Positions 1-64,000 of a DNA stretch of 64,000 nucleotides are shown one piece after another (position 1 is the stretch's first letter; every line of letters begins with the position of its first letter). This stretch comes from Acidisphaera sp. L21 (lineage in GTDB: Bacteria > Pseudomonadota > Alphaproteobacteria > Acetobacterales > Acetobacteraceae), in the NCBI RefSeq assembly GCF_009765685.1, contig NZ_LMUY01000001.1:1-64000 (forward strand). The letters run 5' to 3'. The notes under the pieces were generated by a model. That model searched no databases. It was not told where the DNA came from and saw only the letters and a list, made by a program, of their open reading frames with translations. Made by a program: the position numbers and the translations under genes.

Positions 1-655
1 TTTCCAGCCCGTCCTGGACGCCTGGGCGTTTCTGCTCAGCGGCGTCTGGGTCACGCTGCTGCTCTCGGTTGCGGCCGCCGGGTGCAGCTTCGTGGCGGGC
101 ACGGCCATCGCACTCGCCCGTATCTATGGGCCGCGATGGCTGCACCCGGTGCTGGTGTTCTACATCGACTCCATGCGTGCCCTGCCGGTCCTGGTCGTGC
201 TGGTGTGGATGTATTTCGCCTTCCCCCTCGTCGCCGGCATCAACCTGCCGCCCTTCGTCTCCGCCCTCGTTGCCCTCACCCTTCACCTCGCCGCCTACGT
301 GGCCGAGGTCCTGCGCGCCGGCATCGAGGGCATCCGGCCCGGCCAAACCCGCGCCGGCTTCGCCCTGGGCATGAGCCAATGGCAGGTCATTCGCCAAATC
401 ATCCTGCCGCAGGCGCTGGTGCGGATGCTGCCGTCCTTGGGATCCATCCTGTCCGTCACCATCAAGGATACCGCCATCAGCGCCGTCATCGCCGTGCCCG
501 ACCTGATGCGCCGCGCCGAATCCGTCGCCGCCAACACCTATCACCCCGTGGAAGTCTTCACGACGGCGATGGTGGTCTATTTCATCATGATCTTCCCCGT
601 CACCCGCGACGTCGACATGCTGTATCGCCGGGTCGCGCATTTGGGCCGCTCATGA
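1..655 (+). CDS. Polar amino acid ABC transporter permease (HisM/GlnP type), 5' end outside window
   Basis: Inner-membrane permease of a polar amino acid ABC importer. The open frame runs in from the left edge (codons from base 2), so the N-terminus is missing. Several hydrophobic segments are visible, and the EAA loop that contacts the ATPase reads GIEGIRPGQTRAGFALGMS, followed by QIILPQALVRMLPSL, which is typical of the HisMQ family. Its TGA overlaps the ATG of the next permease (ATGA), so the two are translationally coupled and probably form a heterodimeric channel. The substrate (Glu, Gln, His or opine-like) cannot be told from sequence, and the binding protein must lie upstream of the window. 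Confidence 0.9.
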   Translation, partial: FQPVLDAWAFLLSGVWVTLLLSVAAAGCSFVAGTAIALARIYGPRWLHPVLVFYIDSMRALPVLVVLVWMYFAFPLVAGINLPPFVSALVALTLHLAAYVAEVLRAGIEGIRPGQTRAGFALGMSQWQVIRQIILPQALVRMLPSLGSILSVTIKDTAISAVIAVPDLMRRAESVAANTYHPVEVFTTAMVVYFIMIFPVTRDVDMLYRRVAHLGRS

Positions 656-1311
656 CCCTGCAATGGTCGGTCGTGTGGGATAACTGGCCCGCCCTGCTGC
701 ACGGCGTGCTGCTGACGATCGCGCTCACATTCACCACGATGGCCATCGCCGTACCCGGCGGCATCCTCCTCGCTCTCATGCGCCTGTCGCCCATCCGACC
801 GCTCAACCTCTTCGCCACCTGCTTCGTGGAACTCTTTCGCAACCTGCCGATCATCCTGGTGGTCTACTGGGCATTTTACGTGCTGCCCGTTCTCACCGGG
901 CTCTCGCTCTCCGCCTTCGCCACCGGGCTCGCCGCGCTGTGCTTCAACGTCTCCGCCTACAACTCCGAAACCTTCCGCGCAGGCATCGCCTCCATCCGCG
1001 CCGGACAAACCGAGGCCGGGCTCGCCCTTGGCATGAGTCGCAGTACCGCCTTCCGCACCATCGTCCTGCCGCAGGCCTGGCGCCGCGTGCTTCCCGTTCT
1101 CGCCAGCACCTGGGTGTCGCTGTTCAAGGACACCTCGCTCGTCTCCGTCATCGCCGTGGGGGAGCTCGCCTATACCGCCCTGCAAATCCGCTCCCAAACC
1201 TTCCGCGTGCTGGAAATGCTGACGGCGATGGCCGCGATCTACTGGCTGCTCGGCTACCCGCAGGCCAAGCTGGTGGACTGGATCCACCGCCGCATGGGAG
1301 TTCTCGAATGA
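652..1311 (+). CDS. Polar amino acid ABC transporter permease, second subunit
   Basis: Second inner-membrane permease of the same importer, 219 residues, the usual length for this family. The N-terminus carries a hydrophobic segment ([13 protein letters not shown]). The EAA motif is clear ([22 protein letters not shown], then [14 protein letters not shown]). The start is fixed by the ATGA overlap with the upstream permease, and its own TGA overlaps the ATG of the ATPase gene. Upstream in-frame starts would run through the first permease gene and are rejected. Confidence 0.93.
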
Positions 1312-2063
1312 CCGCCGTCCCACCCCGCCCCGTGATCCAATACGAGGGCGTGGTCAAAACCTTCGGCACTTTCACAGCCCTGCGCGGCGTCTCTCTCGAG
1401 GTGAACCATGGCGAGGTCGTCTGCCTCATCGGCCCCTCCGGCTCCGGCAAATCGACGCTGCTCCGCTGCACCAACGGGCTGGAGCCGATCGATTCCGGTC
1501 GCGTCCTCTTCGACGGCGTCGCATTGCCGGCTCAGCCAAAGGCGCTCTACCGCGTGCGCCAACGCATGGGCATGGTGTTCCAAAGCTTCGAGCTTTTCCC
1601 GCACAAAACTGCGCTGGACAACGTCGCCATCGGCCCCATCACCGTGCTGGGCATGCCCCGCACCCAGGCCCGCGAGCGAGCGATGGCCCTGCTGGACAAG
1701 GTCGGTCTCGCCGACAAGGCGGGAAGCCTGCCTGCCAAATTATCCGGTGGCCAACAACAACGCGTTGCCATCGCCCGCGCCTTGGCCATGCAGCCGGAGG
1801 TGATGCTGTTCGACGAACCCACCTCCGCCCTGGACCCGGAAACGATCGGCGAGGTGTTGAATGTGATGAAGCGCCTAGCCGACGAAGGCATGACGATGGT
1901 GGTCGTCACCCACGAAATGAACTTCGCCCGGCGCGTGGCGGATCGGGTGGTGGTGTTCGAGAAGGGGCAGGTGGTGGAGAGTGGCCCGCCCGAGCAGATT
2001 TTCGACGCGCCGAAAACGACACGGACGCGGGATTTCCTGGGGCATCTCGGGTGGCAGGGATAA
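1308..2063 (+). CDS. Polar amino acid ABC transporter ATP-binding protein (HisP/GlnQ type)
   Basis: Cytoplasmic ATPase of the importer, 251 residues. Walker [10 protein letters not shown] near residue 40, Q-loop [10 protein letters not shown], signature [15 protein letters not shown], Walker [14 protein letters not shown] and the switch His in VTHEMNFAR are all intact. The VTHEM..A form and the GLEPIDSG stretch are typical of the polar amino acid subgroup. It is the last gene of a three-gene coupled run. After the stop only 24 bases separate it from the convergent lipase gene, and no hairpin is seen there. Confidence 0.94.
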
Positions 2064-2087
2064 CGGGCGAAATCGCGGAACGAGACA

Positions 2088-3029
2088 TTATACTTGGACG
2101 ACGTCGCCTACGCCTGTGAGGAGTAACTTTGCCAGACTTGGCCGGCCAATTTCGGGCCCCAGCACGCAGGTGGCGCTGCTTTCCTCACCCGGCGGTGGAT
2201 TGGTCTTGAAGGGCTCGGTCAGCTCGTAGTCAAGCATGGCGCTATAGCAGATGACATGATGGTTGCACCCGACGTCGAGCTCGATCGATGCCTCGGACGT
2301 CGCCGGCCGCAGGACCGTGCGCTGCGGCAGATGCGTGTAATCTGGACCGAGTGGTACCCGCGGGACGACATCGAGGATGTAGTTGAAGACGCGGTAGTTC
2401 TTGACGGTCTTGTCAAAATACGTCGCGAATGTGGAATTGCCGGGGTGTGGGGATGCGAAGAAGCATCCGGAAACTTGGTTGCCAAGCTGTCGTTGCGCGA
2501 GTTCGAGGGCAAGGTATGTGCCAAGCGGCGCGCCGAGGCTGTGGCCGGTGACTGTCACCGAACGGCCCCCGGCTGCTTCTGCTTCAATGGCCTGATACAA
2601 GGGCCGATCTGGATCACCGCGCGATGATTTCAGCACCATCGACGCATAGATCGACCAGAAGCCGGATTCTACTTTGGCATCCAACGGGCTGAGCGGGTTG
2701 GGAACGATGGGTCGATACAACGTTGGGAGAAACTCGGCGTCTTCGACCCACTCGACGAACCTGTCGGTCCCCCGAAACACAGCGACCACCTCGTTGTTCA
2801 GCCTAACCACATACCCGTAACAGACAGGGCCGCCGATTTGGATTGGACCATTTTTCACGGGCAGATGGTCGTTACCGATGATGTAGCCGAGACACTGCCA
2901 TCCAGCCGCGATGAGTATTGGCGGCAAAGCAGGAGTGAGGTTTGCCGGGTTAACCCGGTAGATATCCATTGCATGCATGACCATGAGGCCGTAGCCGGCC
3001 GCGACTGCATTCGAGATGTCTCCCGCCAC
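2088..3029 (-). CDS. Class 3 lipase-like alpha/beta hydrolase
   Basis: Probable lipase/esterase of the fungal lipase 3 type, 313 residues. The nucleophile elbow GHSLGAPLG lies near residue 165. A likely catalytic Asp follows in YILDVVPRVP and the His in CNHHVICY, the order expected for class 3 lipases. No signal peptide is visible, so it may be cytoplasmic or exported by another route. The start is a GTG, with GGGGAGGA seven bases upstream. GC content in sampled stretches is about 53-57 percent, below the neighbours, which suggests separate acquisition. The lipid substrate is unknown. Confidence 0.8.
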   Translation of the reverse strand: MAGDISNAVAAGYGLMVMHAMDIYRVNPANLTPALPPILIAAGWQCLGYIIGNDHLPVKNGPIQIGGPVCYGYVVRLNNEVVAVFRGTDRFVEWVEDAEFLPTLYRPIVPNPLSPLDAKVESGFWSIYASMVLKSSRGDPDRPLYQAIEAEAAGGRSVTVTGHSLGAPLGTYLALELAQRQLGNQVSGCFFASPHPGNSTFATYFDKTVKNYRVFNYILDVVPRVPLGPDYTHLPQRTVLRPATSEASIELDVGCNHHVICYSAMLDYELTEPFKTNPPPGEESSATCVLGPEIGRPSLAKLLLTGVGDVVQV

Positions 3030-3175
3030 AACCGTATCCTCCCCATATGGGCAGAATTATCGGACAATGTCGTTCCGGAATCAAACGGATATGCGGCAGG
3101 TTTGGGCTTTGCGGCTGATTTCCTGCTCTCGGCAACGACCTATCGTTTCCGAATGGCTGTCGGCGGTGGGTCGCT

Positions 3176-3700
3176 TTACGCCACGACCGGGTAGTCGATC
3201 CGCGTCACTTCCAGCAGTTCCGCCCCGCGCGGCGTCCGGACGGTGACCTCATCACCCACCCGCGCCCGCAGCAGCGCCAGCGCGACCGGGGAGCCGATGC
3301 TGATCTTGCCCAGCGCCATATCCGCCTCGTCGACACCGGTAATCGTCACCGTCACCGCCTCGTCGCGCTCGTTCAGGTAGGTCACAGTGGCGCCAAAGAA
3401 CACGCGGTCGCGTTGCGTCTGTCGGGAGGCATCCACCACCTCCGCGTGCGCCAGGCGTCGGCCGAGGAACCGCAAGCGCCCGTCGATCTGGCGCAGCAGG
3501 CGCTTGCCTTCCTTGTAATCGGCGTTTTCGCTGCGGTCGCCATTGCTGGCAGCCCAGGCCACGACCTCGACCGTCCGATGCCGACGCTCCCGCTGCGCCG
3601 CCAGTTCCTGGACCAGCCCGGCATGGCCTTCCGGCGTCATGTAGAACTTGCCGCCGGGTAGCTTCGGCGGGCCGTTTTCGTCGTCGTCATCTTCAGTCAT
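3176..3700 (-). CDS. greB: GreA/GreB-family transcription elongation factor, closest to GreB
   Basis: Elongation factor that rescues backtracked RNA polymerase by stimulating transcript cleavage. It has 174 residues, slightly longer than usual because of an acidic N-terminal lead (MTEDDDDEN). The coiled-coil tip GDRSENADYKEGKRLL holds the conserved acidic residues that reach the polymerase active site and matches GreB more than GreA. The C-terminal FKBP-like domain (FGATVTYLNE ... ISIGSPVALALL) is complete. The ATG at 3700 lies four bases after the ggt stop, so the two genes are probably cotranscribed. A longer in-frame start would overlap ggt. Confidence 0.9.
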   Translation of the reverse strand: MTEDDDDENGPPKLPGGKFYMTPEGHAGLVQELAAQRERRHRTVEVVAWAASNGDRSENADYKEGKRLLRQIDGRLRFLGRRLAHAEVVDASRQTQRDRVFFGATVTYLNERDEAVTVTITGVDEADMALGKISIGSPVALALLRARVGDEVTVRTPRGAELLEVTRIDYPVVA

Positions 3701-3704
3701 AGGC

Positions 3705-5396
3705 TTAGCGCACGATTTCCGGCCGGAACCGCACGCCGCGCCGCGCCAATCCGCCCCCCAGCGCCACCGGCGTGCCATCGGCCCGCCAGCAGGCCGCGCC
3801 CTCCATGGATCGGTCGTCGTGGAACTCGATCGCGCTCATCCCGCCGGCCACGTTGCCGACGCGGATCGCGTCGTGCCCCATATCGCGTAGTGCCTCGAAC
3901 ACAGTGTCGGCGATGCCGCGCTCCACCTCCAGCGAGTGCCCCTGCGTCCACACGCGCGGCGCCTCCACCGCCTCCTGCACGCTCATCCCGTGGTCGATCA
4001 GGTTGGACAGCGCCTGCATCACGGCGGGGAAGATGCGCAGCCCGCCGGGAAGGCCCAGCGCATAGGCCGGCTTGCCGTTGCGCAGAGCGATGACTGGCGA
4101 CATCGAGGACGTCACCCGCTTGCCCGGCATCACCGAACTCGCGCGGTTCGGATTCGGGTCGAACACGAACATGTAGTTGTTGGGGATCATCCCGGTCCCC
4201 GGCACGATGTAGCGTGCGCCGAACAGGCTGTTGATCGTCTGCGTGCTGGCAACCACATTGCCAACGCCATCCGCCACCGTGATATGCGTGGTGTAGGCGG
4301 AGCCTTCGGGCGCCACTTCCGCGGACCAGCTTTGCGCCCGGCTCAGATCGATCTTCGCCCGCCGGTCCGCCGCGTAATCCTTCGACAGGATCTTGCCGAC
4401 AGGAACCTTCACGAACGCCGGGTCGGCGGTCGCCGCGGCGCGATCGGCAAACGCGATCTTCAGCACCTCCGCCAGCAAATGCACGGTATCGACGGTGCCG
4501 AACCCCAGCGCCCCGATGTCATACCCCTCCAGAATATTCAGCATCTGGATGATGTGCAGCGGCCCGGAGGACGGGGGAGGCGGCCCGATGATCTCCACTC
4601 CGCGGTAATGCCCGCGCACGGGTTCCCGCGTCACTGTGGCGACCGCGTCAAGATCGGCCTGGGTGATGTAGCCGCCATGGGCAGCCATATGCGCGACATA
4701 GGCCTTGCCCAACGCGCCGTGATACAGCAGCCCCGGCCCCTCGCGCGCGATGTCGCGCAGTGTTTCGGCGTAATCCCCGGTCACCAATCGCGCCCCAGCC
4801 GCGATCGGCGAGCCCCCCGGCAAATACAGCTTCGAAATCTCCGCATCCAGCGCTAGGTCTGCCGCGCTGTCCGCTACGCACTCATGCAGATACGGCGTCA
4901 CCCGGAACCCGCGCGAGGCATGGCGGATTGCCGGTTCCATCACATCGGCCAGCGAGAACGTGCCAAACCGCTCCAAAGCCTCGCACCAGCCCATGAGGTT
5001 GCCCGGCGTCGCCACCGCGGTCGGTCCCACCGCGTTCTTGCGGCCCAGCGTATCCATCGCACCCGGCGGCGCCTTGGGGTCGGGGGTGTAGACGGTCGGC
5101 CCGGTCGTCAGCGGCGCCGTGCTCTGCCCGTCGATCACGGTGTGGGTGCCGTCGGCCAGGCGAATATGCGCCATGCCGCCGCCCAATATGCCGACCATCA
5201 TCGGCTCCACCACACTCAGCGTGAACAGCGAGGCCACCGCGGCGTCGATCGCGTTGCCCCCCGCCGCCAGCATTTCCGCCCCCGCGGCCGAGGCTAGCGC
5301 GTGGTTGGTGATGACCATGCCGCGCGTCCCGATCGCCGGCTGCTTTTCGCAGTCGAAACCCGCAGCGGCCCTGGTGCGCCAATTGGTGTGCGGCAT
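3705..5396 (-). CDS. ggt: Gamma-glutamyltransferase (gamma-glutamyltranspeptidase)
   Basis: Cleaves or transfers gamma-glutamyl groups from glutathione and related peptides; the family is made as an autoprocessed precursor of the Ntn-hydrolase type. It has 563 residues. The likely processing point and nucleophile Thr is the first T of TTHITV, with downstream NSLFGA and the PGKRVTSSMSPVI stretch typical of the small subunit. The GGxGLPGGLRI-like C-terminal part is present. The ATG at 5396 has GGGAGG seven bases upstream; longer starts overlap the neighbouring SDR gene. No clear signal peptide is visible, so a cytoplasmic role on imported gamma-glutamyl compounds is possible. Confidence 0.92.
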   Translation of the reverse strand: MPHTNWRTRAAAGFDCEKQPAIGTRGMVITNHALASAAGAEMLAAGGNAIDAAVASLFTLSVVEPMMVGILGGGMAHIRLADGTHTVIDGQSTAPLTTGPTVYTPDPKAPPGAMDTLGRKNAVGPTAVATPGNLMGWCEALERFGTFSLADVMEPAIRHASRGFRVTPYLHECVADSAADLALDAEISKLYLPGGSPIAAGARLVTGDYAETLRDIAREGPGLLYHGALGKAYVAHMAAHGGYITQADLDAVATVTREPVRGHYRGVEIIGPPPPSSGPLHIIQMLNILEGYDIGALGFGTVDTVHLLAEVLKIAFADRAAATADPAFVKVPVGKILSKDYAADRRAKIDLSRAQSWSAEVAPEGSAYTTHITVADGVGNVVASTQTINSLFGARYIVPGTGMIPNNYMFVFDPNPNRASSVMPGKRVTSSMSPVIALRNGKPAYALGLPGGLRIFPAVMQALSNLIDHGMSVQEAVEAPRVWTQGHSLEVERGIADTVFEALRDMGHDAIRVGNVAGGMSAIEFHDDRSMEGAACWRADGTPVALGGGLARRGVRFRPEIVR

Positions 5397-5472
5397 TGGT
5401 AACCCTCCCATCTGGTCTATCCTGCCGACCATCGCGCAGAGCGAGGCACCTGTGAAGCTGAGGCCTTTGACT

Positions 5473-6216
5473 CTACGGGCCGCCAGACACCGAAATGGTC
5501 TGCCCATTGATCATTCCGGCGAACTCGCTGGCCAGGAACATCACCGCATGCGCGATATCCTCCGGCGTGCCGGATCGCCGTGTCGGCGTGCGCTGGATCA
5601 GATCCGCCTGCTGTTGCGAGGTGTAGGATTGCCACTGCCGCTCGTAATCCGGGCTGGTGCGCTGGAAGCCCGGCGCCACCGCATTTACCGTGATGCCGAA
5701 CGGCCCCAATTCCTGCCCCAGTTGCCGCGACAGCCCGATCTCCCCCGCCTTGGCGGAGGCATAGGCCTGGATTCCCGTCAGTGACGTCCGCAACCCGGCG
5801 CCACTGGCGATGAACACGATACGGCCGGTCTTCTGAGCCTTCATCCCCGGCACCACCGCCTGCGATGCCAGGAACGCCCCGGTCAAATTTGCATCCACCA
5901 CGGCGCGCCAATCGGCTTCCGATACGTCCTCCATCGGCTTGGCTGCCTGGCCCAGCACGCCGCCAGCCACGTATACCAGCACGTCCGGACTGCGCCCCGC
6001 TACCTGCGTCGCCGTCGCCACCCAGGCGCGCACGGCAGCCGCATCCAGCAAATCGACCAAACTGGTGTGCATCTCCAGCGCGGCCAACTCATCCGCCAAC
6101 CGGTCGGCCGCGAACACCTGGCCGCCGCGTGCCGCGAAGGCCGTCGCGATCCCGCGCCCGATGCCACGCGCCGCCCCCGCCACCAGGATGCTGCGTCCTT
6201 CGAAATTGATGTTCAT
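5473..6216 (-). CDS. SDR family NAD(P)-dependent oxidoreductase
   Basis: Classical short-chain dehydrogenase, 247 residues. The cofactor motif GAARGIG is near residue 14. The NAG position reads YVAGG, the catalytic Ser lies in IASGAG, and YASAK is the active-site Tyr/Lys pair; the C-terminus ISVSGGP is typical. The residue after the second beta strand is Asp (AADRL), which suggests NAD(H) rather than NADP(H). The gene is followed by ggt and preceded, nine bases away, by an IclR gene on the same strand. Substrate unknown; probably a hydroxy or keto acid or sugar acid. Confidence 0.9.
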   Translation of the reverse strand: MNINFEGRSILVAGAARGIGRGIATAFAARGGQVFAADRLADELAALEMHTSLVDLLDAAAVRAWVATATQVAGRSPDVLVYVAGGVLGQAAKPMEDVSEADWRAVVDANLTGAFLASQAVVPGMKAQKTGRIVFIASGAGLRTSLTGIQAYASAKAGEIGLSRQLGQELGPFGITVNAVAPGFQRTSPDYERQWQSYTSQQQADLIQRTPTRRSGTPEDIAHAVMFLASEFAGMINGQTISVSGGP

Positions 6217-6225
6217 ACCGTGCTC

Positions 6226-7023
6226 CTACGCCGCCCTATGCTGCTGTGGCCCACTTAACTGCGCGCTCAGCCGCGCCGCCGCCGCCAGCAACGCCGCGAT
6301 GAACGCCTCGCGATGCCGGTGCCAGCGCTGCGTTAGCGTCGCTAGGTTCAGCGCCGCGACCGGCTGCCCCGTATGGTCGAACACCGGCGCCGCCGCACCC
6401 GACCCACTTTCGGCAAATTCGCCATCGATCTCTGCGTAGCCCTGGCTGCGCGCCTGCACGATCAACTTGCGCAGCGCCGTCGGACGAGTCTCCGTACGGT
6501 CCGTTCGCCGCGGCAATCGATCGGTGCCCAAAATCTCCGTCAGGTCCTCCGCCGGCGCATAGGCCAGCAGAATACGCCCCATCGCCGTGCAATAGGCCGG
6601 GCATTCCACACTGGCGGGCACGTAGCGTACCTCCTGCGGGCTGGGGACCTGCAACAGCGCCCGCACGGTGCCGCCTGGCAACAGCATGCCCAAATTCACG
6701 GTCTCCCGCGTTTCCGCCACCAGCGCCTCCACCACCGGGCGCGCCGCGTGCAGCAACCGCCGAGGCAGGCCACCGACCCAGTCGCCCTCCGCTGCGCCAT
6801 ACGGTGCGGCCAGCAAATACCGCTCCGACTCGTTGCGCATCACATAGCCGCGCTGCTGCAGCGTGCGTAGCAGGGCCAGCGCACTGCTCTTCGGGATCGC
6901 CAGATTCTGCGACAATTCCGCCAGGGATTGTGGGCGTTCCGCCCCACCTAGCGCCTCCAACAGGCTCAAAACCCGCTCGGCAGACTTGACGCTGTCATTC
7001 ATTGGGCTGAACGTCGTTTCCAT
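6226..7023 (-). CDS. IclR family transcriptional regulator
   Basis: 265 residues with the two IclR parts: an N-terminal winged helix (SVKSAERVLSLLEALGG ... LAELSQNLAIPKSSALALLRTL) and a C-terminal effector domain (TVNLGMLL, YCTAMGRILLAY, GYAEIDGEFAESGSGAAAPV, AALNLATL). The start chosen is the ATG at 7023, with an AGGA-like site upstream; a second ATG at 7002 is possible. It is divergent from the SDR/MFS pair with a short intergenic region containing a perfect palindrome (7028-7041), and it most likely controls one or both of these units. The effector is unknown. Confidence 0.9.
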   Translation of the reverse strand: METTFSPMNDSVKSAERVLSLLEALGGAERPQSLAELSQNLAIPKSSALALLRTLQQRGYVMRNESERYLLAAPYGAAEGDWVGGLPRRLLHAARPVVEALVAETRETVNLGMLLPGGTVRALLQVPSPQEVRYVPASVECPAYCTAMGRILLAYAPAEDLTEILGTDRLPRRTDRTETRPTALRKLIVQARSQGYAEIDGEFAESGSGAAAPVFDHTGQPVAALNLATLTQRWHRHREAFIAALLAAAARLSAQLSGPQQHRAA

Positions 7024-7027
7024 ACAT

Positions 7028-7041
7028 GCATCCTGGGATGC
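7028..7041. promoter_or_regulatory. Palindrome between divergent IclR and SDR genes (possible operator)
   Basis: GCATCC-TG-GGATGC is a perfect dyad with six-base arms in the 59-base gap between the IclR start (7023, minus) and the SDR start (7083, plus). Its position next to both starts suits an operator for the adjacent regulator, but it could be chance, since it is only 12 paired bases. Confidence 0.4.
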
Positions 7042-7082
7042 CGCGCCCCGCCGCGTCAACCTTGCTGGACAGGACCGAAACG

Positions 7083-7853
7083 ATGTCACAGATCGCCCCC
7101 ACACCCGCCCGCGTCGCCATCGTCACCGGCGGCGCCCGTGGCATCGGCCGCGGCTGCGCCCACGCTTTGGCCCGCGCCGGTTATGCCATCGCCCTGGTCG
7201 ACCTGCTGGTGCCGGAGATGGAGCGCACCGCCGCCGAAATCCGCGAGATCGGCCAGGCCGCCATGGTGCTGCAGGCCGACGTCGCCGACCACGCCCGCGC
7301 GCGCGAAGTGATTGCAGCCGTGATCGCCGAGTTCGGCCGCATCGACTTCCTGCTCAACGACGCCGGCCGCGCCGCGCCCAAGGGCATCCTGGAAATCACC
7401 GAGGCGGAGTTCGACAGCGCCATCGCCGTCAACCTGAAAAGCTGTTTCAACTACATCCAGGCCACCGTGCCGCACATGCAGGCGCAGGGCGGTGGCCGCA
7501 TCGTGTCGATGTCCTCGCTCAACGCCCATTCGGGTGGCGTCACCGCCGCCGTCAGCCGCTTCGCCTACGCCTCCGCCAAGGCCGGCATCCTCGGCATGAC
7601 CCGGGCGCTGGCGAAAGAACTTGGCCCCGACATCCTGGTCAACGCCATCTGCCCCGGCCTGATCCAGACCGAACTGGCCAAGAACCCCGTCATCGTCGAA
7701 CGCGGTGCCGAAATCGCCAGCAAAGGCATCGCGCTACGCCGGGTCGGCACCACCGATGACGTGGCGCAGATCGTGGTGTTCCTCGCAACCTCGCAACCCT
7801 GCTTCATCACCGGGCAGGATTTCATCGTAGACGGGTTCCAATACAATGTCTGA
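7083..7853 (+). CDS. SDR family oxidoreductase (3-oxoacyl reductase-like)
   Basis: Short-chain dehydrogenase, 256 residues. It has cofactor motif GGARGIG near residue 17, Asp at the end of beta 2 (LVDLL, favouring NAD), NDAG in place of the common NNAG, catalytic Ser in SMSSLNAH, and YASAK; the C-terminus is IVDGFQYNV. The ATG at 7083 is preferred because AGGA lies eight bases upstream; an in-frame ATG at 7026 has no such site and would extend into the IclR promoter region. It overlaps the MFS gene by eight bases. The pair suggests import and oxidation of a hydroxylated organic acid. Confidence 0.9.
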   Translation: MSQIAPTPARVAIVTGGARGIGRGCAHALARAGYAIALVDLLVPEMERTAAEIREIGQAAMVLQADVADHARAREVIAAVIAEFGRIDFLLNDAGRAAPKGILEITEAEFDSAIAVNLKSCFNYIQATVPHMQAQGGGRIVSMSSLNAHSGGVTAAVSRFAYASAKAGILGMTRALAKELGPDILVNAICPGLIQTELAKNPVIVERGAEIASKGIALRRVGTTDDVAQIVVFLATSQPCFITGQDFIVDGFQYNV

Positions 7854-9150
7854 CAACGCCACGCTGCCCGCCACCGACGCCGAGCTCTCCAAACTACGTG
7901 GCCGCGCCGTCGTCGCCTGCCTGGTCGGCCATTTGTTCGAACTGTATGATTTCGGCGTCTACGGCTATTTCGCCGCCGCGATCGGCCACGCAATATTCCC
8001 GTCTACCGACCCGGTGGTCTCGATCCTCAGCAGCTTCGCCACCTACGGCGTCGGCTTCTTCATGCGCCCGGTCGGCGCCTTGGTGATTGGCAGCTACGGC
8101 GATCGCTACGGCCGCCGCGCCGCGCTCATATTCACCGTCACCATGATGGCGATCGCCACCGGCTTGACAGGCTTAGTCCCTTCCTACGACACCGCCGGCA
8201 TCTTCGCGCCGATCATGCTGGTGCTGTGCCGCCTGGCGCAGGGCTTCTCCACGGGTGGCGAGTGGGGCGGGGCCGCGTCGTTCATGGTGGAATATGCGCC
8301 GGCCAACCGCCGGGGTTTCTTCGGCAGCCTGCAGCAGGTCAGCACCGGGCTGGGCCAATTGTTGTCTATCACCATGGCTTTCACGCTCAGCTCCCTGCTG
8401 GATGCGGCGCAGCTCGGCGATTGGGGTTGGCGCGTGGCCTTCCTGTTCGGCCTGCTGCTGGCCCCGGTCGGGCACTATCTCCGCTCCCGCGTGGCGGAAA
8501 CCCCGGTGTTCCGCCGCGACGCCACCACGCAAACCGTGATGCATTCCCCGGTGCGGGAGGCTTTCGGCAGCTATGGCGGCCGCATGTTTCTGGCTTTCGG
8601 CATCACCATCATCTGGACAGTGGGCAGCTACGTCTTTTTCACCTTCATGCCCACCTACGCATCCCAGCAACTGGGGATATCCTCCCGCGCCGCGCTCGGG
8701 TCCACCGCGCTGGCCGCCGTGCTCAACATTTGTTGCCTGCCGTTGGTCGGCGCGCTGTCGGACCGGATTGGCCGCAAGATCCCGCTGATGCTGTCCGCGG
8801 TCGGCTACTTGTTATTGTCCTACCCGTTGTTCGCCATGGTGGTGTCCGAGCGTAGTTTCACCGCATTGCTCACCGCCCAGATCATCGGCAGCCTCCTCTA
8901 CGCGCTCATCAACGGCGTCGGCTCTGCCATGATGTGCGAGTTGTTCCCGACCCGGGTGCGCTACACTGCCCTATCGGTCGGCTATAACGGTGCGGTGATG
9001 GTGTTCGGTGGCTTCGCCCCGTTCATCGCCACCTACCTCACCCGCGCCACCGGCCAATTGGTGGCGCCCAGCTACTACGTGGTCGCCTGCGCCGCCGTCA
9101 GCATCCTGTTCATTCTAAAGCTGAAGGACCGGTCGGGCGAGGCGTTGTAG
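7846..9150 (+). CDS. MFS transporter, metabolite:H+ symporter (MHS) type
   Basis: Inner-membrane symporter, 434 residues with about 12 membrane segments. The N-terminal region FELYDFGVYGYF and the loop RPVGALVIGSYGDRYGRR match the MHS family (shikimate, alpha-ketoglutarate, proline/betaine permeases). The second half repeats the loop as GALSDRIGRK. The start overlaps the SDR stop region by eight bases, so the two genes are coupled. The likely substrate is an organic acid or zwitterion oxidised by the neighbouring SDR; this is inference from context. Confidence 0.9.
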   Translation: MSDNATLPATDAELSKLRGRAVVACLVGHLFELYDFGVYGYFAAAIGHAIFPSTDPVVSILSSFATYGVGFFMRPVGALVIGSYGDRYGRRAALIFTVTMMAIATGLTGLVPSYDTAGIFAPIMLVLCRLAQGFSTGGEWGGAASFMVEYAPANRRGFFGSLQQVSTGLGQLLSITMAFTLSSLLDAAQLGDWGWRVAFLFGLLLAPVGHYLRSRVAETPVFRRDATTQTVMHSPVREAFGSYGGRMFLAFGITIIWTVGSYVFFTFMPTYASQQLGISSRAALGSTALAAVLNICCLPLVGALSDRIGRKIPLMLSAVGYLLLSYPLFAMVVSERSFTALLTAQIIGSLLYALINGVGSAMMCELFPTRVRYTALSVGYNGAVMVFGGFAPFIATYLTRATGQLVAPSYYVVACAAVSILFILKLKDRSGEAL

Positions 9151-9180
9151 GCGTGGCGAACGCATGCACCGCCACGCCTA
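9148..9180. terminator. Hairpin between convergent MFS and SDR genes
   Basis: An 11-base perfect inverted repeat (TAGGCGTGGCG / CGCCACGCCTA) with an 11-base loop begins at the MFS stop codon and lies between converging genes. It has no T tract, so intrinsic termination is not certain, but its position suits a two-way transcription stop. Confidence 0.55.
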
Positions 9181-9198
9181 CGGCGCCAGGGCCTTCCG

Positions 9199-9939
9199 TC
9201 AGGCGTTGGTGCCACCATCCACTGTCAAATTCGCCCCGGTGATATAGGACGCCTCGGGTCCGGCGACGAACGCCACCAACGCGGCCACATCGTCGACATG
9301 GCCGTAGCGCTTCAGCGACGTCAGCGCGATTTGCGGCGTTGCCCAATCCCCAGCGGCTGGGTTCAGATCCGTGTCGATCGGGCCCGGCTGGATGTTGTTG
9401 ACCGTGATGCCACGATGCCCGACCTCGCGCGACAAGCCCTGGGTGAACATCTTCACCGCCCCCTTCGTCGCTGCATAGGCAACCAGCCCTGGGGTCATCA
9501 TGCGGTCACCCACGCACGAGCCAATCATGATGATGCGGCCATCATCCCGGATGTGCTTCAACGCCGCCTGGGTCGCGACCAGGGTCCCGCGGAAGTTGAT
9601 GTTGATCATGCGATCCAGGTCTTCCAGCGACGTCTCCTCGAACGGCTTCGGGACGGCGGTGCCGGCATTGTTCACCAGCACATCCAGGCGTCCGAACGCC
9701 GCCACGATCTGCTCGACCGCTGCCGTCACGGCGGCGGCGTCAGCAGCATCCGCCTGGATCGCCAGGGCTTTGCCGCCCGCGTCCTCGACCTGCTTCACGA
9801 CTGCGGCCGCGGCGTCCGCACCCTTGGTGAACGTAATCGCCACGCTGGCCCCATCGGCCGCCAATCGTCTGGCAATCCCCGCGCCGATGCCCCGCGATCC
9901 GCCCGTGACGAACGCTACCTTGCCGGTCAGTCTTGCCAT
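9199..9939 (-). CDS. SDR family oxidoreductase
   Basis: 246-residue classical SDR. It has GGSRGIG near residue 12, NNAG (LDVLVNNAGTAV), catalytic Ser in MIGSCVG and YAATKGA at the active site. FTKGA after beta 2 lacks the Asp of NAD-dependent enzymes, so NADP(H) is more likely. The ATG at 9939 has GGGGA upstream; longer starts run into the LysR promoter. It is divergent from the LysR gene at 10060 and the probable target of that regulator. No substrate can be inferred. Confidence 0.9.
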   Translation of the reverse strand: MARLTGKVAFVTGGSRGIGAGIARRLAADGASVAITFTKGADAAAAVVKQVEDAGGKALAIQADAADAAAVTAAVEQIVAAFGRLDVLVNNAGTAVPKPFEETSLEDLDRMININFRGTLVATQAALKHIRDDGRIIMIGSCVGDRMMTPGLVAYAATKGAVKMFTQGLSREVGHRGITVNNIQPGPIDTDLNPAAGDWATPQIALTSLKRYGHVDDVAALVAFVAGPEASYITGANLTVDGGTNA

Positions 9940-10022
9940 CGTGAAAATCCCCTGCATCCAAGCTCGAGCGAAAAACCTAGGGAGCGAGGTCGTTGCTGTA
10001 TAAGACTTTGTCGGCCGCCGGA

Positions 10023-10039
10023 TATGCCCGGAAGGCATA
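10023..10039. promoter_or_regulatory. LysR box (T-N11-A dyad) between SDR and LysR genes
   Basis: TATGCC-CGGAA-GGCATA is a perfect six-base-arm dyad containing T-N11-A, the classical LysR-type binding pattern. It lies 20 bases before the LysR ATG (10060) and about 85 bases before the divergent SDR start (9939), the usual site for autorepression and activation of the divergent gene. Confidence 0.65.
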
Positions 10040-10059
10040 GGGCAGGGGGGCAAGGGGCC

Positions 10060-10962
10060 ATGGAGTTACGGCATCTTCGCTACTTCATCGCGGTTGCCGA
10101 GGCAGGCAGCTTCAAGCTGGCGGCCGAGACCAGGCTGCACACCGCCCAGCCCTCGTTGAGCCGGCAGATCCGGAATTTGGAGGATGAAGTCGGGGCGCAG
10201 CTTCTGCGGCGTAGCGCGCGCGGGGTCGAACTGACGGCGGCTGGCCAGTCCTTCTTGGACCACGCGCGACAATCGGTCGCCCAGGCGGAAGCGGCCGCCG
10301 GAGCAGCCCGGCGGGCTGCCACACCGGCCCGGCAGGTCTTCGCCGTGGGGTTCGTCACCGGGCACGAGCTGGACTGCATCCCTCCGACCACGGTGCTGCT
10401 GCTGGAAGATCTGCCCAATCTCGAAATACGGGTGTTCAGCGGGTTCTCCACCAAGCTTGCCGACGATCTGCAGCGCGGCAAGCTGGACGCCGCCTTCCTG
10501 CGACGGGAACCCAATCCGCAGCTCGACTACCGGCTCGTCATCAGCGAGCCGCTTGTGGCGATCCTGCCGTCCCACCACCGGCTCGCCGGGCACGGGTCGA
10601 TTGAGCCGCGCGATCTGGTCGATGAAAACTTCATCGGGGTCTCGCCGGTGGCGCCGATCCTGCGCAATACCGTCAATGGCTACCTAAAACAGTCCGGCGT
10701 GGCGATGACGCCGCATTTGGAGATCGACAATTTCGCCATGGCAATTTCCCTGGTGGGGGCGACCCAAGGCGTTGCACTGCTACCGGCGTCGATTGAAAGC
10801 TATCTGCCGCCATCGATCGTCAGCCGGCCGCTGCGGGGTGAGAGTCCGGTGATCGATCTGGTGCTGGGCTTCCACATGGCGAACCAATCGCCCGTGCTGG
10901 CGAGATTCCTGTCCCGATTGGCCGAGCTTTCTATCCAGCTACGGGCAGCAAGACGAACATAA
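10060..10962 (+). CDS. LysR family transcriptional regulator
   Basis: 300 residues, standard LysR length. The N-terminal helix-turn-helix is MELRHLRYFIAVAEAGSF ... RLHTAQPSLSRQIRNLE, and the effector-binding domain follows (VGFVTGHELDC; LPSHHRLAG). The early HCA/CatM/BenM-like pattern (ELRHLRYF, TAQPSLSRQIRNLE) suggests the aromatic/chloroaromatic-type subgroup. The ATG at 10060 follows a GGGGGGCAAGGGG stretch. It is divergent from the SDR gene with a LysR box between. Confidence 0.92.
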   Translation: MELRHLRYFIAVAEAGSFKLAAETRLHTAQPSLSRQIRNLEDEVGAQLLRRSARGVELTAAGQSFLDHARQSVAQAEAAAGAARRAATPARQVFAVGFVTGHELDCIPPTTVLLLEDLPNLEIRVFSGFSTKLADDLQRGKLDAAFLRREPNPQLDYRLVISEPLVAILPSHHRLAGHGSIEPRDLVDENFIGVSPVAPILRNTVNGYLKQSGVAMTPHLEIDNFAMAISLVGATQGVALLPASIESYLPPSIVSRPLRGESPVIDLVLGFHMANQSPVLARFLSRLAELSIQLRAARRT

Positions 10963-11156
10963 CGTTCTCGTGAGGCGATGAACCAACATCTACCCACAAT
11001 CAACCAGCGCAATGTTGAAGCAGCCTTTCTGCGACTCGGCCAATATTGCCATAGACGAACACGCCTCGTTAACCTCCGAATGTTATTCTCACCCGGAGCC
11101 GAGTCGCGGCTACGCAATACCATGCGCCAGAATGGCCAATGAGGAACCAGGGCGAA

Positions 11157-11414
11157 ATGCTCACCGATTGGAACATTCTGTCTGACGAGCTGCAGCTCGC
11201 CATCGCCGCCGAGGCGATGCGCAAGGCGGCGGCCATCATCGCCGACCAGGCCGACACGCTGGCGGAGGAGATGGATGACGGTGCCGTGCCGGACGCGGGT
11301 GGCCCAGACGCACTGCGCCTGCTGGCGCAGATCATCCGCCTGAACGAGACCCAGTGCTTCGGGGCAAGCAGCCGCAAGCAAGTGTATGGGCAGATGGTTC
11401 CGGTGCTCAACTAG
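11157..11414 (+). CDS. Hypothetical small protein, 85 residues
   Basis: Not a recognised family. The sequence is mostly alpha-helical in character and acidic (LQLAIAAEAMRKAAAIIADQ, AEEMDDG), with no signal peptide or membrane segment. An in-frame ATG at 11139 is possible, but the ATG at 11157 has a closer purine-rich site (GAGGAACCAGGG). Codon use is like that of its neighbours. It is followed 81 bases later by another small gene on the same strand and then a strong terminator, so the two may form one small transcript. Confidence 0.6.
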   Translation: MLTDWNILSDELQLAIAAEAMRKAAAIIADQADTLAEEMDDGAVPDAGGPDALRLLAQIIRLNETQCFGASSRKQVYGQMVPVLN

Positions 11415-11495
11415 CGGTTTGAGGCGCCACGAAACCCTTGCGCCGAAGCCTCCGGGGTGGTCAGACAGCAGCCAAATCAACCCGGAAGACACGTG

Positions 11496-11657
11496 ATGAA
11501 CGACACCTCGACCGTCCCCGCCACCAAGCCGAGCCGGCCCGCCAAGCAGAAGGTTCCGCCCTTCGCACGCTACAAGGGCACCTCCGCGTGGCGTAAGGAC
11601 CGCCGTCGCGCCCGCGAATACGCGCGCTACCTCGCCGTAGCCAAGCCGGCTGCCTGA
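11496..11657 (+). CDS. Hypothetical small basic protein, 53 residues
   Basis: Short, very basic protein rich in Lys, Arg and Ala. The C-terminal half (FARYKGTSAWRKDRRRAREY) could bind nucleic acid or ribosomes, but no family is recognised. The ATG at 11496 has GGAAG nine bases upstream; an in-frame GTG-type start at 11457 is less likely. A perfect terminator hairpin begins eight bases after the stop, which supports a real transcription unit ending here. Confidence 0.5.
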   Translation: MNDTSTVPATKPSRPAKQKVPPFARYKGTSAWRKDRRRAREYARYLAVAKPAA

Positions 11658-11664
11658 AGCCTTC

Positions 11665-11692
11665 GTTCGCCCCGGTTCGCACCGGGGCGAAC
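11665..11692 (+). terminator. Rho-independent terminator
   Basis: Perfect 11-base stem GTTCGCCCCGG / CCGGGGCGAAC with a six-base loop, followed by CGCTTTTA. It lies just after the small basic protein gene and just before the stop of the convergent TRAP gene; the T run overlaps the TRAP stop codon. It is best read as the terminator of the plus-strand small genes. Confidence 0.8.
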
Positions 11693-11697
11693 CGCTT

Positions 11698-13530
11698 TTA
11701 CCCCAGGAAGCCGACCGACAGCCACGGCACGGCGGCTACGATGATCAGCGCCGCCAACAAAACGGCCATGTAGGGCCAAATCCGCCCGAAAGCCTCGTCG
11801 CTGCGCACCTTGCCGATGAGGCAGGTCTGGTAGAACCCCACGCCGAACGGCGGGGAGAACAGGCCGATCCCCATCGCCAGGATAGCCACGATGGCATATT
11901 GGACCAGGTGGATGCCCAGTTGCTGGGCGACCGGGAACAGCAGCGGCCCGAACAACACCATCGCCGGCAGCCCCTCCAGCACACTGCCCAGTACGATGAA
12001 CACCAGGATGGAAATGGCGAGGAAGCCCGCCTTCCCACCCGGCAACCCAACCATGATATCCGTCAGCGTCTGCGCAAACCCGGCCTGGGTTAGCGACCAC
12101 GCCATGGCGCTGGCGGTGCCGATAATGATCAGGATGGCGCCCGACAGCGCTGCGGTCTCCACCAGGATGCTGCCCAGCCGCCGCCAGTCGAAACAGCGAT
12201 AGACGCACAGCCCGACCAGGATGGAGTAGACGACGCCGACGGTGGCCACCTCCGTGGCTGTCGTCACGCCGGCCAACACCGCCCACCGGATGATGAACGG
12301 CAGGATCAGCGCCGGTATGGCGACCACGAACAGTCGCCCTACGACCCGCGCGCCAAGCTTGGCGCCGGTCGGCACGTCCGAGCGGCTGCGCAGGAACACC
12401 AGCAAACACAGTCCAATCGCCGCAATCGCCGCCGGCAGCAATCCGCCGGTGAACAGCGCCGAGATCGACACGCCCGTGACGGCGCCGACAATGATCAGCA
12501 CCAGGCTGGGCGGGATCGTCTCGGACATGGCGGCAGAGGCGGCCAGTTGCGCCGCCAATTCACCGGGTACCATGCCCCGTCGCCGCATTTCCGGCAGCAG
12601 CACCGGTGCCACCGCCGCCTGGTCCGCCGCCTTGGAACCAGAGATGCCGGAGATGAGGTACATCGCCGCGATAAGCACATAGGACAGTCCACCCCGGCGA
12701 TGGCCCACCAAAGCTGCGAGGAATTCCACCATGGCGCGGGCAATCCCGGTCATCTCCAGCAGCAGCCCCAGCACGACGAACATGGGCACCGCCAGCAGCT
12801 CGATGGAAGACATGCCCTGATCCATCTGGCTGATGATGGTAGCCAGAGGGATGTTGCTGGTGAAATGCAGGTAGGCGAATGTCGATATGGCAAAGCTGAA
12901 CGCGATTGGCACGCCGAGGAAAATGCACGTGCCAACGATGCCGATGAAGAACACCAGCAGGGCGCCGTTACCGATATCGTCAAACCAGTCCTGTAAATAG
13001 TACAGCGCGACGAACACCCCGGCGCACACCACCAGCACCCCGGCCAGCTCCGGCCAGTCCACCTCGGTGAGCAATTGGCGCAGCGCCACATACAGCAGCA
13101 GCACCAGGGCCACGAGTTGCCCATAGATCTCCACCGAACCCGGCAATTGCATCACCGGGGTGAGGATGGCGGTCTGTTGCGCCGCGTAGGACAGGCCGGG
13201 GATCAGCAATCCGAGTGTTACCACGACCACCAGCAGCGCGCCGAAACACGCTGCGATCCGACGGAACCGCGGCCCGGCGCGACCCACCAGCACCGTCATG
13301 CGCATATGCTCGCCCCGGCGCAACGCGATCACCGCGCCGAGGCTCACCAGCCATAGGAACAGGATTGCCGCCAGTTCCTCCACCCAGATCAGCGGGTGGT
13401 CGAAGCCGTATCGGGCGACCACCCCGGCAAACAGCATGATCGCCTCCACCGCGACCAACCCGCCGGCGATGGTTTCGGACAGCAGCGCCACCACCCGGTC
13501 CACCGTCCGGAACAACGCAGACCCGGGCAT
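11698..13530 (-). CDS. TRAP transporter fused permease (DctQ-DctM)
   Basis: Inner-membrane part of a TRAP organic acid importer, 610 residues. Residues 1 to about 170 form the small DctQ-like domain (EAIMLFAGVVARYGF, WVEELAAILFLWLVSLGA). The rest is the DctM-like large subunit, with GVPIAFSFAIS, the SGSKAADQAAVAPVLLPEM segment and AMSETIPPSLVLIIVG. Small and large subunits are often separate genes; fusions like this are a known variant. It follows the DctP gene by 12 bases and shares an operon with CoA-transferase and CitE-type lyase genes, so the substrate is probably a dicarboxylate that is activated to a CoA ester. Confidence 0.93.
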   Translation of the reverse strand: MPGSALFRTVDRVVALLSETIAGGLVAVEAIMLFAGVVARYGFDHPLIWVEELAAILFLWLVSLGAVIALRRGEHMRMTVLVGRAGPRFRRIAACFGALLVVVVTLGLLIPGLSYAAQQTAILTPVMQLPGSVEIYGQLVALVLLLYVALRQLLTEVDWPELAGVLVVCAGVFVALYYLQDWFDDIGNGALLVFFIGIVGTCIFLGVPIAFSFAISTFAYLHFTSNIPLATIISQMDQGMSSIELLAVPMFVVLGLLLEMTGIARAMVEFLAALVGHRRGGLSYVLIAAMYLISGISGSKAADQAAVAPVLLPEMRRRGMVPGELAAQLAASAAMSETIPPSLVLIIVGAVTGVSISALFTGGLLPAAIAAIGLCLLVFLRSRSDVPTGAKLGARVVGRLFVVAIPALILPFIIRWAVLAGVTTATEVATVGVVYSILVGLCVYRCFDWRRLGSILVETAALSGAILIIIGTASAMAWSLTQAGFAQTLTDIMVGLPGGKAGFLAISILVFIVLGSVLEGLPAMVLFGPLLFPVAQQLGIHLVQYAIVAILAMGIGLFSPPFGVGFYQTCLIGKVRSDEAFGRIWPYMAVLLAALIIVAAVPWLSVGFLG

Positions 13531-13542
13531 GTCGGGCGACCC

Positions 13543-14559
13543 CTAGGCGAGCGAGCCGGTGTAGCCTTCCAGCGCCGACCATAGCGGGGCGCCGAACTTG
13601 CCCTCCCAAGTCTTGTAGAAGCCGGACTTCGTCAGCACCGCCTGGAACGCCGTCGTGTCGACCTTGACGAACTCCATCCCCTGCTTCTTCAGCACCTCCT
13701 CCAGCGAGGCATCCAGCTTCTGGTTGGCGGCGCGCTGGTCGGTCGCCTGGGCGTCGAACGTGTCGGCGACGATCTTCTGCTGCTCCGCCGGCATGGACGA
13801 CCAGAACGACCCGTTCATCAGCAACCAGTAACCAACCCACATATGGTTGGTTAGCGAGCAGTATTTCTGCACCTGGTCCAACTTCATCGTCTGGATATTG
13901 CCCAGTGGGTTTTCCTGCCCGTCCGCGACCTTGGTCTGCAGCGAGGTATAGAGTTCCGACGCATTGATCGTGATCGGGGAAGCACCGAGCGATTGGAAGA
14001 TGGACAGCGAAATCGGGCTGGGCGGGACGCGGATCTTGAAGCCCTTCAGATCGTCCGGTGTCTTGATCGGCTTGGTGCCGGACGTGACCTCCCGAAACCC
14101 CTCGTCCCAGATGCGGGTCATCGGGTGCAGCCCGGTCTTGGCGATGTCGACGCGCACGATGTCACCCACTTTGCCATCCAACGCCTTCCACGCCGTCTCC
14201 GCATCCTTGAACGCGAAGCCGATATTGTTGATGGCGCAAGTCGGCACCAGCGTGGCCAGGATGTTGTCGCCGATCGCCATCATCTGCATCGCGCCGGAGC
14301 GCAGGTTGGACAGCATGTGCGTGTCGTCACCCAACTGGCTGTTGGCAAAGATCTGCACCTCGACGTCACCGTTGGTCGCGTCCTTGATCTTCTTGGCCGC
14401 CGCCGTGGCATTCACCGTCGTCGGGTGATCGGTGGTCAGGTCCAGCCCGAACTTGATGATGGTGCGCCGGGCCGCCCGCGCAGGGAGGATATTGAACAGC
14501 GGCAGGCTTGCGCCGAAGACAGCGCCACCGCGAAGAAATTGCTGGCGGGTGAGGGTCAT
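13543..14559 (-). CDS. TRAP transporter substrate-binding protein (DctP)
   Basis: Periplasmic binding protein that delivers a carboxylate to the fused TRAP permease, 338 residues. The N-terminal signal is TRQQFLRGGAVFGASLPLFN followed by PARAA. The conserved DctP core DLKGFKIRVPPSPI (with the Arg that binds the substrate carboxylate) and the region SELYTSLQTKVADGQENPL are clear. Its ATG overlaps the TGA of the CoA-transferase gene (ATGA), linking uptake to CoA activation. The exact substrate is not set by sequence. Confidence 0.93.
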   Translation of the reverse strand: MTLTRQQFLRGGAVFGASLPLFNILPARAARRTIIKFGLDLTTDHPTTVNATAAAKKIKDATNGDVEVQIFANSQLGDDTHMLSNLRSGAMQMMAIGDNILATLVPTCAINNIGFAFKDAETAWKALDGKVGDIVRVDIAKTGLHPMTRIWDEGFREVTSGTKPIKTPDDLKGFKIRVPPSPISLSIFQSLGASPITINASELYTSLQTKVADGQENPLGNIQTMKLDQVQKYCSLTNHMWVGYWLLMNGSFWSSMPAEQQKIVADTFDAQATDQRAANQKLDASLEEVLKKQGMEFVKVDTTAFQAVLTKSGFYKTWEGKFGAPLWSALEGYTGSLA

Positions 14560-15752
14560 CGTTGGGTTTCCGTTTCCTGATTATTGAGCGAGCCAAGGAT
14601 CTCGGCCTCGTGCTGGCCGAGTGTAGGGGCCGCCCGGCGCAGCGCACCCGGCGTGCCAGACAAGCGAGGCACCACGGCGTGCATGGGGAGACTGCCCATC
14701 TCCGCATCCACCATCTCCATCAGCACACCGCGGCCTTGAACATGCGGATCGGCCTCGAACCCGGCGGCGTCGTACACCGGGCCGACGGTGACCTCGGCGG
14801 CGCCGAAGAACGCCAGGTTTTCCGCCAGCGTGCGCGCCGCGATGAAGCCGCCGACGATCTGGTCCACCTCGTTTACATGCGCCAACCGGTCGGAATTGGT
14901 GCGGAAGCGCGGGTCTTCCAGCATGTCCGCCCGGCCGATGGCGCGGAACAGTCGCTCCGTCATCGCCTGGGTCGACGCCGACAACGCCACGAAACCGCCA
15001 TCCGCGGTCTGATACACGTTGCGCGGCGCGGTGATGGAGGCGCGGTTGCCCGACCGAGGCGGGATCGACCCGGTGATCCGCCAGGCCGCCGCATCGGGCC
15101 CCAAGGTCGAATGCAGTGGCTCCAGCAGCGACAAATCGACCACCTGGCCGCGCCCGCCACGGTGCTCCACCTCCCGCAGCGCCACCATCACGGCGAAGGC
15201 GCCCTGGATACCCGCCACCATGTCCGCCAGCGCCAGATTTGGCAGGGCAGGCGGTTTGTCGGCGAACCCGTTTTTGGCAGCGAACCCGCTCATTGCCTCC
15301 ACCAGGCTGCCGAAGCCCGGGCGCTGCGCATACGGCCCGGTCTGGCCGAAGCCGGAGATCCGGACGAACACCAGGCGCGGGTTCAGCTTGGCCACCGCAT
15401 CCGGCCCGAAGCCGGCGGCTTCCATCGAACCCGGCCGAAAACTTTCCACTAGCACATCCGCTGTCGGGATCAGCCGCGCCAGCAGCGCCTTGCCCGCGGG
15501 GTCGCGCAGATCCAGCCGGATGCTCTTCTTATTGCGGCCGTAGACTTTCCAGTAGGCGGAGATACCGTCTTCCCGCCAATGCCGCAGCGGGTCGCCGCTG
15601 CCGGGCTCCAGCTTGATCACCTCGGCGCCGAAATCGGCCAGTTGCAGCGTCAGCATATTGCCCGCCACCAGGCGGGAGAAATCCAGCACCCGCAGCCCAT
15701 CCAGCGGGCATGCCTGCCCCGGCTGGAATGGCTGGGCTGGCGGGATGGTCAT
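14556..15752 (-). CDS. CaiB/BaiF family (class III) CoA-transferase
   Basis: Moves CoA between a carboxylate and an acyl-CoA donor; 398 residues, full length. The N-terminal Rossmann-like part is GLRVLDFSRLVAGN ... FGAEVIKLEP. The catalytic Asp lies in NLALADMVAGI near residue 177, and the C-terminal tail RRAAPTLGQHEAEIL is present. It sits between a CitE-type lyase (four-base overlap) and DctP (four-base overlap). The expected order is uptake, CoA activation, then lyase cleavage. Candidates from known pathways are malate, citramalate, mesaconate or itaconate. Confidence 0.92.
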   Translation of the reverse strand: MTIPPAQPFQPGQACPLDGLRVLDFSRLVAGNMLTLQLADFGAEVIKLEPGSGDPLRHWREDGISAYWKVYGRNKKSIRLDLRDPAGKALLARLIPTADVLVESFRPGSMEAAGFGPDAVAKLNPRLVFVRISGFGQTGPYAQRPGFGSLVEAMSGFAAKNGFADKPPALPNLALADMVAGIQGAFAVMVALREVEHRGGRGQVVDLSLLEPLHSTLGPDAAAWRITGSIPPRSGNRASITAPRNVYQTADGGFVALSASTQAMTERLFRAIGRADMLEDPRFRTNSDRLAHVNEVDQIVGGFIAARTLAENLAFFGAAEVTVGPVYDAAGFEADPHVQGRGVLMEMVDAEMGSLPMHAVVPRLSGTPGALRRAAPTLGQHEAEILGSLNNQETETQR

Positions 15753-16624
15753 GCCCGGCTCCGCTCCAGCGTGCGACGCGCTTTCAGCACCACGGGGTAG
15801 TCGACCATGACTCCGTTCACCGACACGGCCGCCAGCCCCGCCGCCTCTGCCTCATCGAACGCGGTGACGATGGTGCGGGCCAAGGCCAGTTCCGCCTCGC
15901 TGGGGCTGAACGCGGCGTTCACGGTCTCGATCTGTGCCGGGTGGATGCAGGCCTTGCCGCTGAACCCCATCGCCCGCGCCCGCTTGGACGACACCGCCAG
16001 CCCGGCCAGGTCGGCAATGTCTGTGAAGACCGTATCCAGCGGCCCCTCCAACCCGGCGCTGCGCGACGCGAGGGTGAGTGCGAAGCGCGCCTGGTTGATG
16101 GCGCCCGCGTCATCCTCGAGGTCCACATCCATGTCCAGCGCCAAATCTACCGCCCCGAACGCCAGCCGCCGGATACGTGGCGATGCGCTGGCGACAGAGG
16201 CCGCCGCGGCGATACCCTTGGCCGTCTCCAGGATCGGCGTGAGTTCGATGCTGCCGGGTTGCTTGCCAGCGCGGGTTTCAAGCTGGTGTAGCAGCCAGTC
16301 CACGGTGGCGATATCGGCCGCGGATTCTGCCTTCGGCAACACGATGCCATCGATGTGCGCCGCAGCCGCCACCAACAGGTCGTCGTAGCAGAACGGCGTG
16401 CTGAGTGCATTGACCCGTAGGAACACCGTCTTGCCCTGCGCCGCCGCCAGAAACCCGGCCGCAAACTGCCGCGCCTGTGCCTTTTCCGCCGTCGCAACCG
16501 CATCCTCCAGATCCACGATCACCCCATCCGCCGCGCTCGTCAGCGCCTTTTCCACCTTGCGGGCGCTAGTGGCAGGCACGAACAGGAGGGAGCGGGGAAT
16601 AGGGGGCAAAATCGTATCCTTCAT
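15749..16624 (-). CDS. CitE-type CoA ester lyase (HpcH/HpaI aldolase family)
   Basis: Mg-dependent lyase of the citrate lyase beta/malyl-CoA lyase type, 291 residues. Visible motifs are RSLLFVPATSARKVEKA, VDLEDAV, LRVNAL, IVLPKAES, the metal-binding Glu in PILETAKG, and GKACIHPAQIETVN. The probable reaction is cleavage of a beta-hydroxy acyl-CoA such as malyl- or citramalyl-CoA to acetyl-CoA plus an oxoacid. It is coupled to a CoA-transferase on each side, the upstream one being an internally deleted remnant. Confidence 0.92.
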   Translation of the reverse strand: MKDTILPPIPRSLLFVPATSARKVEKALTSAADGVIVDLEDAVATAEKAQARQFAAGFLAAAQGKTVFLRVNALSTPFCYDDLLVAAAAHIDGIVLPKAESAADIATVDWLLHQLETRAGKQPGSIELTPILETAKGIAAAASVASASPRIRRLAFGAVDLALDMDVDLEDDAGAINQARFALTLASRSAGLEGPLDTVFTDIADLAGLAVSSKRARAMGFSGKACIHPAQIETVNAAFSPSEAELALARTIVTAFDEAEAAGLAAVSVNGVMVDYPVVLKARRTLERSRA

Positions 16625-17154
16625 GCCGCGCCACCATCGGCGCGCGATGCCCGAATGTCGCCTGGCGCATAGCCGACCGAGGCAAGCAGTTCGTCCGTAT
16701 GTTGCCCCAGCGTGGGGGCGGCCCGGCGCTTGGCATACGGCCCGGTCTGCCCAAAGCCGGAGATGCGCACGAGGATCAGCCGCGGATTACGCGCCAGCAG
16801 CAACTCCGGCGCCAGGCCCATCGCCTCCAGCGTGCCGGGGCGAAAATTCTCGATGAACACATCTGCAGTATCGACCAGCCGCAGCAACGCCCCCATTGCT
16901 GCGGGCTTACGCAAGTTTAGCGCGATTGACATCTTGTTGCGGCTGTAGGTCTTCCAGAACAACGGCTCCCCGCCATCGCGCCAAGCGCGCAGCGGATCGC
17001 CCTCGGGGGGTTCGACCTTGATCACCTCCGCCCCGAAATCGCCGAGTTGCAGCGACAACATGTTGCCTGCTACCAGCCGCGACAGATCCAGGACGCGGAA
17101 TCCAGCCAGCGGTCCCGACGCCCCGGTATCGAAGCGGATTGGTGCCGTGCTCAT
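16621..17154 (-). pseudogene. Internally deleted CaiB/BaiF CoA-transferase remnant
   Basis: The 177-residue frame has a normal class III N-terminus (FRVLDLSRLVAGN, GDFGAEVIKVEP, RISGFGQTGPYAKR) joined directly to the normal C-terminal end (RAAPTLGQHTDELLA). Against the intact 398-residue paralogue at 14556-15752, about 227 residues are missing, including the catalytic Asp region (LADMVAG). The frame is kept and the stop still overlaps the lyase start, so the remnant may be translated and keep coupling, but it cannot be an active transferase as the family is known. Confidence 0.8.
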
Positions 17155-17342
17155 GGCGCGGGCCGGGGGAGGCAGTTGGTCATGGGCGTTCGATACTCTG
17201 CACGCGCTCAACATCTACACTGTTGCCGGTGGTTCTGTTGGCAAACGCGGGGTAGGTCAATTCGGAAAACATGCTGCACTGCACACAAAGGCGGGGGCGT
17301 CGGTGGCTGTTCCTCCAGCCCAAGCCGTGACATCCTAACGCC

Positions 17343-18047
17343 ATGACGATCGGTATCCTGGAGACTGGCCGCCCCCCTGTCGCCCTGCGCGCGCAATGGG
17401 GCACCTACGACGACATGGTCCGCAGCCTACTGGGGCGGGACCGCGATTACCGTACCTACGACGTGCAGGCCGGCGAACTGCCTGCTGAGCCAACCGAGTG
17501 CGCGGCCTACGTCATCACCGGGTCATCCGCAGGGGTGTACGACGATCTGCCGTGGATCCCGCCGTTCCTCGACTTCCTGCGCCGGGTGCGCGGCCACGCC
17601 AAGCTCGTCGGCATCTGCTTCGGCCACCAGGCCATGGCGCAGGCCTTCGGCGGCACGGTGGAGAAGTCGCCCAAGGGTTGGGGGCTCGGCATGCACCGCT
17701 ACGAGATCGTGGAGCCGCCGCCCGGCATGCGTGAGCCGCTCGGCTTCGCCATTCCCGCCTTCCACCAGGACCAGGTCGTCACCCTACCGCCCGGCGCCCG
17801 CGTGCTCGCCGCCAGCGAGTTCACGCCCATCGCTGCAATCGGCTACGACGACAACACGGTTTCGCTGCAGGGCCATCCGGAGTTCAGCCCCGCCTTCTCC
17901 GCGGCGTTGATTAAGACCCAGCATCATATTTACGGCGATCTCGCCGCCCCAGCGCTTCTGTCCCTCCTGCAGCCGGAGGATAGCGGCCGAGCTGCCGACT
18001 GGCTGCGGACCTTCGTCGATGGCGGCGGGCTTGACACACCGGGCTAG
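17343..18047 (+). CDS. Class I glutamine amidotransferase-like protein (GATase1)
   Basis: 234 residues. It has the full class I glutaminase triad: Cys in GICFGHQAMAQAFGG near residue 92, and His/Glu in GHPEFSP. It resembles the stand-alone family annotated as GMP synthase-like or gamma-glutamyl-gamma-aminobutyrate hydrolase-like, since no synthetase domain is attached. The ATG at 17343 is the first start. It is divergent from the CoA-transferase remnant with 188 bases between, where no clear operator is seen. The real substrate is unknown. Confidence 0.88.
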   Translation: MTIGILETGRPPVALRAQWGTYDDMVRSLLGRDRDYRTYDVQAGELPAEPTECAAYVITGSSAGVYDDLPWIPPFLDFLRRVRGHAKLVGICFGHQAMAQAFGGTVEKSPKGWGLGMHRYEIVEPPPGMREPLGFAIPAFHQDQVVTLPPGARVLAASEFTPIAAIGYDDNTVSLQGHPEFSPAFSAALIKTQHHIYGDLAAPALLSLLQPEDSGRAADWLRTFVDGGGLDTPG

Positions 18048-18190
18048 CATTGCCGACTAGGGGTGGCAGCGCATGGCATAAAGGAAATGCCTAATGAGTT
18101 GCCCGTGTTTCGATGTGCGCGCCAAGCCTGTCCTTCTTGCTTTGGTAAAAAGCGGTTTTCAGCCGAAAATTGCACACTCTGGAAGGAACG

Positions 18191-19095
18191 TTATCGCGTT
18201 CTGACATACTCTTGCGTTTGCTCGGCCAACGCGTCGATTGCGGCGCGGACCCGAAACGGCAGGGTTGGTGCTCGCGGCCAGACTGCGTGGATGTCGGTGA
18301 CCAAGGATGGCAACGCCGGCAGCACCTGTCGGAGCACTCCTAACCGAAGCCGGTCAGCGATCAGCCAGCTTGGTAGCCAAGCCAGCCCATACCCAGACAA
18401 TGCCGCGTCGACGATGGCGCCGAGATCGTCAAACCGCATCCGGGTTGGTGGAATAACCTCCAGCAGCGACGTATCCGGTTGGGGAAACAACCACGCCTGG
18501 ATGCGTCCACGGCGCGCATAGGTGATCGCATTGTGGTGCCGCAAATCGTCCAGATTCTCGGGCAAGCCGCATCGGTCGATGTAGCTCGGCGCGGCGCAAA
18601 TTATCGTCTGTTCCTGCATGATCTTGCGCTTCATCAGACCTGCCGCGTTTCCAAGTGGCCCGTTGCGCACGGCGAGATCGAAACCGTCCTCCACCAAGTT
18701 GACGACGCGGTCGCTGAATTCGAGTTGCAGTTCCAGCGTCGCGTGCTGTGTTGCTAACCGCATCAACACCGGGGCAGCGCACACGCGCCCGAACAGAAGC
18801 GGCATCGAGACCCGCAAGGTGCCGCTCGCCGTCTTGCGCCCTGTCTCCAACGCGGTCTGTCCTGCCTGAAGTTCGGCGAGCGCACGCTGGCAGCGTTCGA
18901 AGAAGGCAGCCCCGTCATCGGTCAGGCCAATTGCCGCGTCGTGCGGTGAAACAGGCGCGCCCCAAGGCGGGTTTCGAGCCGGGCCACCGCCTTACCAACG
19001 GCTGAGCGAGATTGATTGAGCCGGCGCGCCGCGGCGGAAAACCCGCCCGTCTCCGCGGACGCGACAAACGCATGGACGTCGTTGAAGTCGATCAC
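18191..19095 (-). pseudogene. LysR family regulator broken by a single-base frameshift
   Basis: The gene would start at a GTG (19095). It reads a LysR helix-turn-helix (DFNDVHAFVASAETGGFSAA, NQSRSAVGKAVARLE, RLFHRTTRQLA) and then hits TGA at 18922-18924. One frame over, the sequence continues as LTDDGAAFFERCQRALAELQ and a complete effector-binding domain to 18191. Restoring one base at the GGCCTGACC point gives a normal LysR of about 300 residues. So it is either a recent pseudogene or an assembly error. It is divergent from the exported DUF1579-like gene. Confidence 0.85.
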
Positions 19096-19195
19096 AGCTA
19101 TTGTCGAACCCCAGGCACCAATCTGATGCAAATTTAGCGGCACTTGATGCGCCTGCGAAGCTCTATCTGTGGGTTGCCGCTTCCGGAGATGTTCT

Positions 19196-19792
19196 ATGAG
19201 CCGACCACTCGTATTCGCGCTGCTTCTGGCAGCTACCATGTCACCCGACGCCGCATGGGCCCAGACCTCAATCCCAACTATTGCACAGATCAGCGCCCTG
19301 GGACCCGAGGGCGAGGCGTTATCGCACCGCGCCGGGCGCTGGAACGTTACCGAGAGCGTGTGGGACCATCTGGGCGCCAATCCGGTGGTCAGCACCGCAT
19401 GGGTCGCCGAACGCCACATGGTCGGTATGTTCCTGCAAGAGACGCTACTTGCCGCCGGTGACGCCGCCGCTGCGCCAAATCGGATCGATTACCTGGGCTT
19501 CGATCGCGTCGAAGGGCGGTGGGATTACCTCTCGCTCGACGTCCGGGCGCCGGTCGGCCTCATGCCTGCCTGGAGCTTCGATCGTGGCGAACCCAACCGC
19601 ATCGTCCTCAGCTTCCTGCCCTTCGCCGTGGCCGGGGGCGGCCCGGCGGTGACAGGCCAGATGCTCCGCATGCAGGAAGTCGTCACCCGCGACGGTCCGG
19701 ATCACGAGACCAAGGACCAACTCTTCATCCTTGCCGACGGCACTGGCACGCCGTGGCTGGCACACCGCTACGACTATGTCCGGCAGCACTGA
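19196..19792 (+). CDS. Exported DUF1579-like protein
   Basis: 198 residues with a clear signal peptide (MSRPLVFALLLAATMSPDAAWAQ, cleavage likely after AWA). The mature part has the pattern GRWNVTESVW ... ERHMVGMFLQE ... DYLGFDRVEGRWDYLSLD, which resembles DUF1579 beta-barrel proteins of unknown function. The ATG at 19196 has GGAG eight bases upstream; an in-frame start at 19169 would mask the signal peptide. It is divergent from the frameshifted LysR gene, which may have been its regulator. Family assignment is by pattern only. Confidence 0.65.
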   Translation: MSRPLVFALLLAATMSPDAAWAQTSIPTIAQISALGPEGEALSHRAGRWNVTESVWDHLGANPVVSTAWVAERHMVGMFLQETLLAAGDAAAAPNRIDYLGFDRVEGRWDYLSLDVRAPVGLMPAWSFDRGEPNRIVLSFLPFAVAGGGPAVTGQMLRMQEVVTRDGPDHETKDQLFILADGTGTPWLAHRYDYVRQH

Positions 19793-19890
19793 AACCACCC
19801 GGCCGACAGCGGTAACGGAGCGTAAAGGTAAACGCCGTTAGCATCGCGGCCACACTGATCCGGCCTCGTGCCGCCTGGAGATCCGCTGCC

Positions 19891-20433
19891 ATGCTCAGAA
19901 TCCCCGCCTTACACTGGGTTCTGTTGCTTGCCGTCATCGCCGTTGGATTGGCAGTCCGCAGCCGGATCAGCCTGCCGCGGGCCGACGCGCAAATCCTATC
20001 GGCGCCGGTCGTGCCGCAGCCAGCGATGCCGGCGGTAATCCGGCCCAGCCAGTCTGGCAACGGGGCCACTGCGCGGCGCGACCGCAACGGCAATTTCATC
20101 TTCGACGCCCGGGTCAATGGCATGCCGCTGCAAATGGTGTTCGACACCGGCGCCTCCGTGACCAGCCTGCGGGCCGAGGATGCGGCGCGGGTGGGAATCG
20201 ACACCGGTTCGCTGAACTACTCCGCCACCGTCAGCACTGCCAATGGCCATACCTCCGTCGCCCCCGTGATGATCGAAACGCTGACGGTCGGGGACATCAC
20301 CCGGCACTACGTAACAGCCGTCGTGGCCCGGCCGGGCGTTCTCGGCATGAACCTGCTGGGCCAATCCTTCATGGCCAAGATCGGCGGCTATCGGGTGGTC
20401 GGGCAGGACCTCGTCTTGCAGGGCGAACCATAA
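19891..20433 (+). CDS. Membrane-anchored retropepsin-like aspartyl protease
   Basis: 180 residues. An N-terminal membrane segment (HWVLLLAVIAVGLAV) is followed by a linker and a single retroviral-type protease domain. The active site is FDTGASVTSL near residue 85, and the second conserved strand ends GVLGMNLLG. It matches the bacterial clan AA family (TIGR02281-like) common in alphaproteobacteria. It probably works as a dimer on the periplasmic side. Substrates are not known. Neighbouring genes do not suggest a partner. Confidence 0.85.
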   Translation: MLRIPALHWVLLLAVIAVGLAVRSRISLPRADAQILSAPVVPQPAMPAVIRPSQSGNGATARRDRNGNFIFDARVNGMPLQMVFDTGASVTSLRAEDAARVGIDTGSLNYSATVSTANGHTSVAPVMIETLTVGDITRHYVTAVVARPGVLGMNLLGQSFMAKIGGYRVVGQDLVLQGEP

Positions 20434-20505
20434 CCCCACCCGGCGGGTTGTCCTGCGAGGCCAACTCCGGCAGCTTCGACTGCTTCAGCCATTGCCGGGA
20501 TCACG

Positions 20506-21444
20506 ATGGGCCGTAACCCACTCCTCGCGGGGTTCGACTTGCTCACCCTGCGGCTATTCACCGCAGTCTGCGAGGAGGGCAGCATCAACCGGGCCGCGGC
20601 GCGGGAGCACATCGCCCTGTCCGCACTCAGCCGCCGCATCTCCGACTTGGAGGCGGTGCTGGGCCTGACCCTGCTGCGGCGCCACAGCCGCGGCGTGGAG
20701 CCGACCGGCGCCGGGCTGGCGCTGGTGCAACACGCCAACATCATCCTGCGCGACGTGCTGCAGATGGAGGCGGACCTCGCCCAGCGCATGGACGGCGTGC
20801 GGGGGACCATCCGGCTATACGCCAACACCTGGGCCATCGCGGAATACGTGCCCGCCCATATCAGCGCCTTCCTGGCCGCCCACCCCCTGCTGAATGTCGA
20901 GATCGAGGAAGCCGTCAGCGTTGAGACGCTTCGCGCCGTGCGCGACGGCACCGCCGACATCGGCATCGTCATCAGCGAGATGGGGGCCGAGGGGATACAC
21001 CTGCTGCCCTATGCCGGCGACCACCTGGTGGCCATCATGCCGCCGGATCACCCGCTGGCTGGCACCGGACCGATTGGCCTGGCGGAGATCGCACCCTACG
21101 ACATCATCGGTTCCAGCAAGGGCAGCGCGCTGGAGCAATTGGTGCTGACGGGGGCGGCCGAACTGGGCGTGGCACTACGCATCCGCGCCCGGATCTCCGG
21201 GTTCGAGACGCTATACCGCATGATCCAAGCCGGGCTGGGCATCGGCATCGGCCCGTCGCTCCCCGCGACCCGACACTGCGCGGCCATGAACCTAATGATG
21301 CGGCCGCTGAACGAGGCCTGGTCGCATCGCCGGCTCAGCATCTGTCTGTCGGTCGGGCAACAGCCCCCGCACGTCAAACTTTTGGCCGAGCATCTGGTGA
21401 CGGTCGGCGGAGCTTTCGCGGTTGGCGAAAGCGCCTTGCCGTAA
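20506..21444 (+). CDS. LysR family regulator of the leuCDB/ABC operon
   Basis: 312 residues. It has helix-turn-helix FDLLTLRLFTAVCEEGSINRAA ... HIALSALSRRISDLE and effector domain GTIRLYANTWAIAEYVPAH ... IMPPDHPLAG ... MIQAGLGIGIGPS. The ATG has GGGATCACG just upstream. It runs in the same direction as the nine-gene operon that starts 75 bases later, so it is probably its pathway regulator. No T-N11-A dyad was found in the short gap before leuC; a CGAAAGC/GCTTTCG inverted repeat lies across the end of the gene (21426-21454). Confidence 0.9.
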   Translation: MGRNPLLAGFDLLTLRLFTAVCEEGSINRAAAREHIALSALSRRISDLEAVLGLTLLRRHSRGVEPTGAGLALVQHANIILRDVLQMEADLAQRMDGVRGTIRLYANTWAIAEYVPAHISAFLAAHPLLNVEIEEAVSVETLRAVRDGTADIGIVISEMGAEGIHLLPYAGDHLVAIMPPDHPLAGTGPIGLAEIAPYDIIGSSKGSALEQLVLTGAAELGVALRIRARISGFETLYRMIQAGLGIGIGPSLPATRHCAAMNLMMRPLNEAWSHRRLSICLSVGQQPPHVKLLAEHLVTVGGAFAVGESALP

Positions 21445-21519
21445 AAAGCTTTCGGCGCGGGCCACCCGTGCGCTAGCGTCCCCGTAATGGCGCAACGACG
21501 CCGGTGGAGGAGATGCCGC

Positions 21520-22944
21520 ATGCTGGACGATACGGGTCCGCGCACGCTGTTCGACAAGATTTGGGACCGGCACAAGGTGCTGGAACGCCCAGACGGACAG
21601 ACGTTGCTCTATGTCGATTGCCACCTGGTGCATGACGGGTCGGCCCCCGCCTTCCAACGCCTTGCCGAGCGCAACCTGGCGGTTCGCGTGCCGCGCCGCA
21701 CCTTTGCCACGCCCGACCACTACGTCCCCACCTCCAGCCGCGACATCACCACGATCGACAATCCGGAGCATCGGTTCCTGGTGGAACAGTTGGCGGAGAA
21801 CACGGCGCGCGAGGGCGTCACCATGTTCGGCCTCGGCGACCCACGACAGGGCATCGTCCATATCGTGGGGCCGGAAGAAGGGTTGAGCCAACCCGGCATC
21901 CTACTGGTCTGTGGCGACAGCCATACCTCCACCCATGGTGCATTGGGCGCGCTGGCCTTCGGCATCGGCTCGTCGGAGGTGACGCACGTCCTGGCGACGC
22001 AAACGGTATGGCAGCGCAAGCCGAAAAGCATGCGGATCACCGTTGAGGGCGATCTCGCGCCGGGTGTGACGGGTAAGGACGTGATCCTGGCCATCATCGC
22101 CACCATCACCGCCGCCGGGGCCACCGGACACGTGATCGAATACGCCGGCAGTGCTATTCGCGGTCTGTCGATGGAGGGGCGGCTGACGCTGTGCAACATG
22201 TCGATCGAGGCCGGTGGCCGCGCTGGCATGGTCGCCCCGGACGAGACGACGTTCGACTACCTGAAGGGCCGCCCCTACGCCCCCTCTGGCCAGGCGTGGG
22301 AGCAGGCGGTGCAGCGCTGGCGTCGCCTGCCGACCGACCCCGGCGCCGTGTTCGACACCGAAGTGACGCTGGACGCCGCCGCGATCGAGCCGATGGTCAC
22401 CTGGGGCACCAGCCCGCAAAACGCCATTCCCATCTCCGCCGCCATCCCCGACCCGGCGAATGAACCAGACCTGGACCGTCGCCAAGGCATGGAAAAGGCG
22501 TTGGCTTATATGGGTCTGCAACCCGGGACGCAGATGACCGATGTCACCGTGGATCGCGTGTTCATCGGCTCGTGCACCAATGGCCGGATCGAGGATCTGC
22601 GGGCCGCCGCCGCCGTGGCCCGTGGCCGCCACGTGGCACCCGGCGTGGTCGCCTGGGTGGTGCCCGGCAGCGGTCTCATCAAGCGCCAGGCCGAGGCGGA
22701 GGGGCTGGATCGCATCCTAGTGGATGCCGGGTTCGAATGGCGCCAGGCCGGTTGCTCGATGTGCCTAGGCACGAATGGCGATATCGTGGCGCCGGGCCAG
22801 CGCTGCGCCTCAACCTCCAACCGTAACTTCCAGGGGCGCCAGGGCCCCGGCGCACGAACCCACCTCATGAGCCCGGCCATGGCGGCCGCCACCGCAGTCA
22901 CGGGGCGCCTGGCGGATTTCCGCACTCTGGCAGGTGCCGCATGA
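21520..22944 (+). CDS. leuC: 3-isopropylmalate dehydratase large subunit (LeuC) or paralogue
   Basis: 4Fe-4S aconitase-family hydro-lyase, 474 residues. The cluster ligands are Cys in GSCTNGR and the CSMC pair (GCSMCLG). DSHTSTHGA and the LeuC-type stretch [28 protein letters not shown] are present. The known reaction is isomerisation of 2- to 3-isopropylmalate. The ATG at 21520 has GGAGG ten bases upstream. It overlaps leuD by four bases. Because it heads a transport and catabolic operon, it may act on another 2-substituted malate; only the genome-wide leuC count can tell. Confidence 0.92.
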
Positions 22945-23546
22945 GCACGCAGTTCACCGGCATCGATGCGGTCGGCCTGCCAGTCCCGGGCCAGAACGTC
23001 GATACCGACCAGATCATCCCCGCCCGCTACCTCAGCCGCCCACGGGAGCTGGGGCTGGCTGAATGCCTGTTCCACGACCTCCGCTTCAACACCGATGGTT
23101 CGGAGAAGCCGGATTTCGTGCTGAACCAGTTGCCCTTTCGCGACGCGCGCGTGGTGGTGGGGGAGCATAATTTCGCCTGCGGTTCGTCGCGGGAAAACGC
23201 CGTCTGGGCTTTTCACGATTACGGCTTCCGCGTCGCAATCGCGCCCTCCTTCGGCGACATCTTCCGCAACAACTGCTTCCAGAACGGCATGCTGCCCATC
23301 ATCCTGCCGCGGGAAACCGTGGACGATCTGCTGGCGCAACTGCAGGCCCATCCGGGCGTGCATGTGCAGGTGGATCTTCCCTCGCAAACCGTCACCTTTC
23401 CCGACGGCTCGCAGCATGAGTTCGAGATCGACGCCTTCCGCAAGCACTGTCTGCTGAACGGCGTCGACGAGATTAGCTTCACCCTCGAACAATCGGCGCA
23501 GATCGCCGCTTTCGAAAATCGCTACGGCCGGGAGAATATGGAATGA
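22941..23546 (+). CDS. leuD: 3-isopropylmalate dehydratase small subunit (LeuD) or paralogue
   Basis: 201 residues, standard LeuD length. The N-terminus holds [17 protein letters not shown], the swivel-domain active site reads [19 protein letters not shown], and [17 protein letters not shown] follows. It forms the heterodimer with LeuC; both ends are coupled by four-base overlaps (leuC stop, leuB start). FACGSSREN replaces the FGCGSSREH/FGSGCSREH seen in many LeuD proteins, a minor variant of the substrate-binding loop. Confidence 0.92.
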
Positions 23547-24616
23547 AGATCGCAGTGCTCGCTGGGGACGGCATCGGCCCCGAGGTAACCGCCCAATCGG
23601 TGAAGGTTCTGCGCACCCTGGCCGGCAACCGGCTGGACCTGCAGATGACGTCCGCCCCGATCGGCCAGGCTGGCGTCGATGCCGACGGCGTGCCGCTGCC
23701 GGACGCGACGCTGAAGCTCGCCGGTGAGTCGGACGCGATCCTGTTCGGCTCCGTCGGCGGACCCACCGACGAACTGCCAGACCGCAAGAAGCGCCCCGGC
23801 GCCGGGCTGCTAAAGCTTCGAAAGGCGCTGACCCTCTTCGCCAACTACCGCCCGGCGGTGTTGTTCGAGGAACTGATCGGCGCCTCCACCCTGCGGCCCG
23901 AAATCGTCCGTGGCGTCGACATGCTGATCCTGCGCGAACTGAACGGCGACCTGTATTTCGGCGAGCCGCGCGGCGTGCATATGGAGGACGGCAAGCGCGT
24001 CGGCATCAACACGATGCGCTATTCCGAGGACGAGATTGCCCGCATCGCCCATGCAGGGTTTAAGGCGGCACAGGGCCGGCGCGGCAAACTCTGCTCGGTC
24101 GACAAGTCGAACGTGCTGGAAACCATGCAGCTTTGGCGCGAAGTGGTGATGGAGGTCGGTCGTGAATACCCGGATGTCGAACTATCGCATTTGTATATCG
24201 ACGCCGCCTCGATGATGCTGATCCGCAAGCCGACCCAGTTCGACGTGATCGTCACCGGCAACGTCTTCGGCGACATTTTGTCGGACGCCGCCGCCATGCT
24301 CACCGGCTCGATCGGTATGCTGCCCTCCGCCTCGATGGGCCCGGGCACCCAAGGCTTGTTCGAGCCGGTGCACGGTTCGGCGCCCGACATTGCTGGGAAG
24401 GATATCGCGAACCCCATCGCCTCGATCCTCTCCTCCGCCATGATGCTGCGCTACTCGCTGGGCCTGCCGGAGGAGGCGGACAAGGTGGAACGCGCGGTGC
24501 GTACCGTGCTTGCCGCTGGGCTGCGCACCGTCGATATCCAGCAGCCCGGCACGCGCCTGGTTGGCACCGCAGAAATGGGCGACGCCATCGCCGCCGCGCT
24601 GGAGATAGCTGCCTAG
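23543..24616 (+). CDS. leuB: 3-isopropylmalate dehydrogenase (LeuB) or paralogue
   Basis: NAD-dependent beta-decarboxylating dehydrogenase, 357 residues. It has AGDGIGPEV at the N-terminus, the [14 protein letters not shown] loop, [23 protein letters not shown] and the cofactor region [21 protein letters not shown]. The known reaction oxidises and decarboxylates 3-isopropylmalate to 2-oxoisocaproate. ADH-like neighbours and two binding proteins follow. Tartrate, malate and homoisocitrate dehydrogenases are close relatives, so the substrate remains open. Confidence 0.92.
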
Positions 24617-24641
24617 CTGCACTGCCTAATGGGAGGACACA

Positions 24642-25664
24642 ATGACAACAAAAACCACCTGCCTGGCGCTTATACTTGCTCTATCGCTATCGTTTGGGCC
24701 GGCCCGTGCCGCCGAACAGCTTGAAAAGAAGTCACTGGAGATAGGAACGGCCTCACTCGGCCTGACCTACCTGCCGGTGATCATCGCCGACCGGAAAGGC
24801 TTCTTCAAGGAAGAGGGTCTGACAGTTGAGATCGCTGCCTTCGCCGGCGGCTCGAAGGCGTTGGAGGCGTTGATGGGTGGCAGCCTCGACATGGTGTCGG
24901 GCGCCTATTCCAACACGCTGACTATGGCGGCGAAGAACCAGAAGTTGGTGGAGTTCGTGGAGCAGATCCGCTGCCCGGGCTTCGTACTCGCCGTGTCCAA
25001 GCGCAAGGCCGCCACGTTCAAGGGACCGGCGGATCTGAAGGGCTGGAATGTCGGCGTGAGTGCGCCGGGGTCCAGCACGCATATGGTGCTGAACTACATC
25101 CTGTCGAAGGGCGGGCTGCAGCCGACCGACGTGTCGGTAATCGGCGTCGGCACCTCCGCCGGCGCGGTGGCGGCAATGCGCGCCGGGCAGATCGACGCCA
25201 TCGTGAACAGCGACCCGGTGATCACCATCCTGCTGCAGCATGGCGACGCCATCAACGCGATGGACATGCGATCCCCCGCCACCAGCGACGCCGTGTTCGG
25301 CGGCCCGTATCCGGAGGCGAGCGTCTACGCCACCGCCGCCTTCGCCGCCAAGAATCCGCACACGATGCAGGCAGTCGCCAACGCCGTGCTGAAGGCGGAA
25401 CAGTGGATGGCGAAGGCCACGCCGGACCAGATCGCCGATGCGTTGCCGGAGGAATATCTGCTGGGCGATCGTCCCACCTATATCAATGCCTTGAATGCCA
25501 TGCGCACTTGCTATTCGCCGGACGGGCTGATGAGCAAGGACGCGGCGCAGACGGTGCTAAAAGTCCTCGGCGCCTTTGATGACACCGTGCGTGACGCGAA
25601 AATCAACGTAGAGACAACCTATGACAATCACTATGTCGAGCACGCTGCGGCCGCCGCCAAGTAA
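24642..25664 (+). CDS. ABC transporter substrate-binding protein, NMT1/SsuA type (first copy)
   Basis: Periplasmic binding protein, 340 residues with a signal peptide (LALILALSLSFGPARA). The NMT1-like fold is shown by ADRKGFFKEEGLTVEI, GGSKALEALMGGSLDMV and a hinge DLKGWNVGVSAPGSSTH. A strong GGGAGGA site precedes the ATG. It is a paralogue of the binding protein at 28452, with shared CPGFVLAV, GGPYPE and TCYS.DGL blocks. The family takes nitrate, sulfonates, pyrimidine precursors and aromatic acids. The end of the gene overlaps the ATPase gene. Confidence 0.9.
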   Translation: MTTKTTCLALILALSLSFGPARAAEQLEKKSLEIGTASLGLTYLPVIIADRKGFFKEEGLTVEIAAFAGGSKALEALMGGSLDMVSGAYSNTLTMAAKNQKLVEFVEQIRCPGFVLAVSKRKAATFKGPADLKGWNVGVSAPGSSTHMVLNYILSKGGLQPTDVSVIGVGTSAGAVAAMRAGQIDAIVNSDPVITILLQHGDAINAMDMRSPATSDAVFGGPYPEASVYATAAFAAKNPHTMQAVANAVLKAEQWMAKATPDQIADALPEEYLLGDRPTYINALNAMRTCYSPDGLMSKDAAQTVLKVLGAFDDTVRDAKINVETTYDNHYVEHAAAAAK

Positions 25665-26469
25665 GGTTGCACCTTTGGCGGCGGTAGAACTGAAGAACGT
25701 CACCTGCCAATTCGCCGGCTCCGGCGGTGGCACCTACACCGCCGTGTCCGACGTCGACCTCCGCATCGAGGATGCGGAGTTCGTCGCCGTTGTCGGTCCC
25801 ACTGGATGCGGCAAGAGCACGCTGCTGAACGTCGCCTCCGGCCTGCTGGAACCGTCCTCCGGTGACGTGTTGGTTTTCGGCAAGCCACTATCCGGGCTCA
25901 ACCGGCAATCTGCCTATCTGTTCCAGGCCGACGCGCTGATGCCGTGGCGGACGGCGCTGGACAACATCGCCGCCGGGCTGCTGTTCCGCAACATGCGCAA
26001 GGCCGAGGCGGAGGCTCAGGCGCGCGACTGGCTCGCCCGCGTCGGTCTGCGCGCCCATGCGGACCGCTATCCACACCAGATGTCCGGTGGCATGCGCAAA
26101 CGTGTGGCGCTGGCCCAGGCGCTGATCCTGGACCCGCCCATCCTGCTGATGGACGAGCCGTTTAGCGCGCTGGACATTCAGACCCGGCAGTTGATGGAGG
26201 ACGAGCTGCTGCAGCTTTGGTCCGTCAATCGCAAATCGGTGATTTTCGTGACGCACGATCTGGAAGAAGCGATTTCGTTGGCAGATCGCGTGGTGGTTCT
26301 GGCGGCCGGCCCGGGCACCCGCCCCGTGGCGGAGTTCAACATCACCCTGCCGCGCCCGCGCGAGGTGTCCGAGATCCGCATGACACAAGAATTCCTCGAA
26401 CTGCATACCGCGATTTGGCAAGTGCTGAAGAAAGAGGTGCTGAAAAGCCATGCGCACGCCCAAGGCTAA
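25621..26469 (+). CDS. ABC transporter ATP-binding protein (SsuB/TauB type)
   Basis: 282-residue ATPase of the importer. Walker A GPTGCGKST, Q-loop LFQADALMPW, signature MSGGMRKRVALAQAL, Walker B ILLMDEPFSALD and switch VTHDLEEAI are intact. The GTLS-type form SGGMRKRV and THDLEEA are typical of the nitrate/sulfonate subfamily. The frame opens at 25621, overlapping the binding protein gene by 44 bases; ATG 25633 or TTG 25675 (after AAGTAAGG) are possible true starts. It overlaps the permease gene by 20 bases. Confidence 0.92.
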   Translation: MTITMSSTLRPPPSKVAPLAAVELKNVTCQFAGSGGGTYTAVSDVDLRIEDAEFVAVVGPTGCGKSTLLNVASGLLEPSSGDVLVFGKPLSGLNRQSAYLFQADALMPWRTALDNIAAGLLFRNMRKAEAEAQARDWLARVGLRAHADRYPHQMSGGMRKRVALAQALILDPPILLMDEPFSALDIQTRQLMEDELLQLWSVNRKSVIFVTHDLEEAISLADRVVVLAAGPGTRPVAEFNITLPRPREVSEIRMTQEFLELHTAIWQVLKKEVLKSHAHAQG

Positions 26470-27307
26470 ACCCCGGGGCCCCGTCGCCCCACGCTCGGTC
26501 CTGCACTTCCAGATCATCCTGCTGCTGGGCATTTTCGTTGCCTGGTGGGGGCTGGTGAAGCTGGACATCATCCCGCAGTTCTTCTTCGGTGACCCGGTGG
26601 GCGTGATGCAGCGCCTGATCAAATGGTTCGTCACGGGCAGCATCTGGACGCACCTGATCAACACGCTGATCGAGACGATGCTGGGCTTCGTCATCGGCAC
26701 CGTGAGTGGCCTGGTCTGCGGCCTATGGCTGGCATTGAACCCGATGCTGGCACGCGTGTTCGACCCGTTCATCAAGGCCGCCAATTCGATGCCGCGGCTG
26801 ATCTTCGCGCCGATCTTCGCCTTGTGGTTCGGGCTGGGCATCTGGTCGAAGGTGGCGCTGGGCGTCACGCTGGTATTCTTCGTCGTGTTCTTCAACGTGT
26901 TCCAGGGCGTGCGGGAAGTCAGCCCGGTCGTTCTGGCCAATGTGCGACTGATGGGCGCCAACCGGCGGCAGTTGATGCGTTGGGTCTATTTGCCGTCGGC
27001 CACCAGCTGGGTGTTCTCCTCCCTGCACAATGCCGTAGGCCTGGCCTTCGTCGGCGCCGTCATCGGCGAGTATCTCGGGTCCGCCCGCGGCGTGGGCTAC
27101 CTGATCCTGCAGGCGGAAGGCGTGTTCGACATCAACAGCGTGATCGCCGGCATCCTGCTGCTGACGGTATTCGCCCTGCTGCTGGACATCGTCGTGTCAC
27201 GTGTCGAGGTGCGACTGCTGCGCTGGCAAGCCCCGGTGCAGGCACAAACCGTGCAGGCACAGACCGTGAAAACGCCGGCTGGCCAGGTCCAGGCGGTGCA
27301 GGCATGA
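26450..27307 (+). CDS. ABC transporter permease (SsuC/TauC type)
   Basis: 285-residue inner-membrane permease with about six membrane segments (FQIILLLGIFVAWWG; LIETMLGFVIGTVSG). The coupling loop appears around FNVFQGVREVSPVVLANVRL. The C-terminus has an odd near-repeat of short Gln/Ala/Val units (QAQTVQAQTVKTP ... QVQAVQA), a low-complexity tail not usual in the family. One permease is present, so it should act as a homodimer, served by one ATPase and possibly two binding proteins. Confidence 0.92.
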   Translation: MRTPKAKPRGPVAPRSVLHFQIILLLGIFVAWWGLVKLDIIPQFFFGDPVGVMQRLIKWFVTGSIWTHLINTLIETMLGFVIGTVSGLVCGLWLALNPMLARVFDPFIKAANSMPRLIFAPIFALWFGLGIWSKVALGVTLVFFVVFFNVFQGVREVSPVVLANVRLMGANRRQLMRWVYLPSATSWVFSSLHNAVGLAFVGAVIGEYLGSARGVGYLILQAEGVFDINSVIAGILLLTVFALLLDIVVSRVEVRLLRWQAPVQAQTVQAQTVKTPAGQVQAVQA

Positions 27308-27325
27308 TGATCGTCCGCGCACCGC

Positions 27326-28462
27326 ATGGCTGAGCCGCGTCCGGCCGTCACCACGCTGCAATTCAACACGACGGTCCGCTTCGGCCGCGGCGCCCGGTCG
27401 CTATTGCCGGGCGAATTGCGGGCGTTGGGCATCGGCCGGCCATTGGTCGTCACCGACCGCGGCGTCATCGCCGCCGGGGTTCTGGCGCTGGCCCTTGGAG
27501 ATCTGCGCGGCGATGTCTTCAATGCGACGCCAGCCAACCCGACGGAGGATTCCACCGCCCTCGCCCTTGCCCAGTATCGCGAGGCGGACGCCGACGGCAT
27601 CATCGGCATTGGCGGCGGCGCGGCGCTCGACCTGGCCAAGGCCGTCGCGGTCATGGCCGGTTCGCCACCGGGCCACGAGGGCACGTTGTGGGAGTATTGC
27701 AACCGCCACGCTGCCCCCCGGCCGATCCAATCCCCGCCGCCACTGATCCTGCTGCCCACCACCGCCGGTAGCGGCAGCGAAGTCGGGCGCTCCGCCGTCA
27801 TCATCTTTCGCAATGGCATCAAGGCCGGAATCGGCTGCCCCCGCATCGTCAGCCTCGCCATCTGCGACCCGGACCTCACCCTCACGCTGCCGCCAGGGAT
27901 GACCGCCGCGACCGGGATGGACGCGCTGTCGCATTGCGTGGAAACCTTCTGCTCCCCCACCATCAATCCACCCGTGGATGCCATCGTGCTGGACGGCCTC
28001 GCTCGCCTATCGGCCGCGATCACGCTAGCAACCGCCAATGGCAGCGATCATGCCGCTAGGTGGGACATGATGATGGGCGCGCTGGAGGGCGCGATCGGGT
28101 TCCAGAAAGGCATGGGCGCGGTGCATTCCCTGTCGCACGCGCTGGGCCCGCTCGGCTTTCATCACGGCACGCTCAACGCCGTGTTGCTGCCGCCCGTCAT
28201 GGCGGCAAACCAGGACGTGCTTGGGGACAAGCTCGGCCGGCTCCGCACGGCGATGCGGCTGCCTATCGATGCGGATATCCCAGAGGCGTTTGCTGCGCTC
28301 AACGCATCGCTTGGCCTGCCGTCGGGGCTCGGCGCCATGGGGTTCGATCGTTCCATGATCCCGGCGATCGCCCTGGCAGCCATGGACGACAATGCCCACC
28401 GCACCAACCCGCAGCCCCTGGGGCCACTTGATTACGAGGCGATCCTGAACCATGCCCTATAG
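27326..28462 (+). CDS. Iron-containing (group III) alcohol dehydrogenase
   Basis: 378 residues, NAD(P)-dependent metal dehydrogenase. The N-terminal nucleotide part has GRPLVVTDRGV and the cofactor loop GIGGGAALDLAKAVAV. The metal site is built from the Asp/His of GMDALSHCVE and His in MGAVHSLSHALGPLGFHHG. Maleylacetate reductase and 4-hydroxybutyrate dehydrogenase are close relatives. It lies 18 bases after the permease and overlaps the second binding protein gene by 11 bases, so it is part of the same operon. Confidence 0.9.
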   Translation: MAEPRPAVTTLQFNTTVRFGRGARSLLPGELRALGIGRPLVVTDRGVIAAGVLALALGDLRGDVFNATPANPTEDSTALALAQYREADADGIIGIGGGAALDLAKAVAVMAGSPPGHEGTLWEYCNRHAAPRPIQSPPPLILLPTTAGSGSEVGRSAVIIFRNGIKAGIGCPRIVSLAICDPDLTLTLPPGMTAATGMDALSHCVETFCSPTINPPVDAIVLDGLARLSAAITLATANGSDHAARWDMMMGALEGAIGFQKGMGAVHSLSHALGPLGFHHGTLNAVLLPPVMAANQDVLGDKLGRLRTAMRLPIDADIPEAFAALNASLGLPSGLGAMGFDRSMIPAIALAAMDDNAHRTNPQPLGPLDYEAILNHAL

Positions 28463-29447
28463 CCGCGCCCTTCTGGCAACCGCACTCGCCCTGTTGGCGG
28501 CTTCATCCGCCGCGGCCGCCGACCTCACCCCCGTGCGTCTCGCCTCGGCCGCCCAGGTCGCCACCTACGCGGCCCCCTACATTGCGCTCACCAAGGGTTA
28601 TTACCGCGAGCAAGGCCTCGACGTGTCCATCGTCAGTTTCCAAGGCGGGGGCAAGGCGATGGAAGCGATGATGGGCGGCAGCGCCGACGCGGTCATCGGC
28701 TCGTACAGCAACACCATAACCCTGGCAGCCCGCGGCCAGAGGGTGCAGACCTTCATCAACTACTTGGTCTGCCCAGGCTACGTCCTTGCAGTTGGCAAAG
28801 GCCACCCGGCCAAAACGCTGGCCGATCTGCGCGGTCGCACCATTGGCATCACCTCCCCCGGTTCCAACACCCAGCAGACGCTTAACTACCTGATGAAGAC
28901 CGCGGGGTTTGGGCCGGACGAATACAGCGCCGTCGGCATCGGCAACACTGCCGGTGCGGTGGCCGCCGTGCGCTACGGTAAAGTGGACGCGCTGATCCTG
29001 CCGGAACCCATCATCTCCCTGTTGGAGAACGCCGGCGACGTGACCGACCTGCTGGACATGCGCAGCGCCAAGGGCAGCGAGGCTGCAATGGGCGGCCCCT
29101 ATCCGGAGGGCAGCCTGCTCGCCCGCACCGACTACATCGACAGCCACCCCAAAATCATCCAGGCGTTGACCAACGCCGTGGTGAAGGCGATGCGGTTCGT
29201 CGCCACGGCGTCCCCGGCAGACGTCACTGCCGCGCTGCCGAAGGAAATCGTCGGTGATAACCCGGCGCTGATCGCCGAGAGCATCGCGAAGATTAAAACC
29301 TGCTATTCCACCGACGGGTTGCTCACCCCCGCCGGCGTGCAGAAGGTAATGGATGTGTTGACCACCAACGTGTCGGAATTGAAGGATGCCAAGGTCGATC
29401 TATCCCAGACCTACACCAACAGCTTCGTTCAGCAGGCGACCCCATGA
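28452..29447 (+). CDS. ABC transporter substrate-binding protein, NMT1/SsuA type (second copy)
   Basis: 331 residues with a signal peptide (LLATALALLAASSAAAA). It has the same layout as the binding protein at 24642: LTKGYYREQGLDVSIV, GGGKAMEAMMGGSADAV, CPGYVLAV, GGPYPEGSLL and TCYSTDGLL. No second ATPase or permease accompanies it, so it likely feeds the shared transporter with a different but related ligand, or acts as a sensor. It ends in a four-base overlap with the amidohydrolase gene. Confidence 0.9.
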   Translation: MPYSRALLATALALLAASSAAAADLTPVRLASAAQVATYAAPYIALTKGYYREQGLDVSIVSFQGGGKAMEAMMGGSADAVIGSYSNTITLAARGQRVQTFINYLVCPGYVLAVGKGHPAKTLADLRGRTIGITSPGSNTQQTLNYLMKTAGFGPDEYSAVGIGNTAGAVAAVRYGKVDALILPEPIISLLENAGDVTDLLDMRSAKGSEAAMGGPYPEGSLLARTDYIDSHPKIIQALTNAVVKAMRFVATASPADVTAALPKEIVGDNPALIAESIAKIKTCYSTDGLLTPAGVQKVMDVLTTNVSELKDAKVDLSQTYTNSFVQQATP

Positions 29448-30454
29448 CCTACCTTCAGGAAGCGGCGATCGAACCCGACCTGCCGATCATCGATCCGCAT
29501 CATCATCTGTACGACCGGCCAACCATCCATTATTTGTTCGAGGAGTTGTTGGCCGACACGCAAGCCGGGCACAACATCCGCAAAACCGTCTACATCGAAA
29601 CCACCGCCATGTCCCGCGCCCATGGCCCGGCGCCGATGCGCCCGGTGGGCGAAACCGAGTTCGCCAACGGTATCGCCGCGCGCAGCGCCAGCGGCCTGTA
29701 TGGCGAGGTCCGCCTGTGCGCGGGCATCGTCGGCTACACCGACCTGGCACTCGGCGCCCGTGTTGCCGAGGTGCTGGCCGCCCATATCGCCCATGGCGGC
29801 GGCCGTTTCCGCGGCATCCGGCAGGCGGCCTATTGGGACAGCGACGAGAGCGTCTTCAAATACGTCCGCCGTCGGCCGCCGGAAAAACTCCTGCTCGCGC
29901 CCCAGTTCCGCGAGGGCTTTGCCGAGTTGCACAAGCAAGGCCTCAGCTTCGACGCGCTCGTCTGGCACCCGCAACTCCCCGAATTGACCGACCTCGCCCG
30001 CGCTTTCCCCGAAACATCGATCATCCTGAACCATGTCGGCTCCCCCCTGCTCGTCGGCACCTACGCCGGCAAACAGGCGGAGGTGTTCGAGCAATGGCGC
30101 CGCGCCATGCGCACGCTGGCGACCTGCGACAACGTGACGGTGAAACTGGGCGGCTTCGGCATGGAGTCGGCCGGCTTCCCCTTCGCCGAGCACCCCGGCA
30201 CCGCCACATCTGACGAACTCGCCGACGCCTGGAAGCCTTATGTGGAAACCTGCATCGAACTCTGGGGGCCGGAGCGCTGCATGTTCGAGAGCAACTTCCC
30301 AGTCGACCGCGCCACCTGCGGTTACGGGCTGATCTGGAACGCGTTCAAGAAGATCTCCGCCCAATACACGCCGGGCCAACGCGCCGCCTTGTTTCACGAC
30401 ACTGCGGCCCGGATATACCGGCTGATGGATGAAGGCGCCGTTGATCAGGCCTGA
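29444..30454 (+). CDS. Amidohydrolase-2/COG3618-like TIM-barrel metal hydrolase (lactonase-like)
   Basis: 336 residues. The metal-binding motif DPHHHLYD is at the N-terminus, and ILNHVGSP and ESNFPVDRATCGY towards the end give the further conserved His and Asp. This layout (predicted TIM-barrel metal hydrolases, including 2-pyrone-4,6-dicarboxylate hydrolase, fuconolactonase and rhamnonolactonase) suggests a lactone or amide substrate. The final gene of the nine-gene operon, it could open a lactone upstream of the LeuC/LeuD/LeuB steps. That order is inference. Confidence 0.85.
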   Translation: MTYLQEAAIEPDLPIIDPHHHLYDRPTIHYLFEELLADTQAGHNIRKTVYIETTAMSRAHGPAPMRPVGETEFANGIAARSASGLYGEVRLCAGIVGYTDLALGARVAEVLAAHIAHGGGRFRGIRQAAYWDSDESVFKYVRRRPPEKLLLAPQFREGFAELHKQGLSFDALVWHPQLPELTDLARAFPETSIILNHVGSPLLVGTYAGKQAEVFEQWRRAMRTLATCDNVTVKLGGFGMESAGFPFAEHPGTATSDELADAWKPYVETCIELWGPERCMFESNFPVDRATCGYGLIWNAFKKISAQYTPGQRAALFHDTAARIYRLMDEGAVDQA

Positions 30455-30540
30455 CGGAGAAATTCATTCACGGCACGCGGGATCTTCACACGCGGTGCAG
30501 CGACCTCGTGACCCCAAACTGGACGCTCCGGCCGCCAAGG

Positions 30541-30559
30541 TGCATGCTTCCATCATGCA
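30541..30559. promoter_or_regulatory. Dyad upstream of the molybdenum dehydrogenase operon
   Basis: TGCATG-N7-CATGCA, a perfect six-base-arm dyad, lies about 75 bases before the iorA start in the 179-base gap after the amidohydrolase gene. It could be an operator, but no adjacent regulator gene claims it. Confidence 0.3.
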
Positions 30560-30633
30560 ACGCGGGTCGCTCGCCGTCCCGGTCGACTGACCCAGTCCGC
30601 CGCCCCGGTGCGATCACGGAGGAGTGAAGACCC

Positions 30634-31089
30634 ATGCCAACGCTGCGGATCAACGGACAGTCGCACTTGATCGACGCACCCGACGACATGCCGCTGTTAT
30701 GGGCGCTGCGCGACATGGTGGGGCTCACGGGCACCAAGTTCGGCTGCGGCATTGCCCAATGCGGCGCCTGCACCGTGCATCTGGATGGCAAGGCAGTGCG
30801 GTCCTGCCTTCTGCCGATCGGGTCGATAGGTAACCAGGCAATCACCACGATCGAGGCCATAGGCGACACCGCCACGGGTGCGAAGGTGCAGAAGGCGTGG
30901 CTGGACATTGAGGTGGTGCAATGCGGCTACTGCCAGTCCGGCCAGATCATGGCCGCAACCGCCCTGCTGAACGCCACGCCCAAGCCCGATGACAACGACA
31001 TCGACGCTGCCATGGCTGGGAATATCTGTCGCTGCGGCACCTATGTGCGCATCCGGCAGGCGATCAAAAACGCCGCGGTGTCGGCTTAG
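30634..31089 (+). CDS. iorA: 2Fe-2S subunit of a molybdenum hydroxylase (IorA type)
   Basis: 151 residues. It has two 2Fe-2S centres: an N-terminal plant-type cluster ([16 protein letters not shown] ... SC) and a C-terminal four-helix one (CGYCQSGQ ... GNICRCGTY). It matches the alpha subunit of isoquinoline 1-oxidoreductase and the AldF-like subunit of acetic acid bacterial aldehyde dehydrogenase. The start has GGAGGAG ten bases upstream. It passes electrons from the Mo centre (next gene) to the cytochrome c. It carries no signal and is probably carried by the Tat-exported partner. Confidence 0.93.
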
Positions 31090-31099
31090 GGGTGTGGCC

Positions 31100-33310
31100 A
31101 TGACAATGCTTGCCCCCATCGCCCCGTCCCTGTCCCGTCGCGGCTTCCTCACGGCCGGTGCTGCCCTCGGCGGTGGCTTACTGATGGGCTTTCGGATCGA
31201 CGTCGCCCAGGCTGCGGTACCATCTGCGTTACCATCCGCGCTGCCGCCGGGCGTGCCGCCGGTGCCGAACGGGTACTCGATCAACCCAAACGCCTTCGTC
31301 GCCATCGCCCCGGATGGCAAGGTCACGTTCCAGATCCCGCAGGAGGAAATGGGCCAGGGTGTCTACACCTCTCTCTCGCAGCTCATCGCCGACGATCTGG
31401 ATGTGGCGCTGGACCGCGTCACCCCGGTGCCGGCGCCCCCGGTAGAGGCCCTTTATGGCTCCCCGGGCTCGGGGCGTATGGGCACAGGCGGTTCGCGCTC
31501 GGTCCGCAGCTTCTACACAGTGCTGCGCGTCGTCGGCGCCTCGGCCCGCGCCATGCTGGTGCAGGCCGCGGCGGACCGCTGGCAGGTCGACCCCAAGACT
31601 CTGCGCACCGACAATGGCGAGGTGATCGACGACGCCAATGGCGGTCGCCGGTTGTCCTACGGCGAGTTGGCCCAGGCCGCATCGGCCCTACCTGTTCCCA
31701 CCGATGTCGTGCTGAAGGCCGACAAGGACCTGAAGCTGATCGGCAAGCCGGTGCACCGGCTCGACACACCGGCAAAGGTCAACGGCACGGCGCAATACGG
31801 CATCGACGTCCGCCTGCCCGGCCTGCGCATCGCCACCCTCGCCGCGTCCCCGGTCGTCGGCGGCAAGGTCGCGCATGTGGATGACGGTGAGTTCAAGAAG
31901 CTACCCGGCCTGCAGCTTGTCGTGCTGGATGACATCGTCGCCGTGGTCGGCCCGCATTTCTGGGCCGCCAAGACCGGGCTGGACGCGCTGGACATCACCT
32001 GGGATGGCGGCCCGGACGGCAAGATCGACTCGCCGCAGCTTTGGCAGGCCCTCCGCGAGACCAGCGCCAAGCCCGGCGCGCTCGGCACCAACAAGGGCGA
32101 CACCACGAAGGCGGAGGGCGACCGCTTAGACGTCGCCTACGAACTGCCCTTCCTGTCGCACGCCCCGATGGAACCGCAGAACTTCACCGTCCACGTGAAG
32201 GACGGCGGCTGCGAGATGTGGGGCGGTAGCCAGGTGCAGGCCGCCGCCTGGAATGCCGCGGCCAAGGTGCTGGGCATCAAGCCGGAGAAGGTCGTGTTCC
32301 ACAACTACATGCTGGGGGGCGGGTTTGGCCGCCGCCTGGATGTGGACATGGTGACCAAGGCGGTGCGCATTGCGCAAAAGGTCGATGGCCCAGTGAAAGT
32401 CGTCTGGACCCGGGAGGAAGACATCACGCAGGACGTCTACCGCCCGGCCTATCGCAACGTCATGTCCGCTACGCTGAAGGACGGCAAGGTGACGGGCTGG
32501 AGCCACCGCATCGCCGCCGGGTCGGTGGCAGTGCGCATGTCCGGCAAGCCGCTGGACGGCGGACTGGACCGCGGCGCGCTGGAGGGTGCCACCGAGAACA
32601 ATTACGGCGTGCCTAACTTCCACGTCGAGTTCATCGAAGCCAAGCCCCGCGCCATCAACGTCGGCTACTGGCGCGGCGTCGCCCCCAACAACAACGTCTT
32701 CGCCAGCGAAAGCCTGATGGACGAACTGGCCCTCAAGGCCGGGCAGGATCCGGTGGCCTTCCGCCTGGCCCACCTGTCCAGCACCCCACGCCTGAAAGCC
32801 GCGGTGGAGCGTGTGGCGAAGGAGGCGAATTGGGGCTCCCCCCTGCCGTCCCGCGTCGGCCGTGGCATCTGCGCGCAATTCGCATTTGGCACCTTCATCG
32901 CGACCATCGCGGAGGCAGAGGTCGATACCAGCGGCCATGTGCGGGTGCGCCGCATGACTTCCGTCATCGATGCCGGCCGCGTGGTCAACCCGGACGGCAT
33001 GTTGGCCCAGGTGCAGGGCGGGCTAATCTTCGGCCTCACCGCGGCACTATACGGTGAAATCACCATCAAAGACGGCCGGGTCGAACAGCGCAACTTCAAC
33101 GACTACCGCATGATGCGCATCAACGAGGCACCCTCGATCGACGTCTACATGATCGAGAACACCGAAGCACCCGGCGGCATCGGCGAACCCGGCGTCACCG
33201 CCGCCGCACCCTCGCTGGTGAACGCTATCGCCGCGGCCACCGGGGTACGCCTGCGCCGGCTACCAATCGACCGAGATAAACTGGCCGAGCGGAAAACGGC
33301 GTCACTATGA
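31100..33310 (+). CDS. iorB: Molybdopterin-binding subunit of IorB/aldehyde dehydrogenase type
   Basis: 736 residues, large subunit with Mo-molybdopterin. A Tat signal (SRRGFLTAGAALGGGLL) directs export to the periplasm. Family marks include PQEEMGQGVYTSLSQ, GGSRSVRSFY, the LGGGFGRRLDVD loop, and C-terminal GGIGEPGVTAAAPSLVNAI with the active-site Glu (GEPG). IorB-type enzymes oxidise N-heterocycles or aldehydes by adding water-derived oxygen. The ATG at 31100 is ten bases after the iorA stop. The substrate cannot be read from sequence. Confidence 0.93.
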   Translation: MTMLAPIAPSLSRRGFLTAGAALGGGLLMGFRIDVAQAAVPSALPSALPPGVPPVPNGYSINPNAFVAIAPDGKVTFQIPQEEMGQGVYTSLSQLIADDLDVALDRVTPVPAPPVEALYGSPGSGRMGTGGSRSVRSFYTVLRVVGASARAMLVQAAADRWQVDPKTLRTDNGEVIDDANGGRRLSYGELAQAASALPVPTDVVLKADKDLKLIGKPVHRLDTPAKVNGTAQYGIDVRLPGLRIATLAASPVVGGKVAHVDDGEFKKLPGLQLVVLDDIVAVVGPHFWAAKTGLDALDITWDGGPDGKIDSPQLWQALRETSAKPGALGTNKGDTTKAEGDRLDVAYELPFLSHAPMEPQNFTVHVKDGGCEMWGGSQVQAAAWNAAAKVLGIKPEKVVFHNYMLGGGFGRRLDVDMVTKAVRIAQKVDGPVKVVWTREEDITQDVYRPAYRNVMSATLKDGKVTGWSHRIAAGSVAVRMSGKPLDGGLDRGALEGATENNYGVPNFHVEFIEAKPRAINVGYWRGVAPNNNVFASESLMDELALKAGQDPVAFRLAHLSSTPRLKAAVERVAKEANWGSPLPSRVGRGICAQFAFGTFIATIAEAEVDTSGHVRVRRMTSVIDAGRVVNPDGMLAQVQGGLIFGLTAALYGEITIKDGRVEQRNFNDYRMMRINEAPSIDVYMIENTEAPGGIGEPGVTAAAPSLVNAIAAATGVRLRRLPIDRDKLAERKTASL

Positions 33311-34647
33311 AAAGGCTGCTTCTGGCGGTCCTCGCGGTGATCGTCATCGCCGGGGCCGGCTTGGGCGTGTGGCTGGTCGCGATCCCCGGCCCCACGGCAT
33401 TTGCCAAGGGCGCTACCGTTGCGCTCGCCGACTACAGAGCTGCCAACCCCACCGGCGTACCAACCGAACTCGCAAGCGCCGATCTGGTGGCGCGCGGCGA
33501 ATACCTCACCCATGCGGCAGATTGCTTCGCCTGCCATACGGCGAAGGGCGGCAAGGCCTATGCTGGCGGGCTGGCCTTTAACCTGCCCGGCATGGGTACG
33601 CTCTATTCCACCAACATCACGCCGGACAGGGCGACCGGGATCGGCAACTACACCGACCAGCAATTCATCGACGCCGTGCGCCGCGGCGTGCGTGCCGACG
33701 GGCAGCATCTGTATCCCGCGATGTCGTACGCCGCCTACACCTACATGACGGACACCGACGCGCTGGCCATCAAGGCCTATCTGTTCAGCCTGCCCCCGGT
33801 CGCAGCCCCGGCGGTCGACAACAAGATGGCGTTCCCGTTCAATCAACGCTGGCTCATGGCGTTTTGGAACGCCGCCTACAACGCGAACGCGGTCTACCGC
33901 CCCAATCCGTCGCAAAGCCCCGAGTGGAACCGCGGCGCGTATCTGGCCGAGGCGTTGGGCCATTGCGGCGAGTGCCACACACCCCGCAATCCTGCCTTCG
34001 CCCTGGACAACCGGGATAAATTCGCCGGCACCATCACCGCCGGCTGGCGCGCCTATAACATCACGCCAGACCCCACCTCCGGCCTAGGCGCCTGGAGCGA
34101 CACCGACCTCGCCACCTACTTGTCCACCGGCCATGCCGAAGGCCATGGCGGCGCCGCCGGGCCAATGGGCGAGGCATCCGACAACAGCCTGTCCTACCTG
34201 ACGCAACCCGACATCCACGCCCTGATGGTCTATCTGCGCAGCATCCCCGCCACCAGCGGCGGCCTGCCGCAAGTGACGCTCGCGCCCGCACCCGCCTCGT
34301 ATCGGCAGGGCGTCACCCCAGATGCCAATCCCCGCGGCGCGGCCATCTTTGCCAGCGCCTGCGCCAGCTGCCACAGCTGGACGGGCGTCAGTTCACTCAG
34401 CAAATACGCCACCCTCACTGGCGATCGGGCAATTAACGACCCATCCGCGATGAACGTGGCGCAGGCGGTGATCCATGGCGTGCAACGCAAGATCGATGGC
34501 AAGGCGGTGTTCATGCCGTCCTTCGGCGCCGCCTATTCCAACGACGAAATCGCCGCCGTCGCCAACTACGTCACTGCACGTTTCGGGGCTGAAGGTGCGG
34601 CCTTGAAGGCAAGCGACGTCGCCAAGTTGAAGGACCAATCTGAGTAA
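33307..34647 (+). CDS. Three-haem membrane-anchored cytochrome c
   Basis: 446 residues. An N-terminal hydrophobic anchor (LLLAVLAVIVIAGAGLGVWLV) precedes three c-type haem sites: CFACH, CGECH and CASCH. This matches the cytochrome subunit of alcohol/aldehyde dehydrogenase complexes of acetic acid bacteria (AldH/AdhB-like). Its ATG overlaps the iorB stop, so the three genes form one unit: substrate to Mo, 2Fe-2S, haems, then quinone or terminal oxidase. Two AT-rich hairpins follow the gene. Confidence 0.93.
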   Translation: MKRLLLAVLAVIVIAGAGLGVWLVAIPGPTAFAKGATVALADYRAANPTGVPTELASADLVARGEYLTHAADCFACHTAKGGKAYAGGLAFNLPGMGTLYSTNITPDRATGIGNYTDQQFIDAVRRGVRADGQHLYPAMSYAAYTYMTDTDALAIKAYLFSLPPVAAPAVDNKMAFPFNQRWLMAFWNAAYNANAVYRPNPSQSPEWNRGAYLAEALGHCGECHTPRNPAFALDNRDKFAGTITAGWRAYNITPDPTSGLGAWSDTDLATYLSTGHAEGHGGAAGPMGEASDNSLSYLTQPDIHALMVYLRSIPATSGGLPQVTLAPAPASYRQGVTPDANPRGAAIFASACASCHSWTGVSSLSKYATLTGDRAINDPSAMNVAQAVIHGVQRKIDGKAVFMPSFGAAYSNDEIAAVANYVTARFGAEGAALKASDVAKLKDQSE

Positions 34648-34659
34648 CCAGCAGAAAGC

Positions 34660-34681
34660 CTTCTTTTCTAAAGAAAAGAAG
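34660..34681. repeat. AT-rich hairpin 1 after the cytochrome c gene
   Basis: CTTCTTTTCT-AA-AGAAAAGAAG, a perfect 10-base stem with a two-base loop, lies 12 bases after the cytochrome c stop. It is unusually AT-rich for this DNA. It may act in transcription end or mRNA stability, or be part of a dispersed repeat (see hairpin 2). Confidence 0.65.
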
Positions 34682-34747
34682 CAAAAGACCTCTATCTCAT
34701 GGGCAGGATGCTGTCCGTCAGAGATCCTTAAAGAGCAAAAGTTTTTG

Positions 34748-34770
34748 GGTTCTTTTTTGCAAAAAGAACC
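34748..34770. repeat. AT-rich hairpin 2 (GGTTCTTTTT type)
   Basis: GGTTCTTTTT-TGC-AAAAAGAACC, a perfect 10-base stem with a three-base loop. It lies 67 bases after hairpin 1, in the 236-base gap before the MFS gene. Its shape suggests a dispersed intergenic element or terminator common to this genome; no second copy of this sequence was noticed in this window. Confidence 0.65.
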
Positions 34771-34883
34771 ACTTCTCTGGTCTAACCTCGATCCGAGAGA
34801 CCTTTCAGATAATGGTTGCCAGACACTCAATTTGGCCGCAGCCTTATCGCATGAGACGCCAAACGGCGCGAAGTGGAGGAAGT

Positions 34884-36173
34884 ATGTCTCACGCGATCAA
34901 CCCGGCGCTCGCGCCACCCTATGCCGTTGTCGCAGCCTCGCCGATGCGGGTGTTCTGGGCGACCTGGTTCGGCTGGATGCTGGATGGGTTTGACTCGTCG
35001 ATGTACAGCTACATTCTAGTTGCGGCGCTCACCGACCTGCTGCCGCGCAGTGGCATCCCAGTCACCGCCGCCAATATCGGCTTCTACGGCGGGCTGCTTT
35101 TCTCCATCTTCATGCTGGGCTGGGCGTGTTCGATGGTGTGGGGCTGGGCGGCGGACGTGTTTGGCCGCGTTCGCATCATGTGCCTGACGGTGCTGGTCTA
35201 CTCGATCTTCACCGGGCTGTGCGGCATGGCGACGGGGCTGGTGATGTTCGCGGTCTTCCGCTTCATCGCCGGGTTTGGCATTGGTGGAGAGTGGGCTGCA
35301 GGCACACCGCTGCTACATGAATCCGTGCCGGAGCACATGCGGGTTCGGCTAGCTGGCTGGCTGCACACGGCAACCCCGACCGGGCTGTTTCTCGCCGCCT
35401 TCGCCACGCTCATCTGCGCCAACACGATCGGCTGGCGCGGGATGTTCTTCCTGGGCATCCTCCCGGCCCTGCTGACGGTCTACCTCCGCCGCCGCATCCC
35501 CGAGCCGCTGCGGATCGCCCGCACTGCGTCCACGCCAAAATTCTCCGCGCTGTTCAAGGGCGTGCAGGCGCGGATTACCTGGTCTGCCGCGCTGATGATG
35601 TCCTGCATCATCTTCGGCCTGTGGTCGTCCAACTTCTGGGCACCCACCGTCGTCGCTACCAAACTGATCGCGGCCGGTGCCACGCCGGGTCATGCGCAGG
35701 CAATGGGCGCCGTGGCCGGGTTGATCACCAATGTCGGCACGCTGACGGGGTGCCTAGCGATGCCATGGATTACCAAGTGGATGGGCGGCCGGCGGCCGGC
35801 GGCGGTGCTGTTCTTCCTCGGCTCCATCGTGTCGATCGTCATGTCATATTTCGTCGCCATTCAGCAGCTGAACGACATGACGCTGTTCCTGTGGTTGCTG
35901 CCGATCCTGGGTTTCTTCACCAACGGGGTGTTCGCGCTTTACACGATCTGGCTACCGGAAATGTTCCCGATGGCGTTGCGCGGCGCTGGCTCTGGCTTCT
36001 CGTTCAGCTTCGGCCGCATCCTGGGCGCCGCTGGACCGACGCTGGTGGGGGCGGTGGCCGCAGTCGCCGGGGGCTATCCCACTGCGATCTCCATCCTGTC
36101 GGTCGTCTACGTCCTAGGCCTCGGCTTCATCCTGTTGGCGCCGGAAACCGGGCACCAGGCGCTACAGGAATAG
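34884..36173 (+). CDS. MFS transporter (aromatic or organic acid symporter-like)
   Basis: 429 residues with about 12 membrane segments. The N-terminus FGWMLDGFDSSMYSYIL has the DGFD motif of aromatic acid/H+ symporter relatives. MFAVFRFIAGFGIGGEWAAGTPLLHESVP is a clear MFS pattern. GGAGGAAGT directly before the ATG fixes the start at 34884. The gene converges on the binding protein gene at 36162, overlapping by 12 bases. It may import the substrate of the adjacent dehydrogenase, but no link is proven. Confidence 0.88.
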   Translation: MSHAINPALAPPYAVVAASPMRVFWATWFGWMLDGFDSSMYSYILVAALTDLLPRSGIPVTAANIGFYGGLLFSIFMLGWACSMVWGWAADVFGRVRIMCLTVLVYSIFTGLCGMATGLVMFAVFRFIAGFGIGGEWAAGTPLLHESVPEHMRVRLAGWLHTATPTGLFLAAFATLICANTIGWRGMFFLGILPALLTVYLRRRIPEPLRIARTASTPKFSALFKGVQARITWSAALMMSCIIFGLWSSNFWAPTVVATKLIAAGATPGHAQAMGAVAGLITNVGTLTGCLAMPWITKWMGGRRPAAVLFFLGSIVSIVMSYFVAIQQLNDMTLFLWLLPILGFFTNGVFALYTIWLPEMFPMALRGAGSGFSFSFGRILGAAGPTLVGAVAAVAGGYPTAISILSVVYVLGLGFILLAPETGHQALQE

Positions 36174-37211
36174 TTCGTTGAATATGCGGGTCCACTCCGC
36201 CTCGTGCTGCGCATACAGCATGGGGGAGATGATAGTGCTTTTGAAATGGCCACCCCCCGGCGTCAGATCGGGATCCTTCGGTGTCACATTCGGATGGATG
36301 GGCAGGTAGTTCGCATCGCGCAGAACCCCCTGCCCGTCTGGTGACAGAATGAACTCGATCAGCAGCTTCGCCGCGTTTGGATGCTTGGCCGCCTTCAGCA
36401 GCGCCACCAGGCTGAAGGAGGACACCACCGGCTCCATCTTCAGCCAGCGGATCGGCGCGCCTTCCGCCTGGCTGATCGCGGCCTGATAATTGTAGATCGA
36501 CAGCACCACCGGGTATTGCCCGGCGATGTTTTGGTCCAGCACCACGCGCTGCACCGCCGCCACGTTGGCGATCTTCTGCTTGGCCAACGCCTGCAGGTAG
36601 CGCATTCCTGCCTCCTGCCCGCGGCTCAGCAGGATGTTGCCGACCAAGCCGATCGGCCCGGTAGAACTTTGATTGTTCGTCCAAGCCATGTGCGACGCCC
36701 ATCGCGGGTTCAGCAGATCGTCGTAGGTGACGGGGATATCGGCGGGTTTCACCAGATCGGTATTCACGCTGGCGGTCGCGACCTGAAGGTTCGCGGCCGT
36801 CCATAGCCCCGATGCATCCTTCAACTCCGCCGGATACGCGGCCGCGGCCTGCGGGATATAGGGCGCGATCATCCCCGCCGCCTGCACCGGCACATATACG
36901 GTGCCGCTATCGATGACGTCGGCACGCACATCCCCGGCGCGGTTCTCGTTCAACAGGCGCGTCGTGCCCTCGACCGGGGGCGCCGGCACGGCGCGCAACT
37001 TGATCTTCGGATATGTCCGCTCGAACGCCGCGACCATCGGCCGGACCGCGAGGCTGGCAATATAGGTGGTGTACCACACCACCTCGCCCTCACGCTCCGC
37101 CGCCGCAACCAGCCCAGGCTCCACCGCCGCACGAGCTGGCAGGGCCAGAGCCGCACTGGCGGCACCCGCAACGAACGTCCGGCGATCGATGCCCGCTCTA
37201 CGATGTGTCAT
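36162..37211 (-). CDS. ABC-type Fe3+/thiamine/spermidine-like substrate-binding protein
   Basis: 349 residues. A Tat-type signal (RRTFVAGAASAALALPARA) is present. The mature sequence starts VEPGLVAAAEREGEVVWYTT, the usual type 2 (FbpA/AfuA-like) layout, with RADVIDSGT and later SPDGQGVLRDANYLP. GAGGGA eight bases before the ATG at 37211 supports the start. No ATPase or permease of this family is near; it sits after the IclR gene, so it is an orphan binding protein or works with a distant transporter. Confidence 0.85.
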   Translation of the reverse strand: MTHRRAGIDRRTFVAGAASAALALPARAAVEPGLVAAAEREGEVVWYTTYIASLAVRPMVAAFERTYPKIKLRAVPAPPVEGTTRLLNENRAGDVRADVIDSGTVYVPVQAAGMIAPYIPQAAAAYPAELKDASGLWTAANLQVATASVNTDLVKPADIPVTYDDLLNPRWASHMAWTNNQSSTGPIGLVGNILLSRGQEAGMRYLQALAKQKIANVAAVQRVVLDQNIAGQYPVVLSIYNYQAAISQAEGAPIRWLKMEPVVSSFSLVALLKAAKHPNAAKLLIEFILSPDGQGVLRDANYLPIHPNVTPKDPDLTPGGGHFKSTIISPMLYAQHEAEWTRIFNELFL

Positions 37212-37221
37212 GTGAAATCCC

Positions 37222-37998
37222 TCAACCATTGGCCGCAAGATGGGCAATATCGGCTGCGGCCCGCTGCAACCGAGGCAGCAGCGTCGCGATCATCTCCGCC
37301 TCCGACACTAGGGCGGACGGGACGCTGGACGCGATGCCCATCCGCGTGCCGGAGGAACCCGGCGGCACCGACACCGCGATAGAGCTTTGCCCGACCACCA
37401 GCTCCTCCACGATCGTGGCGAAGCCCTGTTTGCGGATGCTGGCCAGCTTGGCCCGCAACGCCTTCTTGTCAGTGACGGTATGCGGCGTGTAGCCCTCCAG
37501 CACTGCCTGCGACAGATAGCGATCCAGCTCGCGTGGGTGGGCCTCCGCCAGTAGGATCTGGCCGATCGCGGTGGCATGCGCCGGGCGACGCAGTCCCGGC
37601 CCGGTGCCAACCGGCAGCTTGTTATTCGGGCTCGCCAGCCGGGTGACGTAGATGACGTCCGACTCGATCAGCACCCCCGCAGAGGCCGATTCGCGCGCCT
37701 CTTGCGTGTATTGCAGCAGCACGTCTCGCACGATCTCCAACTCCGACATTCCCGCGAGAAAGGTTTGTCCGAATGCGAGCACCGCGGGCGTGAGGCGAAA
37801 ATGCTTGCCATCGGTCCGCGCCAAACTCATCTCGCACAATGTCAGCAATAGCCGCCTGGCCGCGGCACGGCTGAGTCCGGTGCGGCCCGCGACCTCGCTA
37901 ATGGTTTGCCGCGGGTGCTCCCGCGTGAAGCTGCGAATGACCTCGATCCCGTGCCGGAAGGACGCAACCGTCTCTCCCCGCTGCGAGGTAGCGCTCAT
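37222..37998 (-). CDS. IclR family regulator (PcaR/PobR-like)
   Basis: 258 residues. Helix-turn-helix TISEVAGRTGLSRAAARRLLLTL; the effector domain has SASAGVLIESDVIYVTRLA, RRPAHATAIGQILLA and the typical GIASSVP end. The VASFRHGIEVIRSFTREHPRQTISEVA opening resembles PcaR/PcaU/PobR, which respond to aromatic or beta-keto acids. It follows the dipeptide-type ABC ATPase gene by three bases, so it is probably the last but one gene of that operon and its regulator. Paired palindromes upstream of the operon are candidate targets. Confidence 0.88.
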   Translation of the reverse strand: MSATSQRGETVASFRHGIEVIRSFTREHPRQTISEVAGRTGLSRAAARRLLLTLCEMSLARTDGKHFRLTPAVLAFGQTFLAGMSELEIVRDVLLQYTQEARESASAGVLIESDVIYVTRLASPNNKLPVGTGPGLRRPAHATAIGQILLAEAHPRELDRYLSQAVLEGYTPHTVTDKKALRAKLASIRKQGFATIVEELVVGQSSIAVSVPPGSSGTRMGIASSVPSALVSEAEMIATLLPRLQRAAADIAHLAANG

Positions 37999-38001
37999 AC
38001 C

Positions 38002-38985
38002 TCAGGCAGCCTGGCTGGCAGCGGCGGAATACAAATGACACGCCACCGCATGACCAGGGGTAATCTCCCGCATCGCCGGGACGTCGACCCGGCAGGGCGC
38101 GAAGGCGTGCGGGCAGCGCGTGTGAAAGATGCAACCAGCCGGCGGGGACAGCAAACTCGGCATCTCCCCGGCTGCAGCCGCCTCGGCCCGGCGCCCCGGC
38201 GTCATCCGCGGCACCGCGGCCAGCAGCGCCTGGGTGTAGGGGTGCGCAGGGGCGCGATACAGTTCCCGCCGCTCCGCCTGCTCTACGATCGCGCCGGCAT
38301 ACATCACCGCGACGTGGGTCGAAATCGTGCGCACCACGGCCAGGTCATGCGCGATGAACAGATAGCTGAGCCCCATTTGTTGTTGCAGATCCAACAGCAG
38401 ATTGACCACCTGCGCCTGGATCGAAACGTCGAGCGCCGAAACTGGCTCGTCGCACACGATGAAATCCGGCCGCAATGCCAGCGCCCTTGCGATGCCAATG
38501 CGCTGCCGCTGACCACCGGAAAACTCGTGCGGGTAGCGGCTGGCGTAGCCGCGTGGCAGCCCTACCGTCTCCAGCAACTCATGTACTCGATCGGTCCGAT
38601 CCTGCCGCGACATGCCGCCGGCCACGTCCAACGGCTCTGCAATTGCGTCGGCGATCCGCATGCGCGGGTTCAGCGAGCCATGCGGATCCTGAAACACGAA
38701 TTGCAGCCGATGCCGCACCGCCTGGATCGCGCGCGTGCCATTCGCGCCGGCAATCTCATGCCCGAACAATTTCACGCTGCCACTGCTGGCATTCGTCAGC
38801 CCGACCAATATCCGCCCGGTGGTTGACTTGCCTGACCCAGACTCACCCACCAGCCCCAGCGTCATCCCCGCATGCAGATCGAAGCTGACGCGATTGACAG
38901 CCCGCAGCATCACCGGCTTGTGCCGCCCCTTGGCTACCGGAAATTCCTTGGTCAGTTCCCGCACCTGGACGATCGGTTCGCTCAT
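38002..38985 (-). CDS. Oligopeptide/dipeptide-type ABC transporter ATP-binding protein (DppF-like)
   Basis: 327 residues. Walker A GESGSGKST, signature FSGGQRQRIGIARAL, Walker B FIVCDEPVSALD and switch AHDLAVVR are intact. The C-terminal oligopeptide-transporter extension (AHPYTQALLAAVPRM, then CIFHTRCPHAFAPCRVDVPAM with clustered Cys) is present. The ATG at 38985 overlaps the stop of the partner ATPase. Longer starts would run through that gene. The fifth gene of the operon from 43343. Confidence 0.93.
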   Translation of the reverse strand: MSEPIVQVRELTKEFPVAKGRHKPVMLRAVNRVSFDLHAGMTLGLVGESGSGKSTTGRILVGLTNASSGSVKLFGHEIAGANGTRAIQAVRHRLQFVFQDPHGSLNPRMRIADAIAEPLDVAGGMSRQDRTDRVHELLETVGLPRGYASRYPHEFSGGQRQRIGIARALALRPDFIVCDEPVSALDVSIQAQVVNLLLDLQQQMGLSYLFIAHDLAVVRTISTHVAVMYAGAIVEQAERRELYRAPAHPYTQALLAAVPRMTPGRRAEAAAAGEMPSLLSPPAGCIFHTRCPHAFAPCRVDVPAMREITPGHAVACHLYSAAASQAA

Positions 38986-39974
38986 GCCGCAAAGCCCAAT
39001 GCGGCTAGGCGCGGCGGACAGCGCGCCAGATGGCCGGGCTCGGCCGAGCCCATCGCCGGCGGCAGGTTGCGGCAGCTTTCCAGCGCCACGTCGCACCGCG
39101 GGCTGTAGCGGCAACCCGGCACGATGGACGCCGGGTCGGGAATACTGCCGGCGATGGTGGGAAGGCGGTCGGTATCCAGTTCCAACCGCGGTGCAGCAGC
39201 TAGCAGACCAATCGTGTAGGGGTGCACCGGCCGCTCGAACAACGCACGCACCGGGGCGGTTTCCACCGTGCGCCCGGCATACATCACCATCACCCGGTGT
39301 GCGAACTCGGCAATCACCCCCAGATCATGCGAGATCAGCAGAACCGACATCCCCAATTCGTCCTGCAAATCCCGCAGCAACTCCAGGATCTGCGCCTGGA
39401 TCGTCACGTCCAGCGCGGTCGTCGGCTCGTCCGCGATCAACAATTTCGGGCGGCAGGCGATGGCCATCGCGATCACCACCCGCTGCCGCATGCCGCCGGA
39501 CAGGCGATGCGGATACTCGTCCAGCCGGCGCGCCGCATCGGGGATACGCACCATATCCAACAGGCGCTGCGCCTGCTGCCGGGCCGCAGCGGCACTTAGC
39601 GACTGGTGCAGGATCAGCGTTTCCGTGATTTGGTCAGCAATCGTCAGCACGGGGTTCAACGTCGACATCGGATCCTGGAAGACCATCGCGATCTCCCCAC
39701 CGCGCAGTTTACGCAACGCCCGCGTCGGCAACCGCAAGATATCCTGGCCGCGATAGGCGATGACGCCGCTGGGGATCCGCGCGGTACGCCGTGCATGCAG
39801 GCCCAGGATCGACAGAGCCGTCACGCTCTTGCCGCTACCGGATTCACCAACTAGACCCAGGCATTCCCGCTCGCCCACCTGGAAGCTCACATTCTCCACC
39901 GCGCTCGTCCACCCGGCGTCGCCACGAAACTGGACGGTCAGGTTCTGCACATCGAGCAACATTTCGCCGGCCAT
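38982..39974 (-). CDS. Oligopeptide/dipeptide-type ABC transporter ATP-binding protein (DppD-like)
   Basis: 330 residues. Walker A GESGSGKSV, signature LSGGMRQRVVIAMAI, Walker B LLIADEPTTALD and switch SHDLGVIAEFA. The C-terminal extension VHPYTIGLLAAAPRL with Cys residues (CRYSPRCDVALESCR) is typical. It pairs with the DppF-like ATPase to form the heterodimeric motor. The permease gene ends immediately upstream with no gap. Confidence 0.93.
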   Translation of the reverse strand: MAGEMLLDVQNLTVQFRGDAGWTSAVENVSFQVGERECLGLVGESGSGKSVTALSILGLHARRTARIPSGVIAYRGQDILRLPTRALRKLRGGEIAMVFQDPMSTLNPVLTIADQITETLILHQSLSAAAARQQAQRLLDMVRIPDAARRLDEYPHRLSGGMRQRVVIAMAIACRPKLLIADEPTTALDVTIQAQILELLRDLQDELGMSVLLISHDLGVIAEFAHRVMVMYAGRTVETAPVRALFERPVHPYTIGLLAAAPRLELDTDRLPTIAGSIPDPASIVPGCRYSPRCDVALESCRNLPPAMGSAEPGHLARCPPRLAALGFAA

Positions 39975-40859
39975 TCAGCCCTCGACCTTCAACCGTGGAT
40001 CCAGCACGTCGCGCAGACCGTCGCCTAACAGATTCATCCCCAAGGTCGCGATGCTGATCGCAAGGCCGGGGAAGAGCATGATCCACCACGCCTCCACCGC
40101 GTAGTCCCGCCCCTCCGACACGATATTGCCCCAACTCGGCGCAGGTGGCGGCGTGCCGATGCCCAGGAAGCTCAGCGCCGCATCTGCCAATATGGCGTAG
40201 GCGAAGACGAAGCTGAGCTGTACCAGCAGCGGCCCCATGCAATTGGGTAGGATGTGCTTCCAAATGATCCGCAGATTACCCGCACCCGAGACCCGCGCCG
40301 CCTCGACATACTCCAACTCCCGTATCACCAACGCGGAGGCGCGAACCAAGCGGGCCGTACGGGGCAAATAGGCGACGGCCAGTGCAATGATGACACTGGA
40401 CGGGCTCGGCCCGAGTGCCGCGCCCAACCCGATCGCCAGCAAGATCGCGGGAAACGCCATCAGCGCATCCATCACCCGCATCAGCAGCGGGTCCAGCCGC
40501 CGAAACTGCGCACCCACCACGCCCACCGCCGCACCGCCAGCACCCGACAGCAGCGCCACCGACAGTCCGATCCACAACGACAGCTTGGCGCCGTATAGCA
40601 CCCGGGTGAACACATCCCGCCCGAACGCATCCGTGCCGAACGGAAACGCGGCGGAGGGCGGCCGCAAGCGAAACCGCACCTGCATCGCCGTGGGATCGAT
40701 ATGCGTCAACAGCGGTGCCGCCATCGCCGCTGCTGTCAGCAACACCATCACCGTGGCGCCGAACAGGAATGACCGGTGCGCCACCAGCTTGCGCAGCGTC
40801 CGGAACCGCCGGCGCGGCCGGGCAAACTCGCGGATCGGCAGGGCGGCCACGTCACTCAT
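39975..40859 (-). CDS. Dipeptide-type ABC transporter permease (DppC-like)
   Basis: 294 residues, with an N-terminal membrane segment ([21 protein letters not shown]) and the OppC-type loop [24 protein letters not shown]. The coupling region [29 protein letters not shown] matches the family. The start at 40859 overlaps the DppB-like gene by eight bases; a longer frame from 40895 would overlap it more. Works with the DppB-like partner. Confidence 0.93.
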
Positions 40860-41799
40860 TGCGCACCCTTGGGTCGACCATGGTGTACAGCACATCGACC
40901 AACAGGTTCAGCACCACGAAGGTAATCCCGAACAGCAGCATGACGCCTTGCACCAGTGGATAGTCGCGCGCGAGAATCCCCTGTACCACCAGCCGACCGA
41001 TACCCGGCAGGGCGAACACCTGCTCGATAATCACCGAGCCGCCGATCAGCAGGCTCAGGATGATGCCTGTTACCGTCACCACCGGGATCAGCGTGTTGCG
41101 AAACCCGTGCTTCAGGATGGTGCGCCATTCGCTGACGCCCTTCGCCCGGGCGGTGCGGATGAAATCCTGGTCCAGCACGTCCAACATCGCCGACCTGGTC
41201 ATCCGCGCCAGAAATCCGATTTGGAACAGCGCCAGCACCGAAGCCGGCTGGATCAGCGCCGCCAGCCATTGGCCCACCCCCTGGTCCATCGGCACATAGC
41301 CGGAGGACGGCAGCCAGCCAAGCGTTACGCTGAACAGGATGACCGACAGGATGGCAATCCAGAAACTGGGCACCGACACACCCAACAGCGCCAGCATCAT
41401 CACGCCCTGGTCGATCCAAGTCCCCCGGAAATACGCCGCCAACACCCCGAACGCGACGCCGAACGGCACGGTAATCGCCAGCGCCACCGCCGACAGCGAA
41501 GCCGTGACAGGCAGCCGCTCCATCACCGCCGACAGCACCGTCTGGTCCAATACCAGTGAGGTGCCGAGGTCGCCATGCGCCAACCGCACGAACCACAGGA
41601 CAAGTTGCGTCACCACCGGCTTGTCCAAGCCCAATTGCACGCGGATGCGATCCACCGCCTCTACCGAGGCATCCGACCCGGCGATGACAGCCGCCGGGTC
41701 GCCGGGCAACAGATGCATCAGCATGAACGTCAGCACCGCGACGATCAGGATGATCGGGATCGCACGCACCAGGCGCCGCAGCAAGGGATGCAAAGTCAT
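40852..41799 (-). CDS. Dipeptide-type ABC transporter permease (DppB-like)
   Basis: 315 residues. N-terminal [27 protein letters not shown] is the signature OppB/DppB start. The loop [26 protein letters not shown] contains the EAA-like coupling site. The ATG at 41799 shares a base with the binding protein stop (TGATG). The channel partner is the DppC-like protein. Confidence 0.93.
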
Positions 41800-43343
41800 C
41801 AGTCGCGCCAGACGCCCCAGAACCGAATGTTGTACCACGGCACCAAATCATGCACGCGGGTGCGGAACACGTTGATCGACCCGTAATCCCCGACCTTGAT
41901 GAAATATGCTTCGTCGGTGATGTGCTGCTGGATATCGGTCCAAGCCTTTTGCCGGTCGGCCAGTTGCGGCGACTGGAAGAAACGCTGATACGCCTCCTCC
42001 ATGAAATGATCGTCTTTCGCCTGCGGCACGGTCAGGATAAACGGGCGCCATTGCTGCGGGCCAAGCAGCGGTTGAGAACAGTAATTGGTAAGGCTGACAT
42101 TCCAGCCACCCGTGCCGCGCATCCGGTCGTTCGACATGGTGTTCCAATCGACCGTCTGCACGTCGACATTCATTCCAGCCGCCTTCATCTGCTCCGACAG
42201 CACCAGCGTGGCGCTCAAGTGCCAGGAGTAGGCGGCGGTGGTCTGCAGCACGATCTTCTCGCCCTTGTAACCGGCCTCCTTGAGCAGAGCCTTTGCCTTG
42301 TCGACATCATGCATGTCGTAGTGAAAGTCCGGCGTGCCCGGCGTGTAGTACGTCGTGCCAGGATATGAGAACTGCGCGTTTCGCTTCGTCACCTCTCCCA
42401 CCGAGTCCATGATGTCATCCACGCCCATCACCGCCTGGATCGCGCGGCGCACCAGCGGATTATCGGTCGGCTTGTTCTGTGTCTGGGTGAAGAACACCTG
42501 CTGGCAGCCAGGAAAAACCTGCTGCACGCCAAACTGCGCGTTCCCCGCCACCCGCTTGGACAGGCTCAGCGGGATTTGCGACGCAACATCCGCGTTACCC
42601 GCCTGCACCGCGGCCACGCGGGCATTCGGTTCGGGGATGAAATTGTAGCGCACACTGTCGACATAGACGATCTTCTTGCCTGCATACCCGTCCAGCCCAG
42701 TCGCCGCCGGGTCGGAAACATAGCCATCGAAACGCTGCAGCGTCAGGTGGCCGTCCTTCACCCACTCACCTAGCTTGAACGGTCCCGTGCCGATCACAGC
42801 AGCGGCGCCTGCGGGCTTGTCCCGCTCCTCCGCCGGCAGGATCGAGAACGGGTAGGACGGCGTCTTCAGCACGTCCAGGAAGATAGCGTTCGGGGTCTTC
42901 AACCGGATGACGAAGGTATACGGGTCCGGCGTATCATATCCGGCGACCTCCGCCAGCGCTTCCGCATTAGGACTGACCTTCTGATAGCGCTCGAACGAGG
43001 CGATCACGTCGGCGGCTGTCATCTCCTTCCCATTCTGGAACTTCACGCCGTGGCGCAGGGCGAAGGTGAAGGTCTTGTTATCCGCCGCCACCTCGACATG
43101 CGAAGCGAGTTCCGGCTTGGCCGAATAATCCTCCCCCAATGCCACCAGCGATTCGTAGATCTGGTTCACGACCTCGATCTCGACGGTGTTGTTCACGATG
43201 TGTGGGTCTAGTGTGCGCGGGCCGGAGGCGTAGGCGTACACAACGGCGCCGCCCTGTTTGGGCTCGGCCGCTACACAGGGTAGTGCGAGCGCCACGGCGA
43301 TGGCGGCCGCCGCGGTGCCCATCCAGAATTGGCGTTGTGCCAT
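41799..43343 (-). CDS. Dipeptide-type ABC transporter substrate-binding protein
   Basis: 514 residues, SBP family 5. Signal peptide GTAAAAIAVALALPCVAA. The core has RTLDPHIVNNTVEIEVVNQIYESLV and FALRHGVKFQNGKEMTAADVI, both typical of family 5. Two ATGs in a row (43346 and 43343) are possible; the second has GGAGG at better spacing. First gene of a six-gene minus-strand operon (binding protein, DppB, DppC, DppD, DppF, IclR). The ligand could be a peptide, opine or other solute, since this family is broad. Confidence 0.92.
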   Translation of the reverse strand: MAQRQFWMGTAAAAIAVALALPCVAAEPKQGGAVVYAYASGPRTLDPHIVNNTVEIEVVNQIYESLVALGEDYSAKPELASHVEVAADNKTFTFALRHGVKFQNGKEMTAADVIASFERYQKVSPNAEALAEVAGYDTPDPYTFVIRLKTPNAIFLDVLKTPSYPFSILPAEERDKPAGAAAVIGTGPFKLGEWVKDGHLTLQRFDGYVSDPAATGLDGYAGKKIVYVDSVRYNFIPEPNARVAAVQAGNADVASQIPLSLSKRVAGNAQFGVQQVFPGCQQVFFTQTQNKPTDNPLVRRAIQAVMGVDDIMDSVGEVTKRNAQFSYPGTTYYTPGTPDFHYDMHDVDKAKALLKEAGYKGEKIVLQTTAAYSWHLSATLVLSEQMKAAGMNVDVQTVDWNTMSNDRMRGTGGWNVSLTNYCSQPLLGPQQWRPFILTVPQAKDDHFMEEAYQRFFQSPQLADRQKAWTDIQQHITDEAYFIKVGDYGSINVFRTRVHDLVPWYNIRFWGVWRD

Positions 43344-43428
43344 CATGTTCCTCCGGCCTCATCTCTGCGTATGGGCTTCGTGGAACCTTCCTGCGTTCTC
43401 GTCGCGGCGGCAAGGTCAGCATGGCAGT

Positions 43429-43445
43429 TGTTCGCTCTGCGAACA
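43429..43445. promoter_or_regulatory. Perfect palindrome upstream of the dipeptide-type operon
   Basis: TGTTCGC-TCT-GCGAACA, a perfect seven-base-arm dyad, lies 86 bases before the binding protein start. A second copy of the GTTCGC/GCGAAC core follows at 43458. The IclR gene at the end of the operon is the natural candidate to bind here; IclR-type operators are often such inverted repeats, but this match is inference. Confidence 0.55.
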
Positions 43446-43453
43446 CAGGGCGG

Positions 43454-44314
43454 TTATGTTCGCAGTGGGGCGAACTGATCTTGTTTGGCTCGGGCCAGCG
43501 CCAGGGTCTTGCGCGCCTGTTCCAGGTGCAATCGTTCCACCATCCGGCCACACAGCCCAATCGCGCCCCTCGCCTGGTTGTCCGGTAGGGCGAACGCGTC
43601 GACGATCTGCTGCGCCGCCGAGACATCCGCCGCGCTAGGGGTAAAAGCAGCGTTGCACGGATCGATCTGCTTCGGGTGGATTAGCGTCTTGCCATCGAAC
43701 CCCAGCTCGACGGCCTGCGCGCATTGCGCAGCAAACCCCGCCGCATCGTCCAGGTCGTTGTAGACGCCGTCCAGCACAGCCAGGCCGAACGCCCGCGCGG
43801 CCGCGATGGTCAGCGTCAGGATGCCAAGAAACGCGGCCCGGCCGGGTCGCAATTGCGTCCCCATCTCCCGTGCCAAGTCGTTGGTTCCAACGACCAGTGC
43901 TTCCAACCCTGCCGACGAGGCAATATCCTCCAACCGTAACAGCGATTTGGCGGATTCGATCATCGCCCACACCGGCACGTCGCCGATATGGTGGCGAACA
44001 TCGGCTACGTCCTGGCCCCTATTGACCTTCGGCACCACGATTGCGGACGGGTGCGTCGCAGCCATCGCAGCCAAATCCGGCCGCCCCCACTCCGTGCCCA
44101 ACCCATTCACGCGCACGACGACCTGCGCCGCCCGGAATCCACCTGCACCGATCGCAGCTACCGCGGCCTGGCGCGCCATCAACTTGGCCTCCGGCGCCAC
44201 CGCATCCTCCAAATCCAGCACGACTACGTCGCAGGCCAGCGTCCGCGCCTTCTCGATCGCGCGAGCGTTGGAGGCGGGGAGGTAGAGTACGCTACGTCGA
44301 AGACGAAGGGTCAT
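43454..44314 (-). CDS. CitE-type CoA ester lyase (HpcH/HpaI aldolase family), second copy
   Basis: 286 residues. RRSVLYLPASNARAIEKA, LDLEDAV, VVRVNGLG, IVVPKVNRG, MIESAKS with its metal-binding Glu, and GKTLIHPKQIDPCNAAF are the family marks. It is paralogous to the lyase at 15749 but has no CoA-transferase next to it, so its acyl-CoA must be made elsewhere. The ATG at 44314 is preferred over a TTG nine bases upstream. It is followed by the dipeptide-type operon with about 110 bases between. Confidence 0.9.
   Translation of the reverse strand: MTLRLRRSVLYLPASNARAIEKARTLACDVVVLDLEDAVAPEAKLMARQAAVAAIGAGGFRAAQVVVRVNGLGTEWGRPDLAAMAATHPSAIVVPKVNRGQDVADVRHHIGDVPVWAMIESAKSLLRLEDIASSAGLEALVVGTNDLAREMGTQLRPGRAAFLGILTLTIAAARAFGLAVLDGVYNDLDDAAGFAAQCAQAVELGFDGKTLIHPKQIDPCNAAFTPSAADVSAAQQIVDAFALPDNQARGAIGLCGRMVERLHLEQARKTLALARAKQDQFAPLRT
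43458..43475. promoter_or_regulatory. Second GTTCGC/GCGAAC dyad upstream of the dipeptide-type operon
   Basis: GTTCGC-N6-GCGAAC has the same arms as the dyad at 43429 but a six-base instead of three-base spacer. It overlaps the last codons of the CitE-like gene. Centre-to-centre distance to the first dyad is about 30 bases, close to three helical turns, so two dimers could bind on the same face. Confidence 0.5.
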
Positions 44315-44398
44315 GGTCGGCAATCTCGCTACGGTCAGGTATTCCGTAGGTTGCTGAACGCCGAAGCTACGCGCAAGCCGCCCATGTCAAATATGGCC

Positions 44399-45574
44399 TC
44401 ACGTCGGGGCCAACGCGAAGGCCCCGTCACGTCCGGAATTCGCCTTGGACATCACCAGTTCGGAGTCCGGAAATCCATTATGGTCGCCATCAGTGAAGCG
44501 GTAATTGGCGTACAGCGCCGGGTAGGCGGTTTGCTGGTTCCACCATCCCTCGATCTCCGTCGGGGATGACCCGGCGTTGCGCACCGCGTCGGCGATCAGG
44601 TTGATCGCATCGGCCCCGGTCAACACCCACCACAGCGTCGTATCCGCCAGTTCGATCTTGCCCTTGATCTCGGCAACGAAGGCCTGCACCCGTTCCGGCA
44701 GTTTGCCGTTCGCGTCATACGTCGTGCTTCGGGTGCCGTAGATATAGACCTTGTCCCAATTCCCCGGCTTGTCCAGCAAACGGCCGACATCGCCGGAGCC
44801 CATCGTGGAGTGGCCGACAAATGGCACGTCCCACCCAATGGCGGCCCGTGCATTCAGCAGCCTCGCCACCAACCCGGTCGACACGGTCCAGACGATAACG
44901 GCCTGCGCCCCAGACTCACGCATTCGAAGCATGTCGGGTGTCAAATCGGGTTGGCCGGCGTCGATCTGGGCGCGGTACGTGACCTTCAATCCATTGGTTT
45001 CAACATCGGTGGCGGAATCCGTCACCATCATCGTGCCATACCCGGTGCTATCGCCAATCACGGCGACGTTGGCCGCCTTCAACGTATCGTGGCAGTACCG
45101 CCGCGGCACCTCTGCGCATTGCAGATTGTTTGGGGCGATGCGGTAGGCCTGTGGGTATTTCTTGTCGACCAGCGAATTCACGCCGCAAATATGCACGTTC
45201 GGGATGTTTCGCCGCGCGACGATCGGCGTGGTGGCCAAACCTTCGCCAGAGTTATTCGGTCCCCATAGCGCGTGCACCTTCGCACTGCTAATCATCTCCT
45301 GCACGGCGTTGACCGATTTCGTCGGATCACCCTGAGTATCGCGCGTCACCATCTCGATCTTGCGGCCGTTCACGCCGCCGGCGGCGTTGATCTTGTTGAC
45401 CACGTAGCCGACACCGCGATTATTGCCGATACTGGGCGCGGAACTGGGCCCCGTCAGCGCCGCCGGGTAGCCGATCAGGATCGGCGAACTATCGGCAAGC
45501 GCCGGGCGAGCGAGGCCGCCCGCTCCCGCCAGCGCGATTGAACCTGCGTTGAAGAAGCGCCGTGTGATTGCCAT
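44399..45574 (-). CDS. Branched-chain amino acid/urea-type ABC substrate-binding protein
   Basis: 391 residues. A Tat-like signal (TRRFFNAGSIALAGAGGLA) leads to ILIGYPAALTGPSSAPSIGN, the normal family start, followed by INAAGGVNGRKIEMVTRDTQGDPTKSVNAVQEMI. The ATG at 45574 is chosen because the longer frame lacks a signal peptide at its start. It is divergent from the IclR gene and, past it, the LivH and LivM-LivG genes, which are the likely transporter partners. Confidence 0.9.
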   Translation of the reverse strand: MAITRRFFNAGSIALAGAGGLARPALADSSPILIGYPAALTGPSSAPSIGNNRGVGYVVNKINAAGGVNGRKIEMVTRDTQGDPTKSVNAVQEMISSAKVHALWGPNNSGEGLATTPIVARRNIPNVHICGVNSLVDKKYPQAYRIAPNNLQCAEVPRRYCHDTLKAANVAVIGDSTGYGTMMVTDSATDVETNGLKVTYRAQIDAGQPDLTPDMLRMRESGAQAVIVWTVSTGLVARLLNARAAIGWDVPFVGHSTMGSGDVGRLLDKPGNWDKVYIYGTRSTTYDANGKLPERVQAFVAEIKGKIELADTTLWWVLTGADAINLIADAVRNAGSSPTEIEGWWNQQTAYPALYANYRFTDGDHNGFPDSELVMSKANSGRDGAFALAPT

Positions 45575-45633
45575 CCCAGGGTTTCCTATCCCGCTGTTTC
45601 CGAGCGGTTCTGGACGCCGCCCTATGAATTCGC

Positions 45634-45646
45634 GTAACCTCGTTAC
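45634..45646. promoter_or_regulatory. Short dyad in divergent promoter region of binding protein and IclR
   Basis: GTAAC-CTC-GTTAC, five-base arms, in the 191-base region between the divergent binding protein (45574) and IclR (45766) genes; GCGTAAC occurs again near 45677. It may be an operator but is short and could be chance. Nothing else coding is seen in this gap. Confidence 0.3.
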
Positions 45647-45765
45647 CCATAAGCCAATGATCACGATCTGTCAACGGCGTAACGAAGGCTGGCCCTTATC
45701 GGCAATGTTCAAACCGCCTTTGTTCCGCTATGCCGGGATGGCAGATTTGATTTTGCGGAGCATCC

Positions 45766-46605
45766 ATGCCTGTCAACACCAACATCGCAGAGGCACAGCC
45801 GGATAACCTGGTGACGGTTCGGCGTACCATGGCAGTCCTGGAAATGCTTGCCGATGCGGTGTCCGGTTTGTCGCTGTCCGATATTGCAAAAGAATTGGAC
45901 GTCAACAAGAGCATCGCCCTGCGCATCACCGGCACGTTGGAGGAGTTGAACTACCTGTATCGCGACAGCGAAAACCGGCGGTTCTACGCCAGCTACAAGA
46001 TCAGCAATGTCGGCCTGCGCCTACTGGGTCGCGCCCGGTTGTTGAGCCAGTGCCAGCCCGAGTTGCGGCGCCTGGCGGAGGAGACCGGCGAATTGGTGCT
46101 GTTCTCCGTGCTGGATCGCGACCAGCCACGCTGGGTCATGGCCGTCACCGGCAGTCGCCGCCGCTTGCAGGTGGAGCCGATGACGTCGATGGAATTTCAT
46201 TCGACGGCGACGGGCAAGGCGTGGTTGGCCACGCTGCCCGATGCGGAGGTCAAGCGGATCCTATCCGGCCGTTTGCGCCCCATCGCAACCAACACCATCA
46301 CCGACATGAAGCAGATGTTGGCGGAATTAAAAGCCATCCGCGCCACTGGTATCAGTTTCAGTAACGAGGAGAACGAGGTCGGCATTGCCTCCGTTGCGGT
46401 GCCAATCCGGCCGGCCGGCTCATCCAGCACTGTCGGATTTGTCAGCATCACTGCGCCACTGGTGCGCGCCAACGATGAGGATTTCGAACGCTACCGCGCC
46501 CTCCTGCTCAAGGCGGCGCGCGTATTGGGCGATAGCTGGCCGTTGCCGGCAACTGCCGAATTCTCCGACGGCGTGACAATTGGCGAAGGCCTGACGGTTC
46601 TCTAG
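45766..46605 (+). CDS. IclR family transcriptional regulator
   Basis: 279 residues. Winged helix: VRRTMAVLEMLADAVSGLSLSDIAKELDVNKSIALRITGTL. Effector domain: ETGELVLFSVLDRD, EFHSTATGKAWLATLP, GISFSNEENEVGIASVAVPI, GFVSITAP. GGAG eight bases before the ATG supports the start. It lies between the divergent binding protein and the LivH/LivM-LivG genes and is their probable regulator. Confidence 0.9.
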   Translation: MPVNTNIAEAQPDNLVTVRRTMAVLEMLADAVSGLSLSDIAKELDVNKSIALRITGTLEELNYLYRDSENRRFYASYKISNVGLRLLGRARLLSQCQPELRRLAEETGELVLFSVLDRDQPRWVMAVTGSRRRLQVEPMTSMEFHSTATGKAWLATLPDAEVKRILSGRLRPIATNTITDMKQMLAELKAIRATGISFSNEENEVGIASVAVPIRPAGSSSTVGFVSITAPLVRANDEDFERYRALLLKAARVLGDSWPLPATAEFSDGVTIGEGLTVL

Positions 46606-46746
46606 CCCGTGCGTTGATTGACATAGCTCGGCGAAAAGTATTACAGGCAACCAGGTTACATAAAAGCAGCGCACAAGACACTGCGAGCCGATATCAGGGG
46701 AAGCGTCGTGAGGTTGAACCCAACTCGACACATCGGGCGCTGACGG

Positions 46747-47607
46747 GTGTTGGCATCCATCCTCGCCTCCGGCTTGGCCATGGGCGCGGTGTACGCGCTC
46801 ACCGCGATGGCCTACAACACCATGTTCGCGGCCTCACGGGTAATGAGCTTCACCACCGGCCAACTCGGCATGCTCGGCGGGGTATTTGGTTCGTTGCTGG
46901 TGCTGCGGTTTCATATGCCCGTTGCGGTCGGGCTCATTCTCGCCATCGCGGGCTGTGCGGCGATCGGCGTGCTCACGGAACGTGTTGCCGTACGGCCGGT
47001 CTTGGCCAAGCTCGATCAGCATCTCTATGTCCTATCGACGCTGGCCCTCGCCATGGCGATTCAGCAACTCGCTGCGATCTTCTGGGGCACGGAACCGCGC
47101 CCCTTTCCGCGCCTGCTCGGCACCGCGGTTGGTGGCGTGTTCGACGAGCGATTTTGGCTGCCGTTGATGGCGTGCGTCGCCGTGATAGGCGGGCTGGAAT
47201 ATCTCTACCGTGGCACACTACTGGGGCGCGCCTTCCTGGCGGTCGCGGAAGATAGTGAGGCCGCCCGCGCCCTCGGCCTGCCAGAACGCCGATTGCGTGT
47301 GGCGAGCTACGCGCTGGCTGGCGGGATCGGCGGCATCGCCGGATTTTTCGGCGGCGAACTGATGCTGGCGTATTTCGGCAACGGCTCAATGCTCAGCTTC
47401 TATGGCTTCATCCCCGTGGCGCTCGGCGGCCTGGGCAATAATCGCGGGGCGATCATCGGCGGCCTGGCATTGGGCCTGCTGCAACAGGCAGCAAATTTCG
47501 CGCTGGGCGGGGTGTTCGCCTCCTGCGCGGTATTTGCCGTGTTCATCGCCGCGCTGCTTGCCGTCCCCGGCGGCATGTTTCGCGGCATTGCGGCACGCCG
47601 GGTATGA
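46747..47607 (+). CDS. Branched-chain-type ABC permease (LivH-like)
   Basis: 286 residues, mostly membrane-spanning. ILASGLAMGAVYALTAMAYNTMFAASRVMSF is the usual LivH start, and YFGNGSMLSFYGFIPVALGGLGNNRGAIIGG the usual end loop. The frame opens at a GTG (46747), with a TTG right after; no strong ribosome site is visible. Its stop overlaps the ATG of the LivM-LivG fusion (ATGA). Confidence 0.9.
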   Translation: MLASILASGLAMGAVYALTAMAYNTMFAASRVMSFTTGQLGMLGGVFGSLLVLRFHMPVAVGLILAIAGCAAIGVLTERVAVRPVLAKLDQHLYVLSTLALAMAIQQLAAIFWGTEPRPFPRLLGTAVGGVFDERFWLPLMACVAVIGGLEYLYRGTLLGRAFLAVAEDSEAARALGLPERRLRVASYALAGGIGGIAGFFGGELMLAYFGNGSMLSFYGFIPVALGGLGNNRGAIIGGLALGLLQQAANFALGGVFASCAVFAVFIAALLAVPGGMFRGIAARRV

Positions 47608-49406
47608 AGATCCAGGCCATTCCGTTGACCGCGGCATCACGCGGAAGCGTTGTCCCAAAAGCCGCGCGGCCGGTGCTGCCTTTCATCGCGGTACTCGCCG
47701 CAGCGATTGCATTGCCATTCGTCAGTGACGATTACTGGACACTCATCGCCACCCGGGCCGCAATCTACTGGATCCTGGTGTCCGGGCTGAACCTCGCCGT
47801 GGGATTTGGCGGCCAATTGGCGATCGGCTTCGTGGCCGTACTTACGTTGGGCGCCTACGTCGCCAGCGTGTTGGCGGCGGGGACGATCACCCTCGCCTGG
47901 CCCGCCTTCGCCGCGCTTGGGGCCGCCGGACTCGCCGGGGCTGTTGCCGGCGGCATCATTGGTTTGCCGGCGTTGCGGCTCGGTTCATTCTATTTCGCCA
48001 TGACGACCCTGGGCTTCGCCACCATCGTGACGCAAGTGGCGCTGGCCTGGACCTCGGTCACCGGCGGCGGCACCGGAGTTGCCGGGCCCAGTCTGCCGGC
48101 ACCGTTCGATACCACGCTGGGGTTATACGGGCTATGCCTCGCGCTGGCCGCGCTGTGCACTTGGATGACAGCCAATATCGCGCATAGCCGGTTCGGGCGT
48201 GGCCTGGTGGCCATCCGCGACGCCGATGTCGCGGCGGAGGCGGTCGGCGTCGCCAAACCCCGCCTGTTGCTGAGCGTCTTCGTATTGTGCGGCACGCTGG
48301 CGGGCGTGGCAGGCGGCCTATTCGCCAGCCTGCAATCCTACATCACGCCCGATGCCTTCACCTTCGACCTATCCGTGCTGTTCTTCATCGCCATCCTCGT
48401 CGGCGGCCGCGGTTCCGTGCTGGGCCCGCTGCTCGGTATCATCGTGCTGACGGTGCTGCCCGAATTAGCCGCGCCCTTGGTCGCCTGGTCGACATTTCTC
48501 TACGCCATCCTGTTGCTGGTCATCGTGCTCACCATACCCGGCGGTCTGGCGGAATTGCTGGATGTGGTGAACCGCCGCCCCATTCCGGCCGGCAGGGTCA
48601 TCTCGCCGCAAATGGACTTGGTGCCGGTGATGCTACCGCCGCGATCCGCCGGCGACAGGCTTGAGCTTCGCGACGTCCTCCTACGCTTCGGTGCCGTGCG
48701 GGCGATCGATGGGCTGGACTTGCAAATACGGCCCGGCCAGGTGCACGGACTCATCGGCCCGAACGGTTCCGGCAAAACCACTACCCTGAACGTCATCAGC
48801 GGTTACGCCGCACCCGAACAGGGACAAATCACTCTCGGCGACACACCGCTGCCCTTCGGACGACCGCATTTGCGCGCCGGGCACGGCATTGCACGCACCT
48901 TCCAGCGTCCACGGATTCTCGGCGAAAGCTCCGTGCTGCAGAACGTGGCATTGGGCGGTAGCATCAACGGCCGGGCCAGCTTCTTCGAAACGTTGCTCAG
49001 TCTGCCGCGCCATCACCGGGACGAAGCACGATTCCGCGACGACGCCCTGCTGGCGCTGCGGCTGGTGGGGCTGGAGGCGCTGGCTGCGGTGCGGGCCGAC
49101 CGTCTCCAGCACAGCGAATTGCGCTTCGTCGAAATCGCCCGCGCCCTGATGCAACGCCCCAGCATCCTGCTGCTGGACGAACCCGCCGCCGGCCTCACCC
49201 CGGGCGAGATCATCAAGCTGGGGCTGCTGATCAAAGCCGTCAGCCGGCAGGGAATCGGCGTCTTACTGGTGGAACATCACGCCGACCTCATCTTCGACGT
49301 CTGCGATCACGTCACCGTGCTGAACCTCGGCCGTGTGCTGGCCTGTGGCACGCCGGCGGAAATACGCTCCCACCGGGAAGTCGTTAGTGCCTATCTCGGT
49401 GGCTAA
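47604..49406 (+). CDS. LivM-LivG fusion: branched-chain-type permease and ATPase in one protein
   Basis: 600 residues. The first ~320 form a LivM-like permease (SGLNLAVGFGGQLAIGFVAV, LRLGSFYFAMTTLGFA). From about 350 an ATPase follows: Walker A GPNGSGKTT, Walker B SILLLDEPAAGLTPGE, switch VEHHADLIFDVCD. The ABC signature is degenerate: where LivG proteins have NLSYGEQ-like residues this one has RLQHSELRFVEIARAL. Permease-ATPase fusions of this type are known but the lost signature glycines are odd. There is no LivF gene in this cluster. Coupled to LivH by overlap. Confidence 0.9.
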   Translation: MKIQAIPLTAASRGSVVPKAARPVLPFIAVLAAAIALPFVSDDYWTLIATRAAIYWILVSGLNLAVGFGGQLAIGFVAVLTLGAYVASVLAAGTITLAWPAFAALGAAGLAGAVAGGIIGLPALRLGSFYFAMTTLGFATIVTQVALAWTSVTGGGTGVAGPSLPAPFDTTLGLYGLCLALAALCTWMTANIAHSRFGRGLVAIRDADVAAEAVGVAKPRLLLSVFVLCGTLAGVAGGLFASLQSYITPDAFTFDLSVLFFIAILVGGRGSVLGPLLGIIVLTVLPELAAPLVAWSTFLYAILLLVIVLTIPGGLAELLDVVNRRPIPAGRVISPQMDLVPVMLPPRSAGDRLELRDVLLRFGAVRAIDGLDLQIRPGQVHGLIGPNGSGKTTTLNVISGYAAPEQGQITLGDTPLPFGRPHLRAGHGIARTFQRPRILGESSVLQNVALGGSINGRASFFETLLSLPRHHRDEARFRDDALLALRLVGLEALAAVRADRLQHSELRFVEIARALMQRPSILLLDEPAAGLTPGEIIKLGLLIKAVSRQGIGVLLVEHHADLIFDVCDHVTVLNLGRVLACGTPAEIRSHREVVSAYLGG

Positions 49407-49429
49407 TCAATCAACCCAGGGAGAGTGAC

Positions 49430-49858
49430 ATGTCGAGTGCGTTGGAAGAAAAGGACGCGATCCGCGATGTGTTGTCGGAATATTGCTTCTGCCTCGATGG
49501 CGGCTTGCACGCGGAGATGGCCGCGTTGTTCACGCCAGACGGCGTGTGGGAAACCGCGTTCGGCAGTGGTGAGGGGCGCGAGGGCATCCGTGCCCTCTTG
49601 GGCCGCATCGGCCGCCCCAGCGGCACGGAGCCACGCGCCGTTCATCTGGTCGGCAACATCCTGATCAAGCTAGATGGCGACACCGCACAGGTAAAATCCA
49701 ATTGGGTGGAGCCGCAGAACAGCCGACGGGGCCCGGTGATCGAGGCCGCCGGCGCCTACTACGACCAGATGGTGAAGCTGGATGGCAAATGGATGTTCAA
49801 GCACCGCCGCATCGACCGCTTCGTCGCCGACACACGCGGTCCTGCCCATGCAAGCTGA
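49430..49858 (+). CDS. SnoaL-like/NTF2-like protein
   Basis: 142 residues with the cone-shaped NTF2-like fold pattern: EEKDAIRDVLSEYCFCLDGG, MAALFTPDGVWET, and late KLDGKWMFKHRRIDRFV. Members are polyketide cyclases, ketosteroid-isomerase relatives or dehydratases; the function cannot be assigned. GGGAGAGTGAC before the ATG is a good ribosome site. It lies between the LivM-LivG fusion and the kinase on the same strand, so it is probably cotranscribed with them. Confidence 0.8.
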   Translation: MSSALEEKDAIRDVLSEYCFCLDGGLHAEMAALFTPDGVWETAFGSGEGREGIRALLGRIGRPSGTEPRAVHLVGNILIKLDGDTAQVKSNWVEPQNSRRGPVIEAAGAYYDQMVKLDGKWMFKHRRIDRFVADTRGPAHAS

Positions 49859-49870
49859 GCTTCGTCGCGC

Positions 49871-51547
49871 ATGAAGAAACTGATCAACGACCCGCGCCAT
49901 GTGGTGCGGGAGCTGCTGGAGGGCGCCGTGAGCCTGGCGCCCAACCAGGCGCTGCTGGCGGCCGAGAACGTGGTCGTCCAATTTGGATTATCCGAAATGG
50001 CTCACCGCCCGGTGGCCGTGATCTCCGGCGGTGGCGCCGGGCATGAGCCTGCCCATGCGGGCTATGTCGGATCGGGCATGTTGGCCGCTGCCGTGGCGGG
50101 TGACGTGTTCACCTCCCCTAGCGTCGACGCGGTGTTGGCCGCGATCCACGCCGCCGCCGGGCCAGCGGGCGCGGTGTTGATCGTAAAGAACTACACCGGC
50201 GATCGCCTGAACTTCGGCCTCGCCGCCGAATTGGCGACCGCTGCTGGGATCCCGACACGCGTGGTTGTGGTGGCCGATGACGTGGCGCTGCACGACACGG
50301 TGGAACCCGGCCGCCGCCGCGGAATCGCCGGGACGGTGTTCGTGCACAAAATCGCGGGCGCCGCAGCCTCGGCCGGGCTGGCGCTGGACCAAGTGGCTGC
50401 GGAGGCGACCGCCGCCGCTTCTTCGGTCGCGACGATGGGTGTCGCACTGGGCTCCTGCACGGTGCCCGCAGCGGGTAAGCCTGGCTTCACGCTGGAAGAA
50501 ACGGAGCTGGAACTTGGCCTGGGCATCCATGGCGAGCAAGGTGTGCGCCGCGCCCCGATGCAGCCAGTGGATGCAATCGTCGACACCATGTTGGACACGA
50601 TCATCACCCAGGCGGCGTTGACGCGCGACAATCGGGTTGCGCTGCTGGTGAATGGGCTGGGTGGCACACCGCCGATGGAATTGGCGATCGTCGCCCGCCG
50701 CGCATTGGCCGTTCTACGCGAACGCGGATTGCGGGTGGAACGTGCCTGGATCGGCAACTTTATGACCGCTCTGGAAATGCCCGGGTGTTCGCTGACCCTA
50801 CTGGCGCTAGACGATGCCCGGCTCGCGCGGCTCGACGCGCCGACACAGGCCCCTGCCTGGCCTGGCGGCGGGCAGGTCCATCCGCTGACTATCATCCCCG
50901 CAACACCAGCGGCTACGGCCACGCCACAACCCGGCGGCCCACCCATCCCCCTGCTACGCGACGTAGCCCTGTCCATCGCCGCTGCGTTCGAGCGGGAGGA
51001 GGCCGCACTGACCGAACTGGACAGCCGCGCCGGTGATGGCGACCTCGGCATCAGCATGGCACGCGGGGCCGCGGCAATCCGTTCATTGCCGGGCGCCCCC
51101 TGGACCTCCCCGGCCACCGCCTTGACCGCCATGGGTGACGCGTTACGCCGGGCAATCGCCGGTAGCTCCGGCCCATTCTACGCGACGGCCCTGCTGCGTG
51201 CCGCGCGCGAAATCGACAATGGCGGCGATTGGGCCGCCGCCTTCGCCGCGGGCGCGGCATCCGTAACCGAGCTTGGCGGCGCGAAGCCTGGCGATCGCAC
51301 GATGGTCGACGCGTTGGACCCAGCCGCCACCGCCTTCACTGCGGCCATGATGGCAGGATTGGGCGGCCCGGCAGCGTGGCAGCGCGCCGTATCGGCTGCG
51401 GAACAGGGCGCCGCGAATACCGCCACCATGCGCCCCCGCCTCGGCCGCGCCGCCTATTTGGGTGATAGGGCGATCGGACATCAGGACGCCGGTGCAGCTG
51501 CCGTTCTGGTGTGGATGCGCGCCATCCAGGCAACGCTGAACACATAG
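49871..51547 (+). CDS. Dihydroxyacetone kinase, fused DhaK-DhaL (ATP-type)
   Basis: 558 residues. N-terminal DhaK domain: HVVRELLEGAVSLAPNQ, VISGGGAGHEPAHAGYVG, VLIVKNYTGDRLNFGLAAE, and the His of LGIHGEQGVRR that binds the carbonyl of the substrate as a hemiaminal. The C-terminal DhaL domain (from about 370) has the Asp-rich ATP site in SRAGDGDLGISM and a GDRTMVDALDPA loop. A two-domain ATP-dependent form, as in Citrobacter, rather than the PTS-linked version. Related enzymes phosphorylate triose or four-carbon sugars such as erythrulose, so the substrate may not be dihydroxyacetone. Confidence 0.92.
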   Translation: MKKLINDPRHVVRELLEGAVSLAPNQALLAAENVVVQFGLSEMAHRPVAVISGGGAGHEPAHAGYVGSGMLAAAVAGDVFTSPSVDAVLAAIHAAAGPAGAVLIVKNYTGDRLNFGLAAELATAAGIPTRVVVVADDVALHDTVEPGRRRGIAGTVFVHKIAGAAASAGLALDQVAAEATAAASSVATMGVALGSCTVPAAGKPGFTLEETELELGLGIHGEQGVRRAPMQPVDAIVDTMLDTIITQAALTRDNRVALLVNGLGGTPPMELAIVARRALAVLRERGLRVERAWIGNFMTALEMPGCSLTLLALDDARLARLDAPTQAPAWPGGGQVHPLTIIPATPAATATPQPGGPPIPLLRDVALSIAAAFEREEAALTELDSRAGDGDLGISMARGAAAIRSLPGAPWTSPATALTAMGDALRRAIAGSSGPFYATALLRAAREIDNGGDWAAAFAAGAASVTELGGAKPGDRTMVDALDPAATAFTAAMMAGLGGPAAWQRAVSAAEQGAANTATMRPRLGRAAYLGDRAIGHQDAGAAAVLVWMRAIQATLNT

Positions 51548-51563
51548 CGCCAGGGCGGCCGCG

Positions 51564-52370
51564 CTAGAAGCGATCGCGATGACGGTCGATGAAGGGCAGC
51601 AGCAGCGCGCACAACACCGCCGGGCTTTGGATCGCGGCGAAATGCCCGGTGTCGAGCGTCACATACGTGGAGCCGGACACCTGCGTCGCTATCGCGGCCG
51701 TCTGCTCGGGCGGGCGGGCGGAATCAAGGGTGCAGCCGATGAACAGACTGGGCGCGGTGATCGTGCCGAACACGCCCGTCAGGTCGGATGCGACCAACAT
51801 GCGGAACACCGCGGCGAAACTCGCCGGGTCATTGGCCAGCCAGCGTAGGCGCGTCGCGGCAAATCGCTGCGGGTTCTGTGCGCGCAGGATCTCGGGATAG
51901 GACGTGGCAAGGGATACCGCCTCGATCGTCCGCAAACCATCGCACTCGAACTTCGCGATCATTGCCAAAGTGGCCGCTCTGCGGTCGGGCGGGATGCTGG
52001 TGGCGGGGCTTGATACCAGCAGCATCGCTGTCCGCGCGCTATGCCGGGCTGCGAAACGCAGGGCGACATTGGCGCCCACGGCACAGCCGACCAATGCCAC
52101 TGGGGCACGCAGATCCAGCGCGTCCAACAGCGCGCCCAGATCATCGGCAAGTTGGTCGCCGCTTACCTCGCCACGGATTTTCTCCGACAGGCCGGCGCCG
52201 CGCATGTCGTAGCGCAATATGCGGTAATGCGGCTGGAGCATCGGAGCCAGTGCATCCCAGGACTCCAGCGTGCCCGCCATTTCGTGCAGCAGCACAATCG
52301 TCTCTGGCCCGGCGCCAGACAATTCGTAGCGCAACGACACGCCGCCAGCATCCACCCACGCGATGGCCAT
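51564..52370 (-). CDS. Alpha/beta hydrolase with Cys at the nucleophile position
   Basis: 268 residues. The fold pattern is normal: oxyanion-region VLLHEMAGTLESWD, YDMRGAGLSEK, and the late His in LDTGHFAAIQSP. The nucleophile elbow reads VGCAVGANVAL, that is G-C-x-x-G in place of the usual G-x-S-x-G; a Cys nucleophile is known in dienelactone hydrolase. Layout is close to 3-oxoadipate enol-lactonase. It is the last gene of the BKACE-Liv operon, overlapping LivF by one base, so it may act on a lactone or thioester in that pathway. Confidence 0.85.
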   Translation of the reverse strand: MAIAWVDAGGVSLRYELSGAGPETIVLLHEMAGTLESWDALAPMLQPHYRILRYDMRGAGLSEKIRGEVSGDQLADDLGALLDALDLRAPVALVGCAVGANVALRFAARHSARTAMLLVSSPATSIPPDRRAATLAMIAKFECDGLRTIEAVSLATSYPEILRAQNPQRFAATRLRWLANDPASFAAVFRMLVASDLTGVFGTITAPSLFIGCTLDSARPPEQTAAIATQVSGSTYVTLDTGHFAAIQSPAVLCALLLPFIDRHRDRF

Positions 52371-53080
52371 CAGAAGAAATGCCAGAAATTGGACTCACGC
52401 GCCTCATCGGGCGAGCCGTCGAACACCACGGCGCCGTTGTTCAGGATGGTGACGTGGTCGGCGATCTTCATCGAGGCGGACACGTTCTGCTCCACCAGCA
52501 CCGCGCCCACCCCGGCGCTGCGACAGACCTCACGAACCATGTCGAACAGCCGCTCCACCAAATTTGGCGCAAGGCCGATCGAAGGTTCGTCCAGCAGGAT
52601 GCATCTCGGCGAGCCGAGCAGCGCCAAGCCCAGCGCCAGCATTTGTTGCTGCCCGCCGCTCAGGCTGCCTGCCAGCGTGCTCAACCGGCCGGCCAACGCA
52701 GGGAACAGCTTCAGCACCTCCTGCACGCCGATCCGGCTGTCCGGCACACGGCAATTTCGGTCGGCGACGACATCCAGGTTTTCGCCGATGGTTAGCGTTG
52801 CGAAAATGCCCCGCCCCTCCGGCAGCAGGCGCAATCCCTGCGCCACCCGCGCGGACACCGGCTCCTGATCGACGCGGCGGCCGCCCAGCCAGACTTCGCC
52901 TTTTGCCCGGTCGTTCAGGCCCAGAATGGCCTTCAGCGTCGTTGTCTTGCCGCAGCCATTATGGCCCAGCAGCGTCAGCACCTTACCGGGCATCACCTGA
53001 AACGACACGTCATGCAACACGGTCTTGTTGCCGTAGCCCGCCACCAGGCATTTCACGTCCAGCAACGCGGGCTCGCTCAC
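52370..53080 (-). CDS. livF: Branched-chain-type ABC transporter ATP-binding protein (LivF)
   Basis: 236 residues, normal LivF length. Walker A GHNGCGKTT, signature LSGGQQQMLALGLAL, Walker B CILLDEPSIGLAPN and the final EQNVSASMKIAD switch region are present. Its ATG overlaps the LivG stop (ATGA). Complete Liv-type importer with livG, livM, livH and binding protein to its right. Confidence 0.93.
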   Translation of the reverse strand: MSEPALLDVKCLVAGYGNKTVLHDVSFQVMPGKVLTLLGHNGCGKTTTLKAILGLNDRAKGEVWLGGRRVDQEPVSARVAQGLRLLPEGRGIFATLTIGENLDVVADRNCRVPDSRIGVQEVLKLFPALAGRLSTLAGSLSGGQQQMLALGLALLGSPRCILLDEPSIGLAPNLVERLFDMVREVCRSAGVGAVLVEQNVSASMKIADHVTILNNGAVVFDGSPDEARESNFWHFF

Positions 53081-53844
53081 AACGCGCCTCCAAAATAAAT
53101 CTCGCCCAGTTTCGGGTCGGCGACGATGGCGGCGGGTTCGCCCTGGGCCAGCACGTGGCCCTGGTGCAGAAACACCACGCTATCGGCCAGGCGCTGCACG
53201 ATCCTGGTGTTGTGCTCCACCACCAGAAACGTCCGCCCCGCGGCCTTTAGCCGCAGCACCAGGGCGATCATCGCCTCCAACGCTTGCGCACTGAGGCCGG
53301 ATGTCGGTTCGTCCAGCAGCAGCAATTCGGCCCCGCTGGCCATCAGCCGCGCGACGCATAACAGCTTCTGCTCGCCGTAACTCAGATTGCGCACGGCGTC
53401 GCGGGCGCGGTGCGCCAGCCCCACCTCCTCCAAGATCGACATCGCCGCCGCCATTCGCCGCTTGCGTTCGATCTCGGTACGGATCGGCCGCAGGATCGGG
53501 CGGAACGGGTTTTCGTCGGTGCGGCTGGGCAGGTAGACCGTGACGTTATCCAGCACCGACAGATCGGCAAACAGCCGCAGATTCTGAAAGCTGCGGCAAA
53601 TGCCCAGCCCCACGATCCGTCGCGAGCCCATGCGCGTCAGCACCTGGCCGCGAAACCGCACCTGGCCGGCATCTGGACGGATGAATCCGGTAATAACGTT
53701 GAACACGCTGGTCTTGCCCGCGCCATTCGGCCCCACAAGGCAGGTGATTTGCCCGGGTTCGATGGCGAAGCTGCAATCGTCCAGCGCCTGCAACCCGCCG
53801 AACCGCTTCGACACGCCGGTTACGTCCAGATATGGCCCGCTCAT
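53077..53844 (-). CDS. livG: Branched-chain-type ABC transporter ATP-binding protein (LivG)
   Basis: 255 residues. Walker A GPNGAGKTSVFN, Q-loop ICRSFQNLRLFADLS, signature LSYGEQKLLCVARLM, Walker B LLLLDEPTSGLS and switch EHNTRIVQRLAD. All key residues are kept, in contrast to the degenerate fused LivG at 47604. It overlaps livF and livM by four bases at each end. Confidence 0.93.
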   Translation of the reverse strand: MSGPYLDVTGVSKRFGGLQALDDCSFAIEPGQITCLVGPNGAGKTSVFNVITGFIRPDAGQVRFRGQVLTRMGSRRIVGLGICRSFQNLRLFADLSVLDNVTVYLPSRTDENPFRPILRPIRTEIERKRRMAAAMSILEEVGLAHRARDAVRNLSYGEQKLLCVARLMASGAELLLLDEPTSGLSAQALEAMIALVLRLKAAGRTFLVVEHNTRIVQRLADSVVFLHQGHVLAQGEPAAIVADPKLGEIYFGGAL

Positions 53845-54704
53845 AGCCGGCGCCCCGCGATGCCCTGGGGCCGGAACAGCATGAACGCGATCAGCATCAG
53901 CCCATATAGGATCTGCCGCAACGGCCCCGCCGCGTCCGAGGGGATTGGCAACACGCTCAGCACCTGCGGCAGCGCCGTCAGCAACGCCGGGCCAATCAGC
54001 GACCCGGCGAGCGTGCGCGCGCCGCCCACCACAATCATGGTCAGCAACAGGATCGACGCATCGATATCGAACGAGCCGGGATCGATGAAACTGAGGAACC
54101 CGGCATACAGCCCACCTGCCAGGCCGACGAACATGCCCGATAGCGCCGACACGCCGACCTTGGCGGCCAGCACGCTTTTACCCGCGGCGGTCACCGCCAA
54201 TTCGTCTTCGCGGATCGCATTGATCAGCCGGCCGAACGGCGACCGCAACACCAGCCAGAAGAACAACGCCGCCGCCGCCAGCACGATGCTGGATAGCAGG
54301 ATGAACGCCCCTGGCTCGTCCAGATCACGTCCGAACACGTTAGGCGGCGGCACCCCGGCCAGGCCCGACGCGCCGCCCGTGATGTCTGTCAGGTTCATGA
54401 ACACCGCCGTCGCCGCGATCTGGATGCCGAAGGAGGTGACGACGAAGTAATCCCCGGCGATTCGCAAGGCTGGGAGCGCCACTGCGAGATTTGTCAACGC
54501 GCACAGAATCAGCGCTGCCGCCATCGCCACCGGAAATGACGCCCAGTCGTTCAGCGTCAGGATGCCAACGGTGTAGGCGCCAATGCCGAAGATGGCGCCC
54601 TGCGATACCGAGAAGATTCCGGTTACACCCACCAGCAAATTGGTCGACATCGAGGCCAGCGCGTAAATCTCGGCGATTGCCAGATAGCTGAGGAAAAAGT
54701 TCAT
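53841..54704 (-). CDS. livM: Branched-chain-type ABC permease (LivM)
   Basis: 287 residues. LAIAEIYALASMSTNLLVGVTGIFSVSQGAIFGIGAY is the family start, followed by ALRIAGDYFVVTSFGIQIAATA. The ATG at 54704 has GAGG just upstream and lies 16 bases after the LivH stop. A longer in-frame start (54740) would overlap LivH. Channel partner of LivH. Confidence 0.93.
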   Translation of the reverse strand: MNFFLSYLAIAEIYALASMSTNLLVGVTGIFSVSQGAIFGIGAYTVGILTLNDWASFPVAMAAALILCALTNLAVALPALRIAGDYFVVTSFGIQIAATAVFMNLTDITGGASGLAGVPPPNVFGRDLDEPGAFILLSSIVLAAAALFFWLVLRSPFGRLINAIREDELAVTAAGKSVLAAKVGVSALSGMFVGLAGGLYAGFLSFIDPGSFDIDASILLLTMIVVGGARTLAGSLIGPALLTALPQVLSVLPIPSDAAGPLRQILYGLMLIAFMLFRPQGIAGRRL

Positions 54705-54720
54705 CGGGCGCCTCGCCGAG

Positions 54721-55587
54721 CTAGCGCGGCCGCCGGGCAAATAGCCCGGTGGGTGCCACGATCATCAGGATCACGAACAACCCGAACGTTGCCGCAATGC
54801 TCCATTGCCCGGGGATCACCAGGGTGGAGGTGGTTTGCAACGCCGCCAGGATCACCGACGTCACGAACGCGCCGAACAGATTACCCATCCCTCCGGCAAT
54901 CATCGCAATCGTCGCTGTCAGCAATACCAGCGTGCCGGTGTAGGGCTGCAATCCATGATCCAGCGCGGTCAGGCTACCCGGCACCGCCAGCACGCCGGAC
55001 GCTATGGCCATGACCGTGATGTAGACCCGACGCGGCTCCAACCGGGTAATCTCCGCCAGGAATTCGTTCGCCGCCACCGCGCGCGTGCGCTTGCCCAGCG
55101 AGGTGTAGCGTGACCAGGCCAACAAGCCAGCAAAGATCACCAGACTGCTCACTGCCAGCAAGATCTGCGGCATGCTCAACCGGATGCTGCCAATTCCTAC
55201 CGTCAACACTCGCCAATCGGCCGGGATTTGCAGGATGTTGGGGGAAAACAGCGCCGCCATCAGGTTCTGGATCACCACCAGCGCGCCCAGCGAGGCGATC
55301 AGCAATACCAGCGGCGGGGCGTCACGCCGGGCAAGCCGGGTGTATAGTTGATGTTGGATCAGCGCCCCCACCGCGGCGCATACCGCGATGGAACAGATGA
55401 TCGCCAACCAGAACGGCAGCCCGCGCGTGGTGAGGAACCAGGTTGAATACCCGGCGACCGTATAGATGCCCGCGTGCGCGACGTGGAACACGCGGGTGGT
55501 GGAGTAGATCATCGTAAAGGTGACCGCGACCACACCGACGGCGCAACCGGTCACCACGCCATCGGCGAGCAGGTCCAGGAACAGCAT
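54721..55587 (-). CDS. livH: Branched-chain-type ABC permease (LivH)
   Basis: 288 residues. LFLDLLADGVVTGCAVGVVAVTFTMIYSTTRVFHVAHAG is a normal LivH opening, with the LTALDHGLQPYTGTLVLLTATIAMIAGGMGNLFGAF segment later. The ATG at 55587 is chosen because the longer frame overlaps the binding protein gene and is not hydrophobic. Gap to the binding protein stop is 19 bases. Confidence 0.92.
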   Translation of the reverse strand: MLFLDLLADGVVTGCAVGVVAVTFTMIYSTTRVFHVAHAGIYTVAGYSTWFLTTRGLPFWLAIICSIAVCAAVGALIQHQLYTRLARRDAPPLVLLIASLGALVVIQNLMAALFSPNILQIPADWRVLTVGIGSIRLSMPQILLAVSSLVIFAGLLAWSRYTSLGKRTRAVAANEFLAEITRLEPRRVYITVMAIASGVLAVPGSLTALDHGLQPYTGTLVLLTATIAMIAGGMGNLFGAFVTSVILAALQTTSTLVIPGQWSIAATFGLFVILMIVAPTGLFARRPR

Positions 55588-55606
55588 GGGATAGCCTACG
55601 GCGTCG

Positions 55607-56725
55607 CTATTCGCCGACCCGTCCCTCCGCGACCTTCGTGCCAACCAGGTTCTGCACCTGCAGAATGTCGATGTTGCGCACCGCGGTGTTGGTGTCGAAG
55701 CTGATTTTTGCCACACCGTCGAAGGTGCGGATGCGCATCAGTTCGGTGCGAAAGTTCTCGCCCGTCAGTTCTTTCTGGTTGTCGATCAGGCTCTCGGCGA
55801 CACGGGCCAGGATGCGGGTGTCGTTGTAATATTCGCGGGTGTAGACGCTGACGGATTTGGTGCCGAACTTCTTCATGATCGCTTGATCGGTTTCTGGCGG
55901 CAACGCGCCGCGGATGGCGGTGTAATACCAGCCATTGCTACCGGCCAAACCCATCGCGGGCGTCAGGAACGTTGTGCCGACAACGGTGGGGAAGCCGCCA
56001 TGCTGCGTCACCTGATCGACGAATTGCGGCAGGCTGTCACCCTGGATGACGTTGGTGAACACGACATCCGGCTTCGCCGCCGCAGCCTTTAAGATCATTG
56101 GGCGAAAGTTGGTATCGGCCGGCTGGATTGGCTCGTCACTCAGGATCGCGCCGCCGAATTTCTTGAAATTCTCAATGAAATCGTTGCGTCCATCGATCCC
56201 GGCGGCGGAGTTCTCGTAGATGATGGAAGCGGTCTTCTTGCCCAGCGTCTTGGTCAGGTAATGCGCCAACACCTCGGTCTCGTCGCGGGTCAATGGCATG
56301 GTGTTGAACATGTATGGCGACGCCGTGCCCAGTTTATCCGCCTGCGCCGCCGGGTTCAAGACCAGCACCTTCTTGCGCGTTGCCAGCGGGGCGATGGCCA
56401 GGCTGGGGGCGGAGAAGGCGGTGATGACCGCGGGAACCTTGTTGAGGTCGATCTCCCGGTTCAACGCCAGCACCGCCTGGTCCGGCTTGCCCTGCGTGTC
56501 GTCGAAGTTGATCCGCAGCATATGGCCGCGGATGCCGCCAGCCGCGTTGATCTCGTCCATCGCGAATTGCACGCCCTGCTGCTCTTCTTGCCCGACGGAG
56601 GCGCTGGGGCCGGAGGTCGGCAGCAGCGCCGCCAAGGTGATGTCTTCGGCAGCCTGGGCGTAATTGACCCAACTTCCCGTCAGCAGAACGGCAGCGCAAA
56701 CCGACACCCGCAATGTGCAACGCAT
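55607..56725 (-). CDS. Branched-chain-type ABC substrate-binding protein
   Basis: 372 residues with a signal peptide (LRVSVCAAVLLTGSWVNYAQA). The mature start ITLAALLPTSGPSASVGQEEQQGVQFAMDEINAAGGIRGHMLRI is typical of the LivJ/K group; ligands of the family now include aromatic acids and amides. The ATG at 56725 has GGGGAG about nine bases upstream. It lies 68 bases after the BKACE gene in the same direction. Confidence 0.92.
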   Translation of the reverse strand: MRCTLRVSVCAAVLLTGSWVNYAQAAEDITLAALLPTSGPSASVGQEEQQGVQFAMDEINAAGGIRGHMLRINFDDTQGKPDQAVLALNREIDLNKVPAVITAFSAPSLAIAPLATRKKVLVLNPAAQADKLGTASPYMFNTMPLTRDETEVLAHYLTKTLGKKTASIIYENSAAGIDGRNDFIENFKKFGGAILSDEPIQPADTNFRPMILKAAAAKPDVVFTNVIQGDSLPQFVDQVTQHGGFPTVVGTTFLTPAMGLAGSNGWYYTAIRGALPPETDQAIMKKFGTKSVSVYTREYYNDTRILARVAESLIDNQKELTGENFRTELMRIRTFDGVAKISFDTNTAVRNIDILQVQNLVGTKVAEGRVGE

Positions 56726-56793
56726 TTGGATAGTCTCCCCGCCTGTTTTTCTGCGTGACTTTGCCACGCAGCTTATTGTCGTGCGACGATAGC

Positions 56794-57729
56794 CTATTTT
56801 GCGGGAATGCCTAGCATGGCGCGGGCCTCGGCCGGGGTTGCGGTGTCGATGTTCAGTTCGTCGAAGATATGCTTGATCTTCGCCACCTGCTCGGCATTGC
56901 TCTTGAACGGCTTGCCCGGGCGGTCGAACAGATTGTCCTCCTGGCCGATGCGAATATGGGTGCCCATCATTCCGCCGAACGTCGCCGTTCGAATGTTGCG
57001 CATGCCAGTGCCGTGGGTGAACAGCACCAATTGGTCGCCGAACATCCGTTCCGCCGTGTTCTTCAAATGCAACAGGTGGTCGATGTCGGAGGTGATGCCA
57101 CCCAGGATGCCGGTGAGGAATTGCACGATGATCTTGCCGCCGACTTTGCGACGGTTCAAATGGTGTTCCAGCACCGTCAGGTGGCCGACGTCGTAGATCT
57201 CGAACTCCATAGCGATCCCGGCGTCGGTCAGCATCGCAATCATAGCATCGATGGTCTTAAAACTGTTGGAGGTGACGACGTCGTAGCTGCCGGGGCCAAA
57301 CGAGTCTTTCTCCCACTGGTGCTTGAACCCGGCGACATCGGCCTCGCTGAACCCCTGCTCACGCGCCTTCTTGAAGTTGCCGTAGTTCATCGAGCCGACG
57401 ATCACGGTCGCGATTTCCGGCCGCAGCGCCAGCACAGCCTCCAGGCGGCTTTCGGCCGTGGCGCCTAGGGAGGCGGACATGTTGATGATGGCGTCGCAGC
57501 TCGCCTTGATGGGGGAAATGAAGGCGTCCCAGTCCGCCGTCACGTTGCTGGGGCGGCCGTCCACGGGGCTGCGCGCATGCAAATGCACGATCGCGGCCCC
57601 CGCCTTCACACCCTCGATCGATTGCTCGGCGATCTGCTGGGGCGTTATCGGCAGGTAGGGCGACATGGACGGCGTCATGGATGCGCCAGTCGACGCGCAG
57701 GTGATGATGATTTTCTTGGCGGCTGCCAT
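56794..57729 (-). CDS. Beta-keto acid cleavage enzyme (BKACE, DUF849)
   Basis: 311 residues. The family reaction condenses a beta-keto acid with acetyl-CoA to give acetoacetate and a shorter CoA ester, with a Zn2+ ion. The Zn ligands fall in VHLHARSPVDGRPS; early IIITCASTGASMTPSMSP and later GSMNYGNF, FEIYDVGHL, and GTGMRNI complete the pattern. Relatives act on 3-keto-5-aminohexanoate and dehydrocarnitine; the exact keto acid here is unknown. First gene of the operon with the Liv-type transporter and alpha/beta hydrolase, and divergent from a LysR gene. Confidence 0.92.
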   Translation of the reverse strand: MAAAKKIIITCASTGASMTPSMSPYLPITPQQIAEQSIEGVKAGAAIVHLHARSPVDGRPSNVTADWDAFISPIKASCDAIINMSASLGATAESRLEAVLALRPEIATVIVGSMNYGNFKKAREQGFSEADVAGFKHQWEKDSFGPGSYDVVTSNSFKTIDAMIAMLTDAGIAMEFEIYDVGHLTVLEHHLNRRKVGGKIIVQFLTGILGGITSDIDHLLHLKNTAERMFGDQLVLFTHGTGMRNIRTATFGGMMGTHIRIGQEDNLFDRPGKPFKSNAEQVAKIKHIFDELNIDTATPAEARAMLGIPAK

Positions 57730-57762
57730 GGCCGTGTCCCCCGTATGTTATTGGGCGGAACT

Positions 57763-57777
57763 CTCGATTGCACCGAG
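57763..57777. promoter_or_regulatory. Possible LysR box between BKACE and LysR genes
   Basis: CTCG-N7-CGAG contains T-N11-A in the 158-base divergent region between the BKACE start (57729) and LysR start (57888). Short arms make this a weak candidate, but its position suits control of the BKACE operon. Confidence 0.35.
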
Positions 57778-57887
57778 CAGGCGGTCAACATAGTTACGGG
57801 AACACTGGGATGAGTTAAACTGATGTGAAGCCGCGGCGATGTGAGGCGAGGCAAAATCGAAACAGGAGCCGGTTGAGGAAATGACAA

Positions 57888-58787
57888 TTGGCTGAGCGCC
57901 TACCACCGCTCAACGCGCTGCGTGCGTTCGAGGCTGCTGGCCGCCTTCTCAGCTTCACCCATGCCGCGACGGAGCTGCTCGTTACCCCCAGCGCGATCAG
58001 CCGGCAGATCAAATTGCTGGAGGATCATCTGGCGGTGCCGCTGTTCCGCCGCGGTTACCGGGAGGTGACGCTGACCCTCCCCGGTCGCGAATACCTCGAG
58101 ACGCTCACCGACGCTTTCGCGCGCATCGCTGCCACGACGAGGCGGGTTGCTGGCACGCGCGACCAGCGGCCCCTGCACATCTTCGCCTCGATGATGTTCA
58201 CCATGCATTGGCTGATGCCACGGCTGGCCAGTTTCGAGGGCATTTCCGCCGGCGGCATTCGGCTCAGCACCTCGATCGCGGCGGTGCCGAACCCGTTCAG
58301 CGACGACGAGGTGGATGCCGCCATCTATCTGGGGCAGGCCGAGTGGCCCGGCATGGTGTGCCATCGCCTGCTCAGCGGCCGGGTGGTGCCGATCTGCAGC
58401 CCGGCGTTGTTGGGTGCAAAACCGTTGCGCAGCCTGGATGACCTGCCGCAGCACACCTTGCTGCACTCCGCAGTATTCCCGGATAGCTGGGCGACATGGC
58501 TGGCGGCGAACGGACGCATGGACATTGCCGGGCTACACAGTATCAGCTTCGGCAGTTCGTCACTGGCGTATCAGGCGGCGATGGAGGGGATCGGCGTGGC
58601 GTTGGGCCGCGCGGCGCTGATCCGCACGGATGTGGCCGCCGGACGGCTGGTGACCCCGATTGAGCGGACGGTCGAGGATGGCAACGCATACTACCTGGCC
58701 TACCGCGCCAGCACGTCGCGCGATGCCGCGTTACGGCCGTTCCTGCAATGGCTGATGGCGCAGGCCAGCGGCGACACTCCCCCCTAA
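57888..58787 (+). CDS. LysR family regulator, GcvA type
   Basis: 299 residues. The opening LPPLNALRAFEAAGRLLSFTHAATELLVTPSAISRQIKLLE is the GcvA-subgroup helix-turn-helix, and LFRRGYREVTLTLPGREYL follows. The start is a TTG (57888) seven bases after a GAGGAAA site; the only nearby ATG (57881) is in another frame and ends at once. It is divergent from BKACE and the likely regulator of the BKACE-Liv operon. Confidence 0.9.
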   Translation: MAERLPPLNALRAFEAAGRLLSFTHAATELLVTPSAISRQIKLLEDHLAVPLFRRGYREVTLTLPGREYLETLTDAFARIAATTRRVAGTRDQRPLHIFASMMFTMHWLMPRLASFEGISAGGIRLSTSIAAVPNPFSDDEVDAAIYLGQAEWPGMVCHRLLSGRVVPICSPALLGAKPLRSLDDLPQHTLLHSAVFPDSWATWLAANGRMDIAGLHSISFGSSSLAYQAAMEGIGVALGRAALIRTDVAAGRLVTPIERTVEDGNAYYLAYRASTSRDAALRPFLQWLMAQASGDTPP

Positions 58788-58843
58788 ACAGCTCTGCCGA
58801 TCGATGGTATAAGCCGCCATCCGCGGCTACAAGCGATGCGTCC

Positions 58844-59725
58844 ATGAGCGAACTCCCCACCCATCAAGTCCCCGGCGTCCACCACCGCCGTATCGGCGAT
58901 GTCCTCGTCACAGCACTCAGCGACGGGTTCCTGGAGGGCTCGTTGGCCGTGCTGCAGAATATCAGCCAGGAGGATGCCGCGGCCTTACTGGTCGCGTCGT
59001 TCCGGCCGGTCCCGCGGCGCACCTCGGTGAATTGTTTCCTCATCCGCAGCGCGGGGCGTGTGGCGTTGATCGATTGCGGATGTGCCGACAGCATGCAGCC
59101 GACAGCGGGCAAGCTGTTCGACAACCTGGCCGCGGCAGGGGTCGACCCGGCGGCGATCGACACGGTCTTCCTGACGCATATGCACCCCGATCATTCCAAT
59201 GCCCTGGCCGACGCGTCCGGCGCAGCCCGGTTCCCCGCGGCCGAACTGCGCATGCACGAGCGCGAACTGGCCTACTGGAACGACGACGCCGAGGCCGCCC
59301 GCGTGGCCGAGACGAAGCAGGGTGTCGCCTACTTCCCAAGCGCGCAGGCGCAGATGGCGCCCTATCGGGGCAAGATCCGCACTTTCCAGGATGGAGAGGT
59401 CTTCCCAGGGGTCACCGCGGTGCCGCTGCCGGGCCACACGCCGGGCCATACCGGATACCGGGTCGGTTCCGGCAGCGATAGCCTGCTGATCTGGGGCGAT
59501 ATCGCCCACGTGCCGGAGGTTCAGGTGCCCCGGCCAGAGGTGACCATCCTATTCGACGTCGACCCGGCGCAGGCCCAAACCACCCGCCGGGCTATCCTGG
59601 CCTCGGTCACGGCTACCCGGCAGCTCGTCGCTGGCATGCACCTGCACTTCCCCGGCTACGCCCATGTCCGCGAAGAGCATGGCGCCTACCGCATCGTGCC
59701 GGAGGCGTGGCGGCTGGAGTTTTAA
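58844..59725 (+). CDS. MBL-fold metallo-hydrolase
   Basis: 293 residues. Zn-binding HMHPDHSN (HxHxDH) is near residue 113, followed by the His of PLPGHTPGHTGYRV, the bridging Asp in IWGDIAH and His in HLHFPGYAHV. The layout is that of lactonase/methyl parathion hydrolase relatives (quorum-quenching-type lactonases), but substrates vary widely. The ATG at 58844 gives the SELPTHQVPGVHHRRIGD start. It follows LysR by 56 bases and converges on the acyltransferase, overlapping it by four bases. Confidence 0.88.
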   Translation: MSELPTHQVPGVHHRRIGDVLVTALSDGFLEGSLAVLQNISQEDAAALLVASFRPVPRRTSVNCFLIRSAGRVALIDCGCADSMQPTAGKLFDNLAAAGVDPAAIDTVFLTHMHPDHSNALADASGAARFPAAELRMHERELAYWNDDAEAARVAETKQGVAYFPSAQAQMAPYRGKIRTFQDGEVFPGVTAVPLPGHTPGHTGYRVGSGSDSLLIWGDIAHVPEVQVPRPEVTILFDVDPAQAQTTRRAILASVTATRQLVAGMHLHFPGYAHVREEHGAYRIVPEAWRLEF

Positions 59726-60945
59726 CTGACCTGCTGCAGATGCCGGGTTTTGCGGCGGCTCATGAACGGTCGCTCGACATACACGTAGAACACGATGCCG
59801 CCCGCGATCGACACCGGGATCAGCACCAGGAACCAGACTCCCCAAATCAGTTCCGGGTTGCGGAACGCGAGACGGCCCAGGAGCTTCTCCGAGACGATTT
59901 GGATCGCGACGACATGGGTGAGATAGATCGAGTAGCACATCGTCCCGATAAGGCAGAGCCAGGGTATTCCGAACACGAAACGCCCGATCGCCCCCCGCAT
60001 CGCGCCCAGGAAGACGCCGAAGATCGCGGCGATGGTGACGACATTCAGCAGCAGCGTCGCCCAGAAACCGCTCGGTTGCGCATCGATCTGCGTCAGCACC
60101 AGGCCGACACCAGCCGCAGCGACGAGGCCGACCGCCAGCATGGCGTCATACAGCGCCGGCCGAAGACGCGGATCGGTTGATGGCGTTGCCAGATCCAGGC
60201 TGACCGCCAACATGCCACCGACGAACAAATATGCATGCGCCAACAGACCGAAGCGGAAGCGGCCGTCGAACGGCATGTAGAGTTTGAGAAGCGGCGGTAT
60301 GACGATCATCGCCGCGAGCAGCGCCGATAACGCCGCGACCCGCTTCGTCCGGTCCGGCATATACTTGAAAAACACCCAAATCAGCGGGCCCACCAGATAG
60401 AACTGGATCTCGATCTCCAGCGACCACAGAGGCGGATCCAGCAAAGGCGCAGTCGAGAAGACCAGTCCATGAAGATAGAACAGGCTGGCGGCGTAGCTTT
60501 CCGGCAGCGAGGCCGCATCTGGATCCAGGGCTGAAATACTGCCAGGGGCGTGGCCGCTCGCATACAGCGCAATGAAGCAGCCGGTGAGCGCAACGAGGTA
60601 GGGCGGATAGATGCGCCATAGCCGCCGGGCATAGAACTTCCCAACCTCCAGGCGCTTGTCGGTTCTTGTGGCGAATATTTGCGTGATGACGATGGCACTG
60701 ATGAAGAAGAAGAAGTCGACGCCGATCTCGCCATGCGGGATGTAGCTGTAGAGATTGGTGATCGCGGGACCTTGCGCCGATAATTCGCTGGCGTGCCGTG
60801 CCGCACGCAGCGAGACGTGCCAAACGATCACCAGCAAGATCGACAAGCCGCGCAAACCATCGATCTGTGCGTTGTATTGGATAGCACCCGGCGGCCGACC
60901 GATCAGGCTCGGTAGCCGCGCTAGTCGTAACATCCAGGTACTCAC
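59722..60945 (-). CDS. Acyltransferase 3 family membrane protein
   Basis: About 407 residues and ten membrane segments. The family start IDGLRGLSILLVIVWHVSLRAARH has the conserved His, followed by IGVDFFFFISAIVIT and, later, SLEIEIQFYLVGPLIWVF. Members add acetyl or other acyl groups to sugars (OafA/YrhL type). The likely start is the GTG at 60945 (CAGGAG nine bases upstream); TTG 60954 or ATG 60933 are alternatives. It is divergent from a Wzy/WaaL-like gene and may decorate the same surface polysaccharide. Confidence 0.88.
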   Translation of the reverse strand: MSTWMLRLARLPSLIGRPPGAIQYNAQIDGLRGLSILLVIVWHVSLRAARHASELSAQGPAITNLYSYIPHGEIGVDFFFFISAIVITQIFATRTDKRLEVGKFYARRLWRIYPPYLVALTGCFIALYASGHAPGSISALDPDAASLPESYAASLFYLHGLVFSTAPLLDPPLWSLEIEIQFYLVGPLIWVFFKYMPDRTKRVAALSALLAAMIVIPPLLKLYMPFDGRFRFGLLAHAYLFVGGMLAVSLDLATPSTDPRLRPALYDAMLAVGLVAAAGVGLVLTQIDAQPSGFWATLLLNVVTIAAIFGVFLGAMRGAIGRFVFGIPWLCLIGTMCYSIYLTHVVAIQIVSEKLLGRLAFRNPELIWGVWFLVLIPVSIAGGIVFYVYVERPFMSRRKTRHLQQVS

Positions 60946-61290
60946 TCGCGCCAACTCCTGTCCGCCGCCTTGCCCTCAACCAGAGGTCGCCAAGGGGATC
61001 CAACTTCCAACTTTACAGCACTTGTATCATTTATGGCGGCCTTCCTATGGATCGTCGTCGGCCGTCGCCCGGATGACGGGAGACGCAAACTACGCCCGGG
61101 CAGTGTTAACCACCCGAGGGCGGGTTACCAGAGCCAAGCAGGGTCTGGCCGCGCCACGCGACGCAGGGTCTGGCCGCGCCACGCGACCTTGGACCGCAGA
61201 CACCTCAGCATGGTATAGCGGCGCCGGGTTTGCGCAGCGCCTGCCAGGCGGCGCCCCGGCACGCAACAGACGGCGTAGGAAGCCCGGTCC
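60946..61290. other. 345-base gap between acyltransferase and Wzy/WaaL-like genes
   Basis: No convincing coding sequence is seen. The gap contains a perfect 25-base tandem duplication at 61138-61187 and should hold the promoters of the two divergent genes. No operator or RNA gene was recognised. Confidence 0.6.
61138..61187 (+). repeat. Perfect 25-base tandem duplication
   Basis: Two adjacent identical 25-base units, each beginning GCAGGGTCTGGCC and ending CGCGAC, lie about 100 bases before the Wzy/WaaL-like start. It could vary in copy number by replication slippage. Confidence 0.85.
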
Positions 61291-62742
61291 ATGCAGATCA
61301 CCGCCTTCGGGATGCTATTGATCCCCTTCTGCCTGGCCTGCGCGTTCTCGCCTGAGCTGTTGCTCTACCTCACCATCCTGTCGGGAGGGTTCGAGGCCGC
61401 TGCCTCGATGATCATCGGTCCGCTCGGGCTGCAGCCCAATATCCTGCCGGCCATGCTGTTCATGGGCCACCTGGTAGTGCTGCGCATGATGGGTGGCCGC
61501 TTTGTGGCGAATGCCGAGGTGGTGCGAGGACTTACACCGTTGTTGCTGTTCGTCGCCCTGGCGGTCATTGGCGCCTTCTTACTGCCGACCCTATTCGGCG
61601 GGCAGGCGCAGGTTTGGCCGCAGAAATCCGAAGATCACACCCAGGTGCTGCTCAGCTTCTCAAGCGCCAACATCACGCAGACGCTCTATTTGCTGATCGA
61701 TATCGGCTTTGTCTATTCCTCCGCTCTGTACATCGCGTCCTATCCGGTTCGAGTACGGCGGTTGATGACGATGTATTTCGCGTCTGGCGTGCTGGTACTC
61801 GTCGTCAGCGCCTGGCAGCTCGCCAGCCGGCTGACCGGCATTCCCTTCCCCATAAGCTTTTTCTACTCCAACCCCGGCATCGCCGTGCTGTACGACCAAA
61901 TGATGGGGAGCGTTCCCCGCACCAACGGGCCGTTCAGCGAGCCCTCCTCCTTGTCCACCTTCCTCTCCGGCATGAGCTTCGCGGCCGGGTGGCTCGTGCT
62001 GCACGGACGGGGCGGGGCGGCGGTTAAATGGCTCCTGGCGGGCGGGGTGTTCGGTGTCCTGCTCTCGACCGCCACCACCGGCATCGGCACTCTGCTCATT
62101 GGCGCGGGCTTGGCAGGCATCTACGTCGTGGCACGGGCGGCGCCGGTGGTGCGCCAGCGCTTCGTTCGGGTTGCCGTCCCCGTGGTGTTCTTCGGCTTCG
62201 TGACAGCAATCGCTGCGCCGATCGTGTTCCCCAGCATCGTCCATGCGGTGAACACGGTGGCGGAGGCAACGCTCACCAAATCCGACTCCTCCTCCTACGA
62301 CGATCGGACGCAGGCGGACACGGCCAGTGTCATGCTGCTGATCCCGACGATGGGGCTGGGCGCTGGTTGGGGCAGCAATCGATCCTCCAGTCTCATCCCA
62401 GGGTTGCTCGCCAGTGCAGGCCTGCCGGGGCTTGGCCTGCTCATCTGGGCGGGACTGTCGTTGCGGCGAGAGATTCCGATCATGAGTCCCTTCCTATCCG
62501 GCGAGGATGATGCCTGGGCGCTTCAGGCGGCGTCTGCCGGGCTGGTGGGGCTGCTGATTGCGGCGGTCCTGTCTGGCCCGAACATCATCTCGCTCACCTT
62601 CTACGGGTTGCTGGGCGCCATGTATGGCATCCTGGCGCGCGCTCGCTTCGCCACGAACCAGCAGTCCCTGCGTCTGCGATCCCAGATGCAGCAGCGGCTG
62701 CATGCCGAACCGGCGCGTCCGTTCGGCGCCAACCAGGCCTAG
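61291..62742 (+). CDS. O-antigen ligase/polymerase-like membrane protein
   Basis: 483 residues with about ten to twelve membrane segments (ITAFGMLLIPFCLACAFSPELLLYLTIL; LLSTATTGIGTLLIGAGLAGIYVVA) and a periplasmic stretch rich in Ser, Asp and Tyr (KSDSSSYDDRTQADT) near residue 335. The pattern GPFSEPSSLSTFLSGM and the long periplasmic loop before the last helices resemble the Wzy/WaaL superfamily. No Gly/Tyr-specific motif fixes the class. Together with the divergent acyltransferase it suggests exopolysaccharide or O-antigen synthesis. Confidence 0.7.
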   Translation: MQITAFGMLLIPFCLACAFSPELLLYLTILSGGFEAAASMIIGPLGLQPNILPAMLFMGHLVVLRMMGGRFVANAEVVRGLTPLLLFVALAVIGAFLLPTLFGGQAQVWPQKSEDHTQVLLSFSSANITQTLYLLIDIGFVYSSALYIASYPVRVRRLMTMYFASGVLVLVVSAWQLASRLTGIPFPISFFYSNPGIAVLYDQMMGSVPRTNGPFSEPSSLSTFLSGMSFAAGWLVLHGRGGAAVKWLLAGGVFGVLLSTATTGIGTLLIGAGLAGIYVVARAAPVVRQRFVRVAVPVVFFGFVTAIAAPIVFPSIVHAVNTVAEATLTKSDSSSYDDRTQADTASVMLLIPTMGLGAGWGSNRSSSLIPGLLASAGLPGLGLLIWAGLSLRREIPIMSPFLSGEDDAWALQAASAGLVGLLIAAVLSGPNIISLTFYGLLGAMYGILARARFATNQQSLRLRSQMQQRLHAEPARPFGANQA

Positions 62743-62749
62743 GCGCGGT

Positions 62750-63682
62750 TCAGACGATGTCGGCTGGGATGCCCGCCTCGCGCAGCCGGGTCACGGCGGC
62801 GGCAACCTCGGCCTTCAAATTGGCGACGAAGCGAACCGCCGTGCGCGGTAGAGGCCGCTGGCGCGAGTAAACCATGCACAGCGTCAGTTCGATCGTCGGC
62901 TCGAACGGACGCACGACAAGTTCGTCGGCCAGGCCGGACAGCAAGATGATCGGGTCCGTCACCACCAGGCCCAGCCCGTGCCGCACCATCGACAGCGCGG
63001 CGAAGGACATGTTTACCTCGATCACCCCGGCGGTCCGCAGCCGCCGGCCGGGCAGGCGTTCGTGCAGCAGCTTGCCAGGGGACACGCTCGGGTCCAGCAC
63101 GATCAGGGTTTGATCGGCCAGCATTTTGACGTCGATCTGCGTCTGGTTGGCCAGGGCATGGTGTGGCGGCAGCATACAAACCATTTGTGTGCGCAACAGC
63201 GGCTCGACAGCCACCTGGTGGTCCTCGACCGGGGCGTAGAGCACGCCCAGATCCGCCTCCTCCCGCAACACGGCCTGCACCACGTCGCGGGCCAAATGCG
63301 TGTTGACGCACAGTTCCACCCCGCGACGCTCGATATGGAAGCTCGCCAGCGCCCGCGGCAGGATGGAGCCGGTGACGGTCGCGATGGTGCTGATCGCCAG
63401 GCTGCCGGCCGTGGCATCGCGCAGTTCCGCGGCCCTGCTCTCCATCTTGCCCATGCGGACGAAGATCTGCTCCACGTCCTCGATCAACGCCCGCGCCTCG
63501 CCAGTCGGGCGGATTCGGTTGCCAGCTCGAACGAACAGGGCCAGGCCCAGCCGCTGCTCCAACTCCTTCAACATCTGGCTCGCGGCTGGCTGCGAGATGT
63601 GCAGCAAACGTGCGGTTTCTGTCACGTTGCGGGTCTGCATCAGCAGGCGGAACACCTCCATCTGGCGCAGGCTGACAGGCAT
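62750..63682 (-). CDS. LysR family transcriptional regulator
   Basis: 310 residues. Helix-turn-helix LRQMEVFRLLMQTRNVTETARLLHISQPAASQMLKELE, with the effector domain TVTGSILPRALASFHIER ... MLPPHHALAN ... MVRHGLGLVVTDPIILL. It is divergent from the amidase gene, with a strong LysR box between them, and is probably its activator. Stop at 62750 lies seven bases from the end of the convergent membrane protein gene. Confidence 0.92.
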   Translation of the reverse strand: MPVSLRQMEVFRLLMQTRNVTETARLLHISQPAASQMLKELEQRLGLALFVRAGNRIRPTGEARALIEDVEQIFVRMGKMESRAAELRDATAGSLAISTIATVTGSILPRALASFHIERRGVELCVNTHLARDVVQAVLREEADLGVLYAPVEDHQVAVEPLLRTQMVCMLPPHHALANQTQIDVKMLADQTLIVLDPSVSPGKLLHERLPGRRLRTAGVIEVNMSFAALSMVRHGLGLVVTDPIILLSGLADELVVRPFEPTIELTLCMVYSRQRPLPRTAVRFVANLKAEVAAAVTRLREAGIPADIV

Positions 63683-63693
63683 AACCCCTCACT

Positions 63694-63716
63694 TATGGTT
63701 GGATGAGAAAACCATA
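63694..63716. promoter_or_regulatory. LysR box between LysR and amidase genes
   Basis: TATGGTT-N9-AACCATA, a perfect seven-base-arm dyad containing T-N11-A, lies 11 bases before the LysR start (63682) and 75 bases before the amidase start. This is the expected site for LysR autoregulation and activation of the divergent gene. Confidence 0.7.
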
Positions 63717-63791
63717 TTAGACACGCTCGTGCTGCAGCGCCAAAACTGCTGATGTCACCAGATTTCGGGCGCACGAGGCGGGAATGACAGC

Positions 63792-64000
63792 ATGACCATA
63801 GCCGAAGACGTCGATAACCTCACCACCAACGATATTGCCGGAATGGGCGCGCTGCTGCGCCAGGGCGCCACCACGCCGGAGGCGCTGCTGGAGGCCTATC
63901 TGGACCGGATCGCGCGACATGACGGCGCCGTGCACAGCTTCCTGACCGTCGACGCGGACAACGCGCGCCAGGCTGCGCGTGGCGCCGGTGAGGAGTTGCG
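63792..64000 (+). CDS. Amidase (GatA family), 3' end outside window
   Basis: The first 69 codons only. NDIAGMGALLRQGATTPEALLEAYLDRIARHD matches the N-terminal helix region of amidase signature enzymes, followed by VHSFLTVDADNARQAARGA. The catalytic Ser-Ser-Lys part lies beyond the window. The ATG at 63792 follows GGGAATGACAGC. The LysR gene and LysR box upstream suggest an inducible catabolic amidase rather than the tRNA amidotransferase subunit. Confidence 0.8.
   Translation, partial: MTIAEDVDNLTTNDIAGMGALLRQGATTPEALLEAYLDRIARHDGAVHSFLTVDADNARQAARGAGEEL

Follow-up and report, generated by a model that had tools for sequence, protein, structure and literature searches.

A variant BKACE-family enzyme in a conserved importer operon of Acidisphaera sp. 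L21, with a possible role in the use of lactone-like compounds

Which compound is taken up and broken down where a BKACE-family (DUF849) enzyme is encoded together with a complete branched-chain-type importer, and by which reaction? To approach this question, we analyzed a locus of Acidisphaera sp. L21 within a window of 64,000 nucleotides, the whole stretch of DNA considered here. A first-pass annotation had described seven minus-strand genes with a divergent GcvA-type LysR gene and proposed that they bind uptake to beta-keto acid cleavage. All of these genes were found, with matches to Pfam and subfamily models, and are listed below with their neighbors.

45766–46605, plus strand: IclR regulator (IclR_C, 110 bits)
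49871–51547: fused DhaK-DhaL kinase gene, adjoining the operon
51564–52370, minus strand: PcaD-like protein of the alpha/beta-hydrolase fold, motif GCAVG, with Ala where the nucleophile would stand (Abhydrolase_1, 60.9 bits)
52370–53080, minus strand: LivF-type ATPase (ABC_tran, 94 bits; 78% identity in Rhizobium sp. BK313)
53077–53844, minus strand: LivG-type ATPase (ABC_tran, 108 bits; 75% in the same)
53841–54704, minus strand: LivM-type permease (BPD_transp_2, 126 bits; 75% in the same)
54721–55587, minus strand: LivH-type permease (BPD_transp_2, 66.6 bits for the longer frame; start chosen by codon scoring)
55607–56767, minus strand: periplasmic binding protein of the HAAT/Liv type (Peripla_BP_6, 178 bits)
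56794–57729, minus strand: DUF849/BKACE-family enzyme of a variant clade (Pfam PF05853, residue counts, tree)
57888–58787, plus strand: divergent GcvA-type LysR regulator (NF008352, 291.7 bits, cut-off 288)
58844–59725, plus strand: metallo-beta-lactamase (MBL)-fold lactonase/esterase-like enzyme (4le6, 224 bits; 5hif, 191 bits; AidB model, 241.5 bits, cut-off 360)

The seven ORFs of the minus-strand run (BKACE, binding protein, LivH, LivM, LivG, LivF and the alpha/beta-hydrolase-fold gene) are separated, with re-chosen starts, by overlaps of at most 4 bases or gaps of less than 90 bases. The longer, 331-aa frame of LivH would overlap the binding-protein gene, for which an alternative GTG start is possible at 56707. 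The LysR gene lies 158 bases from the BKACE gene, and a scan of 57600–58000 found no sigma-70-like promoter. The MBL-fold gene, which starts 56 bases behind lysR on the plus strand, had been overlooked in the first-pass annotation, as had the absent serine nucleophile of the "hydrolase". The IclR gene is probably part of a wider island; relatives occur next to or close to clade BKACEs in Rhizobium sp. BK313 (70%) and in genomes L057 (57%) and L058 (57%).

In Rhizobium sp. BK313, all seven genes occur in identical order, with identities to the window of 79% for BKACE, 74% for the binding protein, 71% for LivH, 75% for LivM, 75% for LivG, 78% for LivF and 62.5% for the hydrolase; an IclR gene is inserted after BKACE, and the divergent LysR is 64% identical. 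Contig C35 of the Acidisphaera genome carries a second version of the system (BKACE 60%, LivM 57%, LivG 64%, LivF 58%, binding protein 44%, hydrolase 44%, LysR 45%, and LivH 48–61% in two pieces). Given the conserved gene order in Rhizobium sp. BK313 and the presence of another version on C35, the operon arrangement is not due to chance. The proposed tie between the uptake genes and a BKACE-family enzyme thus held as a single operon, but the importer is not constant: among the 12 stretches carrying this clade of BKACE, Liv genes of the window kind occur in only 3, and the other nine have TctC-type or other binding proteins, the TctC identity being confirmed in five. The plasmid relatives of the binding protein and LivM yielded no closer BKACE-linked lead.

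The BKACE itself had been treated as an ordinary family member, which its active site contradicts. The protein matches PF05853 with 254 bits (cut-off 24.8) and falls below the cut-off of all four NCBIfam BKACE models that it matched, among them the nearest curated model, NF053538 for the 3,5-dioxohexanoate-cleaving enzyme (321 bits, cut-off 430), the 3-oxoadipate model NF053568 (120 bits, cut-off 350) and the model of the lysine-fermentation enzyme Kce, NF052387 (179 bits, cut-off 382). In the tree, it belongs to a rare, monophyletic clade of 12 intact loci (support 100/100) whose stem branch is 1.59 changes per column long; at E 1e-90, further members were found in none of 384 other genomes of the class and none of 397 other genomes of the phylum. 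Residues were counted in an alignment of these 12 members with 36 other BKACE members. The HxH and Glu zinc ligands (H49, H51 and E264 in the window protein), the catalytic Glu base and Tyr (E177 and Y179) and the Asp after the zinc Glu are retained in 12/12. This Glu (E171 in PdKce) is described as the catalytic base in the available text of PMC11961710, which also records that published mechanisms disagree (R254 vs E171); a catalytic role of the Glu and Tyr in DUF849 enzymes is further given in the accessible part of PMC12871164. Both Gly of the S/T-T-G-G loop are missing in 12/12, the loop being two residues shorter with an uncertain exact gap place, which the HMMER alignment sets later. 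The usual active-site Asn is lost in every member, with Ile in its place, and the position of the usual Arg (Arg226/Arg254), which was earlier put forward as the base, holds Met in three, Pro in seven and Thr in two (M243 in the window protein), compared with Arg in 35 of the 36 others. K121, R247 and R270 occupy clade-specific basic positions, which, to judge from the sequence, could hold a second acidic group.

With the Gly-Gly loop, the Asn and the Arg gone, the BKACE reaction itself may therefore differ. The zinc barrel might be used for hydrolysis, hydration, decarboxylation or acyl transfer without cleavage, an alternative that we consider unlikely yet substantial, and with which the loss of all three elements in 12/12 and the long stem branch are consistent. 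Precedents are BsfD, a DUF849 member with another function (PMC12871164, in part), and groups G6 and G7, which lack BKACE activity according to the portion of PMC4922564 available, in a family split by active-site residues in 2014. The retention of Glu and Tyr in the whole clade argues for BKACE chemistry; in BsfD, by contrast, Phe takes the place of the Tyr (PMC12871164). The Arg is likewise missing in the PDB relatives 3chv and 3fa5, and another BKACE of the same genome (C66) has Ala in its place and yet passes the 3,5-dioxohexanoate model (545.5 bits, cut-off 430). Because C66 does so, the loss of Arg alone proves nothing, and we rejected it as proof of new chemistry.

BKACE enzymes serve carnitine and lysine degradation in other bacteria. 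Ordinary degradation of either compound, with the missing genes elsewhere, is nevertheless very improbable for the window operon. The residue equivalent to Glu14 of the lysine enzyme, which binds the amino group (PMC10470551, in the part available), is Ser in an alignment to Kce, and the lysine-enzyme model is not reached. A dehydrogenase search of the genome with one Roseomonas BKACE-linked query gave five matches, the best of which, in a model scan, fits the 3-hydroxyacyl-CoA dehydrogenase model NF004783 (446 bits, cut-off 347) and not carnitine 3-dehydrogenase (170 bits, cut-off 592). The genome has one KamA-family gene, and a match is also present in 9 of 14 control genomes. Both roles were rejected, in line with the earlier view that they fit poorly.

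The "hydrolase", too, departs from the ordinary type assumed for it. The protein scores 124 bits on the PcaD model (cut-off 255.85), and alignment showed Ala in place of the nucleophilic Ser in all nine relatives found in clade loci; at L057 copy a, the adjoining alpha/beta gene has an ordinary Ser motif, GHSTG. The alpha/beta protein may be without hydrolytic activity. The MBL-fold enzyme belongs to the branch of OPHC2, methyl parathion hydrolase and dihydrocoumarin hydrolase, represented by the matches 4le6 and 5hif. Quorum-signal degradation by an AidB-like enzyme was set aside, since the AidB model is not reached and the nearest solved structures are organophosphate and dihydrocoumarin hydrolases. 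All five components of a LivKHMGF-type importer are present in the window, with scores below the cut-offs of the curated Liv models (LivH 59.8 bits against 379, LivM 110 against 366, LivG 190 against 362, LivF 158 against 441). The binding protein has NPAAQ where two aligned amino-acid-type binders have a Thr, which we take to have a functional role.

The best explanation, to which we assign a probability of about 0.48, is a catabolic unit in which the variant BKACE uses acetyl-CoA to cleave a 3-oxo acid that stems from a lactone or ester; the operon probably serves the use of a lactone-like compound. The gene content, its conservation, the altered residues and the linkage of the genes are observations, from which we infer the kind of compound, the sequence of steps, the reaction and how it is regulated. 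The Liv-type importer would bring in a small organic molecule that is probably either a carboxylate or a lactone, and the MBL lactonase-like enzyme and the serine-less alpha/beta protein would make a 3-oxo (beta-keto) acid from it or from a product made elsewhere. The variant BKACE would then use acetyl-CoA in a zinc- and glutamate-dependent retro-Claisen reaction to give a shortened acyl-CoA and acetoacetate, replacing the CoA-transferase and thiolase that accompany similar genes elsewhere, and the LysR protein would sense the compound.

The neighborhoods of the clade BKACEs bear on this proposal. Of the 12 clade loci, 9 have an MBL-fold gene no farther than 1.5 kb from the BKACE, compared with none of 36 loci of other BKACEs, which counts in favor of the lactone and 3-oxo acid reading. 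GST genes (5/12 vs 0/36) and LysR genes (6/12 vs 1/36) are also more frequent near the clade enzymes; the clade counts were unchanged when each locus was searched solely with genes of the other loci, and four of the comparison loci were shortened. Counting against the proposal, an MBL gene is absent from the 1.5 kb around the two BKACEs most similar to that of the window, in Rhizobium sp. BK313 (79%) and at L057 copy a (66–67%), and the alpha/beta gene at L057 copy a is the one of the Ser type. In its favor, two of the plasmid-borne proteins closest to the Ala-type protein, from Paracoccus sp. MC1862 and Pseudomonas luteola, are encoded together with an MBL enzyme, 3-oxoacid CoA-transferase A/B and thiolase, and neither stretch contained any BKACE-like sequence. 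These two are the only BKACE-free clusters with CoA-transferase and thiolase that were seen, which again weakens the case; in a third relative, Massilia putida, neither gene appeared in the stretch listed.

A more specific proposal, which we regard as improbable, is the methylmuconolactone route (modified 3-oxoadipate pathway) with a BKACE in it: the lactone would yield a substituted 3-oxoadipate, and this in turn an acyl-CoA, for example methylsuccinyl-CoA. In Aminobacter sp. MSH1, mml-like neighbors follow a clade BKACE, which speaks for this route and also for the lactone and 3-oxo acid reading as a whole: first comes an MBL enzyme 51% identical to that at the mmlL position of the Cupriavidus necator H16 mml operon, then a protein of the EthD type that is a remote relative of MmlI. 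On the MmlI model, however, this EthD protein scores 48 bits against a cut-off of 180, and the window MBL enzyme is just 24% identical to the H16 enzyme at the mmlL position, a point also against the broader reading. In Pseudoroseomonas cervicalis, an MmlJ-like CatC gene adjoins a 63% relative of the window MBL gene together with Liv and SMP-30 genes, but that stretch has no BKACE. Both BKACE-free clusters carry acyl-CoA dehydrogenase and CoA ester lyase, which speaks for this route. Muconolactone isomerase (TIGR03221) had no match in the Acidisphaera genome, which likewise counts against the broader reading, and the CatC family occurs in 1 of 8 clade genomes compared with 9 of 30 controls from the same bacterial family. 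Methylmuconolactone or muconolactone as the exact substrate is thus unsupported.

A sugar-acid lactone appears still less probable as substrate. Here a lactonase, oxidation to a 3-keto-2-deoxy acid, BKACE and then a kinase would act in turn, as in deoxyribonate catabolism, which has a BKACE and a lactonase (PMC6365646, in part). The fused DhaK-DhaL gene adjoining the operon, with split homologues adjoining that of Rhizobium sp. BK313, and the SMP-30 lactonase genes at the C35 and Aminobacter loci fit this scheme; the operon is without a dehydrogenase, however, and the DhaK parts, which share 41% identity, differ in arrangement and occur at only these two of the 12 loci.

Within the preferred reading of a lactone- or ester-derived 3-oxo acid, a bolder form is tentative and on balance doubtful: a fast-diverged DUF849 lineage would cleave lactone-derived, possibly dicarboxylic 3-oxo acids through an active site rebuilt without the Arg and Gly-Gly loop, and the nucleophile-less alpha/beta partner would be an isomerase, a tautomerase or a general-base hydrolase, in an undescribed, apparently mobile route with interchangeable importers. 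The frequent company of the Ala-type protein points to an uncharacterised reaction and gives a testable pathway. Since the catalytic Glu and the zinc site persist in this clade while other parts are gone, one assay would reveal which residues the retro-Claisen reaction needs.

Among known systems, Kce of Cloacimonas and BKACE15 of Paracoccus denitrificans share the fold family, the zinc ligands and the catalytic Glu and Tyr with the window BKACE, whereas the clade lacks the Gly-Gly loop, has Ile for Asn and Met, Pro or Thr for Arg, and has new conserved basic positions; the enzymes of NF053538, although nearest by model, also differ from the window protein in active-site motifs. The nearest curated family of the alpha/beta protein, the 3-oxoadipate enol-lactonase PcaD, has a Ser nucleophile (GxSxG) in place of the Ala in GCAVG. 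The mml operon (mmlLRFGHIJ) of C. necator H16 has in common with our scheme an MBL enzyme, of a type shared with the Aminobacter locus, a LysR regulator and a step to a 3-oxo acid, but it uses a CoA-transferase and the isomerases MmlI and MmlJ, none of which is encoded in the window operon. Replacement of PcaIJ and PcaF by a DUF849 enzyme has already been proposed for Methylobacterium (PMC8963497, in the part available), a precedent in favor of our scheme. That enzyme is predicted to belong to G4 and to act on 3-oxoadipate, whose model the window enzyme does not reach; as in the present case, the pca operons of Methylobacterium hold a DUF849 gene where the CoA-transferase and thiolase are missing.

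The first-pass annotation claimed a run of seven minus-strand genes, encoding a beta-keto acid cleavage enzyme (BKACE, DUF849), a binding protein, LivH, LivM, LivG, LivF and a hydrolase. All seven are present, separated by short gaps or overlapping, with clear Pfam assignments for their families. The divergent LysR was likewise confirmed, but the list had left out a metallo-beta-lactamase-fold (MBL), lactonase-like gene behind lysR.

57729-56794, minus strand: BKACE gene, first of the seven-gene run (Pfam)
ending at 51564, minus strand: alpha/beta-hydrolase-fold gene, last of the seven-gene run (Pfam)
57888-58787, divergent from the operon: LysR gene, GcvA-type by the GcvA subfamily model
58844-59725, strand of lysR: MBL-fold gene, 56 bases behind lysR

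The nearest solved relative of the window MBL is organophosphorus hydrolase 4le6 (224 bits); 5hif, a reconstructed lactonase/dihydrocoumarin hydrolase (191 bits), and methyl parathion hydrolases are also near. The operon is real, conserved and catabolic, with an unusual BKACE lineage, and we infer its substrate class and reaction. Adjoining it (44399-51547) are a second HAAT-type unit, comprising a binding protein, IclR, LivH and a fused LivM-LivG, together with a SnoaL-like protein and a fused DhaK-DhaL kinase.

The whole set occurs together in Rhizobium sp. BK313, with identities to the window of 64% (LysR), 79% (BKACE), 74% (binding protein), 71% (LivH), 75% (LivM), 75% (LivG), 78% (LivF) and 62.5% (hydrolase). 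An extra IclR gene (70% to the window's) is inserted there and a second Liv unit (78%) follows the operon; both types are also found in the window, at 45766-49406. Since these IclR and permease/ATPase genes beside the BK313 operon are 70 to 78% identical, the island may extend beyond the operon described here. A second system lies on contig C35 of the same Acidisphaera genome, which has four BKACE-family genes in total. It comprises Liv genes and a binding protein (44 to 64% to the window's), a GST, LysR (45%), BKACE (60%), MBL (53%) and hydrolase (44%).

Further members of the BKACE clade were found in genomes G106, G005, G1004 (two copies), G1030, G1121, G1144 and G1158, and two more are plasmid-borne, in Aminobacter sp. 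MSH1 and Bradyrhizobium sp. 195. The latter (L048, 13511-15636) is what is left of a broken copy of the gene set and was excluded from every count, giving 12 intact loci. The clade is rare: counting Acidisphaera itself, it was present in 3 of 200 genomes of the family (Acidisphaera, G106 and G005; match of at least 60% identity) and, at E 1e-90, in 8/395 of the order, 1/385 of the class and 1/398 of the phylum, the last two being Acidisphaera. In a tree of the 12 variants and 36 other BKACEs, 29 of them from the family's genomes and the whole not a sample of all DUF849, a single branch, 1.59 changes per column long and supported at 100/100, separated the variants from the rest.

Where Kce residue numbers are used, the motifs are consistent with our alignment to Kce. 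The zinc ligands (HxH, Glu), the catalytic Glu and Tyr, and the next Asp are kept in 12/12 variants. All 12 have lost the Gly pair of the T/S-T-G-G loop, which is shorter by two residues; Ile replaces the Asn seen in 35/36 others, and Met, Pro or Thr replaces the Arg seen in 35/36 others. Window positions 121, 247 and 270 are basic in every variant and, at each, in at most 1/36 others. Published work reports E171, not R254, as the base (PMC11961710) and links the Tyr to BKACE chemistry (PMC12871164). Taken with the kept and changed residues, these roles indicate that the best-supported retro-Claisen machinery is present in the variants and the substrate-holding frame rebuilt. The loss of Arg should be read with caution, given that the Acidisphaera BKACE on contig C66 (L045, 9596-10528) has Ala at this position yet passes the 3,5-dioxohexanoate model (545.5 of 430 bits), and that PDB entries 3chv and 3fa5 likewise lack the Arg.

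Within 1.5 kb of BKACE, the variant loci carry MBL (9/12), GST (5/12), LysR (6/12) and a relative of the window alpha/beta protein (5/12), compared with 0/36, 0/36, 1/36 and 2/36 of the other loci, four of which (L014, L022, L025, L034) are shortened by contig ends; queries were taken from variant loci, and the variant counts were unchanged when each locus was searched with other loci's genes only. None of the four lies within this distance at L051 (copy a of G1004), where an IclR relative is present. The window MBL shares 53 to 57% identity with those of seven other variant loci; Aminobacter has an MBL of a different type. Importers differ among the clade loci: Liv genes of the window's kind occur in the window, BK313 and C35; TctC-type binding proteins in stretches L042, L043, L057, L058 and L061; an SBP_bac_6 protein with ABC genes in L059; an NMT1-type protein in L060; and a complete tripartite system in Aminobacter, with a distant Liv-type unit (LivM 30%) about 4 kb further on. 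Another BKACE-importer link is seen in Roseomonas (L006, L010), where Liv-type importer genes precede a 3-hydroxyacyl-CoA dehydrogenase gene and an ordinary BKACE directly behind it.

Nine relatives of the window alpha/beta protein were found in the 12 loci, all with Ala at the nucleophile position (aligned motifs GCAVG, GTAVG, GCALG, GTAAG); those in L058 and L060 are only distantly related to the rest. No relative was found in the stretches read for L042 and both L057 copies. Directly behind L057 copy a is an alpha/beta gene with a normal Ser motif (GHSTG) and no relatedness detectable at the limit used, and the Aminobacter stretch has another, 13 kb off, with an Asp motif; both speak against a simple rule. 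As a control, the 12 matches that the window protein has in its own genome were compared: the three closest carry Ala, eight carry Ser and one carries Asp. The genome's third Ala-type gene, on contig C100, is accompanied by a CMD-like gene (22.6 bits, slightly below the Pfam cut-off of 23), an SDR-like gene and an amidohydrolase whose closest family is 4-sulfomuconolactone hydrolase (226.5 of 500 bits); this stretch (L084, 9447-12472) is possibly a separate lactone pathway.

With one query, and the best of its five matches scanned, no carnitine dehydrogenase was recognised in the Acidisphaera genome. Glu14 of the lysine enzyme, which is Trp in a triacetate enzyme (PMC10470551), is Ser in the window BKACE. 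The distribution of muconolactone isomerase (TIGR03221) speaks against a simple muconolactone story: it had no match in the Acidisphaera genome and was found in 1/8 clade genomes versus 9/30 same-family genomes without a clade member, the 30 being hand-picked from the family genomes searched for the clade and one of the 9 matches lying below the curated cut-off. Among the papers listed by literature searches on the BKACE family, also combined with muconolactone, none appears from its title and the opening of its abstract to describe the clade or its association with an Ala-type alpha/beta protein.

Paracoccus sp. MC1862 and Pseudomonas luteola have plasmid-borne relatives of the Ala-type protein (40% identity), in stretches where no BKACE-like sequence was found; the accompanying genes encode an MBL, 3-oxoacid CoA-transferase A/B, thiolase, acyl-CoA dehydrogenase and CoA ester lyase. 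A relative in Massilia putida stands among different genes. The MBLs of P. luteola (81%), Paracoccus (56%) and Aminobacter (51%) resemble the first-position MBL of the methylmuconolactone (mml) operon of Cupriavidus necator H16, which we read as MmlL from the gene order mmlLRFGHIJ (order and gene roles from PMC6449761). The window MBL is 24% identical to this protein and 63% to an MBL of Pseudoroseomonas cervicalis whose gene neighbours encode Liv proteins, SMP-30 and a muconolactone isomerase. Two 3-oxoacid CoA-transferase A family genes elsewhere in the Acidisphaera genome could serve acetoacetate recycling. The window also encodes two HpcH/CitE-type lyases, one at 43454-44314 and one at 15749-16624; the latter gene has a CoA-transferase family III gene on each side (stretch 14556-17154).

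Because of the BKACE-free CoA-transferase/thiolase sets and the MBL links to mml and P. cervicalis, the comparison suggests that BKACE would take the place of CoA-transferase plus thiolase, acting on a 3-oxo acid derived from a lactone. The same replacement has been proposed for pca operons of Methylobacterium (PMC8963497) and for a DUF849 gene in a catechol operon of strain H16 (PMC6449761).
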